Position numbers and translations under genes: made by a program
Assembly: GCF_001592875.1 (NCBI RefSeq)
Contig: NZ_LSOF01000018.1
Span: 1-64,000, forward strand
From: Pseudomonas sp. BMS12
GTDB taxonomy: Bacteria > Pseudomonadota > Gammaproteobacteria > Pseudomonadales > Pseudomonadaceae
DNA length: 64,000 bases
Reading direction: 5' to 3'
Shown here: one piece after another, positions 1 through 64,000 of the stretch
Layout of the letters: each line of letters begins with the position of its first letter
Numbering within the stretch: the stretch's first letter is position 1
The notes under the pieces: generated by a model
The model's input: the letters and a program-made list of their open reading frames with translations, nothing else
Told to the model about the DNA's origin: nothing
The model's database searches: none

Positions 1-76
1 GCAGCTATCGCCAGTGGAGTTTGAAAAGCGCTATTTCCAGAGCTTGGAGAGTGTCTAGGAAAGCCGGGGCGATTCA
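1..76 (+). mobile_element. Right end of an IS3-family insertion sequence (left part outside window)
   Basis: The last codons of a transposase are followed after 18 bp by a terminal sequence which, read inward from position 76 on the minus strand, begins TGAATCGCCCCGG. That is the TGA-type terminus of IS3-family elements of the IS51/IS1240 kind (family knowledge). The 3 bp after the end (GAA) would be one copy of the target duplication; the other is outside the window. It marks the left part of the accessory region. Confidence 0.7.
2..58 (+). CDS. IS3-family transposase (OrfB, DDE type), C-terminal 18 residues only
   Basis: Reading from base 2, the frame encodes QLSPVEFEKRYFQSLESV and stops with TAG at 56-58. 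This matches the usual C-terminus of IS3-family OrfB transposases, where a '(Y)LSPVEFE' segment follows the last catalytic glutamate region. The rest of the gene lies left of the window, so whether the element is intact cannot be judged. Known role of the family: cut-and-paste-like transposition through a figure-eight/minicircle intermediate. Confidence 0.65.
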   Translation, partial: QLSPVEFEKRYFQSLESV

Positions 77-338
77 GAAATCTCTACGCGGGCGGTCACA
101 ATGCAGGCTGGCCCCCTCATTGTTTCCTTCCCATAAGGTAAGAACTCAGAAATCGCGCCGACACCATGTGTGTGGATGAATTCAGCTTCGCCAAGACTCG
201 TCACCTCACTCACCCCAGGCAAATGCAGAGGCTGGGGGCTGTGTCATTGAGACGAAGACTGTCATGGTAAATGTGTGCGGACTCCATCGCCTCGGGCTGA
301 GATTGAGCAGTTGTATGAAAGGGACGCTTGAGCTGCGA

Positions 339-363
339 TGGGACACGCTTCTACTGTGTCCCA
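339..363. promoter_or_regulatory. Inverted repeat TGGGACAC-N9-GTGTCCCA, possible operator
   Basis: Perfect 8-bp arms at 339-346 and 356-363 lie just 5' of the 60-bp repeat at 371-430. The second copy of that repeat is also preceded by a GTCCC/GGGAC palindrome (5615-5630), so the two features seem to travel together. An operator for an unidentified regulator is inferred. Confidence 0.35.
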
Positions 364-370
364 CGCCCCT

Positions 371-430
371 GGTCGCCGGTCGACCGGAAGGGGCCTAGTT
401 GGTTGATGCGCGTTTCGACCACTAGCCTGA
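371..430 (+). repeat. Copy A of a 60-bp diverged direct repeat
   Basis: It aligns without gaps to 5646-5705 with 45 of 60 identities by eye. The first 20 bp (GGTCGCCGGTCGACCGGAAG, one mismatch) and the last 10 bp (ACTAGCCTGA, none) are nearly invariant and the middle varies. It contains a GGTCGACC palindrome. The two copies bracket the ankyrin/SMP/nuclease/MBL block. Confidence 0.6.
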
Positions 431-496
431 GTCGTCAGGGCTAGGGCTGTTTGCACATGATTTTCTACCTTAGGGCCACTAGCAGTGTTTGTCCGG

Positions 497-2683
497 TCAC
501 AGCCTTTGGGTTAGGTATTGCACAATCTCTCGGCGTTCGTGGCCTACAGCTACCCATAGCGCATCATAGGTCTGCAAAGGACTATTGCTGGGCATAAGGG
601 GCAGTGCTGCGTCACCACCATGGCTTAGCAGGAGTTTAAACAGAGCTAGATCCCCAATTTCTGCGGCGAATAATGTTGGGGTCCACTCGGCTAGATGCTC
701 CGGTTGAACTCGGTAGCGACGATTGGGGTTGGCACCGTGCTTGAGTAGGACTTCGATGACTTGACGTCTGTCTTCCAAGGGGCGTGAGTAGTATTCCTTA
801 GTGGCTTGGAATAGGTCTCGGTAACGGGGGTTCTGCATCATGCTGAGCATGGAAAGACGGCGACTGGGTAGATCAACGTCCACTGCGACACCTTCTTTGG
901 CGTCATACGCATCACTGCGAGTTGTGCCGTTGAAATAAAGTTCTTGCTCGATAGCGAATGCAATTTCTGGCCGTTTGCTGTGGTGGAATAGTGCCATTGC
1001 ATAGCACAGCGCTGAGGCCTGGTATCCGCAGGAGTTTTCAGTTTGGGCACCTAGTTGTAGTAGTTGTTCGACGGTGGCCGCGTCAGCCATTTCTATGGCC
1101 CATTTCATCGGAGTTTCTTTTTTTGTGGAGGCGTGGCGGTTTACCGTTTCGACGGTCAGTCCCGCGCCGAGCAAGTGATACATGATGGCGGGATCTTTCT
1201 GGTCGCAAGCTCGGCGCATGGCATAACTGATCGGCCCTTCACCTGACTCCGGAATATAGTCGTTTGGGTCTCCGCCGTGTTCCAAGAGAGTCTGTACGTC
1301 AACCAGTGAGCCCATCATGACAGCCTGCATAAGCGGTGTTCGTCGTGTGCGCCCATCGGCGTATTTAACTTTTCGGTTTGGAGCCTCAAGAGCTTCGCTT
1401 GTGACGCGAAAGGGGCCGTCCAGAACCGCCATTTCCAGGACTGGCGGCACGCGATCATGTGCTTTTAATGGTTGGAAGCGATGCTCAAAGGCCAAGGCGA
1501 GGCTTCGGCGTTGTTGCTCATCAAATGGGCGTTTTGGCCAGTGGTTGATGCCTAGTAAAAAAGTCTTGTCCCAGAGGTGTTTTGCGACACGCTGCTCGCC
1601 AGCACCTACAGCGAAAAGCAGTGCCTCTGTGAGCAGTGCCTTCTGATTGGCCCCTTTTCGCCACCAGGCCTGTTCGACTGCTCGCAGGTATAGAGTCACG
1701 GCTTCACTGTGTGGTCGAGTGAAAGCGGCTAACCGCGCATCCAGCCAGTCATGCTGGTATTGGAGCTGTACTTGCTCTTGTTCTGTGCTTTGCCGGATCA
1801 GCTGTTGCAGCTGTTGAAGGTTTAGTCGAATGGTTTCCGCATGCGCTGTTGTTGACGCAAATAACTCTTCGGTTTCAATGATGAGCGGTATGGCCTTTTT
1901 ACGAATACCGTGAAAAGACCACTGCGCTTCGCGTTGAGCAAAGCGGTTGATGACATCATCAAGCGATGAGGGGGAATGCGGGGGCGACTGGTTGACGGCT
2001 ACTCGCAAAGCGATAGGGATGTTTTGCAGGCCAATCGCCACGATCAGCCAGCCTGTACTTAGCTCGATTTGCCGTTCGGACATAGCACCATCTGCACACG
2101 TCTCTACTTTCTTTCGGAACGGCCAGAAGCTTTTTTTGATTGGATTGCCTTGTAGCCAGCGTTGCAAGCTACGCATTTCAACGCTGAGGCAGGGCTCTAG
2201 ACGTTCTAGTAGGGTTGCTTGCTCAATCGCCAACTGTGCAGAAAACCATTCAACCCAAGTATGGAAGGGGCGCACGCACAGGTCATTTAGAGGTGGTCCC
2301 GGCATCTGACGTTGAGCCGACTGAAGAAGGCCCCTGAACAACGGCAGTTGAATCGTCTCCCGGTAAAGGTCTTGGCCTTCCTCATCAGCCCAAGACATTT
2401 CATCAATGTTCTGCACAAGGATTTGTATCGTTGTGCGGGTGTGACGCCAAGCAGCGTCCAACCACTGATGCCAAGAGGGGCCACACTCTGCGTGCACGGC
2501 TTTAAGTAACTGCTGCTCAATCTCGGCGATCAACTCTGCGGTGGATTCAGGGCGGGCCTCGATAGCCGCATCGTCTAGGCCTTTATCCATGCCGCGCTCG
2601 TTTAAGAGCGGACGCAGGCCTGCATCGGTAAAAACGTGGCGAAGCAATTCTCCGAGTTTGGGCAGAGGACTTCTGGAAAACAT
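497..2683 (-). CDS. Large ankyrin-repeat protein
   Basis: A 728-residue protein with no signal peptide. The N-terminal half (about 1-400) is helix-rich and unrecognised. The C-terminal part (about 420-728) carries ankyrin-like units, for example 'TPLMQAVMMGSLVDVQTLL', 'EVLLKHGANPN' and 'FKLLLSHGGD', so it probably mediates protein-protein contacts in the cytoplasm. AGGGA lies about 6 bp before the ATG. It follows the small SMP-family gene on the same strand after about 50 bp containing a hairpin. Large proteins with C-terminal ankyrins occur in defence and toxin loci, but no catalytic motif is visible, so no activity is claimed. Base use is plainer than in the core genes, consistent with acquisition. 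Confidence 0.7.
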   Translation of the reverse strand: MFSRSPLPKLGELLRHVFTDAGLRPLLNERGMDKGLDDAAIEARPESTAELIAEIEQQLLKAVHAECGPSWHQWLDAAWRHTRTTIQILVQNIDEMSWADEEGQDLYRETIQLPLFRGLLQSAQRQMPGPPLNDLCVRPFHTWVEWFSAQLAIEQATLLERLEPCLSVEMRSLQRWLQGNPIKKSFWPFRKKVETCADGAMSERQIELSTGWLIVAIGLQNIPIALRVAVNQSPPHSPSSLDDVINRFAQREAQWSFHGIRKKAIPLIIETEELFASTTAHAETIRLNLQQLQQLIRQSTEQEQVQLQYQHDWLDARLAAFTRPHSEAVTLYLRAVEQAWWRKGANQKALLTEALLFAVGAGEQRVAKHLWDKTFLLGINHWPKRPFDEQQRRSLALAFEHRFQPLKAHDRVPPVLEMAVLDGPFRVTSEALEAPNRKVKYADGRTRRTPLMQAVMMGSLVDVQTLLEHGGDPNDYIPESGEGPISYAMRRACDQKDPAIMYHLLGAGLTVETVNRHASTKKETPMKWAIEMADAATVEQLLQLGAQTENSCGYQASALCYAMALFHHSKRPEIAFAIEQELYFNGTTRSDAYDAKEGVAVDVDLPSRRLSMLSMMQNPRYRDLFQATKEYYSRPLEDRRQVIEVLLKHGANPNRRYRVQPEHLAEWTPTLFAAEIGDLALFKLLLSHGGDAALPLMPSNSPLQTYDALWVAVGHERREIVQYLTQRL

Positions 2684-2703
2684 TGGGTGTCCCTAGTGAA
2701 GAG

Positions 2704-2721
2704 GCGGGGCAGAAGCCCCGC
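2704..2721. terminator. GC-rich hairpin between SMP-like gene and ankyrin gene
   Basis: Stem GCGGGGC/GCCCCGC with an AGAA loop. On the plus strand it is followed by GTTTTCC, so it could terminate plus-strand transcripts. On the minus strand the T-run is absent, and it may only attenuate read-through from the small gene into the ankyrin gene. Confidence 0.45.
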
Positions 2722-2732
2722 GTTTTCCTTAA

Positions 2733-2888
2733 TCAGCGTTTGTTCTTTTCAGCCGCACGAGTCGCCCGTGCTGTGAAACTGTCTTTGGATACCTGGCCGC
2801 CATTACCCTTTGCCTCGCTGGAATGGATTCGGGCCGCTGCTTCGCTAGTCATTGGGGTGGGCGAGGTTGTCTTAGATTGCTGGGTCAT
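2733..2888 (-). CDS. Small SMP (seed maturation protein / LEA-like) family protein
   Basis: This 51-codon frame has a strong ribosome binding site (AGGAGAG, 5-6 bp before the ATG at 2888). The product starts MTQQSKTTSPTPMTSEAAAR and continues IHSSEAKGNGGQVSKDSFTA, ending RAAEKNKR. The pattern 'MTSEAAARI.S.EAK.NGG.V.K.SF.ARA.RAA.KN' matches the short bacterial SMP-domain proteins related to plant LEA proteins (family knowledge). Such proteins are hydrophilic and disordered; a desiccation or stress role is only inferred. It lies directly upstream of the ankyrin gene on the same strand, so the two may be co-expressed. Confidence 0.65.
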   Translation of the reverse strand: MTQQSKTTSPTPMTSEAAARIHSSEAKGNGGQVSKDSFTARATRAAEKNKR

Positions 2889-3162
2889 GATTGCTCTCCT
2901 GATTATGTGCCATGAGCGGCACTAAGGAGATCATCCCGTCCAGCTCCACGTAGCGCACGACAGGCTACCGAGAACATTTACGAATTTTCGGGATGATAGG
3001 TTTTAGGCGGCTGGCGGTTCGAGCTTGCTTGCTAAAGCGAGTCAGTATGATGGCATCATGGTGGCAACTTTACCGTCTGAGATACTGACTCAGGGGGCAA
3101 GTTTTCTTCATATGTCCCTTCATCATTGTCGCCGCACATCACGGCGCTAAGGATCAGCCCCA
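2889..3162. promoter_or_regulatory. Divergent intergenic region with a widely spaced inverted repeat
   Basis: It separates the minus-strand SMP-like gene from the plus-strand nuclease gene. A perfect 9-bp inverted repeat, ATCATCCCG (2930-2938) and CGGGATGAT (2989-2997), is separated by 50 bp and could allow looping or a long hairpin. No clear -35/-10 pair was assigned. Confidence 0.35.
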
Positions 3163-4188
3163 ATGCTTTATGAGTTGACTGTGCCGGCCCTAGTGGACAG
3201 TCGTCGAGTCCCTATCGAGCGCCCGGATGCCTTGGGGATTAGCGAAAAGCACATTGAGGAGTTCTTGGCTTCTCACCTTGTTGAGTTGATTCCCGAAGAA
3301 CAGCTCATGCTGCTGGCTCAAGAGCGGCAGTTTCAGGAAGAGGCCGATATTTTGGCGCTCGACCGGAAAGGAACCCTGTACATCTTCGAGTTGAAACGGT
3401 GGCAATCGAGTGCGGAGAACCTGCTCCAGGTCATGCGCTATGGCCAGAAATTTGGTCGTTACACCTACGCTCAGCTGGAGACGATGGTGCAGAGACAGCA
3501 ACGCTTGCAGGGTGCCTTGAGTGCTCGGCACCAAGAGTACTTTGGGCTTGAAGCGCCGCTGAAGGAGCAGGAGTTCAATCAAGATCAGCGCTTCGTTGTG
3601 GTAACCAATGGTGTGGATCGTGACACCTTGGAGGCCATTCAGTACTGGTCGAAAAAAGGCGTCCACATCGACAGCCTGACCTACAAGCTTTACCGGGTGG
3701 GAGGTAAGCCGTTCATTCAGTTCGATACCTACAACCCCGAACTGGATCTGTTGATGGAGGCTAACCCCGGCATCTTCATCGTCAACACCAACCGTACCTA
3801 CATGGACGATGCCTGGCGCGACATGCTCGGTGATGGCAAGAAAGGAAAAGCGGCGGCTTACTATGACCGCAAGAACGCGGTGCGGAAGATCGGAAAGGGA
3901 TCGACCGTGTTCCTGTATCACACAGGAGTTGGGGTCATTGCCAAGGGCAAGGCAACTGGTGGTGTACAGGCCACCGACTACGAGGGGGATGTGGACGAGC
4001 AGTTCTTTGTCCCGCTCCAGTTTGAGTGGTCGCTGCCGGATCCGGAAAGCTGGTCGTCACGGGCACCCAAGGCCTACGAAATCAATGCATCGACCGGGGC
4101 TAGCAACCGTTTTCGCCAGACAGTGTTCAACGCCTCGGAAGAAATGCGGGATGCGATCCAGGGCGTGTGGGTTGCACGCAAAGGCTGA
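3163..4188 (+). CDS. NucS/DUF91-like PD-(D/E)XK nuclease with C-terminal PUA/EVE-like region
   Basis: 341 residues. Residues 59-78 hold 'EEADILALDRKGTLYIFELK', giving the PD-(D/E)XK core D62...E76-x-K78 found in NucS/EndoMS and DUF91 nucleases. The C-terminal part (about 195-330) includes 'GKGSTVFLYHTGVGVIAKGKA', which resembles the PUA/EVE-type folds that read modified bases or RNA. Predicted role: cytoplasmic DNA cleavage, perhaps of modified or mismatched DNA; archaeal and actinobacterial NucS acts on mismatches, but this protein has a different domain partner. The ATG at 3163 has an AAGGAT sequence about 8 bp upstream. The MBL-fold gene follows on the same strand after 144 bp. Confident about the nuclease fold, not the substrate. 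Confidence 0.7.
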   Translation: MLYELTVPALVDSRRVPIERPDALGISEKHIEEFLASHLVELIPEEQLMLLAQERQFQEEADILALDRKGTLYIFELKRWQSSAENLLQVMRYGQKFGRYTYAQLETMVQRQQRLQGALSARHQEYFGLEAPLKEQEFNQDQRFVVVTNGVDRDTLEAIQYWSKKGVHIDSLTYKLYRVGGKPFIQFDTYNPELDLLMEANPGIFIVNTNRTYMDDAWRDMLGDGKKGKAAAYYDRKNAVRKIGKGSTVFLYHTGVGVIAKGKATGGVQATDYEGDVDEQFFVPLQFEWSLPDPESWSSRAPKAYEINASTGASNRFRQTVFNASEEMRDAIQGVWVARKG

Positions 4189-4332
4189 TTCCTCACTCGA
4201 CATGCCCTTTCGTTCGAACGGGCCTGCCTGAGGACGCTGACTTGAGGTGAACTGGTCGAGTTGTGCTCTCCGAGTAGGTATGTAGTAGGCAGCGACAGAT
4301 TTATGGTTATTCGACGTAAGGAAGAACTACGC

Positions 4333-5526
4333 ATGGACGTCACCATGATTCAGCACCCCGTCGGACAAGGCGGGATGTTCAGCGGTCAGCTTCAGGAGGG
4401 AAACTCAGTCCTGCGCTGGGTCTATGACTGCGGCTCCAACCAGCAAGATCGCCTCAACGAAGAGATTCTTTCCGTCGCGGCCCAAGGGATGATTGACCTG
4501 CTGTTTCTGTCTCACTTGGACAGTGACCATGTCAACGGCGTTGACCGCCTGCTCGCGGCGACCAGTGTGGCCGAGGTGGTTCTGCCCTATCTGAGCGCAG
4601 CTGAGTTTGCGCTTGCTGTGGTTCAGGATGTGGTAACCGGTGCGCTCTCTGGCACCTTTCTGGAGTTCGTGGCCGACCCGGCGAAATGGCTGATTGGCCG
4701 TGGCGTTAGTACCGTGAGTTTTATTCGAACTACCGGCGAAGACCAACCGTTGGGTGAGTGGCGGATTCCGGAACCAAAGCGCGAGGACGACACTCGCCGC
4801 CTCAAGGTGCGATGGCCGGCAGCGGCGGTAACGAAGCGAGCGGTGAAAACAGCGACCGTGCAGGATATTGCGGCGGGCGCAGTGGCCAGCATTTCAACAA
4901 ATGGTGCAAAGGTGGACTGGCTGCTTGTTCCCTATGCGCACAAGCCTTCCAAGCAGCAAATGAAAGACTTCAATAGGGCGTTGGAGTGCTGCTTTGGAAA
5001 GGGGTTGACCCGTTCAGCTATTGTGCGCCATGCCCGTGACGAGAACGGGCGTGTGAAGCTGAAAGAGTGCTATCACCAGTTGTGGAGCGACCATAATAAG
5101 GTCTCCATGTCGCTCTATGCTGGGCCGCAAACATCCCCTCACATCACCAGCCTGCAACTGCCGTTCAGCCAGTGGCGAAGGGGAGCGTCGGCAGCACCTC
5201 GTGCAGAGGTCGGTTGGCTAATGACGGGCGACGCCGACCTTGCATCATGTCGTAGGCTGGACGCTCTGTTGAGCTATTACCGTCCGGTGCGAGATCGTGT
5301 GAGCGTGCTGGTGTTGCCGCATCACGGCTCAGCGTTGAGCTTCCATTGGGATCTGGTCCCTAGCTTCTCGAATGTAAGCGCCTGCATCGTGGCGGCTGGG
5401 CGCAACCAGTACGGGCATCCACACTCTTGGGTATATGAGTGCGTGACGAGTTTTCTGGGGTCTCAGGGATGGCATCAGGTCAGTGAATGCCCCACTAGCG
5501 GTTTTGGTGTGCGCGCCGTGCTATGA
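4333..5526 (+). CDS. MBL-fold (metallo-beta-lactamase superfamily) hydrolase
   Basis: 397 residues from the ATG at 4333, chosen over earlier in-frame starts because AAGGAAG lies 8-14 bp before it. The metal ligands are intact: H61-x-D63-x-D65-H66 in 'SHLDSDHVNG', an aspartate near residue 300 in 'MTGDAD', and H330-H331 in 'LVLPHHGSAL'. The closing 'PHHGS' and missing signal peptide resemble cytoplasmic ComEC/Rec2-type MBL domains, which act on nucleic acids or phosphodiesters. MBL-fold genes of this kind recur in bacterial defence islands, sometimes near ubiquitin-like conjugation cassettes; here that cassette starts about 3.5 kb downstream. Partner of the adjacent NucS-like nuclease is an inference from position. 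Confidence 0.75.
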   Translation: MDVTMIQHPVGQGGMFSGQLQEGNSVLRWVYDCGSNQQDRLNEEILSVAAQGMIDLLFLSHLDSDHVNGVDRLLAATSVAEVVLPYLSAAEFALAVVQDVVTGALSGTFLEFVADPAKWLIGRGVSTVSFIRTTGEDQPLGEWRIPEPKREDDTRRLKVRWPAAAVTKRAVKTATVQDIAAGAVASISTNGAKVDWLLVPYAHKPSKQQMKDFNRALECCFGKGLTRSAIVRHARDENGRVKLKECYHQLWSDHNKVSMSLYAGPQTSPHITSLQLPFSQWRRGASAAPRAEVGWLMTGDADLASCRRLDALLSYYRPVRDRVSVLVLPHHGSALSFHWDLVPSFSNVSACIVAAGRNQYGHPHSWVYECVTSFLGSQGWHQVSECPTSGFGVRAVL

Positions 5527-5614
5527 GCTGGCTCTCGCTGAGTAAGGCTGCGTAACTGCGCGTAATTTGGCCTTATGGTCAATCGACCCCCTCGTTTCAC
5601 CCGTGTCTGGCGAG

Positions 5615-5630
5615 AGTCCCAACTGGGACT
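5615..5630. promoter_or_regulatory. Perfect 7-bp palindrome AGTCCCA-AC-TGGGACT
   Basis: Arms 5615-5621 and 5624-5630 lie 15 bp before copy B of the 60-bp repeat and about 110 bp before the ParC-like gene. The half-site GTCCC/GGGAC also occurs in the inverted repeat before copy A. Candidate operator; inference only. Confidence 0.35.
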
Positions 5631-5645
5631 GGTCACCAGCACCCC

Positions 5646-5705
5646 GGTCGCTGGTCGACCGGAAGTAGGCCAGCTGGTTTACACCTCTATTGCCCACTAG
5701 CCTGA
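5646..5705 (+). repeat. Copy B of the 60-bp diverged direct repeat
   Basis: Ungapped partner of 371-430, sharing GGTCGACCGGAAG and ACTAGCCTGA. It ends 34 bp before the start of the ParC-like gene and probably forms part of that gene's promoter region. Copy A has no gene in the equivalent position, which suggests a duplicated or decayed control region. Confidence 0.6.
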
Positions 5706-5739
5706 TCTGTCTGAGAGCGGGCGGTTGGGACCAAAAGAA

Positions 5740-5976
5740 ATGAAAAAGGCGGTTGAGCAGGACACGCTGGTGGCGCTGATCGAGAGCGGGGCGGCACGGG
5801 AGTTTCGGGCGACGCGCGGGCCGGGTGGTGAGGGCTGGAGCCTGAGTACCCGACTGGGCAGATTTTGGTTGCCGGTGCGCTCGCGGCGGGAACCGGTCAG
5901 GACCTGGGCGAGCCTGACCGCGCTGGGACGCTTTTGCGAGACGGTTGGAATCCGCAGTTTGAGCGTGGAGTTTTAG
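5740..5976 (+). CDS. Small ParC-like (plasmid partition-associated) protein
   Basis: 78 residues from the ATG at 5740 (a TTG 15 bp upstream is possible). The sequence begins MKKAVEQDTLVALIESGAAR and has 'VRTWASLTALGRFCETVGI' near the end. This 'EQ.tL..L...GA', 'VR..ASL', 'GI..L.V' layout resembles the short ParC-type proteins encoded beside partition genes on plasmids and integrative elements (from memory of the family; not searched). No ParA or ParB is present, so it is likely an orphan from a mobile element. Its stop overlaps the stop of the convergent membrane-protein gene by a few bases. Confidence 0.5.
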   Translation: MKKAVEQDTLVALIESGAAREFRATRGPGGEGWSLSTRLGRFWLPVRSRREPVRTWASLTALGRFCETVGIRSLSVEF

Positions 5977-7016
5977 CTGGTGATAGCGGGTTCACTCGTC
6001 TCGATACGTTGAGTATCCATTTCGCTGCTGGCACTGGTGGTTTTCTTCAAGGCCGCAGGCAGTGGTGGGCCCATATAGGTGCCGAGCAGGTGGCTGCGGT
6101 CGAAGCTGAACACATGGTAATGGGGGCTTTCCAGGCAGCGGCCCACCAAGGGGACACGGTGGTCGGGTTTGCCTGGCAGCAGTTCAACGCTGCCGCCACA
6201 GAGTGGGCAATCGGCCGTAAAGCGCACGAGCCGAATCCATTTTTCTCCTGCGTGACGATACATCTCCAACTGGCACGGGTCTTCGCTAAACGCGACTACA
6301 GCGCCGGGTGCACTGACCACCCGATGATCGAGCAGTTGCCACCAGGGGCGATAAACCTCATGCCAGACGAGCCCGAACGTGGCAGTGGTCACCAACAGCT
6401 TGACCACGTGGCCGAGGGTTAACGGCTCGTTCGATAGCCACATCCCGAAAATCGACAGCGCATACATCACCACCCACCCAGCGGATAGCAGCAAGATACT
6501 GCCGAGGAAAAACTTACCTTTGCTGCTGCGATTGCGCACCTCGCCATTCTTCAGCCACCAGCGTAGCCAGTGGGCGGGTTTGACTTCGCCTTTTTCGGTG
6601 CGTCGGTAGGTGATGTCGAGCGGGGCGGTGGGTGTTTCGTCGGCGTCATCGGTATCGAGCGCACGTTCCTCCAGAGCTAGCCAGAACTGGCTGATGTTGC
6701 CTTTTCCGCCCCCAGTGACATCCCGCAAAACCAGCGTATAGCCGGGAGCCAGCGCGTGGGTACGGGCGCTGAGTGCAGCGCGAAGATCCTTGGTGCGAGG
6801 CACCCATTTATTGGCGTCGATCAACTGCGGATTGCCATCCGGATGGCAGGCGGCGACGAAGTTGTCGCGCACGAACTGCACCGGTTCAGCCTGGCCGCCC
6901 TCCAAGCGCCGCAACGTCTCCGCGACCATGTGGCGAATGATGCTGTTGGCCTTTCCCGAACCAGGGTCGGTCAAAAAGCTTTGGTGCAGCGTCCGCAGTG
7001 CATCCTGCATGTCCAT
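5973..7016 (-). CDS. Unknown protein with two membrane segments and a Cys/His C-terminal region
   Basis: 347 residues, starting at the ATG at 7016, which follows AGGGAAA; the open frame extends further upstream without a better start. Two hydrophobic segments lie mid-protein ('FFLGSILLLSAGWVVMYAL' and 'HVVKLLVTTATFGLVW', roughly residues 170-220). The N-terminal 165 residues are soluble and contain 'LVLRDVTGGGKGN'. The C-terminal part has 'CPLCGGSVELL' and a later 'CLESPHYH', which could bind metal. I recognise no family. It is divergent from the CoiA-like gene across a palindrome and convergent with the ParC-like gene. A mobile-element accessory membrane protein is plausible. Confidence 0.6.
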   Translation of the reverse strand: MDMQDALRTLHQSFLTDPGSGKANSIIRHMVAETLRRLEGGQAEPVQFVRDNFVAACHPDGNPQLIDANKWVPRTKDLRAALSARTHALAPGYTLVLRDVTGGGKGNISQFWLALEERALDTDDADETPTAPLDITYRRTEKGEVKPAHWLRWWLKNGEVRNRSSKGKFFLGSILLLSAGWVVMYALSIFGMWLSNEPLTLGHVVKLLVTTATFGLVWHEVYRPWWQLLDHRVVSAPGAVVAFSEDPCQLEMYRHAGEKWIRLVRFTADCPLCGGSVELLPGKPDHRVPLVGRCLESPHYHVFSFDRSHLLGTYMGPPLPAALKKTTSASSEMDTQRIETSEPAITS

Positions 7017-7056
7017 TTTCCCTAAAGGCTCTATTCCGGGTGTTTTTGGCCAGTTT

Positions 7057-7087
7057 AAACCTCCGTAAACCCCGTTTGTGGAGGTTT
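7057..7087. promoter_or_regulatory. 31-bp imperfect palindrome between divergent genes
   Basis: AAACCTCC at 7057-7064 is mirrored by GGAGGTTT at 7080-7087. Nested inside is AAAC-CCC-GTTT (7067-7077), giving 12 of 14 paired positions in each arm. It sits 41 bp from one start and 66 bp from the other, as expected for a shared operator. The regulator is unknown. Confidence 0.5.
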
Positions 7088-7152
7088 GGGGGCTGTTTGG
7101 CGTTTCGGCGGCGATGACTCTGGAGTCCTTCTTAACACCGGAGGACGCCATT

Positions 7153-8016
7153 ATGTCGATGTTTGTTGCCCTGAACAGCCAGCAGCAGTTGGTCACCATC
7201 CACGAGGTCGCACGTGGACTTGCCTGCACTTGTACCTGTGTGGCGTGTGGCGAGGTATTGATCGCACGCCAAGGGGCACTGAACGAACACCACTTCGCCC
7301 ACTACTCGAATAAGGTCAGCTGCGAAGTCGGGCGCGAAACGCTGTTGCACCTCTATGGTAAGCAGGTGATTCGGGAGGCGATGGGGCTCCAGATTCCGCA
7401 TCTGCCAGACCACGCTCCAGCGTTTGGCGATCTGTCGAGCTGGTGGGACTTTGAGTCCGTTCAGGATGAGGTCTGGATGGACAACTTCAGGCCCGATCTT
7501 GTCGCGCATCTGCGTGATGGGCAGCGCTTGCTGATTGAGGTCGCAGTCACCTCATTCATCGATGACGAAAAGCGGGAGCGGATTAATGCGGCAGGGCTAT
7601 GGGCTCTAGAGATTGACTTGAGCGGCTTGTTCAATGGGCAGGAGGCGATTCCTTCGGAAGCGATTCGTCAGCAGATTCTGCATCGAGTTGACTGCAAGCA
7701 GTGGGTATATCCAGAGCCGGTAGAGGCGGCAGTAGAACTGGAGATCCCACCGGTTGCCCCCCTTCCTTTGGCGAAACCCCAGATGGCAGAGTATCGCTAC
7801 ACCATCCAAGGAATGTGGGTGACAGCACGGCTGTTGCCCTCAGGATCTCTGGCGGTGCGCTCACTCGCCTACAGTCCCCAGATCAGAGATCTGCTCAAAA
7901 CCATGGCATACCAGTTCGGTGGGTACTACAAGCCAGCGTATCGCAATTGGATCTTTCCAGCAGAGGTCACCCCGAGGCTTATCGAACGGCTTGAGGGTTG
8001 CGCGCTGATGGGGTGA
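7153..8016 (+). CDS. CoiA-like nuclease with N-terminal zinc-binding motif
   Basis: 287 residues from the ATG at 7153, preceded by GGAGG at 7140-7144; this excludes 25 upstream codons of the open frame. Residues 25-50 hold 'CTCTCVACGEVL' followed by 'NEHHFAH', a treble-clef-like Cys/His cluster. Residues 113-131 hold 'RPDLVAHLRDGQRLLIEVA', the D115...E129 core of a PD-(D/E)XK nuclease. This combination is typical of CoiA-family proteins, linked to competence in Firmicutes and often found in defence islands elsewhere. Likely activity: cytoplasmic DNA cleavage; substrate unknown. It converges with the WYL regulator gene, the two ending 7 bp apart. Confidence 0.7.
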   Translation: MSMFVALNSQQQLVTIHEVARGLACTCTCVACGEVLIARQGALNEHHFAHYSNKVSCEVGRETLLHLYGKQVIREAMGLQIPHLPDHAPAFGDLSSWWDFESVQDEVWMDNFRPDLVAHLRDGQRLLIEVAVTSFIDDEKRERINAAGLWALEIDLSGLFNGQEAIPSEAIRQQILHRVDCKQWVYPEPVEAAVELEIPPVAPLPLAKPQMAEYRYTIQGMWVTARLLPSGSLAVRSLAYSPQIRDLLKTMAYQFGGYYKPAYRNWIFPAEVTPRLIERLEGCALMG

Positions 8017-8022
8017 CTCTGC

Positions 8023-8871
8023 TCATGGGGCAAACGACCAAGCAGGAACACCGGCCGCGAGAAGCTCGTGTTTGTTCTCCAGATAAAGGTGTTGGGCCTT
8101 TGGGTTGCCGGTCGCTGAGTCCGTGACATCTATATTCCACTGCCGGAGGAAGTAGCCGACGAGGCATGCCTTTAGCTCAACATATTTGGCCTCGCCGGTG
8201 ATGTCGTAATCAAGGCGAATGCTGTCCAGATGCTCGGCTGCCGGATGCGGAACAAGCCGCAAGCGAACGTCAGTTGTCCAATGGGGGTCGTTGTCGAGCT
8301 TGGCTTCTGACGGCTCGCCAGGGTGGGCGGATGTGAATCGCGCGAGGTTGAAATCCCGAAAGTCTTCTTTGGCATGGTCGAAGCAGCGGATATGCCAGCG
8401 CAATCCGTCATGCACCATCGCCAGTGGGGACAGTACGCGCTCTCGGTGTCCACTGCTCATCGAGCCATATTCGACCGTCATCTGCCGGCCTAGGTAGATG
8501 CAACGCGTAATCGTGCTCACCAGGGATAACGGAATCTTCCTTTTGATGCTGGAGCTGATCCAGCCAGGTAGACGCTTGGCATGCTCAGAGTCCATGGCGA
8601 TTGCTCGCTCACCGACGAGTGAGAACAGCGCCTGATTAACGTCATGCTGGAAGTGGGGCTTACCTTCGGACAGGACGTAACACTTTTGCCTCAGGTCATA
8701 ACGCAGTACATCGGGAGCCAATTCTGAGTACAGGGACAGATCTTTCGTGGCCGCAGGTTCACTGATTCCGAAGCGGGACACTAGATCTTTTCGACTGACC
8801 TGGCCGGTGAACAAGGCGAGGAACTCAATGTAGAACAGTCGTTCGCGCTGGATGTCTCGTTGCTGATCCAT
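8023..8871 (-). CDS. WYL-domain transcriptional regulator (BrxR/CapW-like)
   Basis: 282 residues from the ATG at 8871 ('MDQQRDIQRERLFYIEFLAL'); an upstream extension of the frame lacks a start with a binding site. Residues about 10-65 form a winged helix ('RKDLVSRFGISEPAATKDLSLY'). The middle and C-terminal parts match a WYL module ('RWHIRCFDHAKEDFRDFNLARF'). Proteins of this build (BrxR, CapW) repress BREX, CBASS and other defence operons and probably sense nucleic-acid ligands (published family knowledge). The gene is divergent from the conjugation cassette and DISARM operon, with tandem 17-bp repeats between them, so it likely controls that operon. Confidence 0.85.
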   Translation of the reverse strand: MDQQRDIQRERLFYIEFLALFTGQVSRKDLVSRFGISEPAATKDLSLYSELAPDVLRYDLRQKCYVLSEGKPHFQHDVNQALFSLVGERAIAMDSEHAKRLPGWISSSIKRKIPLSLVSTITRCIYLGRQMTVEYGSMSSGHRERVLSPLAMVHDGLRWHIRCFDHAKEDFRDFNLARFTSAHPGEPSEAKLDNDPHWTTDVRLRLVPHPAAEHLDSIRLDYDITGEAKYVELKACLVGYFLRQWNIDVTDSATGNPKAQHLYLENKHELLAAGVPAWSFAP

Positions 8872-8931
8872 GTGTTGGCTTAGCTTGGCTTGAGTAGAGT
8901 ATTTCAGTCTAGCAGGTGGGCATAAAAAAAG

Positions 8932-8966
8932 TGACAGGATAAAAAGTATGACGTGATAAAAAGTAT
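8932..8966. promoter_or_regulatory. Tandem 17-bp repeats TGACNNGATAAAAAGTA, probable WYL operator
   Basis: Two head-to-tail units, TGACAGGATAAAAAGTA (8932-8948) and TGACGTGATAAAAAGTA (8949-8965), differ at two positions. A degenerate A-rich unit precedes them (about 8915-8931). They lie 61 bp from the regulator start and 122 bp from the peptide start. The period is 17 bp rather than the inverted symmetry reported for BrxR and CapW sites, so binding is an inference. Confidence 0.6.
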
Positions 8967-9087
8967 TTGCGTTGTTTTGATCTGGGCGTATAGTCATGGC
9001 TGTGGTGCCTGGTTTGGACAAGTGTTGGTCTCGTCTAGGTGCCCCCCCCAATCCTTGGTTTCACCTTCGCTGTATAGGAGTATTTCG

Positions 9088-9255
9088 ATGAGCCAGCGTG
9101 ACAAGCCCGAACACCCGCACAAACCCGATCATCCCGGCCGGCCAGAACATCCCGGTCACCCCGATCATCCTGATGTACCGCCAGGGCCGCCGATTGATCG
9201 CCCCAATCCTGGGAACGGTGCGCCCAAGCCTCCGAGCCACAGGCCGGTGGGCTGA
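9088..9255 (+). CDS. 55-residue His/Pro-rich peptide ending in Val-Gly
   Basis: The ATG at 9088 has a clear TAGGAG 7 bp upstream (9075-9080), and the stop lies one base before the E2-E1 start, so the two are almost certainly co-translated. The peptide starts MSQRDKPEHPHKPDHPGRPE, repeats 'HPxHP/DHP' units and ends 'PSHRPVG'. It has 7 histidines and is about one-third proline, with no hydrophobic core, so it is not a beta-grasp ubiquitin fold. It takes the gene position where such cassettes usually encode their modifier. Possible roles, all inferred: a disordered conjugated tag (its terminal glycine fits adenylation by an E1), a metal-binding helper, or a regulatory leader peptide. No known family recognised. 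Confidence 0.65.
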   Translation: MSQRDKPEHPHKPDHPGRPEHPGHPDHPDVPPGPPIDRPNPGNGAPKPPSHRPVG

Positions 9256-9256
9256 C

Positions 9257-11008
9257 ATGAGCGGCTGGTGGAATCGCTACCCGCTTGAGTTCGAGGCCGA
9301 GAAATCGGCTCTCGACGCGCTGGGGTGTTCGTGGCGAATCGATGAGGGCGAGTGGCAGTCGGGGCGTTTAGCCATCGACATCGAGTTGCTGCATGGGGAG
9401 CAGCGGTTTCGCTTAACGGCGGAGTATCCGGATAGCTATCCGTATTTCCCGCCTCAAGTGACTCTGCACGAGCATGTGTTGCAACGGCATCAGCATCCGG
9501 TTGGTAGGAACTTGTGTCTGTTGGCCAGGGAGGGCGAGGACTGGCGACCGGGTCAGGACACGCTCGCGTGCCTTTTGGCGCAACAGTTCCCTGTGGTTTT
9601 GGCGGTCAATGCTGCCGAACTCTCATCTGACTTCGTAGCCGAGCACGAGGATCATGTTGGGGAGCCGTTTTCATCGTTTGTACCAACTGACCCCAATTGC
9701 ATGATCGTGGTGCCTGACGAAACACCAGGTGTCGAGATTGCTGGTGGGCGTTTGGTGCTTGATGTACGGGCTACTGCTCCAGCGGCGCATGACCGATTGC
9801 TCGTCAGTGGAATGATCAAGGCCATTCATGACCTGCGTGGCAATCCACTCATTGAGGTGGCTACTTGTGTTCCCGCGTTTTCCCAATCTATGACTGGGTT
9901 TTGGCTGCGTTTGCCGGAGCGTCCCAGCGTGGAATGTTCCAGTCAGGAAGTGGAGTTGGCGCAGCACTTCCTCAACCTCATGAAGTCTTCGCTCCCCGAA
10001 TTTGAGAAAGCACTACATGCGGCCAAACCAGGCCAAACTCTCATCGCTGGTTTCGTTTATCGGGATGAGGTGGTGTGGCGAGAGAGTGCTGACGATTGGT
10101 TATTCCTCGCGGTTCGGGTTCGGCGCGAAGCCAAGCGCACAAGACCTGCGCAAGTACAGTTAGCCCTCGTTCGGGCAGATTGGGGTGGTGAGAATGCTTG
10201 GATGCGACGGGCTCCGGCTTTGCTTCCTCTTCGCGGCAAGTCGGTCATGGTTGTCGGTTTAGGTAGCCTAGGCTCGCCACTTGTACTGCACTTGGCGCGT
10301 GCCGGTGTGGCGCAGATGGAGCTGATCGACTGCGATTGGTTGCAGGTCGGTAACACCGTGCGCTGGGCTCTCGGCTGGCAGTACGCCGGACTACATAAGG
10401 CGCATGCCCTGGATCTTCATTTAAAACATGAATATCCCTATACATCGGTAAAGCCGCATCACCTACATATTGGGTCGACCGTCTCCCATGGCGATATGAC
10501 GGACTATCAGCGCCTGCGCTCTATAAGCGAGGGCTGCGATCTGATCATCGATGCGACAGCCAATCACCGGGTTAGCCATTTTCTTGCGGATCTGGCCCGA
10601 GAGCTGGGCAAACCTTATCTGTGGCTCACCACGACTCATGGTGCCGCTGGAGGTGTTGTTGGGCGTGTCATTCCAGGAAGGACGGCGGGGTGTTGGCATT
10701 GCTTTCAGCATCGTCTGGCGGATGGTTCTATCCCCTTGCCCGCTGACTCCGGGGGGAAAGCAATTCAGCCGGGAGGGTGCTCCCAGGCGACATTCGTCGG
10801 TGCTGGCCTAGATAGCGATGAGGTCGCTTTACTGGCTTCCAGATTGGCGGTGGCGACCTTGGTCTCGGGAGCAGAAGGGGGCTATTCCGATTTCAATTGG
10901 AATGTGGCAGTCGCGGATTTCTGGCGGGACGGATTTTCCATCGCTCCGGAATGGGCGACCGATCAACTCCACTCTCATCCCAGCTGTGCGCACTGTAATT
11001 CCGTATGA
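9257..11008 (+). CDS. E2-E1 fusion of a bacterial ubiquitin-like conjugation cassette
   Basis: 583 residues from the ATG at 9257. The N-terminal E2-like (UBC) domain (about 1-125) has 'YPYFPPQVTL' and 'HQHPVGRNLCLL', with C87 as candidate catalytic cysteine and H80 before it. A linker of unknown fold (about 150-310) follows. The C-terminal E1/ThiF-type adenylation domain (about 320-583) has the 'GLGSLGS' nucleotide loop at 334-340, D360, R369 and K381, 'IIDATANH' around 430-437, and candidate catalytic C508 in 'QPGGCSQ'. C479/C482 and C577/C580 form two CxxC pairs, likely a zinc site. E2-E1 fusions of this type are known from type II CBASS (Cap2). Its stop overlaps the JAB start (ATGA). Confidence 0.85.
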   Translation: MSGWWNRYPLEFEAEKSALDALGCSWRIDEGEWQSGRLAIDIELLHGEQRFRLTAEYPDSYPYFPPQVTLHEHVLQRHQHPVGRNLCLLAREGEDWRPGQDTLACLLAQQFPVVLAVNAAELSSDFVAEHEDHVGEPFSSFVPTDPNCMIVVPDETPGVEIAGGRLVLDVRATAPAAHDRLLVSGMIKAIHDLRGNPLIEVATCVPAFSQSMTGFWLRLPERPSVECSSQEVELAQHFLNLMKSSLPEFEKALHAAKPGQTLIAGFVYRDEVVWRESADDWLFLAVRVRREAKRTRPAQVQLALVRADWGGENAWMRRAPALLPLRGKSVMVVGLGSLGSPLVLHLARAGVAQMELIDCDWLQVGNTVRWALGWQYAGLHKAHALDLHLKHEYPYTSVKPHHLHIGSTVSHGDMTDYQRLRSISEGCDLIIDATANHRVSHFLADLARELGKPYLWLTTTHGAAGGVVGRVIPGRTAGCWHCFQHRLADGSIPLPADSGGKAIQPGGCSQATFVGAGLDSDEVALLASRLAVATLVSGAEGGYSDFNWNVAVADFWRDGFSIAPEWATDQLHSHPSCAHCNSV

Positions 11009-11520
11009 CTGTTCTATGGATTGAGGCGCAGGCGCTCTGCGAGTTAAACGCCGAAGCCTGTCGCGCCTTCCCTCAAGAAACAGGCGGAGTGTTGGTGGGG
11101 TATGTCGCTGATGGTCAGCAGCCGGTTGTAATTACTGTGATTGGTCCAGGTCCGGCTGCGGTTCATCAGCGAGACAGGTTTCAGCCTGATCATCAATGGC
11201 AATGCGAACAGCTTGACGATCTATACGAGCGCTCATCGGGGCGGTTGGTCTATTTAGGTGATTGGCATACGCATCCTGATGGTTCACCGCAGATGAGCTG
11301 GCTGGATAGAAGAACAATCCGAGCCATCGCGAGGCATTCTCCTGCTCGATGTGCTCAGCCCCTTATGCTAATCGGCGGTGGTTCGTCTGAGTACTGGTTG
11401 TGGCGGGGGCATCGATACCGGTCTGCGCGATTGCTGGGAGTCCTGATCGATTGCGAGGTGTTGGAGGTGCATCAGTTTCGGGCAATGGACTCTCAGTTAA
11501 TGCCTGGCCAAATGGGCTGA
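11005..11520 (+). CDS. JAB/JAMM-family metallo-isopeptidase (deconjugating enzyme)
   Basis: 171 residues; the start overlaps the E2-E1 stop by 4 bp, indicating translational coupling. The JAMM motif is complete: E25 in 'PQETGGVLVG', then H88-T-H90-P with S98 and D101 in 'HTHPDGSPQMSWLD'. Such enzymes (Cap3, BilC and relatives) remove or process ubiquitin-like conjugates at a zinc centre in the cytoplasm. Because all catalytic ligands are present, the cassette should be able both to conjugate and to reverse conjugation. A 180-bp gap with a small hairpin (GGCGG/CCGCC, 11546-11561) separates it from drmD on the same strand. Confidence 0.85.
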   Translation: MTVLWIEAQALCELNAEACRAFPQETGGVLVGYVADGQQPVVITVIGPGPAAVHQRDRFQPDHQWQCEQLDDLYERSSGRLVYLGDWHTHPDGSPQMSWLDRRTIRAIARHSPARCAQPLMLIGGGSSEYWLWRGHRYRSARLLGVLIDCEVLEVHQFRAMDSQLMPGQMG

Positions 11521-11700
11521 GGTATTGTGGCCCCCATCACGCCAAGGCGGGAATGTCCGCCCCAGAGCCTCTGAGAAGAATGCTAAAGCCGTGTGACTGA
11601 CTTGCACCGCTCTCCTGCCATTGTTTATGGCGAGTAAGCACAATCGAAAACGCGAATCTCCAGCCCAATTGATAAAGCTCGAGATATAGAGGTAATAAGC

Positions 11701-14700
11701 ATGACCGCACTTGCCGAAGGCATCGGCTATCGCCAGCTTCCCGAACCAGGCCAGTTGGTGGAGGTTCGCCGCAGGCAATGGGTCGTGGCAGAAGTGAATG
11801 GATCCAATCTTGGGGAGCGTCGTCAGCATCTGATCACGCTCAACTCGATTGACGAGGATGCCTTGGGTGAAGAACTCCAGGTGATCTGGGAGATTGAGCC
11901 TGGTGCACACGTTATCGAGCGTGCGGGTCTCCCTGCTCTCACTGGTCAAGATGATGCCGAAACCCTGGACGCTTTTCTAGACGCGGTGCGCTGGGGGGCT
12001 GCCACCAATGCGGATCGTGGTTTCCTTCAGGCCCCTTTCCGTAGCGGCGTGAGTATTCAAGGTTTCCAGCTTGATCCACTCGTCCGCGCGATCGATATGG
12101 CGCGAGTGAATCTTCTGATCGCCGACGATGTGGGTCTTGGTAAAACAATCGAAGCTGGCCTGGTGATTCAAGAAATGCTCCTGCGGCATCGGGCTCGCTC
12201 GGTGCTCATCGTTTGTCCGGCGTCTCTTCAGGAAAAATGGCGTATCGAGATGTTGGAGAAATTCGGTCTCGAATTCCGCATCGTAGATAGTGGGTACATC
12301 AAGCAGCTGCGTCGTGAGCGTGGCATCCATGCCAACCCATGGAACTCTTTCCCACGGCTGATCACCTCCATGGATTGGGTCAAGACGGGCGAGGGCCTGC
12401 GCTCTTTCCGTGACATCCTGCCGTCGCATGTCACCTATCCGCGCAAGTTTGATCTGCTAGTGGTGGATGAGGCACATCACGTCGCACCCTCCGCTACGGG
12501 TGAGTACGCGGTGGAGAGTCAACGTACACGCCTCGTTCGCGCAATCGCTCCGCATTTCCAGCATCATTTGTTCCTGACCGCTACGCCGCATAACGGCTAC
12601 ACCGAATCCTTCACTTCTCTGCTGGAGCTTTTAGATGATCAGCGTTTCGCTCGAAACATCCTGCCAGAGGAAAAACAGCTTGCGCAGGTGATGGTCCGTC
12701 GTCTGAAGAGCGAGATCACTGATGAGAAAGGTCAGCGTATCTACGCTACGCGCAGGCTTGAAGTCTTACCTATTGATTACATACCGGTCGAGCGCGAGAT
12801 ACATCGCAAGCTCATGGCCTACTGTGCCAGTCGCGAGAAAGCTATAGATGAGTCTGGCGTCACTGGCGCATCCTTCGTTAACCAGTTACTCAAGAAACGC
12901 TTGTTCTCCTCGCCGGCTGCATTCGCCAGCACGCTCGAAAAACACCTGGCGACTTTGGCGAACGACGGTGTCGAAAAATCGAGCGTCGATCTGTCCGATC
13001 GAATTTTGCTCAAGGCGATTCAGCGCGCCGAAGAGGATTACGCTAAGGACGAAGACGTAGAGGACGCTCAACTGGAAGCCGTCGAAGTTGCTTCGCGGCG
13101 TTCTCGACCGTTGTCCGGAGAGGAGCAGCTGTTGCTGGGCGAGTTGCGATCATGGGCTCAACAGGCAATGAACCGTCTCGACTCCAAAGCGCACGCGTTG
13201 CTCGCCTGGATTGACGCGTACCTCAAGATCGATGGTGGATGGAATGGCAAACGTGTCATTTTCTTCACCGAATACCGCACCACGTTGGATTGGCTGCAAC
13301 GCATTCTGGTCAACCACCTTGACGATCCTCAGCGCTTGTTGATCCTGCATGGTGGCAAGGACAGCGACGAGCGTGAGGACATCAAGGCTGCTTTCCAGGC
13401 CTCGCCGGACATCTCGCCGGTGCGCATCCTGCTCGCCACGGATGCAGCGTCTGAAGGTATTGACCTCCAGAATCACTGTAACTACCTCATCCATCTTGAG
13501 ATCCCTTACAACCCCAATGTGATGGAGCAACGCAACGGTCGTATCGATCGTCATGGTCAGCGCGAGAAAGAGGTGGTGATCTGGCATCCGGCGGATGCGC
13601 GAGAAGATGCCGACTCGGTAGGTGGCCACAAGGAAGACATTCTGCGTGCCCTGAACAAGTTGGAATCCATGCGCGCCGATATGGGCAGCGTCAACCCGGT
13701 GATTGCGCCACAAATGTCTGGGTTGATCGAGGGCGCGCGGCGAGAGCTGGATACGCGTGCTGCCGAAGCTAAGCTCTCACGCTCCCGACGTTACGTGCGT
13801 GCTGCGGACAACGTAGTCGAGCGCGTCGCCAAGCTTCATGAGCGGCTGCTGGAAACAAGGGATGACTATCGTCTATCACCCGAACATATTCTCAACGCGG
13901 TCGAAACGGGATTGGCGCTGGCGGAAAAAGCTCCGCTTAAGCTAATCGATTTTCCAGGAGCAAAACCTGGATCCGTATTCGAACTACCACCTCTCGGCGG
14001 GGCCTGGGAACGTTGCCGCGAAGGCCTGGCTCACCCCTATACCCGCAAGATTCGCCCAGTCACCTTCGATCACGAGGTCGCGGCAGGTCGAGACGATTTG
14101 GTGCTCATCCATCTCAACCACCGCTTAGTTCAGATGTGTCTGCGCTTGCTGCGGGCGCAGGTCTGGTCAAGTGGTGAGGGAAAACCACTCCATCGAGTGA
14201 CGATAAAAACACTGCCTGACGAGCAACTGGAATCGCCTGCTGTAGTGGTGGTTTCCCGCGTAGTGATTACCGGAGGCGATCATCACCGGTTGCACGAAGA
14301 GCTGACTGAAGCTGGAGGCTATCTGCGTGAGCAAGGTTTCAAGCGTGAGGAGACTCTGGGCCGTTTGAGAGGATGGTTGGATGCTGGGCGTCCAGTGAAA
14401 TTGATGGATGAAGATTTCGACCTACTCACTGGTTGGTTCCGGTCGTCGGAGGCATCCATTTGGCAAGCCATCGAGGCGCGCTCACGTACACGCTTGGAGT
14501 CCCTTGGGAAGACGCTTGACGGCCGTAAGGTCAAGGAGCAGGAGGACATCCTGGCGGTGCTTGCTGAGTTGGAACGAGCCATTCGTGGGGAGCTTGTTCG
14601 AGACGAACAACCAGAACAGTTGGCCTTGTTTAGCGAAGATGAGCGTTTGCAGGTGCGTCGTGATCATACTGCTTTGCACGCGCGACTGAAGCGCATTCCG

Positions 14701-14823
14701 GATGAGCGAACTCAGGAGTGCGCCGCCATCGAATCACGCTATGCCGATCCGCAAGATCATACCTTCCCCGTTTCCATCATTTTCATCGTGCCCGTATCGT
14801 TCGGCCAAGGAGGCCGTGCATGA
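11701..14823 (+). CDS. drmD: DISARM SNF2-family helicase DrmD
   Basis: 1,040 residues. Walker A 'ADDVGLGKT' lies at 141-149, DEAH at 256-259, 'LTATPHNGY' near 300, and helicase motif VI 'QRNGRIDRHGQ' near 605, so this is an SNF2-type superfamily 2 ATPase. Length, the architecture and the genes that follow identify it as DrmD, the signature gene of class 1 DISARM (Ofir et al. 2018). DISARM restricts incoming phage DNA while the host is protected by methylation. GAGGT precedes the ATG by 8 bp. The stop overlaps the drmMI start by 4 bp (ATGA). Confidence 0.9.
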   Translation: MTALAEGIGYRQLPEPGQLVEVRRRQWVVAEVNGSNLGERRQHLITLNSIDEDALGEELQVIWEIEPGAHVIERAGLPALTGQDDAETLDAFLDAVRWGAATNADRGFLQAPFRSGVSIQGFQLDPLVRAIDMARVNLLIADDVGLGKTIEAGLVIQEMLLRHRARSVLIVCPASLQEKWRIEMLEKFGLEFRIVDSGYIKQLRRERGIHANPWNSFPRLITSMDWVKTGEGLRSFRDILPSHVTYPRKFDLLVVDEAHHVAPSATGEYAVESQRTRLVRAIAPHFQHHLFLTATPHNGYTESFTSLLELLDDQRFARNILPEEKQLAQVMVRRLKSEITDEKGQRIYATRRLEVLPIDYIPVEREIHRKLMAYCASREKAIDESGVTGASFVNQLLKKRLFSSPAAFASTLEKHLATLANDGVEKSSVDLSDRILLKAIQRAEEDYAKDEDVEDAQLEAVEVASRRSRPLSGEEQLLLGELRSWAQQAMNRLDSKAHALLAWIDAYLKIDGGWNGKRVIFFTEYRTTLDWLQRILVNHLDDPQRLLILHGGKDSDEREDIKAAFQASPDISPVRILLATDAASEGIDLQNHCNYLIHLEIPYNPNVMEQRNGRIDRHGQREKEVVIWHPADAREDADSVGGHKEDILRALNKLESMRADMGSVNPVIAPQMSGLIEGARRELDTRAAEAKLSRSRRYVRAADNVVERVAKLHERLLETRDDYRLSPEHILNAVETGLALAEKAPLKLIDFPGAKPGSVFELPPLGGAWERCREGLAHPYTRKIRPVTFDHEVAAGRDDLVLIHLNHRLVQMCLRLLRAQVWSSGEGKPLHRVTIKTLPDEQLESPAVVVVSRVVITGGDHHRLHEELTEAGGYLREQGFKREETLGRLRGWLDAGRPVKLMDEDFDLLTGWFRSSEASIWQAIEARSRTRLESLGKTLDGRKVKEQEDILAVLAELERAIRGELVRDEQPEQLALFSEDERLQVRRDHTALHARLKRIPDERTQECAAIESRYADPQDHTFPVSIIFIVPVSFGQGGRA

Positions 14824-17800
14824 AAGCTATCGACATCCATGACGAGTGGCTTTCGCTGATCGAAGTTTCCGGCCCCTTCCTTGCTAAACCAGTTTTGAAT
14901 AAGGTTTTTTCCACGGGGCTGCCTGCTGCCGATCAGCGCATCCGCAAACATTTGCGCCAGGCTTATGACGAGTGGTGCGAGGCGCGCGATGGCGATGATC
15001 CGCGCTTCGAGGCTCTGCATAGCGCGTGGATTCGAGAGGTACTGGCTCGAGGTCTAGAGTTCGACGAATCGAACTCGGGAGACCTCCTCAAGCATGGGCA
15101 AAGTTTGCCAGCCAGCGTGGTCGTCGCCATACCCGAGCATGGGGTTATCCTCTCGCCTGACTATGCCTTGGTCGCTAGTGACGAAGCGCGGCTACTGATC
15201 AAGTCCTACCCTGCCGGTACGCTGCTTCAGGCGGCTATTGATGTGGATGGCTGGGCGGCGAGCCCGGCCGAGCGGATGGAACGGCTCTGCCGAACGTCCG
15301 GTTGCCGGCTGGGTCTAGTCACGGATGGTGAGCGCTGGATTCTGGTGGATGCTCCAGTGGGGGGCGTTGTCAGCTTCGCGAGCTGGTATGCACGCCATTG
15401 GGGGCCGGAGCCACTAGCTTTGCAAGCCTTCCTGGCCTTGCTGGGGGTGGCACGCTTCTTCGGCCCAGCGGGTGAGCGTTTACCCGCCTTGTTGGATGAA
15501 TCGCTCCAGCATCAGGAAGAAGTCACCGATGCCCTGGGCGAGCAGGTTCGGCGAGCGGTCGAAGTGCTGATCCAAGCGCTGGACAAGGAGGATCGGGAGC
15601 GGTCACGTACGCTCCTGCAAGGTATCGAACCCGCAGAACTTTACGAGGCTGGTTTGACCGTGATGATGCGCCTGGTCTTTCTGCTTTCTGCCGAGGAGCG
15701 TAGTTTGCTACTGATGGGCGTGGGGGCCTACGAGCGTAATTACGCCATCTCCACTTTGCGCATGGATCTGCGTAAGGAAACCGAGGAGGTGCAAGAGCAC
15801 CGTAACGATGCCTGGTCGCGCCTATTGGCGACTTTCCGGGCGGTGTATGGCGGCATTGAGCACGATTCTTTGCGTCTGCCTGCTTTGGGTGGTTCGTTGT
15901 TCGATCCGGATCGCTTCCCCTTTCTCGAAGGCCGAGTCAAAGGGTCGAATTGGCGTACGGATGCCGCCAGGCCATTGCCGATCGACAACCGTACTGTGTT
16001 GCTCCTGTTGGATGCTATTCAGCAATACGAAGGGCGCACATTGTCCTACCGCGCCCTAGACGTAGAACAGATAGGTTACGTCTACGAAGGTTTGCTTGAG
16101 CGTACCGTGTCGCGCACCAAGAGCGTGACCGTCGAATTGACTGGCGGCAAAGGTGCAAGGAAGACCCTCTATTCCCTGGACGAACTAGAAGCCCTACATC
16201 GTCAGGGTGTCGAGGTATTGGCCGATGCTCTAGCGGGGGCTGAGGCTACCAAGCGCAGTGTCTCGGCCATTCGCAACGATATGCATCGCACCGTCGGAGA
16301 TGATGACGCCAGTCTTCTGCTCACTGCATGCGATGGTGATGAGGTCCTACGTGATCGTGGCAAGCTCTTCCTTGCTCTGATGCGTCGAGATCCATGGGGC
16401 TATCCACTGATATACCCGCAAGGTGCCTTCATTGTCACTGTCGGAACCGATCGGCGAGAGACAGGTACCCACTACACACCTAAATCCCTTACCGAGCAGA
16501 TCGTCGAAACCACGTTGGAGCCAGTGGCCTATATCGGTCCGGCTGAAGGGCTACCGCGTGAGCAGTGGCACCTCAAGTCAGCTACCGAGTTGTTGGATTT
16601 GAAGGTCTGCGATCCAGCCATGGGATCGGGGGCGTTCCTCGTGCAGGTCTGCCGTTGGTTGGCCGAGCGTGTCCTTGAGGCTTGGGCCGTAGCGGAAAAG
16701 GCTGGCGGTTTCATCGCTGTCGAAGGCCAGGTGTTGGAGCGGCTGGATGGGCAGGAGGTTATGCCAGCCAACCCTGAAGAGCGCTTGGTGATCGCTAGAC
16801 GTCTGGTTGCCGAACGTTGTCTTTACGGTGTGGACTTGAATCCGCTCGCAGTGGAGCTGGCCAAGCTGTCCATCTGGTTGGTGACCTTGGCCGAAGGGCG
16901 ACCTTTTGGTTTCCTCGACCATAACCTCAAGTGTGGCGACAGCCTGTTGGGTGTGCATCGTCTGGAGCAGCTCACCGAGCTGAGCATGACTCCAGGCGGA
17001 AAAGGGCAACAGCGGCTCTTCGGCAAAAATATTGAGCAGGCTGTACATGAGGCAGTAGAGCTGCGTCAGCAACTGCGTGAGATACCGATTCGAGACATAC
17101 ATGATGTCGAGGCCATGGCTCGCCTTGACGCATGTGCGCGTGATCGACTCGAGGTGCCTGAGCGAATCGCCGATGCATTGATTGGGGATGTGTTCGCTGC
17201 GGGGGGAAATGGATCAGCCATAGAAACCAGTCTTAGGTCTCTCGCCATTCAAGCGGAGCAAGCTATCGATGGCAACCGTGACGCCATAACAGCCATCGTT
17301 GCACGGGCGAAGTTAACGTTAGCTGCCTATCTATCTACGAACCAGGCCCGCAGGCCTTTCCATTGGCCGTTGGAGTACCCAGAGGTGTTCGTACGGGAAC
17401 GCACAGGCTTCGATGCCATCGTCGGAAACCCTCCGTTTCTGGGTAATCGTCTTTGGAAGGGAGCGATGGGTGAAAAATTGCAATGGCAATGCCAGATGAT
17501 CCTTGGTGCGTCACCCGGAAAGATCGATTTGTGCATTGTCTTCCACCGTAGAGCGGTCGATCTGCTGCGGGGGGATGGCAGCTATGGCTTGCTCGCCACC
17601 AGCAATATCGCGGAGGGTAGTGCAGTCAGGGTCGGCTTAGGGGTCATCGTAGGGAGCGGAGACATCTTCTTCGCTAGGAAAGGCATGCCTTGGCCAGGAA
17701 CTGCGGCAGTGGTGGTGGCGGTCGTCTCCTTTTTTAAGGGGGTATGGCAAGGACTGTGCGATGCAGAGGGGCGCAGCTGCGAGCGCATTGGGGCACGCCT

Positions 17801-18896
17801 AGAACCTGAGGCAGATGATGTTTGGATACCCAGAGAGCTGCCCCTTCCGATCTTCAGTTTCGAAGGAGTGAACAATAGCAAGGGGCTAGCGTTCGTTATC
17901 ACTCGAGCTAGCCCTTGGTTTAGCCAGCTCAAGGAGGAGCCAAATAGCTTGTTGAAACCGTATGTCACCGGTGACGACATAACTAGTTCCGCGCTGCGTC
18001 GGACCGAGCGTTGGGCATTGGATATTGCTGACCGCAGTCTTGAAGAAATAGAGCAAAGTTGGCCAATTGCCCACCGATTTTTGACCGAAGTGGTTCAGCC
18101 TACTCGTACCCCTGAGGCGCTTAAGAGCTACAAAGGACTTTATGGACGCTGGTGGCAGTTCTGGAACCATCGAGCGGATCTCATGCGTCGGTTGCGCCAG
18201 CGAAAGCGTTTCATCGCGTTTGCGAAGGTCACAAAGTACCCATTTTGTATGTTGGCACCTGCTGATTGGATCTTTACCAACAAGGTTTTGCTAGTTGAGG
18301 CAGAAAGGGATGACCTTTTTTCTATTTGCCTAAGCTCGTTTTTCCGTAGTTGGCTTCATGCATTTTCAGTGCGTAGCCTAGGTGCCGATACCAATACACT
18401 TACACTGTCGATTCGAGAGTCTGTATCGACATTTTCTCTGCCGATTGCAGAGGTTTCGAAAGCTGGGGGCGATGCTGCAACGCGCTTTCAAAGTGCTGTC
18501 GCTATATGGAGCGCAGAGCATGAGTGCGGGCTTACGGATGTGCTGAATGCCGTCAATACGCCAAGTTGTGCAGACCCGACAATCATTGAGTTGCGACAGC
18601 TTATGGCCGCTATCGATGCTGAGGTCGCCGTGGCCTACGGTTGGACTGATCTCGATCTCGCTTACGATTTTAGGGCTTTCGGAGGCGGATCGGCCAACGA
18701 TCCATGGCGTTGGGCGCTATCTGGCAGCGCGATCGCTGAACTTCTGAATAGGCTCACGGCTTTGAACCGTCGGCAGTTCGAGGCGCATTCCGCTGCCGAC
18801 GATAGCTCGTCTTCCCGAAATCTGGCGAAGCGTGGTCGTCCGAAATCTGATCCGCCGATGATCGTGAAGGGATTGTTTGATGGTCTAGCCGGATGA
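14820..18896 (+). CDS. drmMI: DISARM N6-adenine DNA methyltransferase DrmMI
   Basis: 1,358 residues from the ATG at 14820, which overlaps the drmD stop and follows AAGGAGG. It is a large single-chain methylase like type IIL/BREX PglX enzymes. SAM-binding motif 'CDPAMGSGAFL' starts at about 597 and catalytic 'NPPF' is at about 870-873. The N-terminal 500 residues are a helical/nuclease-like region and the C-terminal 450 residues probably hold target recognition ('FKSVT'-type motifs not resolved). In class 1 DISARM this methylase marks host DNA as self (published). The end ('RGRPKSDPP') looks complete. A 122-bp gap precedes drmA. Confidence 0.9.
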   Translation: MKAIDIHDEWLSLIEVSGPFLAKPVLNKVFSTGLPAADQRIRKHLRQAYDEWCEARDGDDPRFEALHSAWIREVLARGLEFDESNSGDLLKHGQSLPASVVVAIPEHGVILSPDYALVASDEARLLIKSYPAGTLLQAAIDVDGWAASPAERMERLCRTSGCRLGLVTDGERWILVDAPVGGVVSFASWYARHWGPEPLALQAFLALLGVARFFGPAGERLPALLDESLQHQEEVTDALGEQVRRAVEVLIQALDKEDRERSRTLLQGIEPAELYEAGLTVMMRLVFLLSAEERSLLLMGVGAYERNYAISTLRMDLRKETEEVQEHRNDAWSRLLATFRAVYGGIEHDSLRLPALGGSLFDPDRFPFLEGRVKGSNWRTDAARPLPIDNRTVLLLLDAIQQYEGRTLSYRALDVEQIGYVYEGLLERTVSRTKSVTVELTGGKGARKTLYSLDELEALHRQGVEVLADALAGAEATKRSVSAIRNDMHRTVGDDDASLLLTACDGDEVLRDRGKLFLALMRRDPWGYPLIYPQGAFIVTVGTDRRETGTHYTPKSLTEQIVETTLEPVAYIGPAEGLPREQWHLKSATELLDLKVCDPAMGSGAFLVQVCRWLAERVLEAWAVAEKAGGFIAVEGQVLERLDGQEVMPANPEERLVIARRLVAERCLYGVDLNPLAVELAKLSIWLVTLAEGRPFGFLDHNLKCGDSLLGVHRLEQLTELSMTPGGKGQQRLFGKNIEQAVHEAVELRQQLREIPIRDIHDVEAMARLDACARDRLEVPERIADALIGDVFAAGGNGSAIETSLRSLAIQAEQAIDGNRDAITAIVARAKLTLAAYLSTNQARRPFHWPLEYPEVFVRERTGFDAIVGNPPFLGNRLWKGAMGEKLQWQCQMILGASPGKIDLCIVFHRRAVDLLRGDGSYGLLATSNIAEGSAVRVGLGVIVGSGDIFFARKGMPWPGTAAVVVAVVSFFKGVWQGLCDAEGRSCERIGARLEPEADDVWIPRELPLPIFSFEGVNNSKGLAFVITRASPWFSQLKEEPNSLLKPYVTGDDITSSALRRTERWALDIADRSLEEIEQSWPIAHRFLTEVVQPTRTPEALKSYKGLYGRWWQFWNHRADLMRRLRQRKRFIAFAKVTKYPFCMLAPADWIFTNKVLLVEAERDDLFSICLSSFFRSWLHAFSVRSLGADTNTLTLSIRESVSTFSLPIAEVSKAGGDAATRFQSAVAIWSAEHECGLTDVLNAVNTPSCADPTIIELRQLMAAIDAEVAVAYGWTDLDLAYDFRAFGGGSANDPWRWALSGSAIAELLNRLTALNRRQFEAHSAADDSSSSRNLAKRGRPKSDPPMIVKGLFDGLAG

Positions 18897-19018
18897 CTTC
18901 GCCATCCTCTGATGGCCAAGGTCGGATATTTGGAAAGCTTAATATCAAGAGCGCGCATTTAAAGAGTTGGGCGTCATGATCAGCAATTGTTCGCTTACTG
19001 GGGTTTCAGGAGTCCTGC

Positions 19019-22000
19019 ATGGAAGAGCGTAACGAAGGTGTTTTCGACGCGTGGATCGTCATCGACAGAGGGCTTCAGCGTGATACTCGCCTGAGGGACA
19101 AAAGTGTTCGTTTAAAGGGGCAACACCCAGCATTGCGCGAAGGCGCTTGGCTTCTGGTTCTAGATGAGCGAGGAGTGGCCAAGCTGATCGGGCGCGCGAT
19201 GCGCGTTCGGGCTGATGCTGATGGAACTACGGTTTTTTTCGACAAAGTGAAGTCCATCGTGCCGGGTATTGCTATCGGATCACTTGGGCTGCAACCACCG
19301 ATCACCGGTAGCATTGTGCGCGCAGCTTGGACCGAGTTCGCCGAGAGTGTCAGCGGACTAGGCTTTACGCTCGCCGATGTGAAGCTGATCGCGGACAAAG
19401 CGTACATTCGTGAGTTGCTGCAATCGGCGATCGTAGATGACTTGCTCGGCCCGGCTGGAGGCCCGGAAGAACTGATCGTCGATATGAGCGTTCGCGATCG
19501 ATACCTGGTTGGCAAGTTGGCACCTGTGGAGAGTGTCGAGCGAGGAGAGGATTACTCTATCGCCGAACCGGGAGAGGATGAAGATGAGCCCGTAGAGCTT
19601 GAACCGAAGGCGCGCGATAAGCAGTTGGATGTTCCAGATAGTTCAGGGGTGGACGAAGCGGATTCGGAGGCGGAGTTGGATGCTGCGTCCAACAAATCGT
19701 TGATCCCCTCCAGTCTCGGCTTCACCTTCTGTGTCGATGGTCAGGTAAACGCGCTAGAAGTCGAGGTGCGCTGGGGGCGTTATGTGCGTTCGGAAAGTGA
19801 CGACCCATTGCATTCGAAGGTCGTGAAGAAGAAAACTCGTGATGCTGAAGGGCGGATCGTCGATACGGTGGAGGAAGTTCGCAAAGCGAAGTTATGGAAA
19901 AGGATTCCCTCTGGCGGAATCTTCACTTTGCCAATGATCGATGGCGCTCTTGCCCCCACGAGTGCGGACGCAAGCTGCCCCGAGGTGGTCGTTCGAGGGA
20001 CGATTCACCCTACGAATACCAAAGGCGAGCGCTTGATCACTTTGTTTTTGGTCAACGCTCAGGTTGAGCCTCCGCAGAATCGCGATGAGGCGTGGGTGTT
20101 CCAACCAGAAATCATCGTCCGAGCTAAGGCAGGTAGCGATACGCTTTCTGTTTTCCGTCGGCGACCTGCACTTGAGGCCGAGTCTTTCAATCCGAACGAT
20201 GAAGATCTAAATGAGCGCCTCGCTCTGGAAATGATCTATCGGGACAAAGTGGAGTTTGCGGTCGGCCATGGTGTTGCCGTGCATGCGACTGCCGCTGTCG
20301 AGGATCTCACCAAAGCGATCGAGCTACGAACGACGGTAATGCCTCAGTACGAGGTGCCTGTCACCGAGACGCCTGGGGGCGAAGTAGAAGACCGTCCGGC
20401 CATGCGGAAAATGTTTTCTGACGGCTCGCTCGATATGAAGCGACTCTCCGAGATGGAAAAGCCGCAGCTGATCGCGGCGCTCCAGGTGTTGACCGACGAT
20501 TATGAGGCTTGGATCCAAGAGCAAGTTGCGAGCATTGAGCATGCCGTCGTCGGTTATGAAACGCAGGGTGAAGAAGCTATGTCGCGCTGCACAAAGATTC
20601 TCGATCGCTTGCGTGAAGGGATCTGCACTATTAATGAAAACGAAAAAGCGCTGAGCGCTTTTCGCTTCGCCAACCGTTCTATGGCTACTCAGCGGGTGCG
20701 TAGTGCCTATGCTGCCGGTCGTCGGGGCCAAAAGAGCAGGTCTTTGAGCGAGTTCGACGTTCCTGAGGTCCACACTTGGCGTCCTTTCCAGCTCGCCTTT
20801 CTTCTGCTTTCGGTGCCGGGGTTGGCTGACCCATTGCACTCTGATCGCACCGAACCACTGCAAGCCTACGCCGATCTGCTCTGGTTCCCAACAGGTGGTG
20901 GTAAGACTGAGGCTTACTTGGGGGTGGCGGCATTTGCCATGGCTATGCGTCGCTTCCAGGGGAATTTAGGTGGCTACGATAGCTCTCGTGGTCTCTCGGT
21001 CGTGATGCGCTACACCTTGCGGTTGCTCACTCTTCAGCAGTTTCAGAGGGCGGCCGCTTTGCTTTGCGCGATGGAGGTAATCCGTCGTGAGGCTATCGCC
21101 AAAGGTGACCGTTCCCTCGGTACCGTACCATTTACGATTGGGTTGTGGGTGGGCAACAAAGTTACGCCGGGCACTACGGATGAATGCAACGAAACCATCC
21201 GAACGCTGCGCAACCCGAATAAGAACCCTGCGGGATTGGCATCCCCAGCTCAGATTACTAGCTGTCCTTGGTGCGGTTCTGAGATATCAGCTGGGCGTGA
21301 GATTGAGGTGGATACCACCTTGAAACGTACCAGCATTTTCTGCGGCGACAAGTTGGGGAACTGCGAGTTTTCCCGTGGTCAGTCGAGCAGAATGGAGCAT
21401 CCGGGGTTGCCGGTGCTAGTGGTGGACGAGGAAATGTACCATCGCCCACCGAGCATGCTGATCGCCACTGTCGATAAATTCGCCATGATGGCTTGGCGTG
21501 GCCAAGTGCGGAACCTGTTCGGTCGGGTGGAAAAAGAGTGCAGTCGTCATGGCCTCCTATGGCCCGGCGTTGACTGCAATAGTGGGCACAAGAAGAAGGA
21601 CACTCATCCAACGGCGACCGTGCGTGCTATATCTCCGATTCGTCCTCCGGATCTGATCATTCAGGATGAGTTTCACCTGATAAGCGGCCCACTCGGTACC
21701 ATGGTAGGTCTCTATGAGACTGCGGTGGACGAACTCTGTACGTGGTCTTATGGGGAGAGCCGAGTGCGGCCGAAGATCATTGCGTCTACCGCGACGGTGC
21801 GTCGTGCGAGACAGCAAGTCTCGGGTGTATTCATGCGTGATGTTTCTGTTTTCCCGCCGCATGGACTGGATGTTGGCGATAATTTCTTTTCGGTTCAGCG
21901 GTCTATCGAGAATCGTCCTGGGCGCCGTTATCTGGGGATTTGTGCCCCCGGCAGTTCGCGTCCGGCCATGCTCATCCGAGTCTATACAGCCGCTCTGACA

Positions 22001-23047
22001 GCCGCTCAGTCGTTGTTTGAGCGTTTTGGTGAACTGGCCGACCCCTACATGACTATGGTGGGGTATTTCAACTCGCTGCGGGAGTTGGGCGGTATGAAAC
22101 GCCTGGCCGAGGACGATGTTCAGACCCGTTCTTATCGGGTCGCCATGAGCTTGGTCGAGCGCCCAGGGTTGGCTCAGCGAAGTGTATCCAACATCCGCGA
22201 GCTTACTTCTCGCGTTTCCAACCAGGATATTCCCAAGTATCTCAATGACCTTGAGGTGACGTTCAAGGCTGAATGGGACAAAGAAAAGCTTCGCTTCGTT
22301 ACGCGTTGGGGCGAGGGCGATCAACGTGCCATCGACATCGTGTTGGCGACCAACATGCTCTCGGTCGGGGTGGACGTAAGTCGGCTCGGCATCATGGCGG
22401 TAAACGGTCAACCTAAGGGGACCGCCGAGTACATCCAGGCCACCAGCCGAGTGGGGCGGGCGTCTCCCGGTCTCGTTTGTTCCGTATTGACTTGGGCTCG
22501 TCCGCGCGATCTTTCCCATTACGAGACCTTCGAGCATTACCACGCGACTTTCTACAAGCATGTCGAGGCGCAATCTGTCACACCTTTTTCGCCAAGGGCT
22601 CTGGATCGGGGACTCACTGGTGTCATGCTCTCGAATATACGTGGTGAATATTCGAACTTCTCCCCGAATGAAGGGGCTGAACGCATGGACAAGGTGGATC
22701 GCGATGAGATGAAAAACACTATCTCGATCTTGGAGCGGCGAGCTGCGAATGTCGTCGATGCTTCTGCCAAGGAGACCATAAGTTCGATGCTGAAAGAGCG
22801 CGCCGACTTGTGGGTCAAGGAGGTCAAGCAGGGTGGGCGGATCTTGGCCTATGAGAAGAGGGGCCCCGATAGAGATCGAACCTATGCATTGTTGGAGTCT
22901 CCAGGCGGGAAAGCCTGGGGCAAGTGGACGGTGCCGATGTCGATGCGTGAAGTTGAGCCAGGTGTGCGCTTGATGATGGACTCCGATCGTATTTTGGAGG
23001 CGAAAGAATGGAAAGCCCGCCCGCTAGCGGCAGATAAGGACGAGTAG
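19019..23047 (+). CDS. drmA: DISARM helicase DrmA
   Basis: 1,342 residues. Walker A 'PTGGGKTEA' starts at 624 and the Walker B/DEFH box 'IIQDEFHLISG' is centred at 883-886. 'GVDVSRLGIMAVNGQPK' and 'YIQATSRVGRA' are the C-terminal helicase motifs. A Cys cluster near residues 745-785 ('CPWCG', 'FCGDKLGNC') may bind zinc. The N-terminal 550 residues are acidic in part (about 180-230). DrmA forms the DNA-loading DrmAB complex that recognises unprotected DNA ends (published). AGGAG stands 8 bp before the ATG. drmB starts 2 bp after its stop. Confidence 0.92.
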   Translation: MEERNEGVFDAWIVIDRGLQRDTRLRDKSVRLKGQHPALREGAWLLVLDERGVAKLIGRAMRVRADADGTTVFFDKVKSIVPGIAIGSLGLQPPITGSIVRAAWTEFAESVSGLGFTLADVKLIADKAYIRELLQSAIVDDLLGPAGGPEELIVDMSVRDRYLVGKLAPVESVERGEDYSIAEPGEDEDEPVELEPKARDKQLDVPDSSGVDEADSEAELDAASNKSLIPSSLGFTFCVDGQVNALEVEVRWGRYVRSESDDPLHSKVVKKKTRDAEGRIVDTVEEVRKAKLWKRIPSGGIFTLPMIDGALAPTSADASCPEVVVRGTIHPTNTKGERLITLFLVNAQVEPPQNRDEAWVFQPEIIVRAKAGSDTLSVFRRRPALEAESFNPNDEDLNERLALEMIYRDKVEFAVGHGVAVHATAAVEDLTKAIELRTTVMPQYEVPVTETPGGEVEDRPAMRKMFSDGSLDMKRLSEMEKPQLIAALQVLTDDYEAWIQEQVASIEHAVVGYETQGEEAMSRCTKILDRLREGICTINENEKALSAFRFANRSMATQRVRSAYAAGRRGQKSRSLSEFDVPEVHTWRPFQLAFLLLSVPGLADPLHSDRTEPLQAYADLLWFPTGGGKTEAYLGVAAFAMAMRRFQGNLGGYDSSRGLSVVMRYTLRLLTLQQFQRAAALLCAMEVIRREAIAKGDRSLGTVPFTIGLWVGNKVTPGTTDECNETIRTLRNPNKNPAGLASPAQITSCPWCGSEISAGREIEVDTTLKRTSIFCGDKLGNCEFSRGQSSRMEHPGLPVLVVDEEMYHRPPSMLIATVDKFAMMAWRGQVRNLFGRVEKECSRHGLLWPGVDCNSGHKKKDTHPTATVRAISPIRPPDLIIQDEFHLISGPLGTMVGLYETAVDELCTWSYGESRVRPKIIASTATVRRARQQVSGVFMRDVSVFPPHGLDVGDNFFSVQRSIENRPGRRYLGICAPGSSRPAMLIRVYTAALTAAQSLFERFGELADPYMTMVGYFNSLRELGGMKRLAEDDVQTRSYRVAMSLVERPGLAQRSVSNIRELTSRVSNQDIPKYLNDLEVTFKAEWDKEKLRFVTRWGEGDQRAIDIVLATNMLSVGVDVSRLGIMAVNGQPKGTAEYIQATSRVGRASPGLVCSVLTWARPRDLSHYETFEHYHATFYKHVEAQSVTPFSPRALDRGLTGVMLSNIRGEYSNFSPNEGAERMDKVDRDEMKNTISILERRAANVVDASAKETISSMLKERADLWVKEVKQGGRILAYEKRGPDRDRTYALLESPGGKAWGKWTVPMSMREVEPGVRLMMDSDRILEAKEWKARPLAADKDE

Positions 23048-23049
23048 GT

Positions 23050-24906
23050 ATGTCTAAACAAAGAGCGCCTGTAGGCTCGGTGCGTCCGAGCCAACTGTTG
23101 TGGACATACGGTCCTGGGGCATTGATCGATTTGCCGAACATTTCCGTCGTCACCATGGGTATAGATTCTTGGGAGCAAGATCGATGCTTGCCAGTCCAGG
23201 AAAAACGACTTCTCGCTGCGGTACAGAAAGCACTGGGACCACAAGTACAGTCGCTGCGCCTGCCTCCGTTCAGCAAGAGTGAGGTGATCGACCCGACTTC
23301 GGCGGAGGCCTATGTCGGGGTGCCGGTGAAGCCATTTCCACGCTGGTTACGTTGCGTCAAATGCGGAATGCTCGCCCCATTCGACAGTGGCCTATTCGAA
23401 TTGAAAGAGAATCGCTATAGGCCTGAGGCTACTCGTTTCGTACACAAAGGGTGCAAGGGTTCAAAAGGGGACCAGCCGCCGAAGGATGCTGATGCGGTGC
23501 CGGCTCGTTTTCTGTTGGCATGCAAGAATGGTCATTTGGATGATTTTCCTTGGCTGTGGTTCGTGCATAGCGGCCCTCATTCTTGCAGAGGTACCTTGCG
23601 CTTCTTCGAAAGCGGTGCCTCGTTACAAACCGAGAACCTCTGGGTTAAATGCGACGATTGCGGCTTGGCGAAGAGCATGGCCCATGCGTTTGGAAGTATG
23701 GGCAAGGAGAACTTGCCAGGATGCCGTGGTCGCCATCCCCATTTGAATGCCTTCGATGGTGAATGCGATGCTGAGCCTAGGGCAGTTCTCCTGGGGGCGA
23801 CCAATACTTGGTTCCCTATTTCGATATCGGCTTTAGCTATTCCGCAGGCCAAGGACTCTCTTGGGCAGTTGGTTGAAGACGGATGGAAATTCTTTCTCGA
23901 TGTGGAGTCGTCGGAGGAATTGGCCTTTGTGGTGAAAACGCTGAAAAAATCCGGAGATCTTCTGGGGATCGAGAAGCACTCTGTGGAGTCGATCTGGACT
24001 GCAATTCAATCGCGAATTGAGGGAAGTGAAGATTCTGTTAACGAGGACGATATTAAAGGGCCTGAGTGGCAGGTGCTAACAGATCCTAATCCTGTCAACG
24101 ATTACCCCCACTTCATGTCTGAAACAGTGAACGCCCCTTATGGGTTCGAGGGGCGTATCGCAAGAGTTTTGCTGCTTAAGCGTTTGCGAGAGGTAAATGC
24201 GCTCATCGGTTTCACTCGAGTCGAGGCGCAAGATGTTGGCGGCGATCCGGATACGGGTCTAGGCAAGGCTCCGCTATCTAGTCATAAGCCTGAATGGGTA
24301 CCTGCGAACCAGGTACATGGTGAAGGCATCTTTATTCAGTTTGATGAGCAATCGATTGCCGAGTGGGAGTCGCGCCCAGCGGTGTTAGCGTTAAACCAGC
24401 GACTCCTCCTCGGCCATCGCTTGTGGCGGACAAAGCGCCGGATCGCTGCTCCTGATGAGGGGTACCCAGGAGCGCGGTACGTTCTATTGCACACACTTGC
24501 CCATCTACTAATACGTGAAATGGCTCTTGAGTGTGGTTACAACGCTGCAAGCATTCGTGAGCGAGTTTATGCATCAGCTACAGGAGAGGATAACCAGGCT
24601 GGAATCATCATTTACACCGCTGCTGCTGACTCAGATGGAACCCTTGGGGGGCTTGTAGAGCTAGGAAAACCTGAGAATCTTGAGCGATTGCTTGTCCAGG
24701 CGTTGCGTCGCGCGCGGATTTGCTCCTCAGATCCGCTCTGTTCCGAGCACGACCCTCAGAAGGATGGGAAGCTGCATGGGGCTGCCTGTCACGCCTGTTC
24801 TTTAGTTCCCGAAACATCTTGCGAGCGTGGCAACGGTTACTTGGACAGAGCAATGGTAGTGGAGACAGTCAAAAACGCTGATGCCGCTTACTTCAAGAGC
24901 TTTTGA
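23050..24906 (+). CDS. drmB: DISARM protein DrmB (DUF1998 domain)
   Basis: 618 residues. It has several Cys pairs that likely bind zinc: 'CVKCG' near 97, 'CDDCG' near 202, and C-terminal 'CHACSLVPETSCERG'. The C-terminal part contains the DUF1998 signature 'LLHTLAHLLIREMALECGY' near 479-497. DrmB partners DrmA in the core DISARM complex and stimulates its ATPase (published knowledge). The gene is packed 2 bp after drmA and 1 bp before drmC, so the three form one translational block. Confidence 0.92.
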   Translation: MSKQRAPVGSVRPSQLLWTYGPGALIDLPNISVVTMGIDSWEQDRCLPVQEKRLLAAVQKALGPQVQSLRLPPFSKSEVIDPTSAEAYVGVPVKPFPRWLRCVKCGMLAPFDSGLFELKENRYRPEATRFVHKGCKGSKGDQPPKDADAVPARFLLACKNGHLDDFPWLWFVHSGPHSCRGTLRFFESGASLQTENLWVKCDDCGLAKSMAHAFGSMGKENLPGCRGRHPHLNAFDGECDAEPRAVLLGATNTWFPISISALAIPQAKDSLGQLVEDGWKFFLDVESSEELAFVVKTLKKSGDLLGIEKHSVESIWTAIQSRIEGSEDSVNEDDIKGPEWQVLTDPNPVNDYPHFMSETVNAPYGFEGRIARVLLLKRLREVNALIGFTRVEAQDVGGDPDTGLGKAPLSSHKPEWVPANQVHGEGIFIQFDEQSIAEWESRPAVLALNQRLLLGHRLWRTKRRIAAPDEGYPGARYVLLHTLAHLLIREMALECGYNAASIRERVYASATGEDNQAGIIIYTAAADSDGTLGGLVELGKPENLERLLVQALRRARICSSDPLCSEHDPQKDGKLHGAACHACSLVPETSCERGNGYLDRAMVVETVKNADAAYFKSF

Positions 24907-24907
24907 G

Positions 24908-25672
24908 ATGAAGGCGCTATTCGATGCTATCTCTCAGTTGGTTTCTGAGCTTTCTGTTGAGAGGTTGTCAGCGATCGCCGTCAGTTTAAAAAGTATGCAG
25001 GCCGACCAGGCCGGATTGTTCAGGGAGTCTATTGGCGTTACGGGCAATAGGTCGAGAAAGGCACTCAATGATTTGACCAGTGCCTGGTCGGAGAACCCGA
25101 TACCCGCCGAACAGCTCGCTGGGATGCTGCTGGCGGCTGGACATGCGTATCGGGCTTGCGAGCTGCGACAAAGTGTCGAGTTGGTGTGGACGGGGCCCAG
25201 GACGGATTCAGTACCGACTCGTCTCACCGAACAGGTGCTGATCCAGGTTATCGAGGCGGCGAAGGAACGGCTCTTCATCACAAGTTATGTGGCCTACGAT
25301 GTTGAGTCCGTGATAGCCGCTTTACTCGCTGCGATGGGGCGTAAGGTGATGGTCGAGTTCCTGCTCGAACTCCCAAGTATTCACGGTGGTAAGGTCAGTA
25401 TTGACGCGATAGCAAATTTGCGCAGCATCCTACCGGATGCCAAGTTCTATGTTTGGAAGGAGAAGGCGGAGTCGTTCAAAAACGGTAGCGTCCATGCAAA
25501 GGTCGCTGTCGCAGATGGCCAAATTTGTTTCATCACCAGCGCTAACCTTACTGGCTTCGCCATGGAGCGCAACATGGAAGCGGGGGTGTTGATCAAAGAT
25601 GGGCACGTTCCAGACAAGCTGCATCGACATCTGGATGCTTTGGTCTCCACGGGAGTCGTTACTCGAGTCTGA
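24908..25672 (+). CDS. drmC: DISARM phospholipase D-family protein DrmC
   Basis: 254 residues from the ATG at 24908, one base after the drmB stop (the frame is open further upstream inside drmB). A single HKD motif, 'HAKVAVAD', starts at H196 and is followed by 'ITSANLTG', as in phospholipase-D superfamily nucleases that dimerise to form one active site. DrmC is reported to be dispensable for part of DISARM activity; nuclease action on phage DNA is assumed from the fold. N-terminal 100 residues are helical with no recognised domain. The Vsr gene follows after 8 bp. Confidence 0.9.
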   Translation: MKALFDAISQLVSELSVERLSAIAVSLKSMQADQAGLFRESIGVTGNRSRKALNDLTSAWSENPIPAEQLAGMLLAAGHAYRACELRQSVELVWTGPRTDSVPTRLTEQVLIQVIEAAKERLFITSYVAYDVESVIAALLAAMGRKVMVEFLLELPSIHGGKVSIDAIANLRSILPDAKFYVWKEKAESFKNGSVHAKVAVADGQICFITSANLTGFAMERNMEAGVLIKDGHVPDKLHRHLDALVSTGVVTRV

Positions 25673-25680
25673 GAGGTGAG

Positions 25681-26112
25681 GTGGTGGATCGAAGCGAGAT
25701 TATGCGGTCGGTCAGGCGAGAGCACACAACTCCCGAACTCGTAGTTCGACGCTCGCTACATCGCCTGGGTTTTCGTTTCCGACTGCATCGCAAGGATCTT
25801 CCAGGTTCGCCCGATATAGTCTTACCACGATTTCGAACTGTTATCTTCGTGCACGGCTGCTTCTGGCACCGGCATCCAGGATGCCGATACACGACGACAC
25901 CTCAATCTCGGCAGAACTATTGGTTGCCGAAATTCATGGCCAATGTCGAGCGGGATCAGCGAAGTGTCGACTCGCTTCGGGAGTCAGGCTGGAGAGTCGT
26001 AATCGTGTGGGCGTGCGAAACCAAACTGGTGGACGAGCTTGACCAGCTTTTGCTGCATTCGTTCAGGCTTGATGAGCCTGTTCAACATGCTGGCGTAAAC
26101 TCTCTCCGATGA
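25681..26112 (+). CDS. vsr: Vsr-type very-short-patch repair endonuclease
   Basis: 143 residues, starting at GTG 25681 (or the adjacent GTG 25684) after GAGAGGTGAG. Hallmarks: 'SPDIVLPRFRTVIFVHGCFWHRHPGC' region with the catalytic aspartate, and 'NYWLPKFMANVERDQR'. Vsr nicks 5' to T in T:G mismatches that arise when 5-methylcytosine deaminates. The 3' end overlaps the convergent methyltransferase gene by 50 bp; in E. coli, vsr and dcm also overlap but run in the same direction. It sits 8 bp after drmC, so it is transcribed as the last gene of the DISARM operon. Presence with a C5 methylase strongly suggests function on that enzyme's sites. Confidence 0.88.
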   Translation: MVDRSEIMRSVRREHTTPELVVRRSLHRLGFRFRLHRKDLPGSPDIVLPRFRTVIFVHGCFWHRHPGCRYTTTPQSRQNYWLPKFMANVERDQRSVDSLRESGWRVVIVWACETKLVDELDQLLLHSFRLDEPVQHAGVNSLR

Positions 26113-27109
26113 CTTCTCCCAAGCGAACCGGGACGGCGTTTCCGATCATTCGTCCAATAGTGCGAAAGTTTATTTTTTCAGTAGGCATGAACTCATAGTC
26201 CAGGGGAAAGGATTGCAGGATCGCGGCCTCACGAAGAGAGATAGCCCGATTCTGATCCGGGTGTCCGAATCTCCCGTTCCCGAAGCCGTAGCATAGAGTG
26301 GTCATGGTTGGAGCTGGTTCCTCCCAGCGCATACGTCCGTAGACACTTGGATAGGTTCTACCGCTCGACTTTCGATGACAATCCGCTACCAGATGTTCTG
26401 GCCAGTCTCTCCAGGTGCCGCCTGGCTTCGAGTGAATGATGCGTTTCAGGTTGAGGTGAGATAGCGCCGCAGCTCGATGAAGAGGGTCAAGCGTGTGGCA
26501 TTCACCGGCCGAGATCTTGGGTAGGTGGCCGATTGCATCCTGGACCTTCACAGGTTCGCCTAGATGGGTCTTTTGGATGAGGTTCACATCACCCAATCGT
26601 GAGGCCAGTAGCACATGGCGTTTTCGGTGTTGGGGAAGGCCGTACTCAATGCAAGTGACTTTACCAGCCCATACTCTGTAGTCGAGCGCTTCGAGCGCTG
26701 CTACGAAGTCATGGTAGACCTCATGCTTGGTCACATCCGGCACGTTTTCCATTGTGACCAGTTCTGGTTTGATACCCTCAATCAGCCTTTTGAAGGCGTA
26801 GAGCAAAGGCCACTTACGATCGCTGCGAGTGTCACGCCCTTGGTTGTAGCTAGAAAAGGGTTGGCATGGTGCGCAACCAGCTAATAGCTTGATGGACCCC
26901 GATCTGTACCAAGAGGAGACCTCCTCGACTGACAAATCTTCGACGCTTTTGCATACGAAGCTGGCACCATTGTTCTTCTCGTAGGCATAGCGGCAATTTT
27001 CGTCTATATCGTAGCCGGCATGGACGCTCAGGCCTGCTTGTCGAAGCCCTGCGGTTAGGCCTCCAACACCACAGAAAAGATCCACTACATCAATGCGGGG
27101 TAAGGTCAT
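26063..27109 (-). CDS. DNA cytosine-C5 methyltransferase (Dcm-like)
   Basis: 348 residues with the C5-methylase motifs in order: 'DLFCGVGGL' (I), 'GCAPCQPFS' (IV, catalytic Cys), 'ENV' (VI), 'QHRKRH' (VIII) and 'IGNAVP' (X). A variable target-recognition stretch lies at roughly 195-270. It is the only gene of the block on the minus strand. Class 2 DISARM uses a C5 methylase (DrmMII) while class 1 uses DrmMI; here both kinds are present, so it could be a DISARM-linked second modification enzyme or an independent Dcm/Vsr module. Target sequence cannot be read from the gene. Confidence 0.9.
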   Translation of the reverse strand: MTLPRIDVVDLFCGVGGLTAGLRQAGLSVHAGYDIDENCRYAYEKNNGASFVCKSVEDLSVEEVSSWYRSGSIKLLAGCAPCQPFSSYNQGRDTRSDRKWPLLYAFKRLIEGIKPELVTMENVPDVTKHEVYHDFVAALEALDYRVWAGKVTCIEYGLPQHRKRHVLLASRLGDVNLIQKTHLGEPVKVQDAIGHLPKISAGECHTLDPLHRAAALSHLNLKRIIHSKPGGTWRDWPEHLVADCHRKSSGRTYPSVYGRMRWEEPAPTMTTLCYGFGNGRFGHPDQNRAISLREAAILQSFPLDYEFMPTEKINFRTIGRMIGNAVPVRLGEVIGESLRQHVEQAHQA

Positions 27110-27212
27110 GAGCTTTATTCGGCATCCGAGTTTGGGCGCGAATGGTAGAGATTAATGCAGTTCAAGTCGAACTAGCTGAGCGCTAATGAGGTTGTTTCGA
27201 TTCAACTCACTT

Positions 27213-27242
27213 AAAGGGACTGCCCTGTGGCAGCCCCTTTTT
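27213..27242. terminator. Bidirectional hairpin terminator at the island/core junction
   Basis: AAAGGGACTGCC and GGCAGCCCCTTT pair around a CTGT loop with one mismatch. T5 follows on the plus strand and TTT on the minus strand. It lies 65 bp downstream of the nrdB stop and would end nrdB transcripts and block read-through from the island side. No att-type tRNA end was found beside it. Confidence 0.75.
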
Positions 27243-27306
27243 GGTGCATCCGTTTCACGCTTAGTGAGAAACTTTCACGGTCTAGCGATTTTGAGCGGCC
27301 TTATTT

Positions 27307-28551
27307 TTAATCCCAGCTCAGAGCACCACCAGTCTGATACTCAATCACACGCGTCTCGAAGAAGTTCTTCTCCTTCTTCAGGTCCATGATCTCGCTCATC
27401 CACGGGAACGGGTTGGTCGCGCCCGGGTACTCTTCTTTCAGGCCGATCTGCGTCAGACGACGGTTGGCGATGAACTTCAGGTAGTCCTCCATCATCGCCG
27501 CGTTCATGCCCAGCACGCCGCGCGGCATGGTGTCACGCGCGTATTCGATCTCCAGCTGGGTGCCCTGCAGGATCATCTGGGTCGCTTCGTCCTTCATCTG
27601 GGCGTCCCACAGATGCGGGTTCTCGATCTTGATCTGGTTGATCACGTCGATACCGAAGTTCAGGTGCATGGACTCGTCGCGCAGGATGTACTGGAACTGT
27701 TCGGCGGTGCCGGTCATCTTGTTGCGGCGGCCCATGGAGAGGATCTGGGTGAAGCCGCAGTAGAAGAAGATGCCTTCCAGTACGCAGTAGTAGGCGATCA
27801 GGTTGCGCAGGAACTGGCGGTCGGTCTCCGGGGTGCCGGTCTGGAACTGCGGGTCGGAGATCGAGCGGGTGTACTTCAGGCCCCAAGAGGCTTTCTTCGC
27901 GACCGAAGGAATCTCGTGGTACATGTTGAAGATCTCGCCTTCATCCATGCCCAGCGACTCGATGCAGTACTGGTAGGCGTGGGTGTGGATCGCTTCCTCG
28001 AAGGCCTGGCGCAGGATGTACTGGCGGCACTCGGGGTTGGTGATCAGGCGGTACACGGCCAGCACCAGGTTGTTGGCAACCAGGCTGTCGGCGGTGGAGA
28101 AGAAGCCGAGGTTGCGCATGACGATGCGGCGCTCGTCCTCGGACAGGCCGTCCTTGCTCTTCCACAGGGCAATGTCGGCGTTCATGTTCACTTCCTGCGG
28201 CATCCAGTGGTTGGCGCAACCATCCAGATACTTCTGCCAGGCCCAGTCGTACTTGAAGGGTACGAGCTGGTTGAGGTCGGCGCGGGCGTTGATCATCTGC
28301 TTGTCGCCGACGTGGACGCGGGCGCTGGCGCCTTCCAGGTCGTCGAGGCCTTCCTGGATGTCCAGGTCGTTCAGCGCCTTCTTGGCGCGGGCGATGGCGT
28401 CGGAGTCGTTGGCATCGACGGCGCGGGCCTGCTCGACGGAGCCGGCGGCTTCGTCGTCGAGCTTGTCGGCCGCGGCGGCCACGACGGCAGCGGCAGGCTT
28501 GGCAGCCGCTTCGGTGGTGTCTTCCTTATCGAATTCGTCCCAGCTGAGCAT
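27307..28551 (-). CDS. nrdB: Class Ia ribonucleotide reductase small (beta) subunit
   Basis: 414 residues from the ATG at 28551 ('[12 protein letters not shown]'), preceded by AGGAG; eight upstream codons of the frame were excluded because known Pseudomonas NrdB starts at this Met. Di-iron ligands are in '[12 protein letters not shown]' and '[10 protein letters not shown]', and the radical Tyr region is between them. With NrdA it reduces ribonucleoside diphosphates to deoxyribonucleotides under aerobic growth. The N-terminal 100 residues are a variable acidic extension typical of Pseudomonas NrdB. It lies about 350 bp after nrdA and is probably part of the same operon. Confidence 0.96.
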
Positions 28552-28901
28552 GGTGGTCTCCTGCTTGGTTCTCATGGCCGCAATTGGGCGACCTGTATGA
28601 ATGTCCAGTAATTCTGATTATGTTCCGTTGCGATCTGCACGCAAGGGTTAAACCCTGCCACCCGTCGGTGGCACCCAGGCCCGCAAGGCGGGCGAGGGGA
28701 GATGTTCTTGGGGGCTGTGCCCCGGACCCGAAGGGAAGCCGAGTTGCTTTCAGCTTTTACTGTTGGCAACTCGGTGCGAGCGGTTTGCAGAGCGAGGCAG
28801 CGCTAGGCGCCCGGTAGGGTGGAGCCCCTGAGCGTGCTGTAGCACGTGATGGGGGCCGCCCTGCCGGGCAACAACGCGAGGTCCGCTCTGCGGGCCGCGA
28901 C
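28552..28901. other. Long nrdA-nrdB spacer with several hairpins
   Basis: No coding frame is convincing here. It holds GCCACC-CGTC-GGTGGC (28659-28674), GCCCGC-AAG-GCGGGC (28680-28694) and a nested 61-nt structure at 28809-28869 (listed separately). An spacer of this size inside nrdAB could hold processing or attenuation signals that set the NrdA:NrdB ratio, or a REP-like insertion. Confidence 0.4.
28809..28869. repeat. Nested 61-nt hairpin in the nrdAB spacer
   Basis: The outer arms GCCCGGTAGGG and CCCTGCCGGGC pair with one mismatch. Inside are GCCCC/GGGGC and an apical GTGCT-GT-AGCAC. It starts 33 bp past the nrdA stop in the direction of transcription. It lacks a T-run, so RNA stabilisation or a REP-like element is more likely than simple termination. 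Confidence 0.5.
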
Positions 28902-31781
<2,880 letters not shown>

Positions 31782-32007
31782 GGGGGTCTCCCGTCTCCAT
31801 TTATTAGTAGGGCATCGATTGGCGGGGAGTGTTCCGCCAGACCAACGGCCACAGCTTTATTACGAATTACGTTTCAAACCAGCCACGCCGCTGGAACCTC
31901 CGGGAAGGTCAGGCGTGCGTGTACTACTTGCTACAACAAGGCAGGGTGCGCGGACTCAAGCGCCTCCATGGCCCAAGTCAAACATCACGGCCTATGCAAA
32001 ACCGTGA

Positions 32008-32023
32008 CCACAATACCTAGTGG
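32008..32023 (-). promoter_or_regulatory. NrdR-box-like palindrome 1
   Basis: Minus-strand CCACTAGGTATTGTGG fits the NrdR consensus CACwATATnTwGTG with two central mismatches. It lies about 230 bp upstream of the nrdA start. Confidence 0.5.
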
Positions 32024-32200
32024 TGTGCTCCATCTGGAGCTACAACCGCTATCGCCCGGGCAGACAACCATTACGGCCCTGGTGCGAGGCTCGGCGGATG
32101 AGGCCGGGCCGGTGTGAAACAGGTTGCGACTCACCGGGGGCGGCCAACGAAAGGGCCATCTCGACATTCATTCTTCTAGTGTCCGGTGGTCTGGCCTAAA

Positions 32201-32216
32201 CCCAACATGTAGTGGG
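32201..32216 (-). promoter_or_regulatory. NrdR-box-like palindrome 2
   Basis: Minus-strand CCCACTACATGTTGGG shares the CACT-A-AT-G-TT core with box 3 but has GGG instead of GTG at the end. NrdR represses ribonucleotide reductase operons when dATP is plentiful (family knowledge). Confidence 0.5.
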
Positions 32217-32284
32217 TTGGCGCTGTGGGGATACAAGATAATGCGCTGTTGGGGGCAATGCAAGGTGACTTGCCGGGTATAACC

Positions 32285-32293
32285 TGTGGATAA
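32285..32293 (-). promoter_or_regulatory. Perfect DnaA box upstream of nrdA
   Basis: TGTGGATAA on the plus strand is the complement of the consensus TTATCCACA. DnaA boxes control nrdAB in E. coli, linking dNTP supply to replication; the same is inferred here. Confidence 0.55.
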
Positions 32294-32421
32294 ATTGTGG
32301 GTGGATTGTGGGTGAAATGGCTGAAGCCGGCGCAGGCTGCGTGATTGCTGGCTTATACCGTTCGTCGCCGTTCGCTGGCGGCGTCCGAGGCGGAAAATGC
32401 CTGGGTCGCTTATGGCCATAG

Positions 32422-32437
32422 CCACAACATATAGTGG
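32422..32437 (-). promoter_or_regulatory. NrdR-box-like palindrome 3 (best match)
   Basis: Minus-strand CCACTATATGTTGTGG matches the NrdR consensus CACwATATnTwGTG throughout. It is about 100 bp before the response-regulator start and about 640 bp from nrdA, so it may affect either promoter. The three boxes are roughly 190-220 bp apart, not the about 31 bp of classic NrdR pairs. Confidence 0.55.
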
Positions 32438-32536
32438 TTGGCCTGTCCAGTGGAATGAGCTGTGCAACCGGGGTTCGATTGCTAGAATGCCGGGCTGGCT
32501 GAACGGCCGCGGCAGGCACAGTTGAAGGAGCCGAAG

Positions 32537-33256
32537 TTGGAACAAGAAGCGCAAATCCTGATTGTCGAAGACGATCAGCGACTGGCCGAACTGACCCGCG
32601 AATACCTGGAGAGCCATGGCCTGAAGGTGGCCATCGAATCGGATGGCGGCAGTGCCGTGGCGCGTATCCTGCGTGAGCAGCCGGACCTGGTGGTGCTCGA
32701 CCTGATGTTGCCGGGTGAGGATGGTCTGTCCATCTGCCGCAAGGTGCGTGGTCGTTACGAGGGGCCGATCCTGATGCTAACCGCGCGCACCGACGACATG
32801 GACGAGGTGCTCGGCCTGGAAATGGGCGCCGATGACTATGTGTGCAAGCCGGTGCGCCCGCGCGTGCTGCTGGCGCGCATCCGTGCCCTGTTGCGACGCA
32901 GCGAGGGTGCCGACGCACCGGTCGAGGGCCAGCAGCGTCGCCTGGAGTTCGGCCAGCTGGTGATCGACAGCGCCATGCGCGAGGCCTGGCTGCGTGGCGA
33001 AGGCATCGAGCTGACCAGCGCCGAGTTCGACCTGCTCTGGCTGCTGGCGGTCAACGCCGGGCGCATCCTCTCCCGCGAGGAAATCTTCACCGCCCTGCGC
33101 GGCATCGAGTACGACGGCCAGGACCGCTCCATCGACGTGCGCATCTCGCGCATCCGTCCGAAGATCGGCGACGACCCGATGCACCCGCGCCTGATCAAGA
33201 CCGTGCGCAGCAAGGGCTACCTGTTCGTCGCCGAGGCCGCTGCAGAGCTGCAATGA
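32537..33256 (+). CDS. OmpR/PhoB-family response regulator (RstA-like)
   Basis: 239 residues from a TTG at 32537, chosen because GAAGGAG (32524-32530) is ideally spaced and no ATG fits. The receiver domain (1-125) has the acidic pocket E11-D12-D13 and phospho-acceptor D55 in 'LVVLDLMLPGEDG', plus K104-type lysine in 'DDYVCKPVRPR'. The C-terminal winged helix (about 135-235) ends 'RSKGYLFVAEA'. Its stop overlaps the sensor kinase start by 4 bp. In P. aeruginosa the corresponding pair is also divergent from nrdAB. Likely regulon unknown; the RstAB label is by resemblance. Confidence 0.9.
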   Translation: MEQEAQILIVEDDQRLAELTREYLESHGLKVAIESDGGSAVARILREQPDLVVLDLMLPGEDGLSICRKVRGRYEGPILMLTARTDDMDEVLGLEMGADDYVCKPVRPRVLLARIRALLRRSEGADAPVEGQQRRLEFGQLVIDSAMREAWLRGEGIELTSAEFDLLWLLAVNAGRILSREEIFTALRGIEYDGQDRSIDVRISRIRPKIGDDPMHPRLIKTVRSKGYLFVAEAAAELQ

Positions 33257-34866
33257 ACACGATCTTCCTGCGTATCTACGGCGGCATCATTGCCGCGCTG
33301 GTGCTGGTCGCGCTGCTTGGCGTCGGCGCCCTGCAGCTGACCAACGAGGTGCGCAGCGACCAGTACCGCGAGAAGCTGGCGCGCGGCACCTTTCGCCTGA
33401 TGGCGGACAACCTGCAGCACATGGATCAACTCGATCGGCGCCGCGCCCTGATTACCTGGAGCCGCCTGCTTGGCGTGCCGCTGGAGCTGCAGGCCGTGGC
33501 AGGCCTGCCGCTGGATGGCCGTGCCCGTGGTCGCCTGCAGCGCGGCCAGGTGCTGGTCGAGCAGACCGGGCCACACGCGGCGCGGGTGTATGTGCAGATC
33601 CCCGACGAGCCTCAGGTGCTGACCACCGAGGTGGAGCAGATCAGCGAGCAACTGGCGCGGGCCACGGTATTCCTGCTGATGGACGAGCTGGTGCGCTACC
33701 CGATCGCCGAGCAGCCCCGGCGCCTGGCGGAGCTGAAGGAAGAGAAGCAGTTCGGTTTTTCCCTGCGCCTGGTGGTGCTGGAGAAGGTCGACCTGGACGA
33801 GGACCAGCAGCGCCGGGTGGACGAGGGTGACACCGTGCTGGCGCTGGGCAAGGAGGGCGACTCGATTCGCGTGATCGCCGGCATGGTCAGCACGCCCTGG
33901 GTGCTGGAGGTCGGCCCGATCCAGCAGATGAACCCTTATCCGACCGAGTTGCTGGTGTTGATCGGCGCCCTCGGTCTGAGCCTTACCGGGCTGATCCTCT
34001 ATCTGCTGGTGCGGCGCCTGGAGCGCCGCCTGCAGGGGCTGGAGGATGCTGCGGCGCACATTGCCGGCGGTCGTCTGGATGCCCGTGCACCGACCCTCGG
34101 CGCCGACTCGGTGGGGCGCCTGGCCACCACCTTCAACGCCATGGCCGAGCAGTTGCAACGCCTGCTCAACGTGCAGCGCGAGATGGTGCGAGCGGTGTCC
34201 CACGAATTGCGCACGCCGGTGGCGCGGCTGCGCTTCGGCCTGGAGATGATCGAGGATGCGCCGAGCGACGAGGCGCGGCGCAAGTACATGGACGGCATGG
34301 ATGGCGATATCCAGGAACTGGACAAGCTGGTCGACGAGATGCTGGTCTATGCCCGCCTGGAACAGGGATCGCCGGAGCTGAACTATCAGAAGATCGACCT
34401 CTGCGCGCTGGTCGATCAGGTGATTGGCGAGCTGGCGCCGCTGCGTGCGAGCATCCGTGTCGAGCGCGGCCCCTGCCAGGATGGACCACACGGCGAGGTG
34501 CTGGTCGAGGCGGAGCCGCGCTACCTGCATCGCGCCCTGCAGAATCTGCTGAGCAACGCCATGCGCCACGCCGAGTCGCGGGTGCGGCTGACCTATCAGA
34601 TCGGCCACAAGCGCTGCCGGGTGGATGTCGAGGATGACGGTCCCGGCGTGCCGGAGGATGCCTGGGAGCGTGTCTTCACGCCGTTCCTGCGTCTGGACGA
34701 CAGTCGCACCCGCGCCTCGGGCGGGCACGGCCTTGGCCTGTCCATCGTGCGGCGAATCATCTACTGGCACGCCGGTCGCGCCCATGTCGGGCGCAGTGCC
34801 GAGCTGGGCGGCGCGCGCTTCAGCCTGGTCTGGCCGCGTCGGCAGGCGGCGCAGACGCCGCGCTGA
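33253..34866 (+). CDS. Two-component sensor histidine kinase (RstB-like)
   Basis: 537 residues from the ATG at 33253; the frame is open far upstream but that part lies inside the regulator gene. There is an N-terminal membrane helix ('IIAALVLVALLGVGALQL'), a periplasmic region of about 190 residues, and a second helix ('LLVLIGALGLSLTGLILYLL', about 235-255). A HAMP domain follows, then the H-box 'AVSHELRTPVARLR' with H317, and a C-terminal HATPase with 'NLLSNAMRHAE', 'VEDDGPGVP' and 'GGHGLGLSIV'. Translationally coupled to the response regulator. The signal is unknown. Confidence 0.92.
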   Translation: MNTIFLRIYGGIIAALVLVALLGVGALQLTNEVRSDQYREKLARGTFRLMADNLQHMDQLDRRRALITWSRLLGVPLELQAVAGLPLDGRARGRLQRGQVLVEQTGPHAARVYVQIPDEPQVLTTEVEQISEQLARATVFLLMDELVRYPIAEQPRRLAELKEEKQFGFSLRLVVLEKVDLDEDQQRRVDEGDTVLALGKEGDSIRVIAGMVSTPWVLEVGPIQQMNPYPTELLVLIGALGLSLTGLILYLLVRRLERRLQGLEDAAAHIAGGRLDARAPTLGADSVGRLATTFNAMAEQLQRLLNVQREMVRAVSHELRTPVARLRFGLEMIEDAPSDEARRKYMDGMDGDIQELDKLVDEMLVYARLEQGSPELNYQKIDLCALVDQVIGELAPLRASIRVERGPCQDGPHGEVLVEAEPRYLHRALQNLLSNAMRHAESRVRLTYQIGHKRCRVDVEDDGPGVPEDAWERVFTPFLRLDDSRTRASGGHGLGLSIVRRIIYWHAGRAHVGRSAELGGARFSLVWPRRQAAQTPR

Positions 34867-34987
34867 AGCTAGCGTCACGACCGTTCGGCGTGCTTCATCA
34901 AATTGTCATCGAACTGTGGCAGCGGCCGCGAACAAACATCCGCAGACTCGCGCTTGACTGGGGTTCTGCGTTTTAGGTGTTTGCGTA

Positions 34988-36010
34988 ATGCGTGCTTTCT
35001 TATTGCTGGCCGCACTCTTGTGTGGCCTGCCTTCCTTTGCGGCTTCCCGCTGCGATATCCAGGTGCCGACCGCCATGGCGACGGTGGGGGAGGTGCGTCT
35101 GGCCTACCAGAGCATCGGCCGTGCCAGCGACCCGGCGTTGCTGCTGGTGATGGGCCTTGGCGGGCAGTTGATCCACTGGCCGGACGAAGTGGTGGCGAGC
35201 CTGTGTCAGCAGGGTTTTCGGGTGATCCGCTTCGACAACCGCGATGTCGGCCTGTCCGTCTGGCGCGATGAGGCACCGACCGTGAGCCTGACCTACGAGC
35301 TGCTGCGTTATCGCCTGGGCCTGGCTGTGGAGGCGCCCTACGGCCTGCGCGACATGGCGCGTGATGCGCTGGGGCTGATGGACGCCCTCGGCATTCAGCG
35401 CTTTCATGTGCTGGGCGCCAGCATGGGCGGGATGATCGCCCAGCACCTGGCCGACCTGGCACCGCAACGCGTGGAGAGCCTGACCCTGCTGATGACCAGC
35501 TCCAGTGCGCCGGGCCTGCCGGCGCCCGATGCACGATTGCTGGCGCAGTTGGCGCGCCGTGAGGCGCCTGATCGTGAGGCTGCCATCGAGCAGCAGGCCG
35601 ACCTGCTCATGGCCCTGGGCAGCCCGCGTCAGGGCAGTGACCGTGCGCAGCTGTTGCTGGAGGCCGCGCACAGCTATGACCGCGCCTACAACCCGGCAGG
35701 TGTGCAGCGGCAGATTCTCGCCATTCTCGCCGAGCCGAGCCGGGTGCCGTTGCTCAACCGCCTGCGCGTGCCGACCCTGGTGGTGCATGGCACCGCCGAC
35801 CCTTTACTGCCGGCGATGCACGGCGTGCATGTGGCCGCGCATATAAAGGGGAGCGAGCTACGGCTGATTCCCGGCCTGGCCCATCGCTTCCAGGCGGCGT
35901 TCAAGGAGCCCCTGCTGGCGGCCGTGCTGCCGTACCTGCGCGACCAGCGGATGCGGGATGCACAGCTGGCCCAGAGCGCTGATGTGCAGGACGTGCGTTC
36001 GCGTCTGTAG
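34988..36010 (+). CDS. Exported alpha/beta-hydrolase
   Basis: 340 residues with a signal peptide (MRAFLLLAALLCGLPSFAAS). The alpha/beta-hydrolase core shows the oxyanion region 'LLVMGLGGQ', 'RFDNRDVGLS', the nucleophile elbow 'GASMGG', an acid in 'VHGTADPLLP' and the catalytic His in 'GLAHRF'. The relation to aclacinomycin-methylesterase/chloroperoxidase-like hydrolases is by motif only; the substrate is unknown. A weak pho-box-like sequence, TTGTCAT-CGAA-CTGTGGC, lies at 34903-34920, raising possible phosphate control (low confidence). It follows the sensor kinase after 121 bp and may have its own promoter. Confidence 0.85.
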   Translation: MRAFLLLAALLCGLPSFAASRCDIQVPTAMATVGEVRLAYQSIGRASDPALLLVMGLGGQLIHWPDEVVASLCQQGFRVIRFDNRDVGLSVWRDEAPTVSLTYELLRYRLGLAVEAPYGLRDMARDALGLMDALGIQRFHVLGASMGGMIAQHLADLAPQRVESLTLLMTSSSAPGLPAPDARLLAQLARREAPDREAAIEQQADLLMALGSPRQGSDRAQLLLEAAHSYDRAYNPAGVQRQILAILAEPSRVPLLNRLRVPTLVVHGTADPLLPAMHGVHVAAHIKGSELRLIPGLAHRFQAAFKEPLLAAVLPYLRDQRMRDAQLAQSADVQDVRSRL

Positions 36011-36312
36011 CCGCGACCAGTTGCTTATCGAGTTGGCGAGTGATCGCGGCTGAAGCGGGATGCCGCCCAGTCGCTCCCACAAAAGCAGGTCTGCGCACGG
36101 TATGGATCTCAGGAGCGCCTCGTCTGTGGGAGCGGCTTTAGCCGCGATAAAGGCAGCCCGAAGCCACTCTGGGCCCCACCCGCTCTTACAAAATGCAGCA
36201 GCACGCAACTAGGTGTCGGCCGCGCTCAGTGCCCGTAGGAGGGGCCTTGGCCGCGACGCTTCTGCGCGCCATGAGTCGCGGCCAAGGCGGATGGCCGCCA
36301 CGCTCCTCCTCC
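36005..36312. repeat. Cluster of Pseudomonas REP elements filling the gap before glpD
   Basis: Several copies in both orientations: TGTGGGAGCGGCTTTAGCCG (36125-36144), a reverse copy spanning about 36042-36081 (ATCGCGGCTG ... TCGCTCCCACA), GTAGGAGGGGCCTTGGCCGC (36235-36254) and its reverse partner (about 36275-36312). The 348-bp gap between the convergent hydrolase and glpD genes holds nothing else. REP elements act as mRNA stabilisers, gyrase/IHF sites or IS targets. Confidence 0.75.
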
Positions 36313-36358
36313 GAAGCACGAGCAGTTTGGGTGTCGACTGTGGCTCTGTGGGCGTGCT

Positions 36359-37888
36359 TTAGAGGGCGGCGGCGCTGGCTTGTGGCGTGTCCTGTTGCAG
36401 GTAGCTGCGCAGACGGGCTTGCTGGCTGGTGGTCATGAACAGGCCGAGCTTGGTGCGGCGCCAGAGGATGTCTTCGGCCTCCATGGCCCACTCCTCGCGG
36501 CGCAGGTAGTCCACTTCGCGGCTGTACAGGCCCGCGCCCAGGTGTTCGCCCAGCTCGCTCTGCCGCTGGATGCCGTCCAGCATGTGCCAGGTGCGGCTGC
36601 CGTAGGTGCTGGCCCAGCGTCGGGCCAGCTCGCGGTCGAGCCAGCCGAAGCGGCCGATCAGCTTGTCGACCAGGGCCTCGCGCTCGCCCATGTTCTCTCC
36701 GCCAGGCAGTGGCGCCTTGTCGGTCCAGGCCGGGCACAGGTGCGGGAAGCTGGGGGCCAGCAGTTCCATGGCCGACTCGGCCAGCTTGCGGTAGGTGGTC
36801 AGTTTGCCGCCGAACACCGACAGCAGCGGCGCCTCGCCCGGTGCGCCGGCCAGTGACAGGGTGTAGTCGCGGGTGATCGCCGAGGGCTGGTCGGACTCGT
36901 CGTCACACAGCGGCCGTACCCCGGAAAAACTGTGCAGGATGTCGCTGCGCTGCAGATGTTGCTTGAAGTGGTCGTTGACCACTTTCAGCAGGTAGTCGGT
37001 CTCTTCGTCGCTGATGCGCACCTTGGCTGGGTCGCCCTGATATTCACGGTCGGTCGTGCCGATCAGGCTGAAGCGCTCCAGCCAGGGGATCACGAAGACG
37101 ATGCGCTGGTCCTCGTTCTGCAGGATGTAGGCCTGTTCGCCGTCATGCAGGCGCGGCACCACGATGTGGCTGCCCTGGATCAGGCGAATGCCGTAGGGCG
37201 ACTTCTGTTTCAGGTCGTCCTGCAGGAACTGCGCGACCCAGGGCCCGGCGGCGTTGACCAGGGCGCGCGCGCGGATGGACAGCAGGCTGCCGTCGCTGCG
37301 CTCCAGATGCAGGTGCCACAGGCCCTTGCTGCGCCGCGCGCTGACGCAGCGGGTACGGGTGTGGATGTGTGCGTGGCGCTCGCGGGCAGCCATGGCGTTG
37401 AGCACCACCAGGCGGGCGTCGTCCACCCAGCAGTCGGAGTACTCGAAGCCGCGCGCGATTTCAGCCTTGAGCGGGCTGCCGGCGCCGAAGCGCACGCCAT
37501 TCGAGCCCGGCAGCTTCTCGCGCTTGCCGAGGTGGTCATAGAGAAACAGGCCGGCGCGGATCATCCAGGCCGGACGCAGGTGTGGGCGGTGCGGCAGGAT
37601 GAAACGCATGGGTTTGACGATGTGTGGCGCCTTGGCCAGCAGCACCTCGCGTTCGGCCAGGGCCTCGCGTACCAGGCGGAACTCGTAGTGCTCGAGATAG
37701 CGCAGGCCGCCGTGGATCAGCTTGCTGCTGGCCGAAGAGGTATGGCTGGCCAGGTCGTCGCGCTCGCAGAGGAACACCGAAAGCCCGCGCCCGGCGGCAT
37801 CGGCCGCGATACCGACGCCATTGATGCCGCCGCCGATCACGGCCAGGTCATAGATTTCGGCAAGCGGAGGCGTCTGGCTGAGCGGCAT
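36359..37888 (-). CDS. glpD: Aerobic sn-glycerol-3-phosphate dehydrogenase
   Basis: 509 residues from the ATG at 37888 (a GTG at 37897 is possible; neither has a clear Shine-Dalgarno). The FAD-binding 'DLAVIGGGINGVGIAADAAGRG' segment is at the N-terminus, and 'SSKLIHGGLRYLE' and 'TTDREY' are typical GlpD motifs. The peripheral inner-membrane enzyme oxidises glycerol-3-phosphate to dihydroxyacetone phosphate and passes electrons to quinone. A GlpR-type operator candidate lies 25 bp upstream, and the repressor gene glpR lies just beyond on the same strand. Confidence 0.95.
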   Translation of the reverse strand: MPLSQTPPLAEIYDLAVIGGGINGVGIAADAAGRGLSVFLCERDDLASHTSSASSKLIHGGLRYLEHYEFRLVREALAEREVLLAKAPHIVKPMRFILPHRPHLRPAWMIRAGLFLYDHLGKREKLPGSNGVRFGAGSPLKAEIARGFEYSDCWVDDARLVVLNAMAARERHAHIHTRTRCVSARRSKGLWHLHLERSDGSLLSIRARALVNAAGPWVAQFLQDDLKQKSPYGIRLIQGSHIVVPRLHDGEQAYILQNEDQRIVFVIPWLERFSLIGTTDREYQGDPAKVRISDEETDYLLKVVNDHFKQHLQRSDILHSFSGVRPLCDDESDQPSAITRDYTLSLAGAPGEAPLLSVFGGKLTTYRKLAESAMELLAPSFPHLCPAWTDKAPLPGGENMGEREALVDKLIGRFGWLDRELARRWASTYGSRTWHMLDGIQRQSELGEHLGAGLYSREVDYLRREEWAMEAEDILWRRTKLGLFMTTSQQARLRSYLQQDTPQASAAAL

Positions 37889-37912
37889 GGAGGGCACCGT
37901 GAGTTGTAATGT

Positions 37913-37928
37913 GAACGTAATGATGTTC
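37913..37928. promoter_or_regulatory. Candidate GlpR operator upstream of glpD
   Basis: GAAC-N8-GTTC (GAACGTAATGATGTTC) has the (A)TGTTCG/CGAACA(T) half-site type of GlpR operators. A second TTCG-rich stretch (ATACGTTCGCTTTC) follows at 37952-37965. Position just before glpD supports repression by the neighbouring GlpR; binding is inferred. Confidence 0.5.
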
Positions 37929-38046
37929 GAAAGTGAAAATATGCTAGCCGAATACGTTCGCTTTCTCCAGCCTGAAAGGGGTTCGCTTGTCAGATCGAGA
38001 TGGTTTTATCCGCGGCCGCCCTCTCTTGATGAGAGCGCGGCAGGGC

Positions 38047-38805
38047 TCAGACCAGGTGCAACTGGATCTTCTGTTCGTGCAGCAGGCGGGCGACTGCCGG
38101 GGAGGGCGGGGCGTCGGTGTAGATATGGTCGACCAGGGCGATGGAGCCTAGGCGTACCACGGCGTTGCGCCCGAACTTGCTGGAGTCGGCGGCCAGCAGT
38201 ACCTGGCGGGCGTTGTCGATGATGGCCTGGGACACGCGCACTTCCTGATAGTCGAAGTCGAGCAGGCTGCCGTCCTCGTCGATGCCGCTGATGCCCATCA
38301 CGGCGAAGTCGACCTTGAACTGCTGGATGAAGTCGGCCGCTGCCTGGCCTACCACGCCGCCATCGCTGCGCACGCTGCCGCCGGCGACCAGTACCTCGAA
38401 GTCGGCCTTGTCGGCCAGGGTCGCGGCCACGTGCAGGTTGTTGGTGATCACCTTGAGGTGCTTGTGGCCGAGCAGGGCGCGGGCGATGGCTTCGGTGGTG
38501 GTGCCGATGCTGATGAACAGCGAGGCGTGGTCGGGAATGGCGGCGGCGATGGCCTCGGCGATGCGCTGTTTCTCGTCGCGCATCTGCCCGGCACGCATGG
38601 CGTAGGCGGTGTTCTGGATGCTCGATGTCTCGCTCGCCGCACCGCCGTGGGTACGCCGCAGCAGGCCCTGTTCGGCCAACTGGTTGATGTCGCGGCGAAT
38701 GGTCTGCGGGGTGACGGCGAAGGCCTGGGCCAGCTCGTCGATGCTGACATAGCCGCGCTCGCGGGCGCGTTCGAGGATGCTCTGCTGGCGGGGCGGGAGG
38801 CTCAT
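38047..38805 (-). CDS. glpR: DeoR-family glycerol-3-phosphate regulon repressor
   Basis: 252 residues. The N-terminal DeoR helix-turn-helix includes '[20 protein letters not shown]'. The sugar-phosphate isomerase-like sensor domain has '[14 protein letters not shown]', 'VITNNLHVA' and '[16 protein letters not shown]'. GlpR represses glp genes and is released by glycerol-3-phosphate. It lies between glpD and the ybaK-glpK side, as expected for a local regulator. Upstream of it a REP-like TGTGGGGCGACTTCAGTCGC sits at 38840-38859. Confidence 0.93.
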
Positions 38806-39081
38806 GGGCGTTCCTTGGTAGCGCTGTCCAAGACCGGGTGTGGGGCGACTTCAGTCGCGATAAACAAGTCCATCGCGGCTATGGCCACCCTCACGGAGGC
38901 TGATCGCATGGCTGTTGTTATTGGCTGGCGGAGTATACGAGGTGCTGTCACGACGCGTCTTTTATACTCTGCCAACCATGGCGATACCCAGCGGGCCGTC
39001 GTTGTGCGACGTTAAAAACTGCTCCAGGCGGTTTTTTCCGTTAAGGTACGCCACTTCGTCAGCTGATTTTCACATTCGAAC

Positions 39082-39552
39082 ATGACTCCCGCCATCGATC
39101 TGCTGAAAAAAGCCAAGGCTGAGCACAAGGTCCTCAGCTATCACCATGACCCGAAGTCTGCCTCCTATGGCCTGGAGGCCGCGGAAAAGCTGGGGCTGGA
39201 CCCGGCTCGGGTGTTCAAGACCCTGCTCGCCGCCACCGAGAAGGGCGAATTGCTGGTGGCGGTGGTGCCGGTTGCCGGTACGCTTGATCTCAAGGCCCTG
39301 GCTCAGGCCGCCGGGGTGAAGAAAGCCGACATGGCCGACCCGCAGCAGGCGCAGCGCAGCACCGGTTATCTGGTCGGCGGCATCAGCCCGCTGGGCCAGA
39401 AGAAACGCCTGCGTACCTTCATCGATGAGAGTGCCCGGCAGTACCCGACCATCCACGTCAGCGCCGGGCGGCGTGGTCTGGAGGTGGAACTGGCGGCCGC
39501 GGTGCTGGCCGAGCATACCCAGGGCAGCTTCGCGGCCATCGGCCGGGAGTGA
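39082..39552 (+). CDS. ybaK: Cys-tRNA(Pro)/Cys-tRNA(Cys) deacylase, YbaK/EbsC family
   Basis: 156 residues, the normal YbaK length. Family signatures: 'YHHDPKSASYGLEAAEKLGLDPARVFKTL', here seen in parts (residues 20-50), 'KADMADP', 'TGYLVGGISPLGQKK' and 'SAGRRGLEVEL'. YbaK hydrolyses Cys mischarged on tRNA-Pro in the cytoplasm to keep translation accurate. It sits 83 bp before glpK on the same strand, an unusual guest inside the glycerol cluster; no functional link to glycerol is known. Confidence 0.93.
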   Translation: MTPAIDLLKKAKAEHKVLSYHHDPKSASYGLEAAEKLGLDPARVFKTLLAATEKGELLVAVVPVAGTLDLKALAQAAGVKKADMADPQQAQRSTGYLVGGISPLGQKKRLRTFIDESARQYPTIHVSAGRRGLEVELAAAVLAEHTQGSFAAIGRE

Positions 39553-39635
39553 TCCAGTCTCTGTAACGGTAGGCGCGCGCTGCTCGCGAACGTGTTCTTA
39601 CCTTTCAAACTCGACATAACAATAAGGAAGCGTGC

Positions 39636-41123
39636 ATGTCCCAATACCTGCTTGCCATCGACCAGGGCACCACCAGTTCCCGTGCCATCGTCTTCAGTGC
39701 CCAGGGCCTGCCGCTGGCCAGTGCTCAGCGTGAGTTCAAGCAGTATTTCCCCAAGGATGGCTGGGTCGAGCACGACGCTGAGGAGATCTGGCTGACCACC
39801 CTGGCGGTCTGCCGTGAGGTGCTGGCCAGCAAGGGCCTCAAGGCCGAGGACGTGCTGGCCATCGGCATCACCAATCAGCGCGAGACCACCATCGTCTGGG
39901 ATGCCGCTACCGGCACGCCGATCCATCCGGCCATCGTCTGGCAGGACCGCCGCACCGCCGACTACTGCGCCGGGCTCAAGGCCGCCGGCCACGAGGCCCT
40001 GGTCGCGCAGAAGACCGGCCTACTGATCGACCCCTATTTTTCCGCCACCAAGCTGCGCTGGATTCTCGAGCAGGTGCCCGGCGCCCGTGCGCGGGCCGAG
40101 CGTGGCGAGCTGCGTTTCGGCACCGTGGATAGTTTCCTGCTGTGGCGCCTGAGCGGCGGCAAGGTGCATCGCACCGATGCCAGCAACGCCTCGCGCACCC
40201 TGATGTTCAACATCCACGAGCAGCAGTGGGACGACGAGCTGCTGCAGCTGTTCGAGATTCCGCGCAACCTGCTGCCGGAGGTGCTGGATTGTGCCGCCGA
40301 GTTCGGCGCCACCAGCCCCGAGCTGCTCGGCGCCAGCATCCCGGTGCTGGGCATGGCCGGCGACCAGCAGGCGGCACTGATCGGTCAGGCCTGCTTCGAC
40401 GAGGGCATGGTCAAGAGTACCTATGGCACCGGTTGCTTCATGATCCAGAACACCGGCGCCACGCCAGTGGTGTCGCAGAACCGTCTGCTCACCACGGTGG
40501 GCTATCGGCTGAACGGCAAGGTCACCTACGCGGTGGAGGGCAGCATCTTTGTCGCCGGTGCGGCGGTGCAGTGGCTGCGCGACGGCATCAAGCTGATCAG
40601 CGATGCGCGCGATACCGAACTGCTCGCCGAGCAGACGGGCGATGCCTGCGGCGTCTACCTGGTGCCGGCCTTCACCGGCCTCGGTGCACCCTACTGGGAC
40701 CCCAAGGCGCGCGGCGCCATCTTCGGCCTGACCCGTGACACCGGGATCAAGGAAATCGTCACCGCCGGGCTGCAGGCGGTGTGCTACCAGACCCGCGATC
40801 TGCTCGAAGCCATGCGCCAGGACGGTGCTGCCGAGCCCAGCGCGCTGCGTGTCGATGGCGGCATGGTGGTCAACAACTGGGTGATGCAATTCCTCGCCGA
40901 CATCCTCGGTGTGGCGGTGGAGCGGCCGGTGGTAACCGAGACCACCGCTCTCGGTGTGGCCTACCTGGCCGGCCTGCAGGCGGGCCTGTATTCCAGCCTG
41001 GAGGAGATCGCCAGTCACTGGCATCGCCAGCAGCGTTTCGTGCCGCGCATGGCCGATGGTCACCGCAGCAAGCTCTACGCCGGTTGGCTGGATGCGGTGC
41101 AGAGAGTGCGCAGCGAAGGCTGA
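39636..41123 (+). CDS. glpK: Glycerol kinase
   Basis: 495 residues, standard length for GlpK. FGGY-family motifs: '[14 protein letters not shown]' at the N-terminus, '[14 protein letters not shown]', '[13 protein letters not shown]', '[13 protein letters not shown]' and '[13 protein letters not shown]'. It phosphorylates glycerol to glycerol-3-phosphate in the cytoplasm, trapping it for GlpD. AAGGAAG precedes the ATG by 6 bp. The facilitator gene glpF, which precedes glpK in P. aeruginosa, is not here. Confidence 0.97.
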
Positions 41124-41164
41124 GAGTGGTACAACTGTTGCGGTTCCCCATCTGAGGTCGCCGC

Positions 41165-41950
41165 ATGCAGTTGCGCCGTTGCCTGCCGCTCCCCGCTCGA
41201 ATCCTGTCGTTGCTCGCCTGTCTGGCCCTGAGCGGCCTGGCGCGTGGCGAGACGCTGGTGATCGCGGCCGATATCTGGTGCCCGATCAACTGCGAGCCGG
41301 GTTCGGCACGCCCCGGCATCTTCGTCGAACTGGCGCGCGAGATCTTCGCCGAGGCCGGCATCGAGGTGCGCTATGAAGCCCGCAACTGGGCGCGCGTGCT
41401 GCAGGAGGTGCGTCGCGGCGAGGTCAACGCGGCGGTGGGGGCCGGTGTCGAGGATGCTCCCGATTTCATCTTCACGCCGACGCCGGTGGCGCTGTCGCGC
41501 AACTGCTTCTACACCCGTCAGGATTCCACCTGGCATTTCACCGGCATCGAGGCCCTGGCGGATGTGCGCCTGGGGGTGATCAACGACTACAGCTATGGCG
41601 AGGCGCTCAATGCCTACGTGGCCGAGCAGCGCGGTCATGTCGACCGGGTGCAGGTGGCGTCTGGCGACAAGGCGCTCGATCTCAACCTGAGCAAGCTGGC
41701 GCATCGGCGCCTGGACGCGCTGATCGAGAACAGCTGGGTGGTGCAGTCGCGGCTGGCGGCGTTGGGGCGCAGTGGCGAACTGCGCGAGGCCGGTTGCCGC
41801 GAGCCGGACGTGCCGATCTACCTGGCCTTCTCTCCGGCCCTGAAAGACAGCCCCCGCTATGCCGAACTGTTCGAGCAGGGCCTGCGCCGCTACCGTGCCG
41901 ATGGTCGCCTGCAGACGCTGTTGCAGGCCTACGGCGTGGAGAAGCACTGA
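41165..41950 (+). CDS. Periplasmic solute-binding protein-like (family 3 type)
   Basis: 261 residues with a signal peptide (to about residue 28, 'LALSGLARG'). The mature part begins 'ETLVIAADIWCPINCEPG' and follows the bacterial extracellular solute-binding family 3 layout, with 'GVINDYSYGEALNAY' between lobes. No transporter permease or ATPase is adjacent, so it is an orphan; Pseudomonas encodes many such proteins, some being signalling or amino-acid-binding proteins. Starts 41 bp after glpK and may be read through from it. Ligand unknown. Confidence 0.75.
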   Translation: MQLRRCLPLPARILSLLACLALSGLARGETLVIAADIWCPINCEPGSARPGIFVELAREIFAEAGIEVRYEARNWARVLQEVRRGEVNAAVGAGVEDAPDFIFTPTPVALSRNCFYTRQDSTWHFTGIEALADVRLGVINDYSYGEALNAYVAEQRGHVDRVQVASGDKALDLNLSKLAHRRLDALIENSWVVQSRLAALGRSGELREAGCREPDVPIYLAFSPALKDSPRYAELFEQGLRRYRADGRLQTLLQAYGVEKH

Positions 41951-42000
41951 GTCGTCCGGGTGAAGGCTGTCTCCAGCCTATCCCCAGGGCAAACAGATCT

Positions 42001-42783
42001 TCAGGTTTTCTGCCGCATTACCTGCTCATAGGCGCTGGTCAGCTCGTTCATCTGCTTGAGCAGGGTCTCGGTGGTGGTGGCGATCACCGTGGGCACATAG
42101 TGGGCGTCGGCGGACAGGTTGAAGCCGGCGCGGGCGAAGCGCCATTGGGCGTCGACCTTCTTCAGGGCCGCGGCGATCTGCGGAGTGTTCTGTTCGGCGG
42201 CCAGCAGTTCCTGCTGAGCCGTCTCGAACTCCTCGGTGGCCTGTTGCAGCTGCTGCTCCAGGCCGTCGACGGGCAACCCCCAGCTCAGCGCCAGATACAG
42301 CTTGGCGATGCGCTGGCTGAGCATGCGCTGGCGCCCGCTGCGGTTGACCAGGCGCGCGTCGGCGCTGCCGGTATGGGTTTCGATCAGGCGCACCACGGCT
42401 TCGCTCTGCGCCAGGAGCTGGTCGCTGAGTTGCAGTAGGCGTGCGGCCTGCTCCCGTTCGGGGCGGGACAGGGCCAGTTCGCGGTAGGCCTGCCAGGTCT
42501 GCTCGACCTGGCCGAGGGCGGCGCTGATTTCACCGGCAGGGGCGTATTCGCTCAGCGCCAGGAAGTTGCTCTCGAAGCGTGCCACGCTCTGATCCAGCTG
42601 TTCGATGGCCTGTTCGCTGCGCACCTGCGCTCCGATCATCAGGTAGCTCTTGGCGATACGCTGGCTGAGCATCCGTTGCATGCCGGACAGGTTCATCGCC
42701 TCGGCATCGCCAATGGCCGCCGTGGCGGGTGGGCAGAGCAGGGAGAGGGTGAAGCCCAGGAGAAAAATCATACGACTCAACAT
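42001..42783 (-). CDS. Secreted protein with two PilJ-type (nitrate-sensor-like) domains
   Basis: 260 residues with a signal peptide ('MLSRMIFLLGFTLSLLCPPA'). Two related units start 'NLSGMQRMLSQRIAKSYLMI' (about 31-50) and 'NRSGRQRMLSQRIAKLYLAL' (about 147-166); this 'RMLSQRIAK' helix is the hallmark of the PilJ/type-IV-pili MCP N-terminal domain. In P. aeruginosa McpN a PilJ domain binds nitrate (published). No membrane anchor, HAMP or output domain follows, so it is a free periplasmic double sensor or binding protein. It lies downstream of the ANTAR-controlled porin gene on the same strand, separated by 104 bp with hairpins, which supports a nitrate or nitrite link (inference). Confidence 0.75.
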   Translation of the reverse strand: MLSRMIFLLGFTLSLLCPPATAAIGDAEAMNLSGMQRMLSQRIAKSYLMIGAQVRSEQAIEQLDQSVARFESNFLALSEYAPAGEISAALGQVEQTWQAYRELALSRPEREQAARLLQLSDQLLAQSEAVVRLIETHTGSADARLVNRSGRQRMLSQRIAKLYLALSWGLPVDGLEQQLQQATEEFETAQQELLAAEQNTPQIAAALKKVDAQWRFARAGFNLSADAHYVPTVIATTTETLLKQMNELTSAYEQVMRQKT

Positions 42784-42795
42784 GGGAGCTCCAGG

Positions 42796-42818
42796 GGCGC
42801 GCGAACTTGCCGCGCGCC
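42796..42818 (-). other. Hairpin just upstream of the PilJ-type gene
   Basis: GGCGCGCG (42796-42803) and CGCGCGCC (42811-42818) form a perfect 8-bp stem with a 7-nt loop, 13 bp before the start codon on the minus strand. There is no T-run, so it may affect translation or mRNA processing rather than terminate. Confidence 0.45.
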
Positions 42819-42846
42819 GGTAAAAGGGAGGACTGCGGGCGGCGGA

Positions 42847-42869
42847 TAGCGCGGCCCGAGGCCGCGCTA
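42847..42869. terminator. Perfect 10-bp hairpin after the porin gene
   Basis: TAGCGCGGCC-CGA-GGCCGCGCTA follows the porin stop by about 18 bp in the direction of transcription. It lacks a T-run on either strand, so partial termination or mRNA 3'-end protection is more likely than a full stop; read-through into the PilJ-type gene remains possible. Confidence 0.5.
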
Positions 42870-42887
42870 CCGTCAGGCCTGCTCGGT

Positions 42888-44141
42888 TCAGTAGCTGTAC
42901 TGCAGCTGCAGCCAGAACTTGTCGGTATCGGCGGTGCGGGCCTCGTCTTCCGAGTTGTAGCTGGCGTACTTGACCAGGCCGACCAGGCCCTTCACCCCGG
43001 GAATCGGGTGGGCATAGGACAGGTCGATCTCGCTGCCGTAGTCGTCGCTGCCCTGCTCGGTGGCGAAGTCGTGGTAGACCGCCTGCAGGGTGCCGCCCAG
43101 CAGTGGGGCGGTGGCGCCGAAATAGAGGTCTTCGATGCCGTCGGCCGGGGTGGTGAGGAACACGTCGGCCCAGCCCTGGAAGGCGTGCTTGGTCGCCAGC
43201 GGGGTCTGGAAGGCACGGTTGCCCGGGCCGTTGTCGCCGCCCAGTACTTCATAGCCGGCCTTCAGCTGCACGCCCTTGAGGATGTAACCCAGCTCCGCCA
43301 GGTAGTACTCGCTGTCCAGTTCCTGCGGGTTGTCGTCGTAGTCGCTCTGGCGAGCGTATTCCAGGGCGTAGCTGAACCCGGAGATCACCCCGTTCAGGCG
43401 CAGGCCGCTGGTCTGGCTGGACAGCGTGCCTTCGGCGGCGGCCGCGCTGATGGCCAGATTGTCCAGGTCAAGCAGGTAGCTGTAGGCAGTGGCGGTCAGC
43501 TGCGGTGCGAACACGTATTGGGCGTTGATCAGGTGGCTGTGGCCGTCGATGTTGGCTGGGTTGCTGCGGTTGTCGTAGCGGCCGTTTTCCGGGCCGAAGA
43601 TGGTGTTGACCTGGTCGATGTAGGCATAGCTCAGGGTCAGGCCTTCGATGGGCTTGAGCTGGGCCAGGGCGCCGTCGTAGGTCTGCTCGTTCTGCCGCCA
43701 GGCCACGCCGCCGACGAAGCGCTGGTTGTCCAGGTTGATGCGCTGGCGGCCGAGCACGGCGCTGCCGTACTGGTGGTCGTAGCGCAGCAGGGCCTGGTTG
43801 ATCTCGCTGCCGTCCGGGTCGGCGACCACGGCGTAGTTGCCCTGGCCATTGCGCGTGCTGTTGTAGGCGGCATCGCCAATGCGGCTGACGTTGTCTGCCT
43901 CGATCAGGGACGAGAGGCCGTACCACTTGCCGCTCTGCAGGCCGATGCGGGTACGCAGGGTCTGGGCGTGGGCGTCGCGCAGGGCGTTTTCCTGGTCGAC
44001 GTTCTCGAAGCGGTAGCGGGCGTCGAGGCTGGCCTTGCCCTGGGTGAACAGGTTGCTGAAATCCTCGGTTGCGTTGGCGGCGTGGCTGAAGGTGGCGCAG
44101 GCCACGGCGAACGACAGCAGGGACAGTTTGGTCATGTGCAT
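42888..44141 (-). CDS. Alginate_exp-type outer-membrane porin under sigma-54/ANTAR leader control
   Basis: 417 residues from the ATG at 44141 (a second ATG two codons on); GGAGA is 6 bp upstream. The open frame continues upstream through the leader, but that part is non-coding. Signal peptide 'MTKLSLLSFAVACATFSHAA' is followed by 'SLDARYRFENVDQENALRDAHAQ...TLRTRIGLQSG', the start of the alginate-export-family beta-barrels. Alternating beta strands continue to a final aromatic 'FWLQLQYSY', the outer-membrane insertion signal. Probable role: passive uptake of a small solute across the outer membrane. The control region (sigma-54 promoter, two ANTAR hexaloops, terminator) is that of nitrate-assimilation genes, so nitrate/nitrite is the favoured substrate (inference). 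Confidence 0.8.
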   Translation of the reverse strand: MHMTKLSLLSFAVACATFSHAANATEDFSNLFTQGKASLDARYRFENVDQENALRDAHAQTLRTRIGLQSGKWYGLSSLIEADNVSRIGDAAYNSTRNGQGNYAVVADPDGSEINQALLRYDHQYGSAVLGRQRINLDNQRFVGGVAWRQNEQTYDGALAQLKPIEGLTLSYAYIDQVNTIFGPENGRYDNRSNPANIDGHSHLINAQYVFAPQLTATAYSYLLDLDNLAISAAAAEGTLSSQTSGLRLNGVISGFSYALEYARQSDYDDNPQELDSEYYLAELGYILKGVQLKAGYEVLGGDNGPGNRAFQTPLATKHAFQGWADVFLTTPADGIEDLYFGATAPLLGGTLQAVYHDFATEQGSDDYGSEIDLSYAHPIPGVKGLVGLVKYASYNSEDEARTADTDKFWLQLQYSY

Positions 44142-44160
44142 GGTGGTCTCCAAAAAACGC

Positions 44161-44216
44161 AAAAAAAAACGCCACGATGCCGGGCTCTTCTGAAAGAGAG
44201 CGGAGGCTTTCGTGAC
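44161..44216 (-). terminator. Leader terminator (attenuator) of the porin gene
   Basis: On the minus strand, GTCACGA pairs with TCGTGGC, with inner GCC/GGC and GCTCT/AGAGC stems, followed by nine Ts. It lies 20-75 bp before the porin start, so it stops transcription in the leader unless antitermination occurs. Its 5' arm overlaps the 3' arm of the second ANTAR hexaloop hairpin, the arrangement required for mutually exclusive folding. Confidence 0.8.
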
Positions 44217-44256
44217 GTCGTTGTCGGTTGAGTGGCAGACACGCCGTTGTGCTGAC
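44214..44256 (-). promoter_or_regulatory. ANTAR-type (NasT-like) two-hexaloop antiterminator leader
   Basis: Hairpin 1 (44236-44254, extendable to 44256) is CAGCAC-[AACGGC]-GTGTCTG with one bulge. Hairpin 2 is GAC-[AACGAC]-GTC (44214-44225). Both hexaloops have A at position 1 and G at position 4, the known recognition rule for ANTAR proteins such as NasR/NasT and AmiR. Hairpin 2 has only three certain pairs. The linker is about 10 nt. NasT-like binding in the presence of nitrate/nitrite would block the adjacent terminator. Confidence 0.75.
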
Positions 44257-44269
44257 CGGAGCCTGCCAT

Positions 44270-44286
44270 AGCAGGCGGCGTGCCAG
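44270..44286 (-). promoter_or_regulatory. Sigma-54 (-24/-12) promoter of the porin leader
   Basis: Minus-strand CTGGCACGCCGCCTGCT fits YTGGCACG-N4-TTGCW with one mismatch, and the invariant GG and GC are separated by exactly 10 nt. The predicted transcript starts about 44,258-44,260, directly before the first ANTAR hairpin. NtrC-type half-sites (TGCACC at 44351-44356) lie roughly 90 bp upstream but are weak. Confidence 0.75.
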
Positions 44287-44481
44287 GATTTCCAAGTGAC
44301 TGATTTGTTAAGAATTAGTGAAGGTTTAAGAACCTTTCGCGATTTGGCTTTGCACCGAGCTAGCTCGTTACGCCTTGATACAGTGCAGCTGTAGCGTTGC
44401 CTTGGCGCAAGACTGTACTGGGCATGCGGGCAGGGTTGCGGGCATGCTGGGCGCCTGATCCCCGCCAGGCAGGAGCCATTC

Positions 44482-45261
44482 ATGCAACTCGATTTTCATC
44501 AGGTGGACGCCTTCAGTGACCGTCCGTTCGCCGGCAATCCGGCCATGATCTACCGCCTCGACAGCTGGCTCGACGACGCCCTGATGCAGCGCATCGCCGC
44601 CGAACACAACCTGGCCGAAACCGCCTTTGTGGTGCGCGAGGGCGCGAGCTGGCGCATCCGCTGGTTCACCCCGGCCTGCGAGGTGCCGCTGTGCGGCCAC
44701 GCCACCCTGGCCAGCGCCCACGTGCTGTTCGAGGTGTATGACGAGCCCGGCGAGCGCCTGGATCTGCTGTGCAAATCCGGGGCGCTGGCGGTGAGCCGTG
44801 AAGGCGAACGGCTGGTGCTGGATTTTCCCGCGCAGTACCTGGAGTCCGTCGATCTGGCGGGCGAGGTCGAGCCTATTGTCGGGCAGCGCGTGATGAATCT
44901 GCAGGGTGGCAAGGAGCTGCTGGTTGAACTGGAGTCCGAGCAGGCGGTGCGCGCCTGTGCACCGGATCTGAAGGCGCTGGCGGGTTTGCCTGGACTGGGC
45001 GTGATCGTCACGGCGCGAGGCGAGCGGCACGACTTCGTTTCGCGTTACTTCGCCCCGGGTATCGGCATCGACGAAGACCCGGTGACCGGCTCTGCCCATT
45101 GCATCCTCACGCCTTACTGGGCCGAGCGCCTGGGCAAGACCGAGTTGAGTGCCTTCCAGTGTTCGGCGCGTGGTGGCGAACTGCACTGCCGACTGGAAGG
45201 CGAGCGGGTGAAGATTGCCGGCCAGGCGGTGTTGGTGGCCAGCGGCAAGCTGTTTATCTGA
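44482..45261 (+). CDS. PhzF-family epimerase/isomerase-like protein
   Basis: 259 residues, the normal PhzF length. It begins 'MQLDFHQVDAFSDRPFAGNP' and has the conserved active-site 'NLAETAFV' (Glu) and 'PLCGHATLASAHVLF', and 'GSAHCILTPYW' in the second half, giving the two-lobed diaminopimelate-epimerase-like fold. It is likely a cytoplasmic isomerase; only some family members make phenazines, and no phenazine genes are nearby. CAGGAG precedes the ATG. It is divergent from the porin leader. A hairpin of the CCCTCT...AGAGGG type follows its stop. Confidence 0.9.
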   Translation: MQLDFHQVDAFSDRPFAGNPAMIYRLDSWLDDALMQRIAAEHNLAETAFVVREGASWRIRWFTPACEVPLCGHATLASAHVLFEVYDEPGERLDLLCKSGALAVSREGERLVLDFPAQYLESVDLAGEVEPIVGQRVMNLQGGKELLVELESEQAVRACAPDLKALAGLPGLGVIVTARGERHDFVSRYFAPGIGIDEDPVTGSAHCILTPYWAERLGKTELSAFQCSARGGELHCRLEGERVKIAGQAVLVASGKLFI

Positions 45262-45273
45262 GTGGGCGATTTT

Positions 45274-45294
45274 CCCTCTGCCGGCGGGAGAGGG
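45274..45294. repeat. Imperfect CCCTCT/AGAGGG hairpin repeat after the PhzF-like gene
   Basis: CCCTCTGCCGGCGGGAGAGGG resembles the longer perfect hairpin at 58922-58948. The two appear to be members of one dispersed intergenic family in this genome. Here it could terminate the PhzF-like transcript. Confidence 0.45.
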
Positions 45295-45344
45295 GCACGA
45301 TCGGTGCTGCTGAGGTTCTCTGTGGGGGAGGCAGCGGCGCGCTC

Positions 45345-46448
45345 TCAGTTGCTGCTGTAGCGACGCACGCCCGAGTCGCCCAGGTTGACCTGGGCGGCCA
45401 CGCTGCCTGGGGCGGGGAAGACCACCAGGTGGTCGGCGGCGACGCGGATGCCAACCTGTTGGCCGGGCAGATGGTCGGCGTGGCTGGGGAACAGCGCTTC
45501 CAGCTGGCTGCCGGTGGGCAGTTGCAGGCGGTACAGGGTGGCGGCGCCGAGGAAGGTCTTGCCGACGATCTGCGCCCGTAGCTCGCTGTCCGGCGCCGGC
45601 ACTATGTCGTCCGGGCGCAGCAGCACGTCCACCGAGCTTCCTGCTGCCCAGGTGTAGGCGCGGTTGCCGCGGATCACGCCCAGCTCGGTCTGCACCGTGT
45701 CCGGGCTGAGCAGCTGGCCGCGAATGAAATAGCCCTGGCCGACGAAGCTGGCGACGAAGGGCGTCAGTGGCTCGTGGTACAGGTTGAAGGGCGTGTCCCA
45801 CTGCTGCAGGCGGCCCTCGTGGAATACGCCGACATGGTCACTGACGGCGAAGGCTTCTTCCTGGTCGTGGGTGACCAGGATGGCGCTGGTGCCACGGGCC
45901 TTGAGGATGTCGCGTACCTCATGGCTGAGCCTACGGCGCAGTTCGCCATCGAGGTTGGAGAAGGGCTCGTCGAGCAGCAGCAGCTGCGGCTGTGGCGCCA
46001 GGGCGCGGGCCAGGGCCACGCGTTGCTGTTGGCCGCCGGACAGCTCGTGGGGGAAGCGCTGGCCCAGGTGGTTCAGCTTGACCAGTTCCAGCAGCTCGGC
46101 AGTGATGTGCTCGCGTTGGGGATGCTTGCGAATGCCGAAGGCGACGTTGTCGGCCACATTGAGGTGGGGGAACAGGGCGTAGTCCTGGAACACCATGCCG
46201 ATGCGGCGCTTCTCCGGGGCCAGGGTGAAGCCGGCGCGGGAGATGACTTCGCCGCCCAGTTCGATCTCGCCTTCCTGCACCGGCTCGAAACCGGCGATGG
46301 CACGCAGGGTGGTGGTCTTGCCGCAGCCGGAAGGGCCGAGCAGGCAGCCGATGTCACCGGCGTTGAGGTGCAGGTTGAGCGTCTGCACCACACGGTGCTG
46401 CTGGTAGCCGCACGCCAGCTCACGCAGCGACAGCAGCACCTGACTCAT
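45345..46448 (-). CDS. ABC transporter ATP-binding protein, FbpC/PotA type
   Basis: 367 residues from the ATG at 46448, which overlaps the argF stop by 4 bp (ATGA). The ATPase domain has Walker A 'GPSGCGKTT', signature 'LSGGQQQR', Walker B '[12 protein letters not shown]' and the H-loop '[10 protein letters not shown]'. The C-terminal third is a TOBE-type regulatory domain ('[11 protein letters not shown]'). These features fit the ferric-iron or polyamine/spermidine importers. No permease or binding protein is adjacent, but the same argF-ATPase pairing is found in P. aeruginosa, so it may serve partners encoded elsewhere. Confidence 0.88.
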
Positions 46449-47365
46449 GCGTGATAGGCCGGCTCGACCAGCATCTCCAGCAGGGCCTTCTGTGCATGCA
46501 GGCGGTTTTCGGCCTGCTGCCAGGCCAGCGAACGCGGATCGTCCAGCAGATCCTGGCTGATTTCCTCGCCGCGGTGGGCGGGCAGGCAATGCAGGAAGAT
46601 CACCTCGGGATCGGCGGCATCGAGCAGGGCGCGGTTGACCTGGTAAGGGGCGAACACGGCCAGGCGCTTGGCGTTCTCTTCTTCCTGGCCCATGGAGGTC
46701 CACACGTCGGTGCTGACCAGGTGGGCGCCGGCAACGGCTTCCTTCGGGTCGCGCACGATCTTCGCGCGATCACCGGCGGCGGCGAGGAACTCGGCCTTGG
46801 GCTCGTAACCCTCGGGGCAGGCGATGCGCAGCTGGAAGTCGAACTGCACGGCGGCTTCCAGATAGGAGTTGCACATGTTGTTGCCGTCGCCGATCCAGGC
46901 CACGGTCTTGCCGGCAATGCTGCCGCGCGCTTCCTGATAGGTCTGCATGTCGGCCAGCAGCTGGCACGGGTGCAGATCGTCGGACAGGCCGTTGATCACC
47001 GGCACGCTGGAGTTGGCGGCAAAGTCGGTGAGGGTGCTGTGGGCGAAGGTACGGATCATCACCGCGTCGAGCATGCTGGACATGACGATGGCGGTGTCGC
47101 CGATCGGCTCGCCACGGCCCAGCTGGGTGTCGCGCGGCGAGAGGAAGATGGCCTGGCCGCCGAGCTGGATCATGCCGGCCTCGAAGGACAGGCGGGTACG
47201 GGTCGAGGCTTTCTCGAAGATCATGCCCAGAACGCGGTTCTTCAGCGGCTCGAACAGCACGCCACGGCGGCGCAGGTCTTTCAGCTCGATGGCTCGACGG
47301 ATCAGCCCGCCCAGTTCCTGGGGGCTGCAGTCCATCAACGAGAGAAAGTGTCTGGCGCTCATCAT
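46445..47365 (-). CDS. argF: Ornithine carbamoyltransferase (anabolic)
   Basis: 306 residues (start at 47365, or at the next ATG 47362, which matches known Pseudomonas ArgF 'MSARHFLS'). Key motifs: carbamoyl-phosphate site 'STRTR' in '[14 protein letters not shown]', '[11 protein letters not shown]', 'GDGNNMCNS' and '[10 protein letters not shown]' with the active cysteine. It makes citrulline from ornithine and carbamoyl phosphate in arginine synthesis. The upstream region has one weak ArgR-like hexamer (TGTCGC, 47388-47393). It overlaps the ATPase gene downstream by 4 bp. Confidence 0.95.
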
Positions 47366-47687
47366 TCACTACCTTTAATTCAACAGCTGTCGCGGTCCGG
47401 TTTTTCCGGGGAAAAGCAGCCCACACAACGGCTGGGGCCGCGCGGGTGCGACAAAGGGGAAGGGCGCGATCTTATAAGGAAACGACGCGCCGGAGCAAAT
47501 TGCCCCGGATCTGGGCTGCGACGAAAAGTTTCAGGAGAAATTTCTCCAGCTGTGGCGGATGTCACAAAAGTGAAACGCTGGCTTGCCCGTCCCAGAGCGG
47601 CGCTCCTACCATGCGCCCCGCCTTGAAAGGCACCCCTCGATGTCCCGCAACGGGGCGTTATGGATCTTCTATGCAAAGGAGTCTTGC
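47366..47687. promoter_or_regulatory. Divergent argF/lipoprotein intergenic region
   Basis: About 320 bp with no coding frame I can support. It contains a 14-bp perfect palindrome GGAGAAATTTCTCC (47534-47547) and a TGTCACAAAAGTGAAA stretch (47558-47573), either of which could be a regulator site. Gene starts on both sides diverge. Confidence 0.4.
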
Positions 47688-48119
47688 ATGAAACACGTAG
47701 CCTATGCCGCCGCTTTTTCCGCTCTGGCCCTGCTGACTGGCTGTGCCAGCCAGAACTACAGCCAGCCGAGCGCCCCGCTGAACGGTGAAGTTCAAACCAA
47801 CCTGAAAGCAGACGTAAAAGTGGGCGAGTCCATCAGCGGCGAGTCTTCGGTGAACATCCTGTTCGGTATGTTCAAACTGGGTGGTGATACCCAGTACGCC
47901 GACGGCGTGACCTATGGTGGTGGCGAAGGTGGTTTCGCTCTGGGCCTGGACCCGGTAGCAGCCGCCAAATCCGCAGCAGCCTTCAAAGCGGTGAAAACCT
48001 CCGGTGCCGACCTGATCGTCGCGCCGCGCTATGAAGTCAGCGTGCAGGATTACATGGTGTACAAAGCCGTCACTGTCAAAGTGACCGGCAACAAAGGCAC
48101 CGTTACCGCAATCCGCTAA
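47688..48119 (+). CDS. Small outer-membrane-type lipoprotein, unknown function
   Basis: 143 residues from the ATG at 47688 after AAAGGAG. The signal sequence 'MKHVAYAAAFSALALLTGC' ends in a lipobox (LTGC, lipidated C19). The mature protein is glycine- and alanine-rich with 'GGEGGFALGLDPVAAAKSAA' and beta-like 'VSVQDYMVYKAVTVKVTG', without a known catalytic motif. Residue +2 after Cys is Ala, so outer-membrane sorting is expected. A strong hairpin follows its stop. Confidence 0.75.
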   Translation: MKHVAYAAAFSALALLTGCASQNYSQPSAPLNGEVQTNLKADVKVGESISGESSVNILFGMFKLGGDTQYADGVTYGGGEGGFALGLDPVAAAKSAAAFKAVKTSGADLIVAPRYEVSVQDYMVYKAVTVKVTGNKGTVTAIR

Positions 48120-48175
48120 GCCTCACTGGGCCGTGCCTTCGGGTTCGGTTCGTTGTGTTGCTTTTGGTTGTGTCT

Positions 48176-48204
48176 GAATCGGCGGGCATGATGCCCGCCG
48201 ATTC
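48176..48204. terminator. Perfect 13-bp hairpin after the lipoprotein gene
   Basis: GAATCGGCGGGCA-TGA-TGCCCGCCGATTC, 57 bp past the lipoprotein stop. No T-run follows, but the stem is the strongest in the region and probably ends that transcript before the oxidoreductase gene. Confidence 0.65.
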
Positions 48205-48302
48205 ATGAAATGAAGGCCCCTGGCCAACCCTCCCTCCAGCCTCCATAGTCTTGCCATCGCGACCTGACCGGTCGTCTCGGACGAGAACAAAGAGGCTAGG
48301 CC

Positions 48303-50411
48303 ATGACCAAGACCCTCCACCACCGTGCCTGTCACCTGTGTGAGGCCATTTGCGGCCTGACCATCGAAACCCAGGACCATGAGGACGGCAGCCGCCAGAT
48401 CCTGTCGATCAAGGGCGATGCCCAGGACAGTTTCAGCCGTGGCCATATCTGCCCCAAGGCCGTGGCCCTGCAAGATATCCAGAACGACCCGGACCGCCTG
48501 CGCCAGCCCGTGCGCAAGGTCGATGGCCAGTGGCAGCCGATCGGCTGGGACGAGGCTTTCGAGCTGGTTGCCGAGCGCCTGAGTGCGATCCAGGCCGAGC
48601 ATGGCAAGAATGCCGTGGCCGTGTACCAGGGCAACCCCAGCGTGCACAACTACGGGCTGATGACCCACAGCAACTACTTTCTTGGCCAGCTGAAGACGCG
48701 TAACCGTTTCTCCGCCACCTCGGTGGACCAGCTGCCGCATCACCTGACCAGCTACCTGATGTACGGCCACGGCCTGCTGTTGCCGATTCCGGACATCGAT
48801 CACACCCAGTTCATGCTGATTCTCGGCGGCAACCCGCTGGCCTCCAACGGCAGCATCATGACCGTGCCGGACGTGGAAAAGCGCCTCAAGGCGCTCAAGG
48901 CGCGCGGTGGCAAGCTGGTGGTGGTCGACCCACGGCGCAGCGAAACCGCGGCAATGGCGGATCAGCACCTGTTCGTGCGCCCGGGCAACGACGCGGCGCT
49001 GCTGCTGGGGCTGCTCAACACCCTGTTCGACGAGGGGCTGACCCGCGAGAGTCCGCTGCCGGTCAATGGCATGGAGCAGGTCAAGCAGGCCATCGCGTCA
49101 TTTACCGCCGAAAGCATGGCTGCGCGTTGCGGCGTTGCGGCGGCCGAGATCCGTCAGCTGGCCCGAGACTTCGCCGCGGCCGAGTCGGCGGTCTGTTACG
49201 GGCGCATGGGCGTGTCCACCCAGGCCTACGGCAGCCTGTGCCACTGGCTGATCCAGCTGATCAACCTGGTGACCGGCAACCTCGACCGGGTCGGCGGCAC
49301 GCTGTGCACCAGCCCGGCCGTGGACCTGGTGGCGAACACCTCCGGCGGTCACTTCAACGTCTGGCAGAGCCGCGTGTCCGGCCTACCGGAGTACGGCGGC
49401 GAGCTACCGGTGGCGGCCCTGGCCGAGGAAATGCTCACGCCCGGCGAAGGCCAGATCAAGGCGCTGATCAGCGTGGCCGGTAACCCGGTGCTGTCCACGC
49501 CCAACGGCGGACAGCTGGAGCGTGCCCTGGACGGTCTGGAGTTCATGGTGTCGGTCGATCTGTACATCAACGAGACCACCCGCCACGCCGACCTGATCCT
49601 GCCGCCGACCGCGCCGCTGGAGCATGATCACTACGACACCACCTTCAACGTGTTCGCCGTGCGCAACGTCACCCGCTTCAACCAGCCGGTACTGGCCAAG
49701 CCCGAGGGTGCGCTGGACGACTGGGAAATCTTCGTCGGCCTGGCCAGGGCCTTTGCCGCGAAGAACGGCACCGAGCTTAAGCCGACCATGGCACCGCAGC
49801 AGATGATCGACATGGGCCTGCGCGCCGGCCCCTACGGCGACCGGTCGGAGCACAAACTCAGCCTGGCAGCGCTGCACGAGGCGCCGCATGGTATCGACCT
49901 GGGGCCGCTGCGGCCGAACCTGGCGGCGCGCCTGAAGACCGACTCGAAGGCCATCGAGGCCGCGCCACAGCTGCTGGTCGCCGACCTGGCCCGCTTCGCC
50001 GCCGAGCCGCAGCCGAGCGCTGGCGAGCTGGTGCTGATCGGCCGGCGCCATGTGCGAAGCAACAACTCCTGGATGCACAACTACCAGCGCCTGGTGAAGG
50101 GCAAGCCGCGTCATCAGCTGCTGATGCACCCGGACGACATGGCCGGGCGCGGCTTGGCCGATGGTCAGCGGGTGCGGGTGCAGTCGCGAGTCGGCATGAT
50201 CGAGGTCGAGGCGGTGGCCAGCGACGAGATGATGCCCAGTGTGGTCAGCTTGCCGCATGGCTGGGGCCACGCCCGCCCCGGCGTGCAGATGGGCATCGCC
50301 AGCGCCCAGCCCGGCGCCAGCGCCAATGACCTGACCGACGAGCGTCAGCTCGACGCGGTGTCCGGCAATGCGGCGCTCAATGGCGTGCCGGTGCGCGTCG
50401 AGGCGGCCTAG
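48303..50411 (+). CDS. Molybdopterin-dependent oxidoreductase, formate dehydrogenase-like
   Basis: 702 residues without a signal peptide. The N-terminal [4Fe-4S] motif is C10-x2-C13-x3-C17-x32-C50 ('CHLCEAICG', 'GHICPKA'). Molybdopterin-binding segments include 'QGNPSVHNYGLM', 'LILGGNPLASNGS', 'VVDPRRSETAAMADQHLFVRPG' (seen in parts), 'YGRMGVSTQAYG' and a C-terminal dinucleotide-binding domain ('RRHVRSNNSWMHN'). It is cytoplasmic and belongs to the DMSO-reductase family near FdhF-type and BisC-like enzymes; the substrate cannot be assigned. No partner subunit is adjacent. It converges with a solute-binding protein gene, the stops overlapping by 4 bp. Confidence 0.85.
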   Translation: MTKTLHHRACHLCEAICGLTIETQDHEDGSRQILSIKGDAQDSFSRGHICPKAVALQDIQNDPDRLRQPVRKVDGQWQPIGWDEAFELVAERLSAIQAEHGKNAVAVYQGNPSVHNYGLMTHSNYFLGQLKTRNRFSATSVDQLPHHLTSYLMYGHGLLLPIPDIDHTQFMLILGGNPLASNGSIMTVPDVEKRLKALKARGGKLVVVDPRRSETAAMADQHLFVRPGNDAALLLGLLNTLFDEGLTRESPLPVNGMEQVKQAIASFTAESMAARCGVAAAEIRQLARDFAAAESAVCYGRMGVSTQAYGSLCHWLIQLINLVTGNLDRVGGTLCTSPAVDLVANTSGGHFNVWQSRVSGLPEYGGELPVAALAEEMLTPGEGQIKALISVAGNPVLSTPNGGQLERALDGLEFMVSVDLYINETTRHADLILPPTAPLEHDHYDTTFNVFAVRNVTRFNQPVLAKPEGALDDWEIFVGLARAFAAKNGTELKPTMAPQQMIDMGLRAGPYGDRSEHKLSLAALHEAPHGIDLGPLRPNLAARLKTDSKAIEAAPQLLVADLARFAAEPQPSAGELVLIGRRHVRSNNSWMHNYQRLVKGKPRHQLLMHPDDMAGRGLADGQRVRVQSRVGMIEVEAVASDEMMPSVVSLPHGWGHARPGVQMGIASAQPGASANDLTDERQLDAVSGNAALNGVPVRVEAA

Positions 50412-51166
50412 AGGTATACGCCATAGCTGGCGTAGATCTTGTCGATGGTGCCTTGCTGCTTGAGCTGGATGATCGCCGCGTCCAACCTGTCCAGCCAGGC
50501 CTTGTGCCTCGGCTGGAGGCGCATGCTCACGTCGTATGAGCTGATCACGTCGCCGATTTCGAGTTGGCCGTATTCCTGTGAGTCGCGCAGGTGGTACTGG
50601 GCGATGGCCTTGTTGACGATGATCTGGTCGAAGCGCGACCTGGCCAGCATGCCCAGCAGTTGCTGCTCGTTCAGTGCATTGCGACGGTCGAGCTGGCCGG
50701 AGGCAATCAGCGGCGCCAGCTCGGGGTAGGCGTAGCCACGCACCATGCCGACCGACTTGCCGCGCAGGTCCTCGGGGCGTTTCACCGGGAAGCGCCGGTT
50801 GGGCGTGAAGACCAGCACATCGACCACCTTGCCGAACGGCACTGAGAAAATGCCCGGCCTCGGCTGGTTCTGCACCCAACCCGGATAGACCCCGGGCTCA
50901 ATATCCAGCTGCCCCTCGTTGAACAGCAGACCGATGCGGGGGTAGGGGTAGTACTGCACGTTGAAGGTGTCGCCGGTGAGCCGGCTCACCTCATCGAAGA
51001 TGTCCTGGTAGATGCCGCTTCTACCGTCCTCGATCATCATTGGCGGGTAGTCATAGAAGCCCACCTCGAAGGTATCGGCGCAAGCGCTCTGCATCAGCCA
51101 GGAGAGACACAGCGCACCTGTCGCTTCGATCAACCGTTTCACTGCACTGCCTCTCGCCTCGACCAT
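50408..51166 (-). CDS. Periplasmic family 3 solute-binding protein-like
   Basis: 252 residues with an N-terminal export signal ('LIEATGALCLSWLMQSACA'). The mature part shows 'FEVGFYDYPPMM', 'GIYQDIFDEVSRLTG', 'DLRGKSVGMVRGYAYPEL' and 'DAAIIQLKQQGTIDKIYASY', typical of amino-acid-type family 3 binding proteins. Like the protein encoded at 41165-41950, it stands alone without permease genes. Stop overlaps the molybdopterin gene stop by 4 bp. Confidence 0.78.
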   Translation of the reverse strand: MVEARGSAVKRLIEATGALCLSWLMQSACADTFEVGFYDYPPMMIEDGRSGIYQDIFDEVSRLTGDTFNVQYYPYPRIGLLFNEGQLDIEPGVYPGWVQNQPRPGIFSVPFGKVVDVLVFTPNRRFPVKRPEDLRGKSVGMVRGYAYPELAPLIASGQLDRRNALNEQQLLGMLARSRFDQIIVNKAIAQYHLRDSQEYGQLEIGDVISSYDVSMRLQPRHKAWLDRLDAAIIQLKQQGTIDKIYASYGVYL

Positions 51167-51339
51167 GGTGCAACCAGCTTAGCTGTTCGGTCGCCTCGAT
51201 GGATTCTTACGCATCGAGTATGTCGATATCGTCGGGTTCAGTGCAGCCGGGCTCTGTCTGAGAGCATACCGGTTAGCGACTGACTGGCAGTTTGATGACT
51301 CGGGTGGCTCTGTTGGGGGTATTCGTTGCGCAATTGACC

Positions 51340-52242
51340 CTAGGCTTTGACTGGTTCTGCACGCGGTGCGCTCGGTCGCACCACCAGCCACAGGGCCACG
51401 CCGATCAGCAGGCAGCCCGGCAGGTAGGCCCAGCTCAGCGGCTCGTCCAGCAGCAGGGCACCCCACAGCACACCAAATGGCGGGATCAGGAAGGTGGTGG
51501 TGGAGGCCTTGATCGGGCCGATGTCGGCCAGCAGGCGGAAGTACAGGACGTAGGCGAAGGCGGTGCAGACCAGGCCGAGGCCTGCCAGCGACAGCCAGAC
51601 TTCGGGGCCGCCCCAACTGGCCGGCATCTGCCAGGCCAGGCTGCCGGCCAGCAGCGGCAGCTGGAACAAACTGGCGCCGACCAGGCTGGCGAAGGCGATC
51701 AGGCGGTTGTCCAGGCCCAGATGGCCGATCCAGCTGCGGGTGAGGAAGCCGGCGAAGCCGTAGCAGATGGTCGCTACCAGGCAGGCAGCGGCGCCGAGCA
51801 GCAGCGGCAGGTCGAAAGCCACCGGGCCGGTGCGGGTCAGCACTGCCACGCCGAACAGGCCGAGGGCCACGCCGGCGGCCTTGCTTGGCGTCATCGCCTC
51901 GCTGAAGAACAGTGCGCCGATCAGCACCCCCATCAGCGGTGTGGTGGCGTTGAAGATTGACGAGTAGCCGGCCGGCAGCACCAGGGCGGCCAGGCAGTAC
52001 ATCACCGAAGGCAGGCCGGCATTGATCGCGCCCAGCGCCAGGCAGGCCTTGAACTTGCCGCGAAACTCCCAGGCCGGGCGCAGCATTAGCAGAAGGGCCA
52101 CTAGGCCGAGGGCGCCGAGGCTGGCGCGGAAGAATGCGGTGGGCAGGCTGCCCAGCACCGGCACGGCGATGCGCATGAACAGGAAGCTGGCGCCCCAGAT
52201 GGCAGCGAGCAGCAACAGGCGGAACAGGTCGGCGGGTTTCAT
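51340..52242 (-). CDS. EamA/DMT-superfamily transporter
   Basis: 300 residues with about ten hydrophobic segments in two EamA repeats, for example 'LFRLLLLAAIWGASFLFMRI' and 'IGALFFSEAMTPSKAAGVAL'. DMT-family exporters move small metabolites, often amino acids, across the inner membrane; no substrate can be given. The adjacent genes are unrelated. A 16-bp palindrome CGCCGCCCGGGCGGCG (52276-52291) stands upstream of its start. Confidence 0.88.
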   Translation of the reverse strand: MKPADLFRLLLLAAIWGASFLFMRIAVPVLGSLPTAFFRASLGALGLVALLLMLRPAWEFRGKFKACLALGAINAGLPSVMYCLAALVLPAGYSSIFNATTPLMGVLIGALFFSEAMTPSKAAGVALGLFGVAVLTRTGPVAFDLPLLLGAAACLVATICYGFAGFLTRSWIGHLGLDNRLIAFASLVGASLFQLPLLAGSLAWQMPASWGGPEVWLSLAGLGLVCTAFAYVLYFRLLADIGPIKASTTTFLIPPFGVLWGALLLDEPLSWAYLPGCLLIGVALWLVVRPSAPRAEPVKA

Positions 52243-52343
52243 GGAGGCTCCACGGCAGGAGCGCCAAGCTTACGCCGCCGCCCGGGCGGCGCAATCCGCA
52301 GATGACTTTCAAATCGGCCATACAGTTGGCCGAGTCGGGACAG

Positions 52344-53090
52344 TCAGAAAGTCTTGCTGGCGCTGAACACCAGGTCGGCGCCGCACAGGTCTTCATAACC
52401 GCTGAAGCTCAGGCACTCGGCGTCCGAGAGGTCGGTGTCGACGTAGCTCACGCCCCAGGTCACTCCTGCCAGGTCGCGGCTGAGTGAAACCTGCCAGTTG
52501 TCGTAGTCCTCGCGCGAGTCACTGAAGTCGGCGTTGAAGAACACCCCGTCCTTGTAGTCGACGTTCTCCCAGCGCAGCTCCAGGTTAATTTCCAGCGGCA
52601 GTTGGGTGCGGTAGCCGGCGTATTTGCTGAAGGCCGTTTCGTCGGTGTCGTGGGAGTGCTTGCCGCCGATGAAGAAGCCGTAGGCATCCAGGGTCAGGTA
52701 GATGTCGCTGCCATTGAACTGGCTTTCTCCGGGGAAGGTGTAGCGGTTGTAGTAACCGTCCAGGCTGATGGCGTCGGTGATCTGCCAGTAGTAGCCGAGG
52801 TAGTAGTCGATCTCCTGGCGGGTGCCGAAGTCATCGTCGTTTTCCCAGTCGTAGCCGAACTCGACGTTGCTGGTCCACAAACCTGCGTACAGGCCGCTGG
52901 CATGGCTCAGCATCAGGTCGAACTGGGCGGCGGGGTCGCCAAGGGTCTGCGAGATGCCACTGTTGCGGTAGTCGCTGTAAATGGCGGGGGTGATGCTCAG
53001 GGCGAGCTGCTCGTTCAGTTCGATGGCACTGGCCTGCAGGCTGCAGGTGGCGGCTGCGATGGCCAGGGTGAGGTGTCGATGGATGCGCAT
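52344..53090 (-). CDS. TorF-family putative porin
   Basis: 248 residues with a signal peptide ('LTLAIAAATCSLQASA'). The mature protein opens 'IELNEQLALSITPAIYSDYR' and shows 'GLYAGLWTSNVEFGYD', 'IDYYLGY' and 'YRTQLPLEINLELRWE', the antiparallel strand pattern of the TorF/gcw_chp beta-barrels. The last residue is Phe, fitting outer-membrane assembly. It is downstream of the secreted amidohydrolase gene on the same strand (102 bp apart), so uptake and hydrolysis of a shared substrate is plausible. Confidence 0.85.
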   Translation of the reverse strand: MRIHRHLTLAIAAATCSLQASAIELNEQLALSITPAIYSDYRNSGISQTLGDPAAQFDLMLSHASGLYAGLWTSNVEFGYDWENDDDFGTRQEIDYYLGYYWQITDAISLDGYYNRYTFPGESQFNGSDIYLTLDAYGFFIGGKHSHDTDETAFSKYAGYRTQLPLEINLELRWENVDYKDGVFFNADFSDSREDYDNWQVSLSRDLAGVTWGVSYVDTDLSDAECLSFSGYEDLCGADLVFSASKTF

Positions 53091-53192
53091 GGATGAGCCT
53101 TATCGTTGTGGTTATTGGTCGGCAGCGGATTCAGGGCCGAGCCGCTCCGGCCATGCCGCGCGGGCGGATGGCGGGAGCGGTGGCGGAGGGGG

Positions 53193-54950
53193 TTACTCGG
53201 TTTGAGCGATGGCGGGCGCGTCGGCGGCCTGGTACACCGGTTTGCCGGCGAACCAGGTTTGCAGCACGCGGGTCTCGAACAGCTCGTCGTCACTGACCTT
53301 GAACACATCGCGGTCGAGCACGATCAGGTCCGCCTGCTTGCCCGGCGCCAGCGAGCCGATGCGATCCTCCAGGCGCAGGGTCTTGGCGGCGTTGATGGTG
53401 TAGGCGCGCAGCATGGTTTCGCGGTCGATGCTCTCGGCGGCGTTGAGCACACCGAGCGGGCCCTTGCGCGTGCTGGCCTGGGCGATGGCGTTCCACGGGT
53501 TGGGGCTCGATACCGGCCAGTCGCTGGCCCCGGCGATGGTGGCACCGGCCTTGTGCAGCGAGCGCGCCGGGTACTGGAAGCGGTAGGCGTAGGCGCTGAC
53601 GTAGGGCTTGACCAGTTCCTCGGTGTAGCTCTCGGCGGTGGCCCACAGCAGCTGCATGGAGGCGATCACGCCGAGCTGCTTGAAGCGCGGGAACTCCTTG
53701 GGGTTGACCAGTTGCAGGTGAGTGATGCTGTGCGGCACCAGCGCCGGGCTCTGCTGGCGGGCGTACTGCACGGCGTTGAGCGATTCGCGCACGGCGCGGT
53801 CACCGACGGCGTGCATGTGCACGATCCAGCCGCGCTGTTCGGCGGCCACCACCAGCGGGCCGAAGCCCTTGGGATCGATCAGCAGCTGACCCTGCTTGTG
53901 GCTGTTGCTGTAGGGGTCGATCACTGCGGCGGTTTGGCCCGGGTATTCGAGGACGCCGTCGACAAATACCTTGATACCGGGAAAGGTCAGATTGGGCACG
54001 CCGGCGAACTGGCGCATCACATCGGCCTGCACCGCGAGGTCTTGCGGCTTGCTTTGTGGGTGGGTCAGCAGCAGGGCGGCCACATGCACGTTGAGCTCGC
54101 CGTTCTCGGCCAGTTGGCGATACAGCGGCAGTACGCCCAGGTCCTTGGTGGTCGGGCGCATCTCGAATACCGATTGCTCGCCGCCGGCATTGGACGCGGC
54201 ATCCATCCAGGCGGTGACGCCGACTTCCAGGTTGATGCGCACCGCCTCGCGGGCTGCCTGCAGCATCATCGCGTCGGAAGGTTTGGGCAGTTGGCTGCGC
54301 ACCCGGTCCCAGCCGTTCTCGCTGAGGTAACCGGTGGGTGTCAGGTCCTGCTCATGCTCGATGTAGCTGGCTTCCTTGGCGTCCAGGCCCTTGATCAACC
54401 CGGCGTCGATACCGACCCGTTCGAGCATGGCGCGGTTGGCCCAGCCGGTGTGCCCGTCGATGCCGCTCAACACCAGCGGTTGCTTGGCCCAACGGCCCTG
54501 GCCGAAGCGCTTGGCCAGCTCACGGCTGTCCTGCCAGTAGGCCGAACTGACGCCGTCGATGACGATGATGTCGCCCAGGCGCGCGGTGCCCGCCTCATCC
54601 TGCTCGATTATCCAGCTTTCCAGCTCGGCCAGCGGCTTGACCTCGTCGTACAGGTTGGCGCGCAGGCTGGCCAGGGCGCCCATCACCGGGTGGCTGTGGG
54701 TGTCGATCATGCCCGGCATCAGTACCTTGCCGGCCAGGTCGACGCGGCGGGTATCGGCATCGGCCAGGGCGAGGATCTGCGCGTCGCTGCCCACTTCAAG
54801 GATCTTGCCGTTCTCCACGGCTACGGCCTGAGCGTTTGGCTGGTTGGTTTCTGCGGTGAACACCTGGCCGTTGAACAGGACCAGATCTGCGGCGGCCATG
54901 GCTTCCATAGAGGAAAAAGCCAGTGCGCTCGCCAATAGTGCTCTTTTCAT
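53193..54950 (-). CDS. Exported amidohydrolase (YtcJ/Amidohydro_3 type)
   Basis: 585 residues with a signal peptide ('LLASALAFSSMEAMAA'). Metal ligand motif 'DTHSHPVMG' follows the usual 'LAGKVLMPGM' lead-in; later motifs are 'VHMHAVGDRAV' and 'IAGASDWPVSSPNPW'. Family members hydrolyse amides or cyclic C-N bonds in urea-like and formamide substrates; the YtcJ group is poorly characterised. Being exported is less usual than the cytoplasmic location. Grouped with the TorF porin and a divergent LysR regulator (104-bp gap), suggesting an induced catabolic unit. Confidence 0.85.
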   Translation of the reverse strand: MKRALLASALAFSSMEAMAAADLVLFNGQVFTAETNQPNAQAVAVENGKILEVGSDAQILALADADTRRVDLAGKVLMPGMIDTHSHPVMGALASLRANLYDEVKPLAELESWIIEQDEAGTARLGDIIVIDGVSSAYWQDSRELAKRFGQGRWAKQPLVLSGIDGHTGWANRAMLERVGIDAGLIKGLDAKEASYIEHEQDLTPTGYLSENGWDRVRSQLPKPSDAMMLQAAREAVRINLEVGVTAWMDAASNAGGEQSVFEMRPTTKDLGVLPLYRQLAENGELNVHVAALLLTHPQSKPQDLAVQADVMRQFAGVPNLTFPGIKVFVDGVLEYPGQTAAVIDPYSNSHKQGQLLIDPKGFGPLVVAAEQRGWIVHMHAVGDRAVRESLNAVQYARQQSPALVPHSITHLQLVNPKEFPRFKQLGVIASMQLLWATAESYTEELVKPYVSAYAYRFQYPARSLHKAGATIAGASDWPVSSPNPWNAIAQASTRKGPLGVLNAAESIDRETMLRAYTINAAKTLRLEDRIGSLAPGKQADLIVLDRDVFKVSDDELFETRVLQTWFAGKPVYQAADAPAIAQTE

Positions 54951-55054
54951 GATGCCCCCTTGTTTTTATTGATCTTGCGGCGAGACTAGCGAAAGCGTGG
55001 CAGCGGCAGAATGCTGCTGTCGCGCACAAGCTTTTTGCCTAAAAGGAAAAAATC

Positions 55055-55972
55055 ATGGACAAGCTCGGTGCCCTGGCGATGTTCGTCGCTGCGGCTGAAC
55101 AGGGCAGCTTTAGCCGTGCCGCCGAACTGCTGGGCAAGACGCCGTCGGCGCTGACCAAGGCAGTCGGTCACCTGGAGCGCGAGCTCGGCGCGCTGCTCTT
55201 CGAGCGCAGCACCCGGCGCATCGTGCTGACCGAAGTCGGTCGCCTGTACCTGGACACCGCGCGCCAGGTGTTGCAGCGCCTGCATGAGGCCGGTGAAGAG
55301 ATCGACCAGCTGCAGCACGGCCTGCACGGCACCTTACGCCTGACCGCGCCGCTGGCCTTCGGTCGCGCCTTCCTCGACGAGGTGTGCGCCGGTTTTCTCG
55401 CCACCTACCCGCAACTGCGCCTGCGCGTGGACCTGTGCGACGACTTCGTCGACCTGGTCGAAGCCGGTTACGACCTGGCCCTGCGCGAGGGACCGAGCGA
55501 CCTGCCGGGGCTGATCGCCAGGGTGGTGGGGCACAACCGCATCTTCCTCTGCGCCAGCCCCGAGTATCTGGCGCGCAACCCGCAGCCGCTGACGCCACAG
55601 AGCCTCGAAGAGCACGAGTGGCTGATGTATGCGCACCCGGCGCTGGGACGCGAGGGCTGGTGGGTGGAGCGCGACAATCTGCGCATCCGCCTGCCGCACC
55701 CGCGGCGGGTGCGCCTGGAAAGCGACAACTACGACCTGCTGCTGGCGTGCGCCGTGGCGGGTCTCGGTGTGTTGCACACGCCGCAGTGGAGCGTCGCTAC
55801 GCTGCTGGAGCAGGGACGCCTGGTGCGCCTCATGGCCGACTACCGGATCGATCCGGATGCCTTCGGTGCCGACATTCTTGCGGTCTACCCCAGCCATCGT
55901 CGGGCCACCGGCAAGGTGCAGGCTTTTATCGATTTCCTTCAGCAATACCTCGGCGAGCGCGGCTTCGTCTGA
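55055..55972 (+). CDS. LysR-family transcriptional regulator (divergent from amidohydrolase)
   Basis: 305 residues. The N-terminal helix-turn-helix reads 'FVAAAEQGSFSRAAELLGKT' and 'ALTKAVGHLERELG'. The C-terminal substrate-binding domain starts about residue 88 ('LRLTAPLAFGRAFL') and includes 'VRLESDNYDLLLACAVAGLGV', seen in parts. AAAAGGA lies 7 bp before the ATG. Divergence from the amidohydrolase-porin pair across 104 bp is the classic layout for a LysR activator of its neighbours. Confidence 0.92.
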   Translation: MDKLGALAMFVAAAEQGSFSRAAELLGKTPSALTKAVGHLERELGALLFERSTRRIVLTEVGRLYLDTARQVLQRLHEAGEEIDQLQHGLHGTLRLTAPLAFGRAFLDEVCAGFLATYPQLRLRVDLCDDFVDLVEAGYDLALREGPSDLPGLIARVVGHNRIFLCASPEYLARNPQPLTPQSLEEHEWLMYAHPALGREGWWVERDNLRIRLPHPRRVRLESDNYDLLLACAVAGLGVLHTPQWSVATLLEQGRLVRLMADYRIDPDAFGADILAVYPSHRRATGKVQAFIDFLQQYLGERGFV

Positions 55973-56091
55973 GGCTGTTGCTGAGCGCTGGGGTCAATCG
56001 CGCCGAGCGCTCGGGTCATTGAGGGCTTGCCGGGTCGGGTCTACCTTGAAGCAGCCCGGCAGGGCAGATAACAACAAGAAGGGATGCCTGC

Positions 56092-57732
56092 ATGACCGAA
56101 CAGCTGCCGCTACAACGTTTCCAGCACTGGCTGGACACCTGTCCCGAGCGTGTCTGGCTGCGCCAGCCGGTAAACGGCCAATGGCACGATTTCACCTGGC
56201 GCCAGGTCGACGGCCAGGCTCGGCGCCTGGCCAGCGCGCTGCAGGCCTTGGGTTGCGCACCGGGCGAGCGCGTGGCGATTCTGGCGAAGAACTGCGCGGA
56301 ATGGTTCATCAGCGACCTGGCGATCATGCTGGCCGGGCTGGTCAGCGTGCCGCTCTATCCCTTGCAGAGTGCCGAGAGCATCGCCTATGTGCTGGAGCAC
56401 GCCGACTGCAAGGCGATCATCCTCGGCAAGCTGGATGAACCGCAGAAACTGGAGGCGGGCATCGGACCCCAGGTAGTGCGTATCGCCATGCCTTATCCGA
56501 CCCTGCGCGCCGACCACCAGTGGCACGAGCTGCTGGCCGCGCACGAACCTCTGCCAGCGGGGCATCGGCAACAGGGCGATGAGCTATTGAGCATCCTCTA
56601 TACCTCCGGCACCACTGGTCAGTCCAAGGGGGCGATGCTGTCGGCGCGGGCCATGGCCTTCGCAGCGGTCAATACCTGCGCCGAGATGAAGATCGACCAG
56701 CGGGACCAGTTTTTCTCCTACCTGCCGCTGTCGCATGCCGCCGAGCGCTTCCTGGTGCAGATGAGCAGTCTCTATGCGGGCGCGCCCGTGGCGTTCGTCG
56801 AGTCGCTGGAGACCTTCGCCAGCGACCTGCGGCACGTGCGGCCGACCATCTTCTTCTCGGTGCCACGGCTGTGGACGCGCTTCCAGCTGGGGGTGCTGGA
56901 GCGCCTGCCACAGCAGCGTCTGGACCGGCTGCTGCCGCTGCCGCTGCTCGGGCGTTTGCTGGCCCGCAAGATTCGTCGAGGCCTGGGGCTGGACCGGGCG
57001 CGCATTCTGATTTCTGGAGCCGCGGCTATTTCACCGGGGCTGCTGGAATGGTACCGGCGCATCGGCCTGACCCTCTGCGAGGGTTACGGCATGACCGAGA
57101 ACTTCGCCTACGGCTGTTTCAACCGCCCTGGACAGGTGCGCTTCGGCACGGTCGGGCGGCCTATGCCTTTCAACGAGATGCGCCTGGCGGACAGCGGCGA
57201 GGTACTGTTCCGCAGCCCGACGCTGATGCAGGGCTACTACCGCGAGCCGCAACTGAGCGCCCAGGCCCTGGAGGGCGGCTGGCTGCATACCGGCGACAAG
57301 GGCGAGGTGGATGTCGACGGCTACCTGCGCATCACCGGACGGGTCAAGGACATCTTCAAGACCAGCAAGGGCAAATACGTGGCGCCGGCGCCCATCGAGG
57401 GCGAAATCGCCAAGAATACCTGGGTCGAGCAGGTTTGCCTGATGGGCAGCAACCGTGACCAGCCGTTGGCGCTGATCGAGCTGTCTCCGGCAGCCCGCAG
57501 CCAGCCACGCGAGCGGGTGGCCGCCGACCTGCGGGCGACCCTGGCGCAACTGAATGCCGAGCTGCAGCCCCACGAGCGTCTGAGCCACCTGCTGCTGGTG
57601 CAGGACAGCTGGACCGTGGACAACGGCTGCATGACACCGACCATGAAAATCCGCCGCAATGTGCTGGAGGCCCGCTATACCGAGCTGGTCGCCCGCCTGC
57701 CGGCCGAAACCTCACTGCATTGGGAAAGCTGA
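56092..57732 (+). CDS. AMP-forming acyl-CoA ligase (long-chain fatty acid type)
   Basis: 546 residues. The AMP-binding P-loop 'YTSGTTGQSKG' is at 170-180, with 'EGYGMTENFAYG' and 'HTGDKGEVDVDGYLRITGRVKDIFK' (seen in parts) later; the lysine-containing C-terminal region is intact ('DNGCMTPTMKIRRN'). It resembles FadD-like and AMP-dependent synthetases that activate carboxylates to CoA thioesters in the cytoplasm. The gene is followed after 2 bp by a CaiB-type CoA-transferase gene, so they form an operon for CoA-activated acids; the acid is unknown. Confidence 0.9.
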   Translation: MTEQLPLQRFQHWLDTCPERVWLRQPVNGQWHDFTWRQVDGQARRLASALQALGCAPGERVAILAKNCAEWFISDLAIMLAGLVSVPLYPLQSAESIAYVLEHADCKAIILGKLDEPQKLEAGIGPQVVRIAMPYPTLRADHQWHELLAAHEPLPAGHRQQGDELLSILYTSGTTGQSKGAMLSARAMAFAAVNTCAEMKIDQRDQFFSYLPLSHAAERFLVQMSSLYAGAPVAFVESLETFASDLRHVRPTIFFSVPRLWTRFQLGVLERLPQQRLDRLLPLPLLGRLLARKIRRGLGLDRARILISGAAAISPGLLEWYRRIGLTLCEGYGMTENFAYGCFNRPGQVRFGTVGRPMPFNEMRLADSGEVLFRSPTLMQGYYREPQLSAQALEGGWLHTGDKGEVDVDGYLRITGRVKDIFKTSKGKYVAPAPIEGEIAKNTWVEQVCLMGSNRDQPLALIELSPAARSQPRERVAADLRATLAQLNAELQPHERLSHLLLVQDSWTVDNGCMTPTMKIRRNVLEARYTELVARLPAETSLHWES

Positions 57733-57734
57733 AT

Positions 57735-58910
57735 ATGAAAGGCCCGCTGTCTGCGCTGAAAGTCCTCGACTTCTCCACCCTGCTACCAGGGCCCTTCGCC
57801 TCGTTGCTGCTGGCGGACATGGGCGCCGAAGTGCTACGCATCGAATCACCCACGCGCATGGACCTGGTGCGGGTACTGCCGCCGCACGTGGATGGCGTGT
57901 CCACCAGTCATGCCTACCTCAACCGTAACAAGCGCTGCCTGGCGCTCGACTTGAAGCAGCCCGAGGCGCTGGAGGTGGTCAAGCGCCTGGTGGCCGAGTA
58001 CGACATCGTGCTGGAGCAGTTCCGTCCCGGGGTGATGGACAAGCTCGGCCTCGGTTACGAGGCGCTGAAAGCCATCAATCCACGGCTGATCTATGTGTCC
58101 ATCACCGGCTACGGCCAGACCGGGCCATACAAGGACCGCGCCGGCCATGACCTCAACTACCTGGCCCTGAGCGGCCTGGCCAGCTACACCGGGCGCCGCG
58201 ACAGCGGGCCGCTGCCGCTCGGCGTGCAGGTGGCGGACATTGCCGGCGGTTCGCTACACGGGGTCATAGGTCTGCTCGCCGCAGTGATCGCCCGGCACAG
58301 CACGCGGCAGGGCCAGCACGTCGACATCAGCATGACCGACTGCGCCTTCAGCCTGCACGCCATGGCCGGTGCCGGCTTCCTCGCCGGCGGTGTGGAGCCA
58401 GATATGCAGAACCAGATCCTCAACGGCGGCAGCTTCTACGACTACTACCGCACCCGCGACGGTCGCTGGCTGTCGGTGGGCAGCCTGGAACCACAGTTCA
58501 TGCAGCAGTTCTGTGCCGCCCTCGATCGCCCGGAGCTGGCTGCGCTGGGCATGTCACCCAAGGACCAGCCGGCACTCAGGCGCGAGATCGAGATCGAGAT
58601 CGAGAAGCACGACCTGGCCGAGTGGCAGCAGCGCTTCGCCGCGCTGGATGCCTGTGTCGAACCGCTGCTGAAGCTGTCCGAGGCGGTCGAGCATCCGCAG
58701 CTCAAGGCCCGTGGCGTGGTTACCGAAGTGCCGCGTGAGGGCAAGCCCGCGCAGCGCCAGATCGCCTGCCCGATCCGCTTCTCGCAAGGGCTGCAGCCGC
58801 CACGCCATATCGGCGCGGCGGTTGGCGCGCACAACGACGAGGTGTTGCGCGAGCTGGGCTACGACGAAGAGCAGATTGCCGTGCTCAAGGCGAGCAAGGC
58901 GCTGGGGTAG
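57735..58910 (+). CDS. CaiB/BaiF-family CoA transferase
   Basis: 391 residues from the ATG at 57735, two bases after the ligase stop. Opening 'KVLDFSTLLPGPFASLLLAD' and 'VLRIESPTRMDLVR' are family III CoA-transferase features, and the catalytic Asp is expected in 'RAGHDLNYLALSG'. Such enzymes move CoA between acids or act as racemases (AMACR group). Together with the ligase it may activate and epimerise or recycle a branched-chain or aromatic acyl-CoA. Function inferred from family only. Confidence 0.9.
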   Translation: MKGPLSALKVLDFSTLLPGPFASLLLADMGAEVLRIESPTRMDLVRVLPPHVDGVSTSHAYLNRNKRCLALDLKQPEALEVVKRLVAEYDIVLEQFRPGVMDKLGLGYEALKAINPRLIYVSITGYGQTGPYKDRAGHDLNYLALSGLASYTGRRDSGPLPLGVQVADIAGGSLHGVIGLLAAVIARHSTRQGQHVDISMTDCAFSLHAMAGAGFLAGGVEPDMQNQILNGGSFYDYYRTRDGRWLSVGSLEPQFMQQFCAALDRPELAALGMSPKDQPALRREIEIEIEKHDLAEWQQRFAALDACVEPLLKLSEAVEHPQLKARGVVTEVPREGKPAQRQIACPIRFSQGLQPPRHIGAAVGAHNDEVLRELGYDEEQIAVLKASKALG

Positions 58911-58921
58911 CTCGGACTGTG

Positions 58922-58948
58922 TACCCCTCTCCCCGCGGGAGAGGGGTA
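58922..58948. repeat. Perfect 12-bp-arm hairpin repeat downstream of the CoA-transferase gene
   Basis: TACCCCTCTCCC-CGC-GGGAGAGGGGTA spans the gap before the convergent sprT gene and is followed by GGGGTGAGGGG. It resembles a common dispersed Pseudomonas intergenic repeat; a related copy is at 45274-45294. It may also act as a bidirectional terminator. Confidence 0.6.
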
Positions 58949-59026
58949 GGGGTGAGGGGCTCTCCGCCCCTCGCAAGGCTAGAGTGCGGAGCCGCGTGAG
59001 ATGAGGAACCATCAGTCCCTACGTCT

Positions 59027-59521
59027 CTACTCCACCCGCTGCTCGCCACTGAATACCAGGGTCGCGCGGCAGCGCCGGCAGAAGTAGCGGCGGCCCTGGG
59101 CGACCAGGCGATGGCGCTGGCCGGAGAAGGGGAACTCGCCATCCGGGCATTGGCACAGGTAGAGGTAGCGGGTGCTCTTGCGCCGTCCCACGTCGTAGGT
59201 GTGGCAGCGCTCCGGTGGCAGCTCGTAGACGCCGCGCATGATCAGCTTCCACTCCTCGCCATGGGGCTGGATGCGCCCGCCGAACATCTGGTGGGCGATC
59301 AGGTGGGCGACTTCGTGGGCCACCGTCTGCTTGAGGAAGTGTTCGCGGTTCTCCGCGTACAGCTTGGGATTGAAGCGCAGCAGGTTCTCGTGCAGATGGG
59401 CGACACCGGCCTTCTGCCCGCGAAGCTTGAAGCTGACTTCGGGGCGGGGAAAGCGGCGTTTGAAGAAGTCTTCGGCCAGCTGGTAGCAGGCTTCGACGCG
59501 GGCGTGGAGGGATTCGGGCAT
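59027..59521 (-). CDS. sprT: SprT-family zinc metallopeptidase-like protein
   Basis: 164 residues from the ATG at 59521 (the open frame reaches further upstream but the family starts here: 'MPESLHARVEACYQLAEDFF'). The metal-binding 'HEVAHLIAH' motif is present. A zinc-ribbon-like C-terminus has 'CQCPDGEF' and 'FCRRCRATLVF'. Bacterial SprT is related to eukaryotic SPRTN, which degrades DNA-protein crosslinks; in bacteria the role is uncertain. Convergent with the CoA-transferase gene. Confidence 0.92.
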   Translation of the reverse strand: MPESLHARVEACYQLAEDFFKRRFPRPEVSFKLRGQKAGVAHLHENLLRFNPKLYAENREHFLKQTVAHEVAHLIAHQMFGGRIQPHGEEWKLIMRGVYELPPERCHTYDVGRRKSTRYLYLCQCPDGEFPFSGQRHRLVAQGRRYFCRRCRATLVFSGEQRVE

Positions 59522-59561
59522 CGGCTGATTATGCCGGGCTGGTGCCCCTGATAAAACACGA

Positions 59562-59579
59562 AGCCGCCCGAAGGCGGCT
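59562..59579 (-). terminator. Terminator after the Yip1-domain gene
   Basis: On the minus strand, AGCCGCC-TTCG-GGCGGCT is a 7-bp stem with a stable tetraloop, followed by TCGTGTTTTATC. It lies about 40 bp after the Yip1-domain stop and before the sprT start. Confidence 0.75.
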
Positions 59580-59616
59580 ACATGTGGCGGCAGGCCGGGG
59601 TTTCTAATCAATAGCT

Positions 59617-60216
59617 TTAGTTGGTGTAGACCGGGCCCACGCCGAACCCCCAGAGGATGACCGAGCAAGCGATCATCGCCACCAGCACCACCAGGCCTAC
59701 GGCCAGGACCGAGCTGGAGAACATGAAGCCTTCATCGGAAGGGATGTTCATGAAGGTTGGAATACCGGCATACAGCAGATAGACCGTGTAGCAGATCGCC
59801 GCCGTGCCGATGAACATGCCCAGCCACAGGCTCGGATACAGTGCCGCGACACCGCCGACGAACAGCGGAGTGGCGCAGTAGGCGGCGAATACCACGCACT
59901 GGGTGAGGCTTGGGTTGGAGTCGTAGGTACGCGCCATCCAGTGGATGAAGGCGCCCATCACCGCCACGCCGGCGAGCATCGCCAGGTAGGACATGATGGT
60001 CATCTGCAAAGCGCTGGTTGCGGTGAGTTTGACCGCCGCGCCGTCGCCGATGCGCCATCCCACCTCGGTGGTGCCGAAGTAGGCGCAGAGTGCGGGGATA
60101 GCAGCGAGAATCAGGACGTGGGTCAGGTACATGTGGCTGATGGATTCTTCCTCGCCACGGATTTCCTGCCACTCTTGGTCGGGATGGGTGAAGAGCCCCC
60201 AAACATGGTGGATCAT
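59617..60216 (-). CDS. Yip1-domain integral membrane protein
   Basis: 199 residues with five hydrophobic stretches, for example 'LTHVLILAAIPALCAYFG', 'LAMLAGVAVMGAFIHWMA' and 'VLAVGLVVLVAMIACSVILW'. The start 'MIHHVWGLFTHPDQEWQEI' is the typical lead-in of bacterial Yip1-family proteins found in many proteobacteria. Inner-membrane location is expected; the function is unknown. It has its own terminator downstream and a hairpin upstream (60250-60266). Confidence 0.88.
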   Translation of the reverse strand: MIHHVWGLFTHPDQEWQEIRGEEESISHMYLTHVLILAAIPALCAYFGTTEVGWRIGDGAAVKLTATSALQMTIMSYLAMLAGVAVMGAFIHWMARTYDSNPSLTQCVVFAAYCATPLFVGGVAALYPSLWLGMFIGTAAICYTVYLLYAGIPTFMNIPSDEGFMFSSSVLAVGLVVLVAMIACSVILWGFGVGPVYTN

Positions 60217-60249
60217 GCAGACACCTCCTCTTGTTATTGTCGATCGCCC

Positions 60250-60266
60250 CCGAGCGTAGCGCTCGG
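60250..60266. other. CCGAGCG-TAG-CGCTCGG hairpin upstream of the Yip1-domain gene
   Basis: Perfect 7-bp stem located 34 bp before the gene start; no T-run follows on either strand. Could be part of the 5' leader or a small operator. Nothing else was found in the 166-bp gap. Confidence 0.35.
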
Positions 60267-60382
60267 CCCGCGTGCTCAGCGGTGCCGGGTGCAGGCCGAA
60301 TCACTGCGACCGTATGCCGCAGTATAGGAGAAGGCCGCAGCCCGCGTGAGTCGTGGCTTTAGAGCGAATTGCTCTCTACAGG

Positions 60383-60976
60383 TCAGCCGTAATAGCGCTG
60401 CAATATTTCCATCGCCAGGTTGATCGACTGCAGGCGGCTGGTGCTGCCGCCGCGATCCGGGTGGTGCTGGCTCACCAGCTGCCGATAGCGCTGCTTGATA
60501 GTGGCGAGCTTGAGCGGTTGCCCGTCGTCCAGCTCGAAGAGTTCCAGGGCCGCGCGCTTCTCGTCGCCGCCCTGCATGCGCGTCCAGAAGCTGGTCAGCA
60601 GCTTCTCCACGTCGTCTTCGTTGGTGTCGCGTAGATGTTGCAGATTGAGATAGTAGTCACGCAGCGGATCGTGCTCGGCCAGTGCCAGGTCGCCGGGGCG
60701 CCAGGGTTGCAGCTGTATGCACAGCGGGTTGATGTCCAGGTGCGCGGCCTGTGTTTGCCATAGCCGCTCGCGCAGCTGGTAGAGGGCGTTGAACAGCAGG
60801 AAGTGGGTGCGGAACAGCACCAGCTTGTCGTCCAGGCCAAGGTTGGGTATGTGCGTCGAGTGGCGGGCCTTGAGGCTCTGGATCAGCTGGTACTCGCTGA
60901 TGCCGGCAGGCTCCGCGCGCAGCAGTTCGTGAAGTTGCTCGGCCAGGTCCAGGGCGGGGTTGAGGTCGTTGTTCAT
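60383..60976 (-). CDS. DnaJ-related protein with C-terminal J domain
   Basis: 197 residues. The C-terminal J domain (about 145-197) has 'LATIKQRYRQLVSQHHPDRGG', with the HPD tripeptide needed to stimulate DnaK. The N-terminal part matches the DNA-J-related domain of gamma-proteobacteria ('LLRAEPAGISEYQLIQSL'). Likely a cytoplasmic DnaK cochaperone of unknown client. Minus-strand, divergent from ttcA with an 86-bp gap. Confidence 0.88.
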   Translation of the reverse strand: MNNDLNPALDLAEQLHELLRAEPAGISEYQLIQSLKARHSTHIPNLGLDDKLVLFRTHFLLFNALYQLRERLWQTQAAHLDINPLCIQLQPWRPGDLALAEHDPLRDYYLNLQHLRDTNEDDVEKLLTSFWTRMQGGDEKRAALELFELDDGQPLKLATIKQRYRQLVSQHHPDRGGSTSRLQSINLAMEILQRYYG

Positions 60977-61062
60977 CGGCTGAGCCTAACACGGGCTGCC
61001 CTGTACGATCTTTGTGCGTAAAATAGCCAGCTTTTCGCCTCCCTCCCGGATTTCCCAGCACC

Positions 61063-61890
61063 ATGTCCAGCAGCCTTTCGGTCAACCAGAACAAACTGCA
61101 GAAACGCCTGCGCCGCCTGGCCGGCGAAGCCATCGCCGACTTCAACATGATCGAGGATGGCGACAAGGTGATGGTCTGCCTGTCCGGCGGCAAGGACAGC
61201 TACACCATGCTCGACATCCTGCTGTACCTGCAGAAGGTCGCGCCGATCCAGTTCGAGATCGTCGCGGTGAACATGGACCAGAAGCAGCCGGGCTTCCCCG
61301 AGCACGTGCTGCCGGCCTACCTGGAATCCATCGGCGTGCCGTACCACATCATCGAGAAGGACACCTACTCGGTGGTGAAGGAGAAGATCCCGGAAGGCAA
61401 GACCACCTGCTCGCTGTGTTCGCGCCTGCGCCGCGGCACTCTTTATACCTACGCCGATGAGATCGGCGCGACCAAGATGGCCCTCGGTCACCACCGCGAC
61501 GACATCCTGGAAACCTTCTTCCTCAACATGTTCTACGGCGGCACGCTGAAGGCCATGCCGCCCAAGCTGTTGTCCGACGACGGCCGCAACGTGGTGATCC
61601 GCCCGCTGGCCTACTGCAACGAGAAGGACATCGAGGCCTACTCCGAGCTCAAGGAGTTCCCGATCATCCCGTGCAACCTCTGTGGCTCGCAGGAAAATCT
61701 GCAGCGCCAGGTGGTCAAGGAAATGCTTACCGAGTGGGAGCGCAAGAGCCCGGGCCGCACCGAAATCATGTTCCGCGCCCTGCAGAACGTGGTGCCCTCG
61801 CAGCTGGCCGACCGCAACCTGTTCGACTTCCAGAGCCTGAAAATCGACGACAGCGCCACGCCGCGCTTCCTCGATGTGATGAGCCTCTGA
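61063..61890 (+). CDS. ttcA: tRNA 2-thiocytidine biosynthesis protein TtcA
   Basis: 275 residues. PP-loop 'SGGKDS' is at 41-46 with the family's second motif '[15 protein letters not shown]', and the iron-sulfur cysteines are in '[10 protein letters not shown]' (C116, C119) and 'PCNLCG'. TtcA thiolates C32 of certain tRNAs using an [4Fe-4S] cluster. Start region and length match the family. It converges with the LysR gene 40 bp away. Confidence 0.96.
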
Positions 61891-61930
61891 CCCCTGCGGT
61901 ACACGCCTGCCTGGCCAGTCCGCTGGGCGT

Positions 61931-62869
61931 CTAGGCCTGGCCGCTCGGTGGGCGCATGCCGGCGATGCCCGGGATCGCCTCTCTCATGCAGGCGGCGAAT
62001 GCCTTGAGGCGTGCCGGGTAGAAGCGGGCATAGGGATACACCAGGTGCACGGGCAGGGCGGGCGCTTCCCAACCTTCGGCCAGCTGGCACAGGCGGCCGC
62101 TGGCAAGATCCTCCACCACCATCCAGCTCGATAGCAGTGCGGCGCCGAGGCCCGCCCGCGCTGCACTGCGTGCCGCATAGAGGCTGTCGGTGGTCAGGCG
62201 CGGGGTGATTCGCACGTGTTCGCGGCCGCCGTTGCCGTCATGCAGCGTCAGTTCGTTGCGGTAGAGTCGGGGCAGGGCGATCCAGGGCAGGGATTCCAGA
62301 TCTCGTGGTGCACGGGGCGGCTCGCCGCCACCCCAAAGCTCCGGGGCTGCCACCAGAATGCGCGGTACTTCGGCCAGTTGTAGCGCGACCAGCGCTTCAT
62401 CCTCGATCTCTCCCACGCGAATGGCGCAGTCGATGCCTTGCGCGATGAAGTCCGTCGGGCTGTCGTGCAGCAACCATTGCACCGTGACTTCCGGGTGCTG
62501 CTTCATGAATGCCGTCAACGGGCCCACCAGAAGCTCCTGACCGAATGCGTGCGGCGCGATGACCCGCAGATGACCGCGGGGCTCGTCCTTGCCGCCGCGC
62601 AGATCGGCTTCGACGGCCGCCCAGTTTTCCAGCAAGGCCTTGGCATGGGCGTAGCAGCGTTCGCCGTCCTCGGTGAGCCTCATGGCATGGGTGGAGCGTT
62701 GCAACAGCCGCAAGCCGAGCATCCGCTCGAGCCACTGCAGACGCCTGCTCACCGTGGGTTGCGTGGTGTTCATCTGCACCGCTGCGGCAGAGAGACTGCC
62801 GGCTTCGACGATGCGCACGAAGGTCTGCAGAAGCTCCAGCCTGTCCGACCCTGATTCAGATCTGCTCAT
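61931..62869 (-). CDS. LysR-family transcriptional regulator (divergent from MFS gene)
   Basis: 312 residues from the ATG at 62869 ('MSRSESGSDRLELLQTFVRI'); a longer frame upstream lacks LysR homology at its start. The helix-turn-helix includes 'GSLSAAAVQMNTTQPTVSRRLQWLE'-like sequence (seen in parts). The effector domain follows from about residue 90 ('GHLRVIAPHAFGQELL'). A 100-bp divergent promoter region separates it from the MFS transporter gene, its probable target. Confidence 0.9.
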   Translation of the reverse strand: MSRSESGSDRLELLQTFVRIVEAGSLSAAAVQMNTTQPTVSRRLQWLERMLGLRLLQRSTHAMRLTEDGERCYAHAKALLENWAAVEADLRGGKDEPRGHLRVIAPHAFGQELLVGPLTAFMKQHPEVTVQWLLHDSPTDFIAQGIDCAIRVGEIEDEALVALQLAEVPRILVAAPELWGGGEPPRAPRDLESLPWIALPRLYRNELTLHDGNGGREHVRITPRLTTDSLYAARSAARAGLGAALLSSWMVVEDLASGRLCQLAEGWEAPALPVHLVYPYARFYPARLKAFAACMREAIPGIAGMRPPSGQA

Positions 62870-62969
62870 ACGTATGGCGCATATATGTTGTTCATTCCTG
62901 CCTTCTACACGATCAAAGCATGCGCGTGAAGAATGGGTGACGTTATTCATCCTTCTCTGGGAGCAACTC

Positions 62970-64000
62970 ATGAACATCACTCAAAGCCGTCAGGACGGGA
63001 TAGCGCCGGCCATCGACATCCCTCGCGGACGGGTACTGCTCCTGGCCAGTGGTGCAGGTCTGGCCGTGGCCTCGATTTACTACAGCCAGCCGATGCTGGG
63101 GGTTCTCGCGGGCGATCTGGGGGCTGGCACCCGTGAAGTCGGGCTGATCCCGACGCTGACGCAACTGGGGTATGCGCTGGGCATACTGCTGCTCGCGCCG
63201 CTGGGTGATCGCTATGATCGCCGCTCCCTGATACTGCTCAAATCCCTGCTGCTGGCACTGGCGCTGCTGGCCTGCGGCCTGCTTGGCAATGTGCCCCTGC
63301 TGCTGGCTGCGAGCCTGGTCGTCGGGCTAAGCGCGACCCTGGCGCAGGACATTGTGCCGGCCGCCGCGACCCTGGCCCCCGAGGCCCGGCGCGGCAAGGT
63401 GGTCGGTACGGTCATGACCGGGCTGCTGCTGGGTATTCTGCTCTCGCGCGTCGCCAGCGGTTTCATCGCCGAGCACTGGGGCTGGCGCAGCGTGTACCTG
63501 GCCGCAGCTGTGAGCATCCTGCTTTTTGCCGTCGCGGCCTGGCATGGTTTGCCGCGCTTCGCTGTGGCCAATCGTATGCGCTACGGGCGGCTGCTGGGTT
63601 CGATGCTGGGGTTGTGGTGTGCACATCCCGAACTGCGCCGCGCCGCTTTCGCCCAGGGTCTGCTGTCTCTGGGGTTCAGCGCCTTCTGGTCCACCCTGGC
63701 GGTGATGCTGTATGAGCAGTTCCATCTAGGCAGTGCCGTTGCCGGAGCTTTTGGCCTGGCCGGCGCGGCCGGGGCCCTGGCCGCGCCGTTGGCGGGTCGG
63801 CTGGCGGATGCGCGTGGCTCCGAACTGGTAGTGCGCCTCGGTGCCGGCTTGAGCACGCTGGCTTTCGCAGCGATGGGCTTGGGTGCGTTCATGCCTGGCT
63901 TGGGGCAGCTGTGGCTGATCGTCGTGGCTGCGATTGCCTTCGACTTCGGTATCCAGGCGGCCCTGGTGGCGCACCAGACACAGGTTTACGGTCTGGATCC
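62970..64000 (+). CDS. MFS transporter (partial, runs off the right edge)
   Basis: The 343 codons visible start at the ATG at 62970 after GGGAG, and the frame is open to the window end. It shows at least nine hydrophobic segments; 'GLAVASIYYSQPMLGVLAG' is the first, and the MFS motif A-type loop 'GDRYDRR' follows the second. The early 'YYSQPMLG' is typical of the DHA1-like drug/sugar efflux group in Pseudomonas. Inner-membrane proton-driven transporter; substrate unknown. Probably controlled by the divergent LysR gene. Confidence 0.88.
   Translation, partial: MNITQSRQDGIAPAIDIPRGRVLLLASGAGLAVASIYYSQPMLGVLAGDLGAGTREVGLIPTLTQLGYALGILLLAPLGDRYDRRSLILLKSLLLALALLACGLLGNVPLLLAASLVVGLSATLAQDIVPAAATLAPEARRGKVVGTVMTGLLLGILLSRVASGFIAEHWGWRSVYLAAAVSILLFAVAAWHGLPRFAVANRMRYGRLLGSMLGLWCAHPELRRAAFAQGLLSLGFSAFWSTLAVMLYEQFHLGSAVAGAFGLAGAAGALAAPLAGRLADARGSELVVRLGAGLSTLAFAAMGLGAFMPGLGQLWLIVVAAIAFDFGIQAALVAHQTQVYGLD

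Follow-up and report, generated by a model that had tools for sequence, protein, structure and literature searches.

A 64,000-nucleotide stretch of the Pseudomonas sp. BMS12 genome (contig NZ_LSOF01000018.1, hereafter the window) carries a three-gene operon in which a small proline-rich peptide ending in Val-Gly is encoded immediately before a fused E2-E1 enzyme and a JAMM/JAB peptidase. The same peptide ending is found beside E2-E1 genes in several phyla, which suggests protein tagging without a ubiquitin fold. We conclude that the operon, which resembles an anti-phage module, is probably a minimal ubiquitin-style conjugation cassette whose 'ubiquitin' would be a disordered Pro-rich peptide of 40–59 residues.

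The putative peptide gene (9088–9255, + strand) encodes 55 amino acids rich in Pro, His, and Gly; an AGGAG is located 7 nt 5' of its ATG, and the product, the proposed modifier and E1 substrate, has the C-terminus ...PSHRPVG*. A 1-base gap separates the peptide stop from the ATG of the Cap2-like E2-E1 fusion (9257–11008, + strand; 583 aa), which contains the E2 cysteine Cys87, a candidate E1 cysteine at Cys508, a GxGxxG motif, and a CxxC...CxxC arrangement. The E2-E1 stop codon (11006–11008) forms an ATGA overlap with the start, at 11005, of the JAMM/JAB metallopeptidase gene (11005–11520, + strand; 171 aa; E25, H88, H90, S98, and D101). The original prediction described a 55-codon gene with a good ribosome site, one base before an E2-E1 fusion whose stop overlaps the JAMM gene, and these coordinates and the ribosome site all hold.

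Of the 24 related loci with readable upstream DNA, 23 have a short ORF directly upstream of E2-E1 whose product is Pro-rich and ends in Val-Gly; its distance to the E2-E1 start ranges from −1 to +32 nt. These 23 loci span four phyla, with E2-E1 identity down to 26%; they include near-copies (four Polaromonas, and pairs or trios of Sinorhizobium and Sphingobium) and amount to 15 distinct E2-E1 lineages once these are grouped. The sole exception, Calothrix L039, belongs to type II CBASS and encodes a CD-NTase where the other loci have the peptide. L006 was counted though only the final portion of its peptide is present; L004 and L009, which have no upstream DNA, were omitted, as were the host CBASS Cap2 (L011/L041), which matches over the E1 part only and was used as a control, and the other partial ThiF-like matches. 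Counting L011/L041 alongside the partial-match Calothrix locus would give 23/25. Val-Gly is present in all 23 peptides, 21 of which terminate in this Gly; the other two carry C-terminal extensions, QQ in Hymenobacter and R in genome G237, and each has a JAB gene beside it. Such VG-QQ and VG-R ends are what would be expected of precursors processed by the JAMM enzyme. Both the upstream position of the peptide and its C-terminal glycine, on which the original prediction depended, are thus conserved in related E2-E1/JAB loci.

The cassette shares with type II CBASS an E2-E1 fusion (Cap2), a separate JAB (Cap3), and the order substrate, E2-E1, JAB; the peptide, as the proposed substrate, is likewise not a beta-grasp protein and ends in one small residue. 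Cap2 is described, in the parts of two reports that were available, as conjugating a non-beta-grasp protein via a single C-terminal Gly or Ala (PMC10097602, PMC11153139). Unlike in type II CBASS, the slot is occupied by the 40–59 aa disordered peptide and the cassette is without a CD-NTase or cyclic-nucleotide effector. Among the scanned neighbour genes there was no CD-NTase and no beta-grasp gene, in agreement with the original prediction, and no cyclic-nucleotide-activated CBASS effector. The cassette was therefore rejected as a simple CBASS, the CD-NTase being absent; a true type II CBASS is additionally present in the host genome. In seven of seven Cap2 controls, five of them drawn from 71 plasmid records matched by the Calothrix Cap2, a CD-NTase recognised by PADLOC (2) or Pfam DncV-like (5) fills the peptide's slot without any such peptide, and its C-terminal residue is G (2), A (4), or V (1). 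A tree of E2-E1 sequences separates 15 that are peptide-linked (14 lineages plus a second Polaromonas, without Iamia) from the seven Cap2 controls at 100/100. On balance, the peptides appear to form a third class of E1 substrate besides beta-grasp proteins and CD-NTases, namely disordered Pro-rich peptides of 40–59 residues with a conserved (R)-P-V-G end, which would be activated by their own Cap2-like E2-E1 and trimmed by their own JAMM enzyme, in at least four phyla.

An unconjugated peptide could instead insert its tail into the E1 adenylation pocket as a cofactor or regulator, gating E2-E1 with a substrate encoded elsewhere. Pro-rich peptides are typical binding partners, and conservation of the tail suits this explanation too, as Val-Gly could be kept for binding and not for conjugation. 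However, the peptide holds the position of the CD-NTase substrate in all of the Cap2 controls, no other partner gene common to the loci was noticed in the inspected annotations and ORF tables, and two of the 23 peptides have precursor-like extensions; pocket binding without conjugation is thus unlikely.

The peptide gene was also evaluated at the level of its codons. An end pattern (VG followed by 0–4 residues, the final 30 codons including 7 or more Pro), defined after the peptides were known, was searched for in 47 fetched sequences totaling 818,076 bases (both strands summed) and 23,057 stop codons. It occurred 25 times, each time as the peptide gene upstream of E2-E1; three of these occurrences (L010, L022, L032) duplicate DNA already represented in the set. 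Between the window and L002 the peptide codons gave pS 0.93 and pN 0.13, and L021 versus L034 gave a dN/dS of 0.04. Over the last 18 codons, L005 versus L008 gave pS 0.07 and pN 0.05 and G237 versus L017 gave pN 0.32, some pairs being uninformative or saturated. Judged by the first two of these comparisons, purifying selection is acting on the peptide. A chance ORF was rejected on the codon comparison and on the 25 of 25 end-pattern matches that are this gene.

The Pro-rich codons and the very short gap to the E2-E1 start, which makes translational coupling likely, would also be expected of a leader peptide at which ribosome stalling, in the Pro-rich stretch or at the end, controls E2-E1 translation. 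Most codon pairs, however, show high synonymous and low amino-acid change, Val-Gly is shifted relative to the stop in two of 23 peptides, and there is hardly any space for an attenuator 3' of the stop. A leader would also leave the occupation of the Cap2 loci's CD-NTase slot unexplained, and we consider it quite improbable.

The E2-E1 fusion matched Pfam ThiF at 3.5e-18, with its E2 part below threshold (UQ_con 0.0027, Prok-E2_B 0.025), and the PADLOC E1-E2 model at 3.3e-49; its profile matched Cap2 in the PDB at 8.4e-24 over positions 247–463. The catalytic residues, including Cys87 and Cys508, are invariant in 12 homologues, and Cys508 is probably the E1 catalytic cysteine. Cap2-CdnD02 was the top Foldseek match of the E2-E1 model (E 2.3e-19). 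Because the model has a pLDDT of only 70 and aligns with full-length Cap2 at TM-scores near 0.35 (17.5 Å rmsd), with the VIA list addressing chiefly residues 202–583, the E2 fold is assigned mainly from sequence. In Iamia L016, E2-E1 is split over two ORFs and the JAB is short. The window JAB matched Pfam Prok-JAB at 3.5e-15 and PADLOC JAB at 9.1e-27; the JAMM residues are invariant in 11 of 11 aligned JABs, among which its C-terminal -MG is not conserved. A JAMM motif scan was positive at 22 of 25 loci, missing L016, L040, and L036, and Pfam finds the JABs of the first two.

The structures closest to the E1 domain include UBA5 (6h78; Z 23.8, with 246 aligned residues at rmsd 3.4), which shares its rank with MoeB and ThiF, and MccB structures are also close (Z 21.9). 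The substrate of MccB is a short peptide, and the E1 domain might modify the C-terminal end of the peptide in the way known from MccB and microcin C, in a RiPP-like route to a small molecule and not a tag. Such a route is very unlikely, as it provides no role for a fused E2 with an invariant Cys87 or for the JAMM gene, and no exporter or tailoring gene common to the loci was noticed in the inspected listings.

The peptide itself matched no model in Pfam, PADLOC, or NCBIfam. It had been described as disordered-looking, which is borne out by an AlphaFold model with no DSSP secondary structure (pTM 0.18; mean pLDDT 69, a middling and not a low value, from 6 sequences). The window peptide contains 13% His, with HP/DHP repeats, whereas His content ranges from 2 to 16% over the full-length peptides (lowest in Iamia, Indioceanicola, and S. 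americanum) and Cys is absent from all of them; the features retained are Pro and the Val-Gly end. Six of the seven Lys/Arg residues of the window peptide precede a Pro, so trypsin would be expected to leave almost all of the peptide attached to a target, where standard remnant searches would not detect it. The suggestion of a metal-binding partner is thereby weakened, and metal binding was rejected as the conserved role of the peptide. A role in chelating Zn/Ni or in delivering metal to the JAMM enzyme, which the His repeats and the metal-resistance genes near several plasmid copies might suggest, is the least credible explanation, since His is not conserved and Cys is lacking where Pro and Val-Gly are retained.

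In the conjugation cassette that we favor, the E1 domain would adenylate the C-terminal Gly of the peptide, and the peptide would be handed on as a thioester from the E1 cysteine (probably Cys508) to the fused E2 at Cys87. The E2 would then link the peptide to an amine of a target protein through an isopeptide bond, and the JAMM enzyme would trim extended precursors and later remove the tag. We infer that the operon may be an inducible anti-phage module, controlled in the window by a divergent WYL gene; the WYL regulator and the defence-gene neighbours suggest that a role in phage defence is probable.

This WYL-domain transcription regulator gene (8023–8871, − strand; Pfam WYL 3.6e-11) was given its start at the conserved MDQQRDIQ in place of a longer TTG ORF, and WYL homologues of 66–67% identity occupy the same divergent place at L001 and L002. 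A direct repeat, GATAAAAAGTAT, is present in two copies at 8938–8966, starting at 8938 and 8955. Its 11-mer core occurs just twice in the whole window, and the pair is, at a guess, a candidate operator for the WYL protein. At L003, HTH and M78 peptidase regulators are found at the cassette. The available portion of PMC13373217 reports regulators of the WYL and HTH/M78 kinds, CapW and CapH+CapP, from CBASS and Bub operons, and also presents Bub operons with such regulators as not shown to protect against phage.

The genetic setting of the cassette varies: a defence island in the window, and metal or metabolic genes nearby on several plasmids. DISARM, Vsr, and C5 methylase genes are located downstream of the cassette in the window. 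DISARM was rejected as part of the cassette system, since the flanks scanned at L001 (3 ORFs) and L002 (4 ORFs), both with the cassette and the WYL gene, gave no DrmA, DrmB, DrmC, or DrmD match. The L001 flanks contain an IS66 transposase and a C5 methylase that also matches DrmMII models, scoring below ordinary type II methyltransferases; those of L002 contain an MkoA/MkoC-related helicase and a dGTPase-family protein, the 1038-aa ORF being a helicase other than that of DISARM.

Other tagging systems share individual features with the cassette. Pup and UBact are small disordered proteins that serve as covalent tags, but their attachment depends on a carboxylate-amine ligase that has no relation to E1, and a PafA-type ligase adjoins the tag; unlike in pupylation, the partner enzyme of the cassette is of the ThiF/E1 type. 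Mature UFM1 also ends in Val-Gly and is a folded, eukaryotic beta-grasp protein. Bub systems have a beta-grasp Ubl, with E1 and E2 as separate proteins, and only the peptide gene precedes E2-E1 in the present operon, with no beta-grasp Ubl in that place. Bil and Bub share an E1, an E2, and a JAMM peptidase with the cassette, and Bub, in the portion of PMC13373217 available, also shares the WYL and HTH/M78 kinds of regulator. Bil operons combine a beta-grasp Ubl with separate E1 and E2 genes, according to the accessible part of PMC11354881, whereas the window cassette has one fused ORF and no beta-grasp gene was found in it.

The 6A-MBL type, to which the E2-E1 and JAB of the cassette are related in sequence, is an E2-E1-JAB triple fusion adjoining a metallo-beta-lactamase (Iyer 2006, row 6a). 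NCBIfam NF058523 gave 80.2 bits (E2-E1) and 79.8 bits against a cut-off of 320, and an MBL-fold gene about 3.6 kb upstream (4261–5526) gave 24.1 bits with the 6A-MBL enzyme model against a cut-off of 220. Unlike in 6A-MBL, the JAB is separate and the MBL-fold gene is non-adjacent, and the scores are far under both cut-offs. The available passages of PMC1779556 list NGR234 in operon rows 6b and 6c and an actinobacterium 'Asp.' in 6b, and both pNGR234a and Arthrobacter FB24 carry the peptide/E2-E1/JAB cassette, so the cassette enzymes were probably already counted in these rows. The partner named for these rows is a CD-NTase or a Cys/His metal-binding protein, and those passages make no mention of a Pro-rich peptide.

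Genome surveys at E 1e-40, scoring at most three candidates per genome, found one carrier (G237) among 397 other Pseudomonadota genomes and no further carrier among 384 other genomes of the class of G237, some of them shared with the first survey. The relatives searched gave E1-part matches only, the window excepted, and the cassette was matched neither in phages nor in viral contigs, which were searched by profile and with a DNA pattern representing the end of the peptide. Sampling is thin because the cassette is rare. The host genome encodes two ThiS-family proteins, taken for its own ThiS and MoaD, and gave no match in a Multi_ubiq search in which control genomes were equally silent. The open-access literature searched by title and abstract, with several result lists mostly off-topic and key closed papers outside its scope, yielded no description of the peptide. 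It may have been overlooked because the (incomplete) PLSDB gene table leaves the ORF unannotated at 13 of 14 plasmid loci.

The proposal of an unconventional modifier or target is supported by the conservation of the locus and of the C-terminal Gly, which point to a peptide that would serve as a modifier. This candidate substrate is small enough for synthesis and direct testing. If the assignment is correct, E1/E2 chemistry would need only a tail and no folded modifier, which would bear on the origin of ubiquitin-like systems and could offer a compact protein-tagging tool.

The cassette consists of three closely packed genes on the plus strand: a 55-aa peptide gene (9088-9255), an E2-E1 fusion that begins one base after it (9257-11005 plus stop), and a JAMM peptidase (JAB) gene (11005-11520) whose start overlaps the E2-E1 stop as ATGA. 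Pfam finds ThiF and Prok-JAB together with only weak E2 matches, and has no match for the 55-aa peptide; PADLOC labels the enzymes E1-E2 and JAB. Searches with the window's E2-E1 located nine loci from genome contigs, 15 places in 14 plasmid records (all fetched, including a second NGR234 place), and G237, the single additional carrier among 397 other Pseudomonadota genomes. With two loci left out because their contigs end before the region (L004, L009), 24 remain, window included. As the original prediction of a short, Gly-ended peptide modifier had anticipated, the peptide recurs in related loci: a short Pro-rich ORF ending in Val-Gly, plus at most two residues, lies directly upstream of E2-E1 in 23 of the 24. 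At the exception, Calothrix L039, a cyclase occupies the peptide's place; this locus is an ordinary type II CBASS, and its E2-E1 match spans just 37% of the query.

Full-length peptides contain 40-59 aa, 30-46% of them Pro, and lack both Cys and aromatic residues. The C-terminal Gly is likewise kept, with Val-Gly present in 23/23 peptides and extended in two, by QQ in Hymenobacter and by R in G237. The four residues up to this Gly are RPVG in 21/23; the deviating ends are RQVG in Indioceanicola and KHVG in the second NGR234 copy. Peptide-type loci occur in Pseudomonadota, Acidobacteriota (one MAG), Bacteroidota (Hymenobacter) and Actinomycetota (Arthrobacter, Iamia). Plasmid pNGR234a carries two diverged cassette copies (L033 and L017, with the differing peptide ends PKHVG and HRPVG). 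In four Sinorhizobium and Sphingobium loci (L017, L019, L020, L038), the DNA just 5' of the peptide gene holds a divergent RES-Xre toxin-antitoxin pair.

The ORF could be a leader on which ribosomes stall at the stop codon, but the VG-QQ and VG-R extensions speak against this reading. A DNA signal such as the next gene's ribosome site does not explain the Val-Gly end, since the last 18 codons of most distant pairs also differ at synonymous sites. Codon comparisons show that the peptide gene is under selection for its amino-acid sequence: pS is 0.93 and pN 0.13 between the window and Burkholderiales locus L002, and dN/dS is 0.04 between S. americanum and S. chiapasense, although several dS values are saturated and some pairs carry no information (near-copies, and the C-termini of L005 and L008, pS 0.07, pN 0.05). 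A search of 23,057 stop codons (818 kb of fetched DNA, both strands summed) for VG plus 0-4 residues at the stop and at least seven Pro in the last 30 codons, a pattern picked after the peptides had been seen, gave 25 matches, all of them this peptide gene and three of them second copies of identical DNA. This confinement and the codon comparisons rule out a chance ORF. Against the host genome, a peptide profile recovered this gene alone (1.1e-16; next match 0.66).

The enzymes retain their catalytic residues. Twelve E2-E1s were aligned, and those other than the window's share 26-60% identity with it. Invariant among the 12 are E2 Cys87, the GxGxxG loop, Asp360, Arg369, Lys381, Asp432 and Cys508, as well as Cys479, Cys482 and Cys577, and Cys580 is nearly so; the G237 protein is 28% identical to that of the window. 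Cap2, the E1-E2 fusion of type II CBASS, is the best PDB match to the E2-E1 profile (8.4e-24). Foldseek with the AlphaFold model (moderate, pLDDT 70) ranked Cap2-CdnD02 and Atg7-E2 complexes best over its length, at low whole-chain TM-scores of about 0.34; the VIA structure list is dominated by the E1 part, with UBA5, MoeB and ThiF tied first. JAMM residues are invariant in 11/11 aligned JABs, and a simple motif scan detects JAMM in 22/25 loci; of the three remaining loci, Pfam recognises the JAB in two.

Seven Cap2 loci served as controls, one from the host genome and six plasmid-borne, of which five were chosen out of 71 records. In 7/7, E2-E1 is directly preceded by a CD-NTase gene; two of the CD-NTases end in Gly, four in Ala and one in Val, and none of the seven loci has a Pro-rich Val-Gly ORF in that position. 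The accessible parts of two reports describe Cap2 attaching CD-NTases through one C-terminal residue, Gly or Ala (PMC10097602, PMC11153139). The peptide thus takes the CD-NTase's place, as if reduced to its tail. In a tree of 22 E2-E1s, a branch supported at 100/100 divides the 15 peptide-linked sequences from the rest. The program flags long branches, chiefly that of the host's own Cap2, and an uneven composition, so the tree fixes neither the root nor the exact relation of the 15 to Cap2. The host genome also has a complete type II CBASS (G000:C43 about 204990-209710; L041:1990-6710), with a SAVED-HNH effector, a CD-NTase ending in RLG, Cap2 and JAB.

Our reading is that E1 uses the peptide as its substrate. 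Gly55 would be adenylated by E1, and the peptide would pass as a thioester onto the E1 and E2 cysteines and then to an amine of a target; the JAMM enzyme would reverse tagging and trim precursors. The VG-QQ and VG-R ends both occur in loci with JAB genes, which fits precursor processing. DSSP assigns no secondary structure to the structure model of the peptide (pTM 0.18, mean pLDDT 69). Pro follows 6/7 Lys/Arg in the window peptide, which should therefore largely resist trypsin, and conjugates could escape standard proteomics.

The surroundings suggest a role in defence. Directly 3' lies a complete class 1 DISARM operon (11701-25672; DrmD, DrmMI, DrmA, DrmB, DrmC), whose first gene, with DrmA as its top PADLOC label, is read as DrmD because it encodes a SNF2-type helicase matching many DrmD models. 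Vsr (25681-26112) and a C5 DNA methylase (26063-27109, minus) follow. Further island genes encode an ankyrin-repeat protein (within 497-5526, minus), a NucS-C-like protein related to PDC-S11 (3163-4188) and an MBL-fold protein (4261-5526) with weak matches to ComEC, LmuA and the 6A-MBL enzyme. Upstream of the peptide gene, a divergent WYL regulator is retained in L001 and L002 (66-67% identity), and L003 has a gene with HTH plus M78 peptidase; CBASS and Bub operons are regulated by CapW (WYL) and CapH+CapP, according to the accessible part of PMC13373217. In L002, defence-type genes adjoin the cassette on the other strand (L002:8324-13716), encoding a protein of the dGTPase family and an SF1-type helicase with RNase H that is related to MkoA/MkoC. 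The role is not certain, because the same part of PMC13373217 states that phage protection by Bub operons has so far not been shown and because several plasmid copies adjoin metal or metabolic genes. The stretch between the WYL and peptide genes holds GATAAAAAGTAT twice in direct orientation, 17 bp apart (8938-8966), which is a possible operator; similar ATAAAAA repeats are readable in the L002 intergenic region.

E2+E1/JAB operons were tabulated by Iyer and colleagues (2006), among them NGR234 and the actinobacterium 'Asp.', which probably belong to the present loci; the partner named in the accessible part of that paper is either a CD-NTase or a metal-binding protein of Cys/His type, and a Pro-rich peptide is not mentioned there. 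Searches of an open-access library yielded no report of the peptide, and prior mention in Bub, Bil or Cap2 work is possible. The cassette departs from CBASS, Bil, Bub, 6A-MBL and pupylation in a tested defining feature of each, and we file it outside all five, as a new form of E1/E2/JAMM conjugation.
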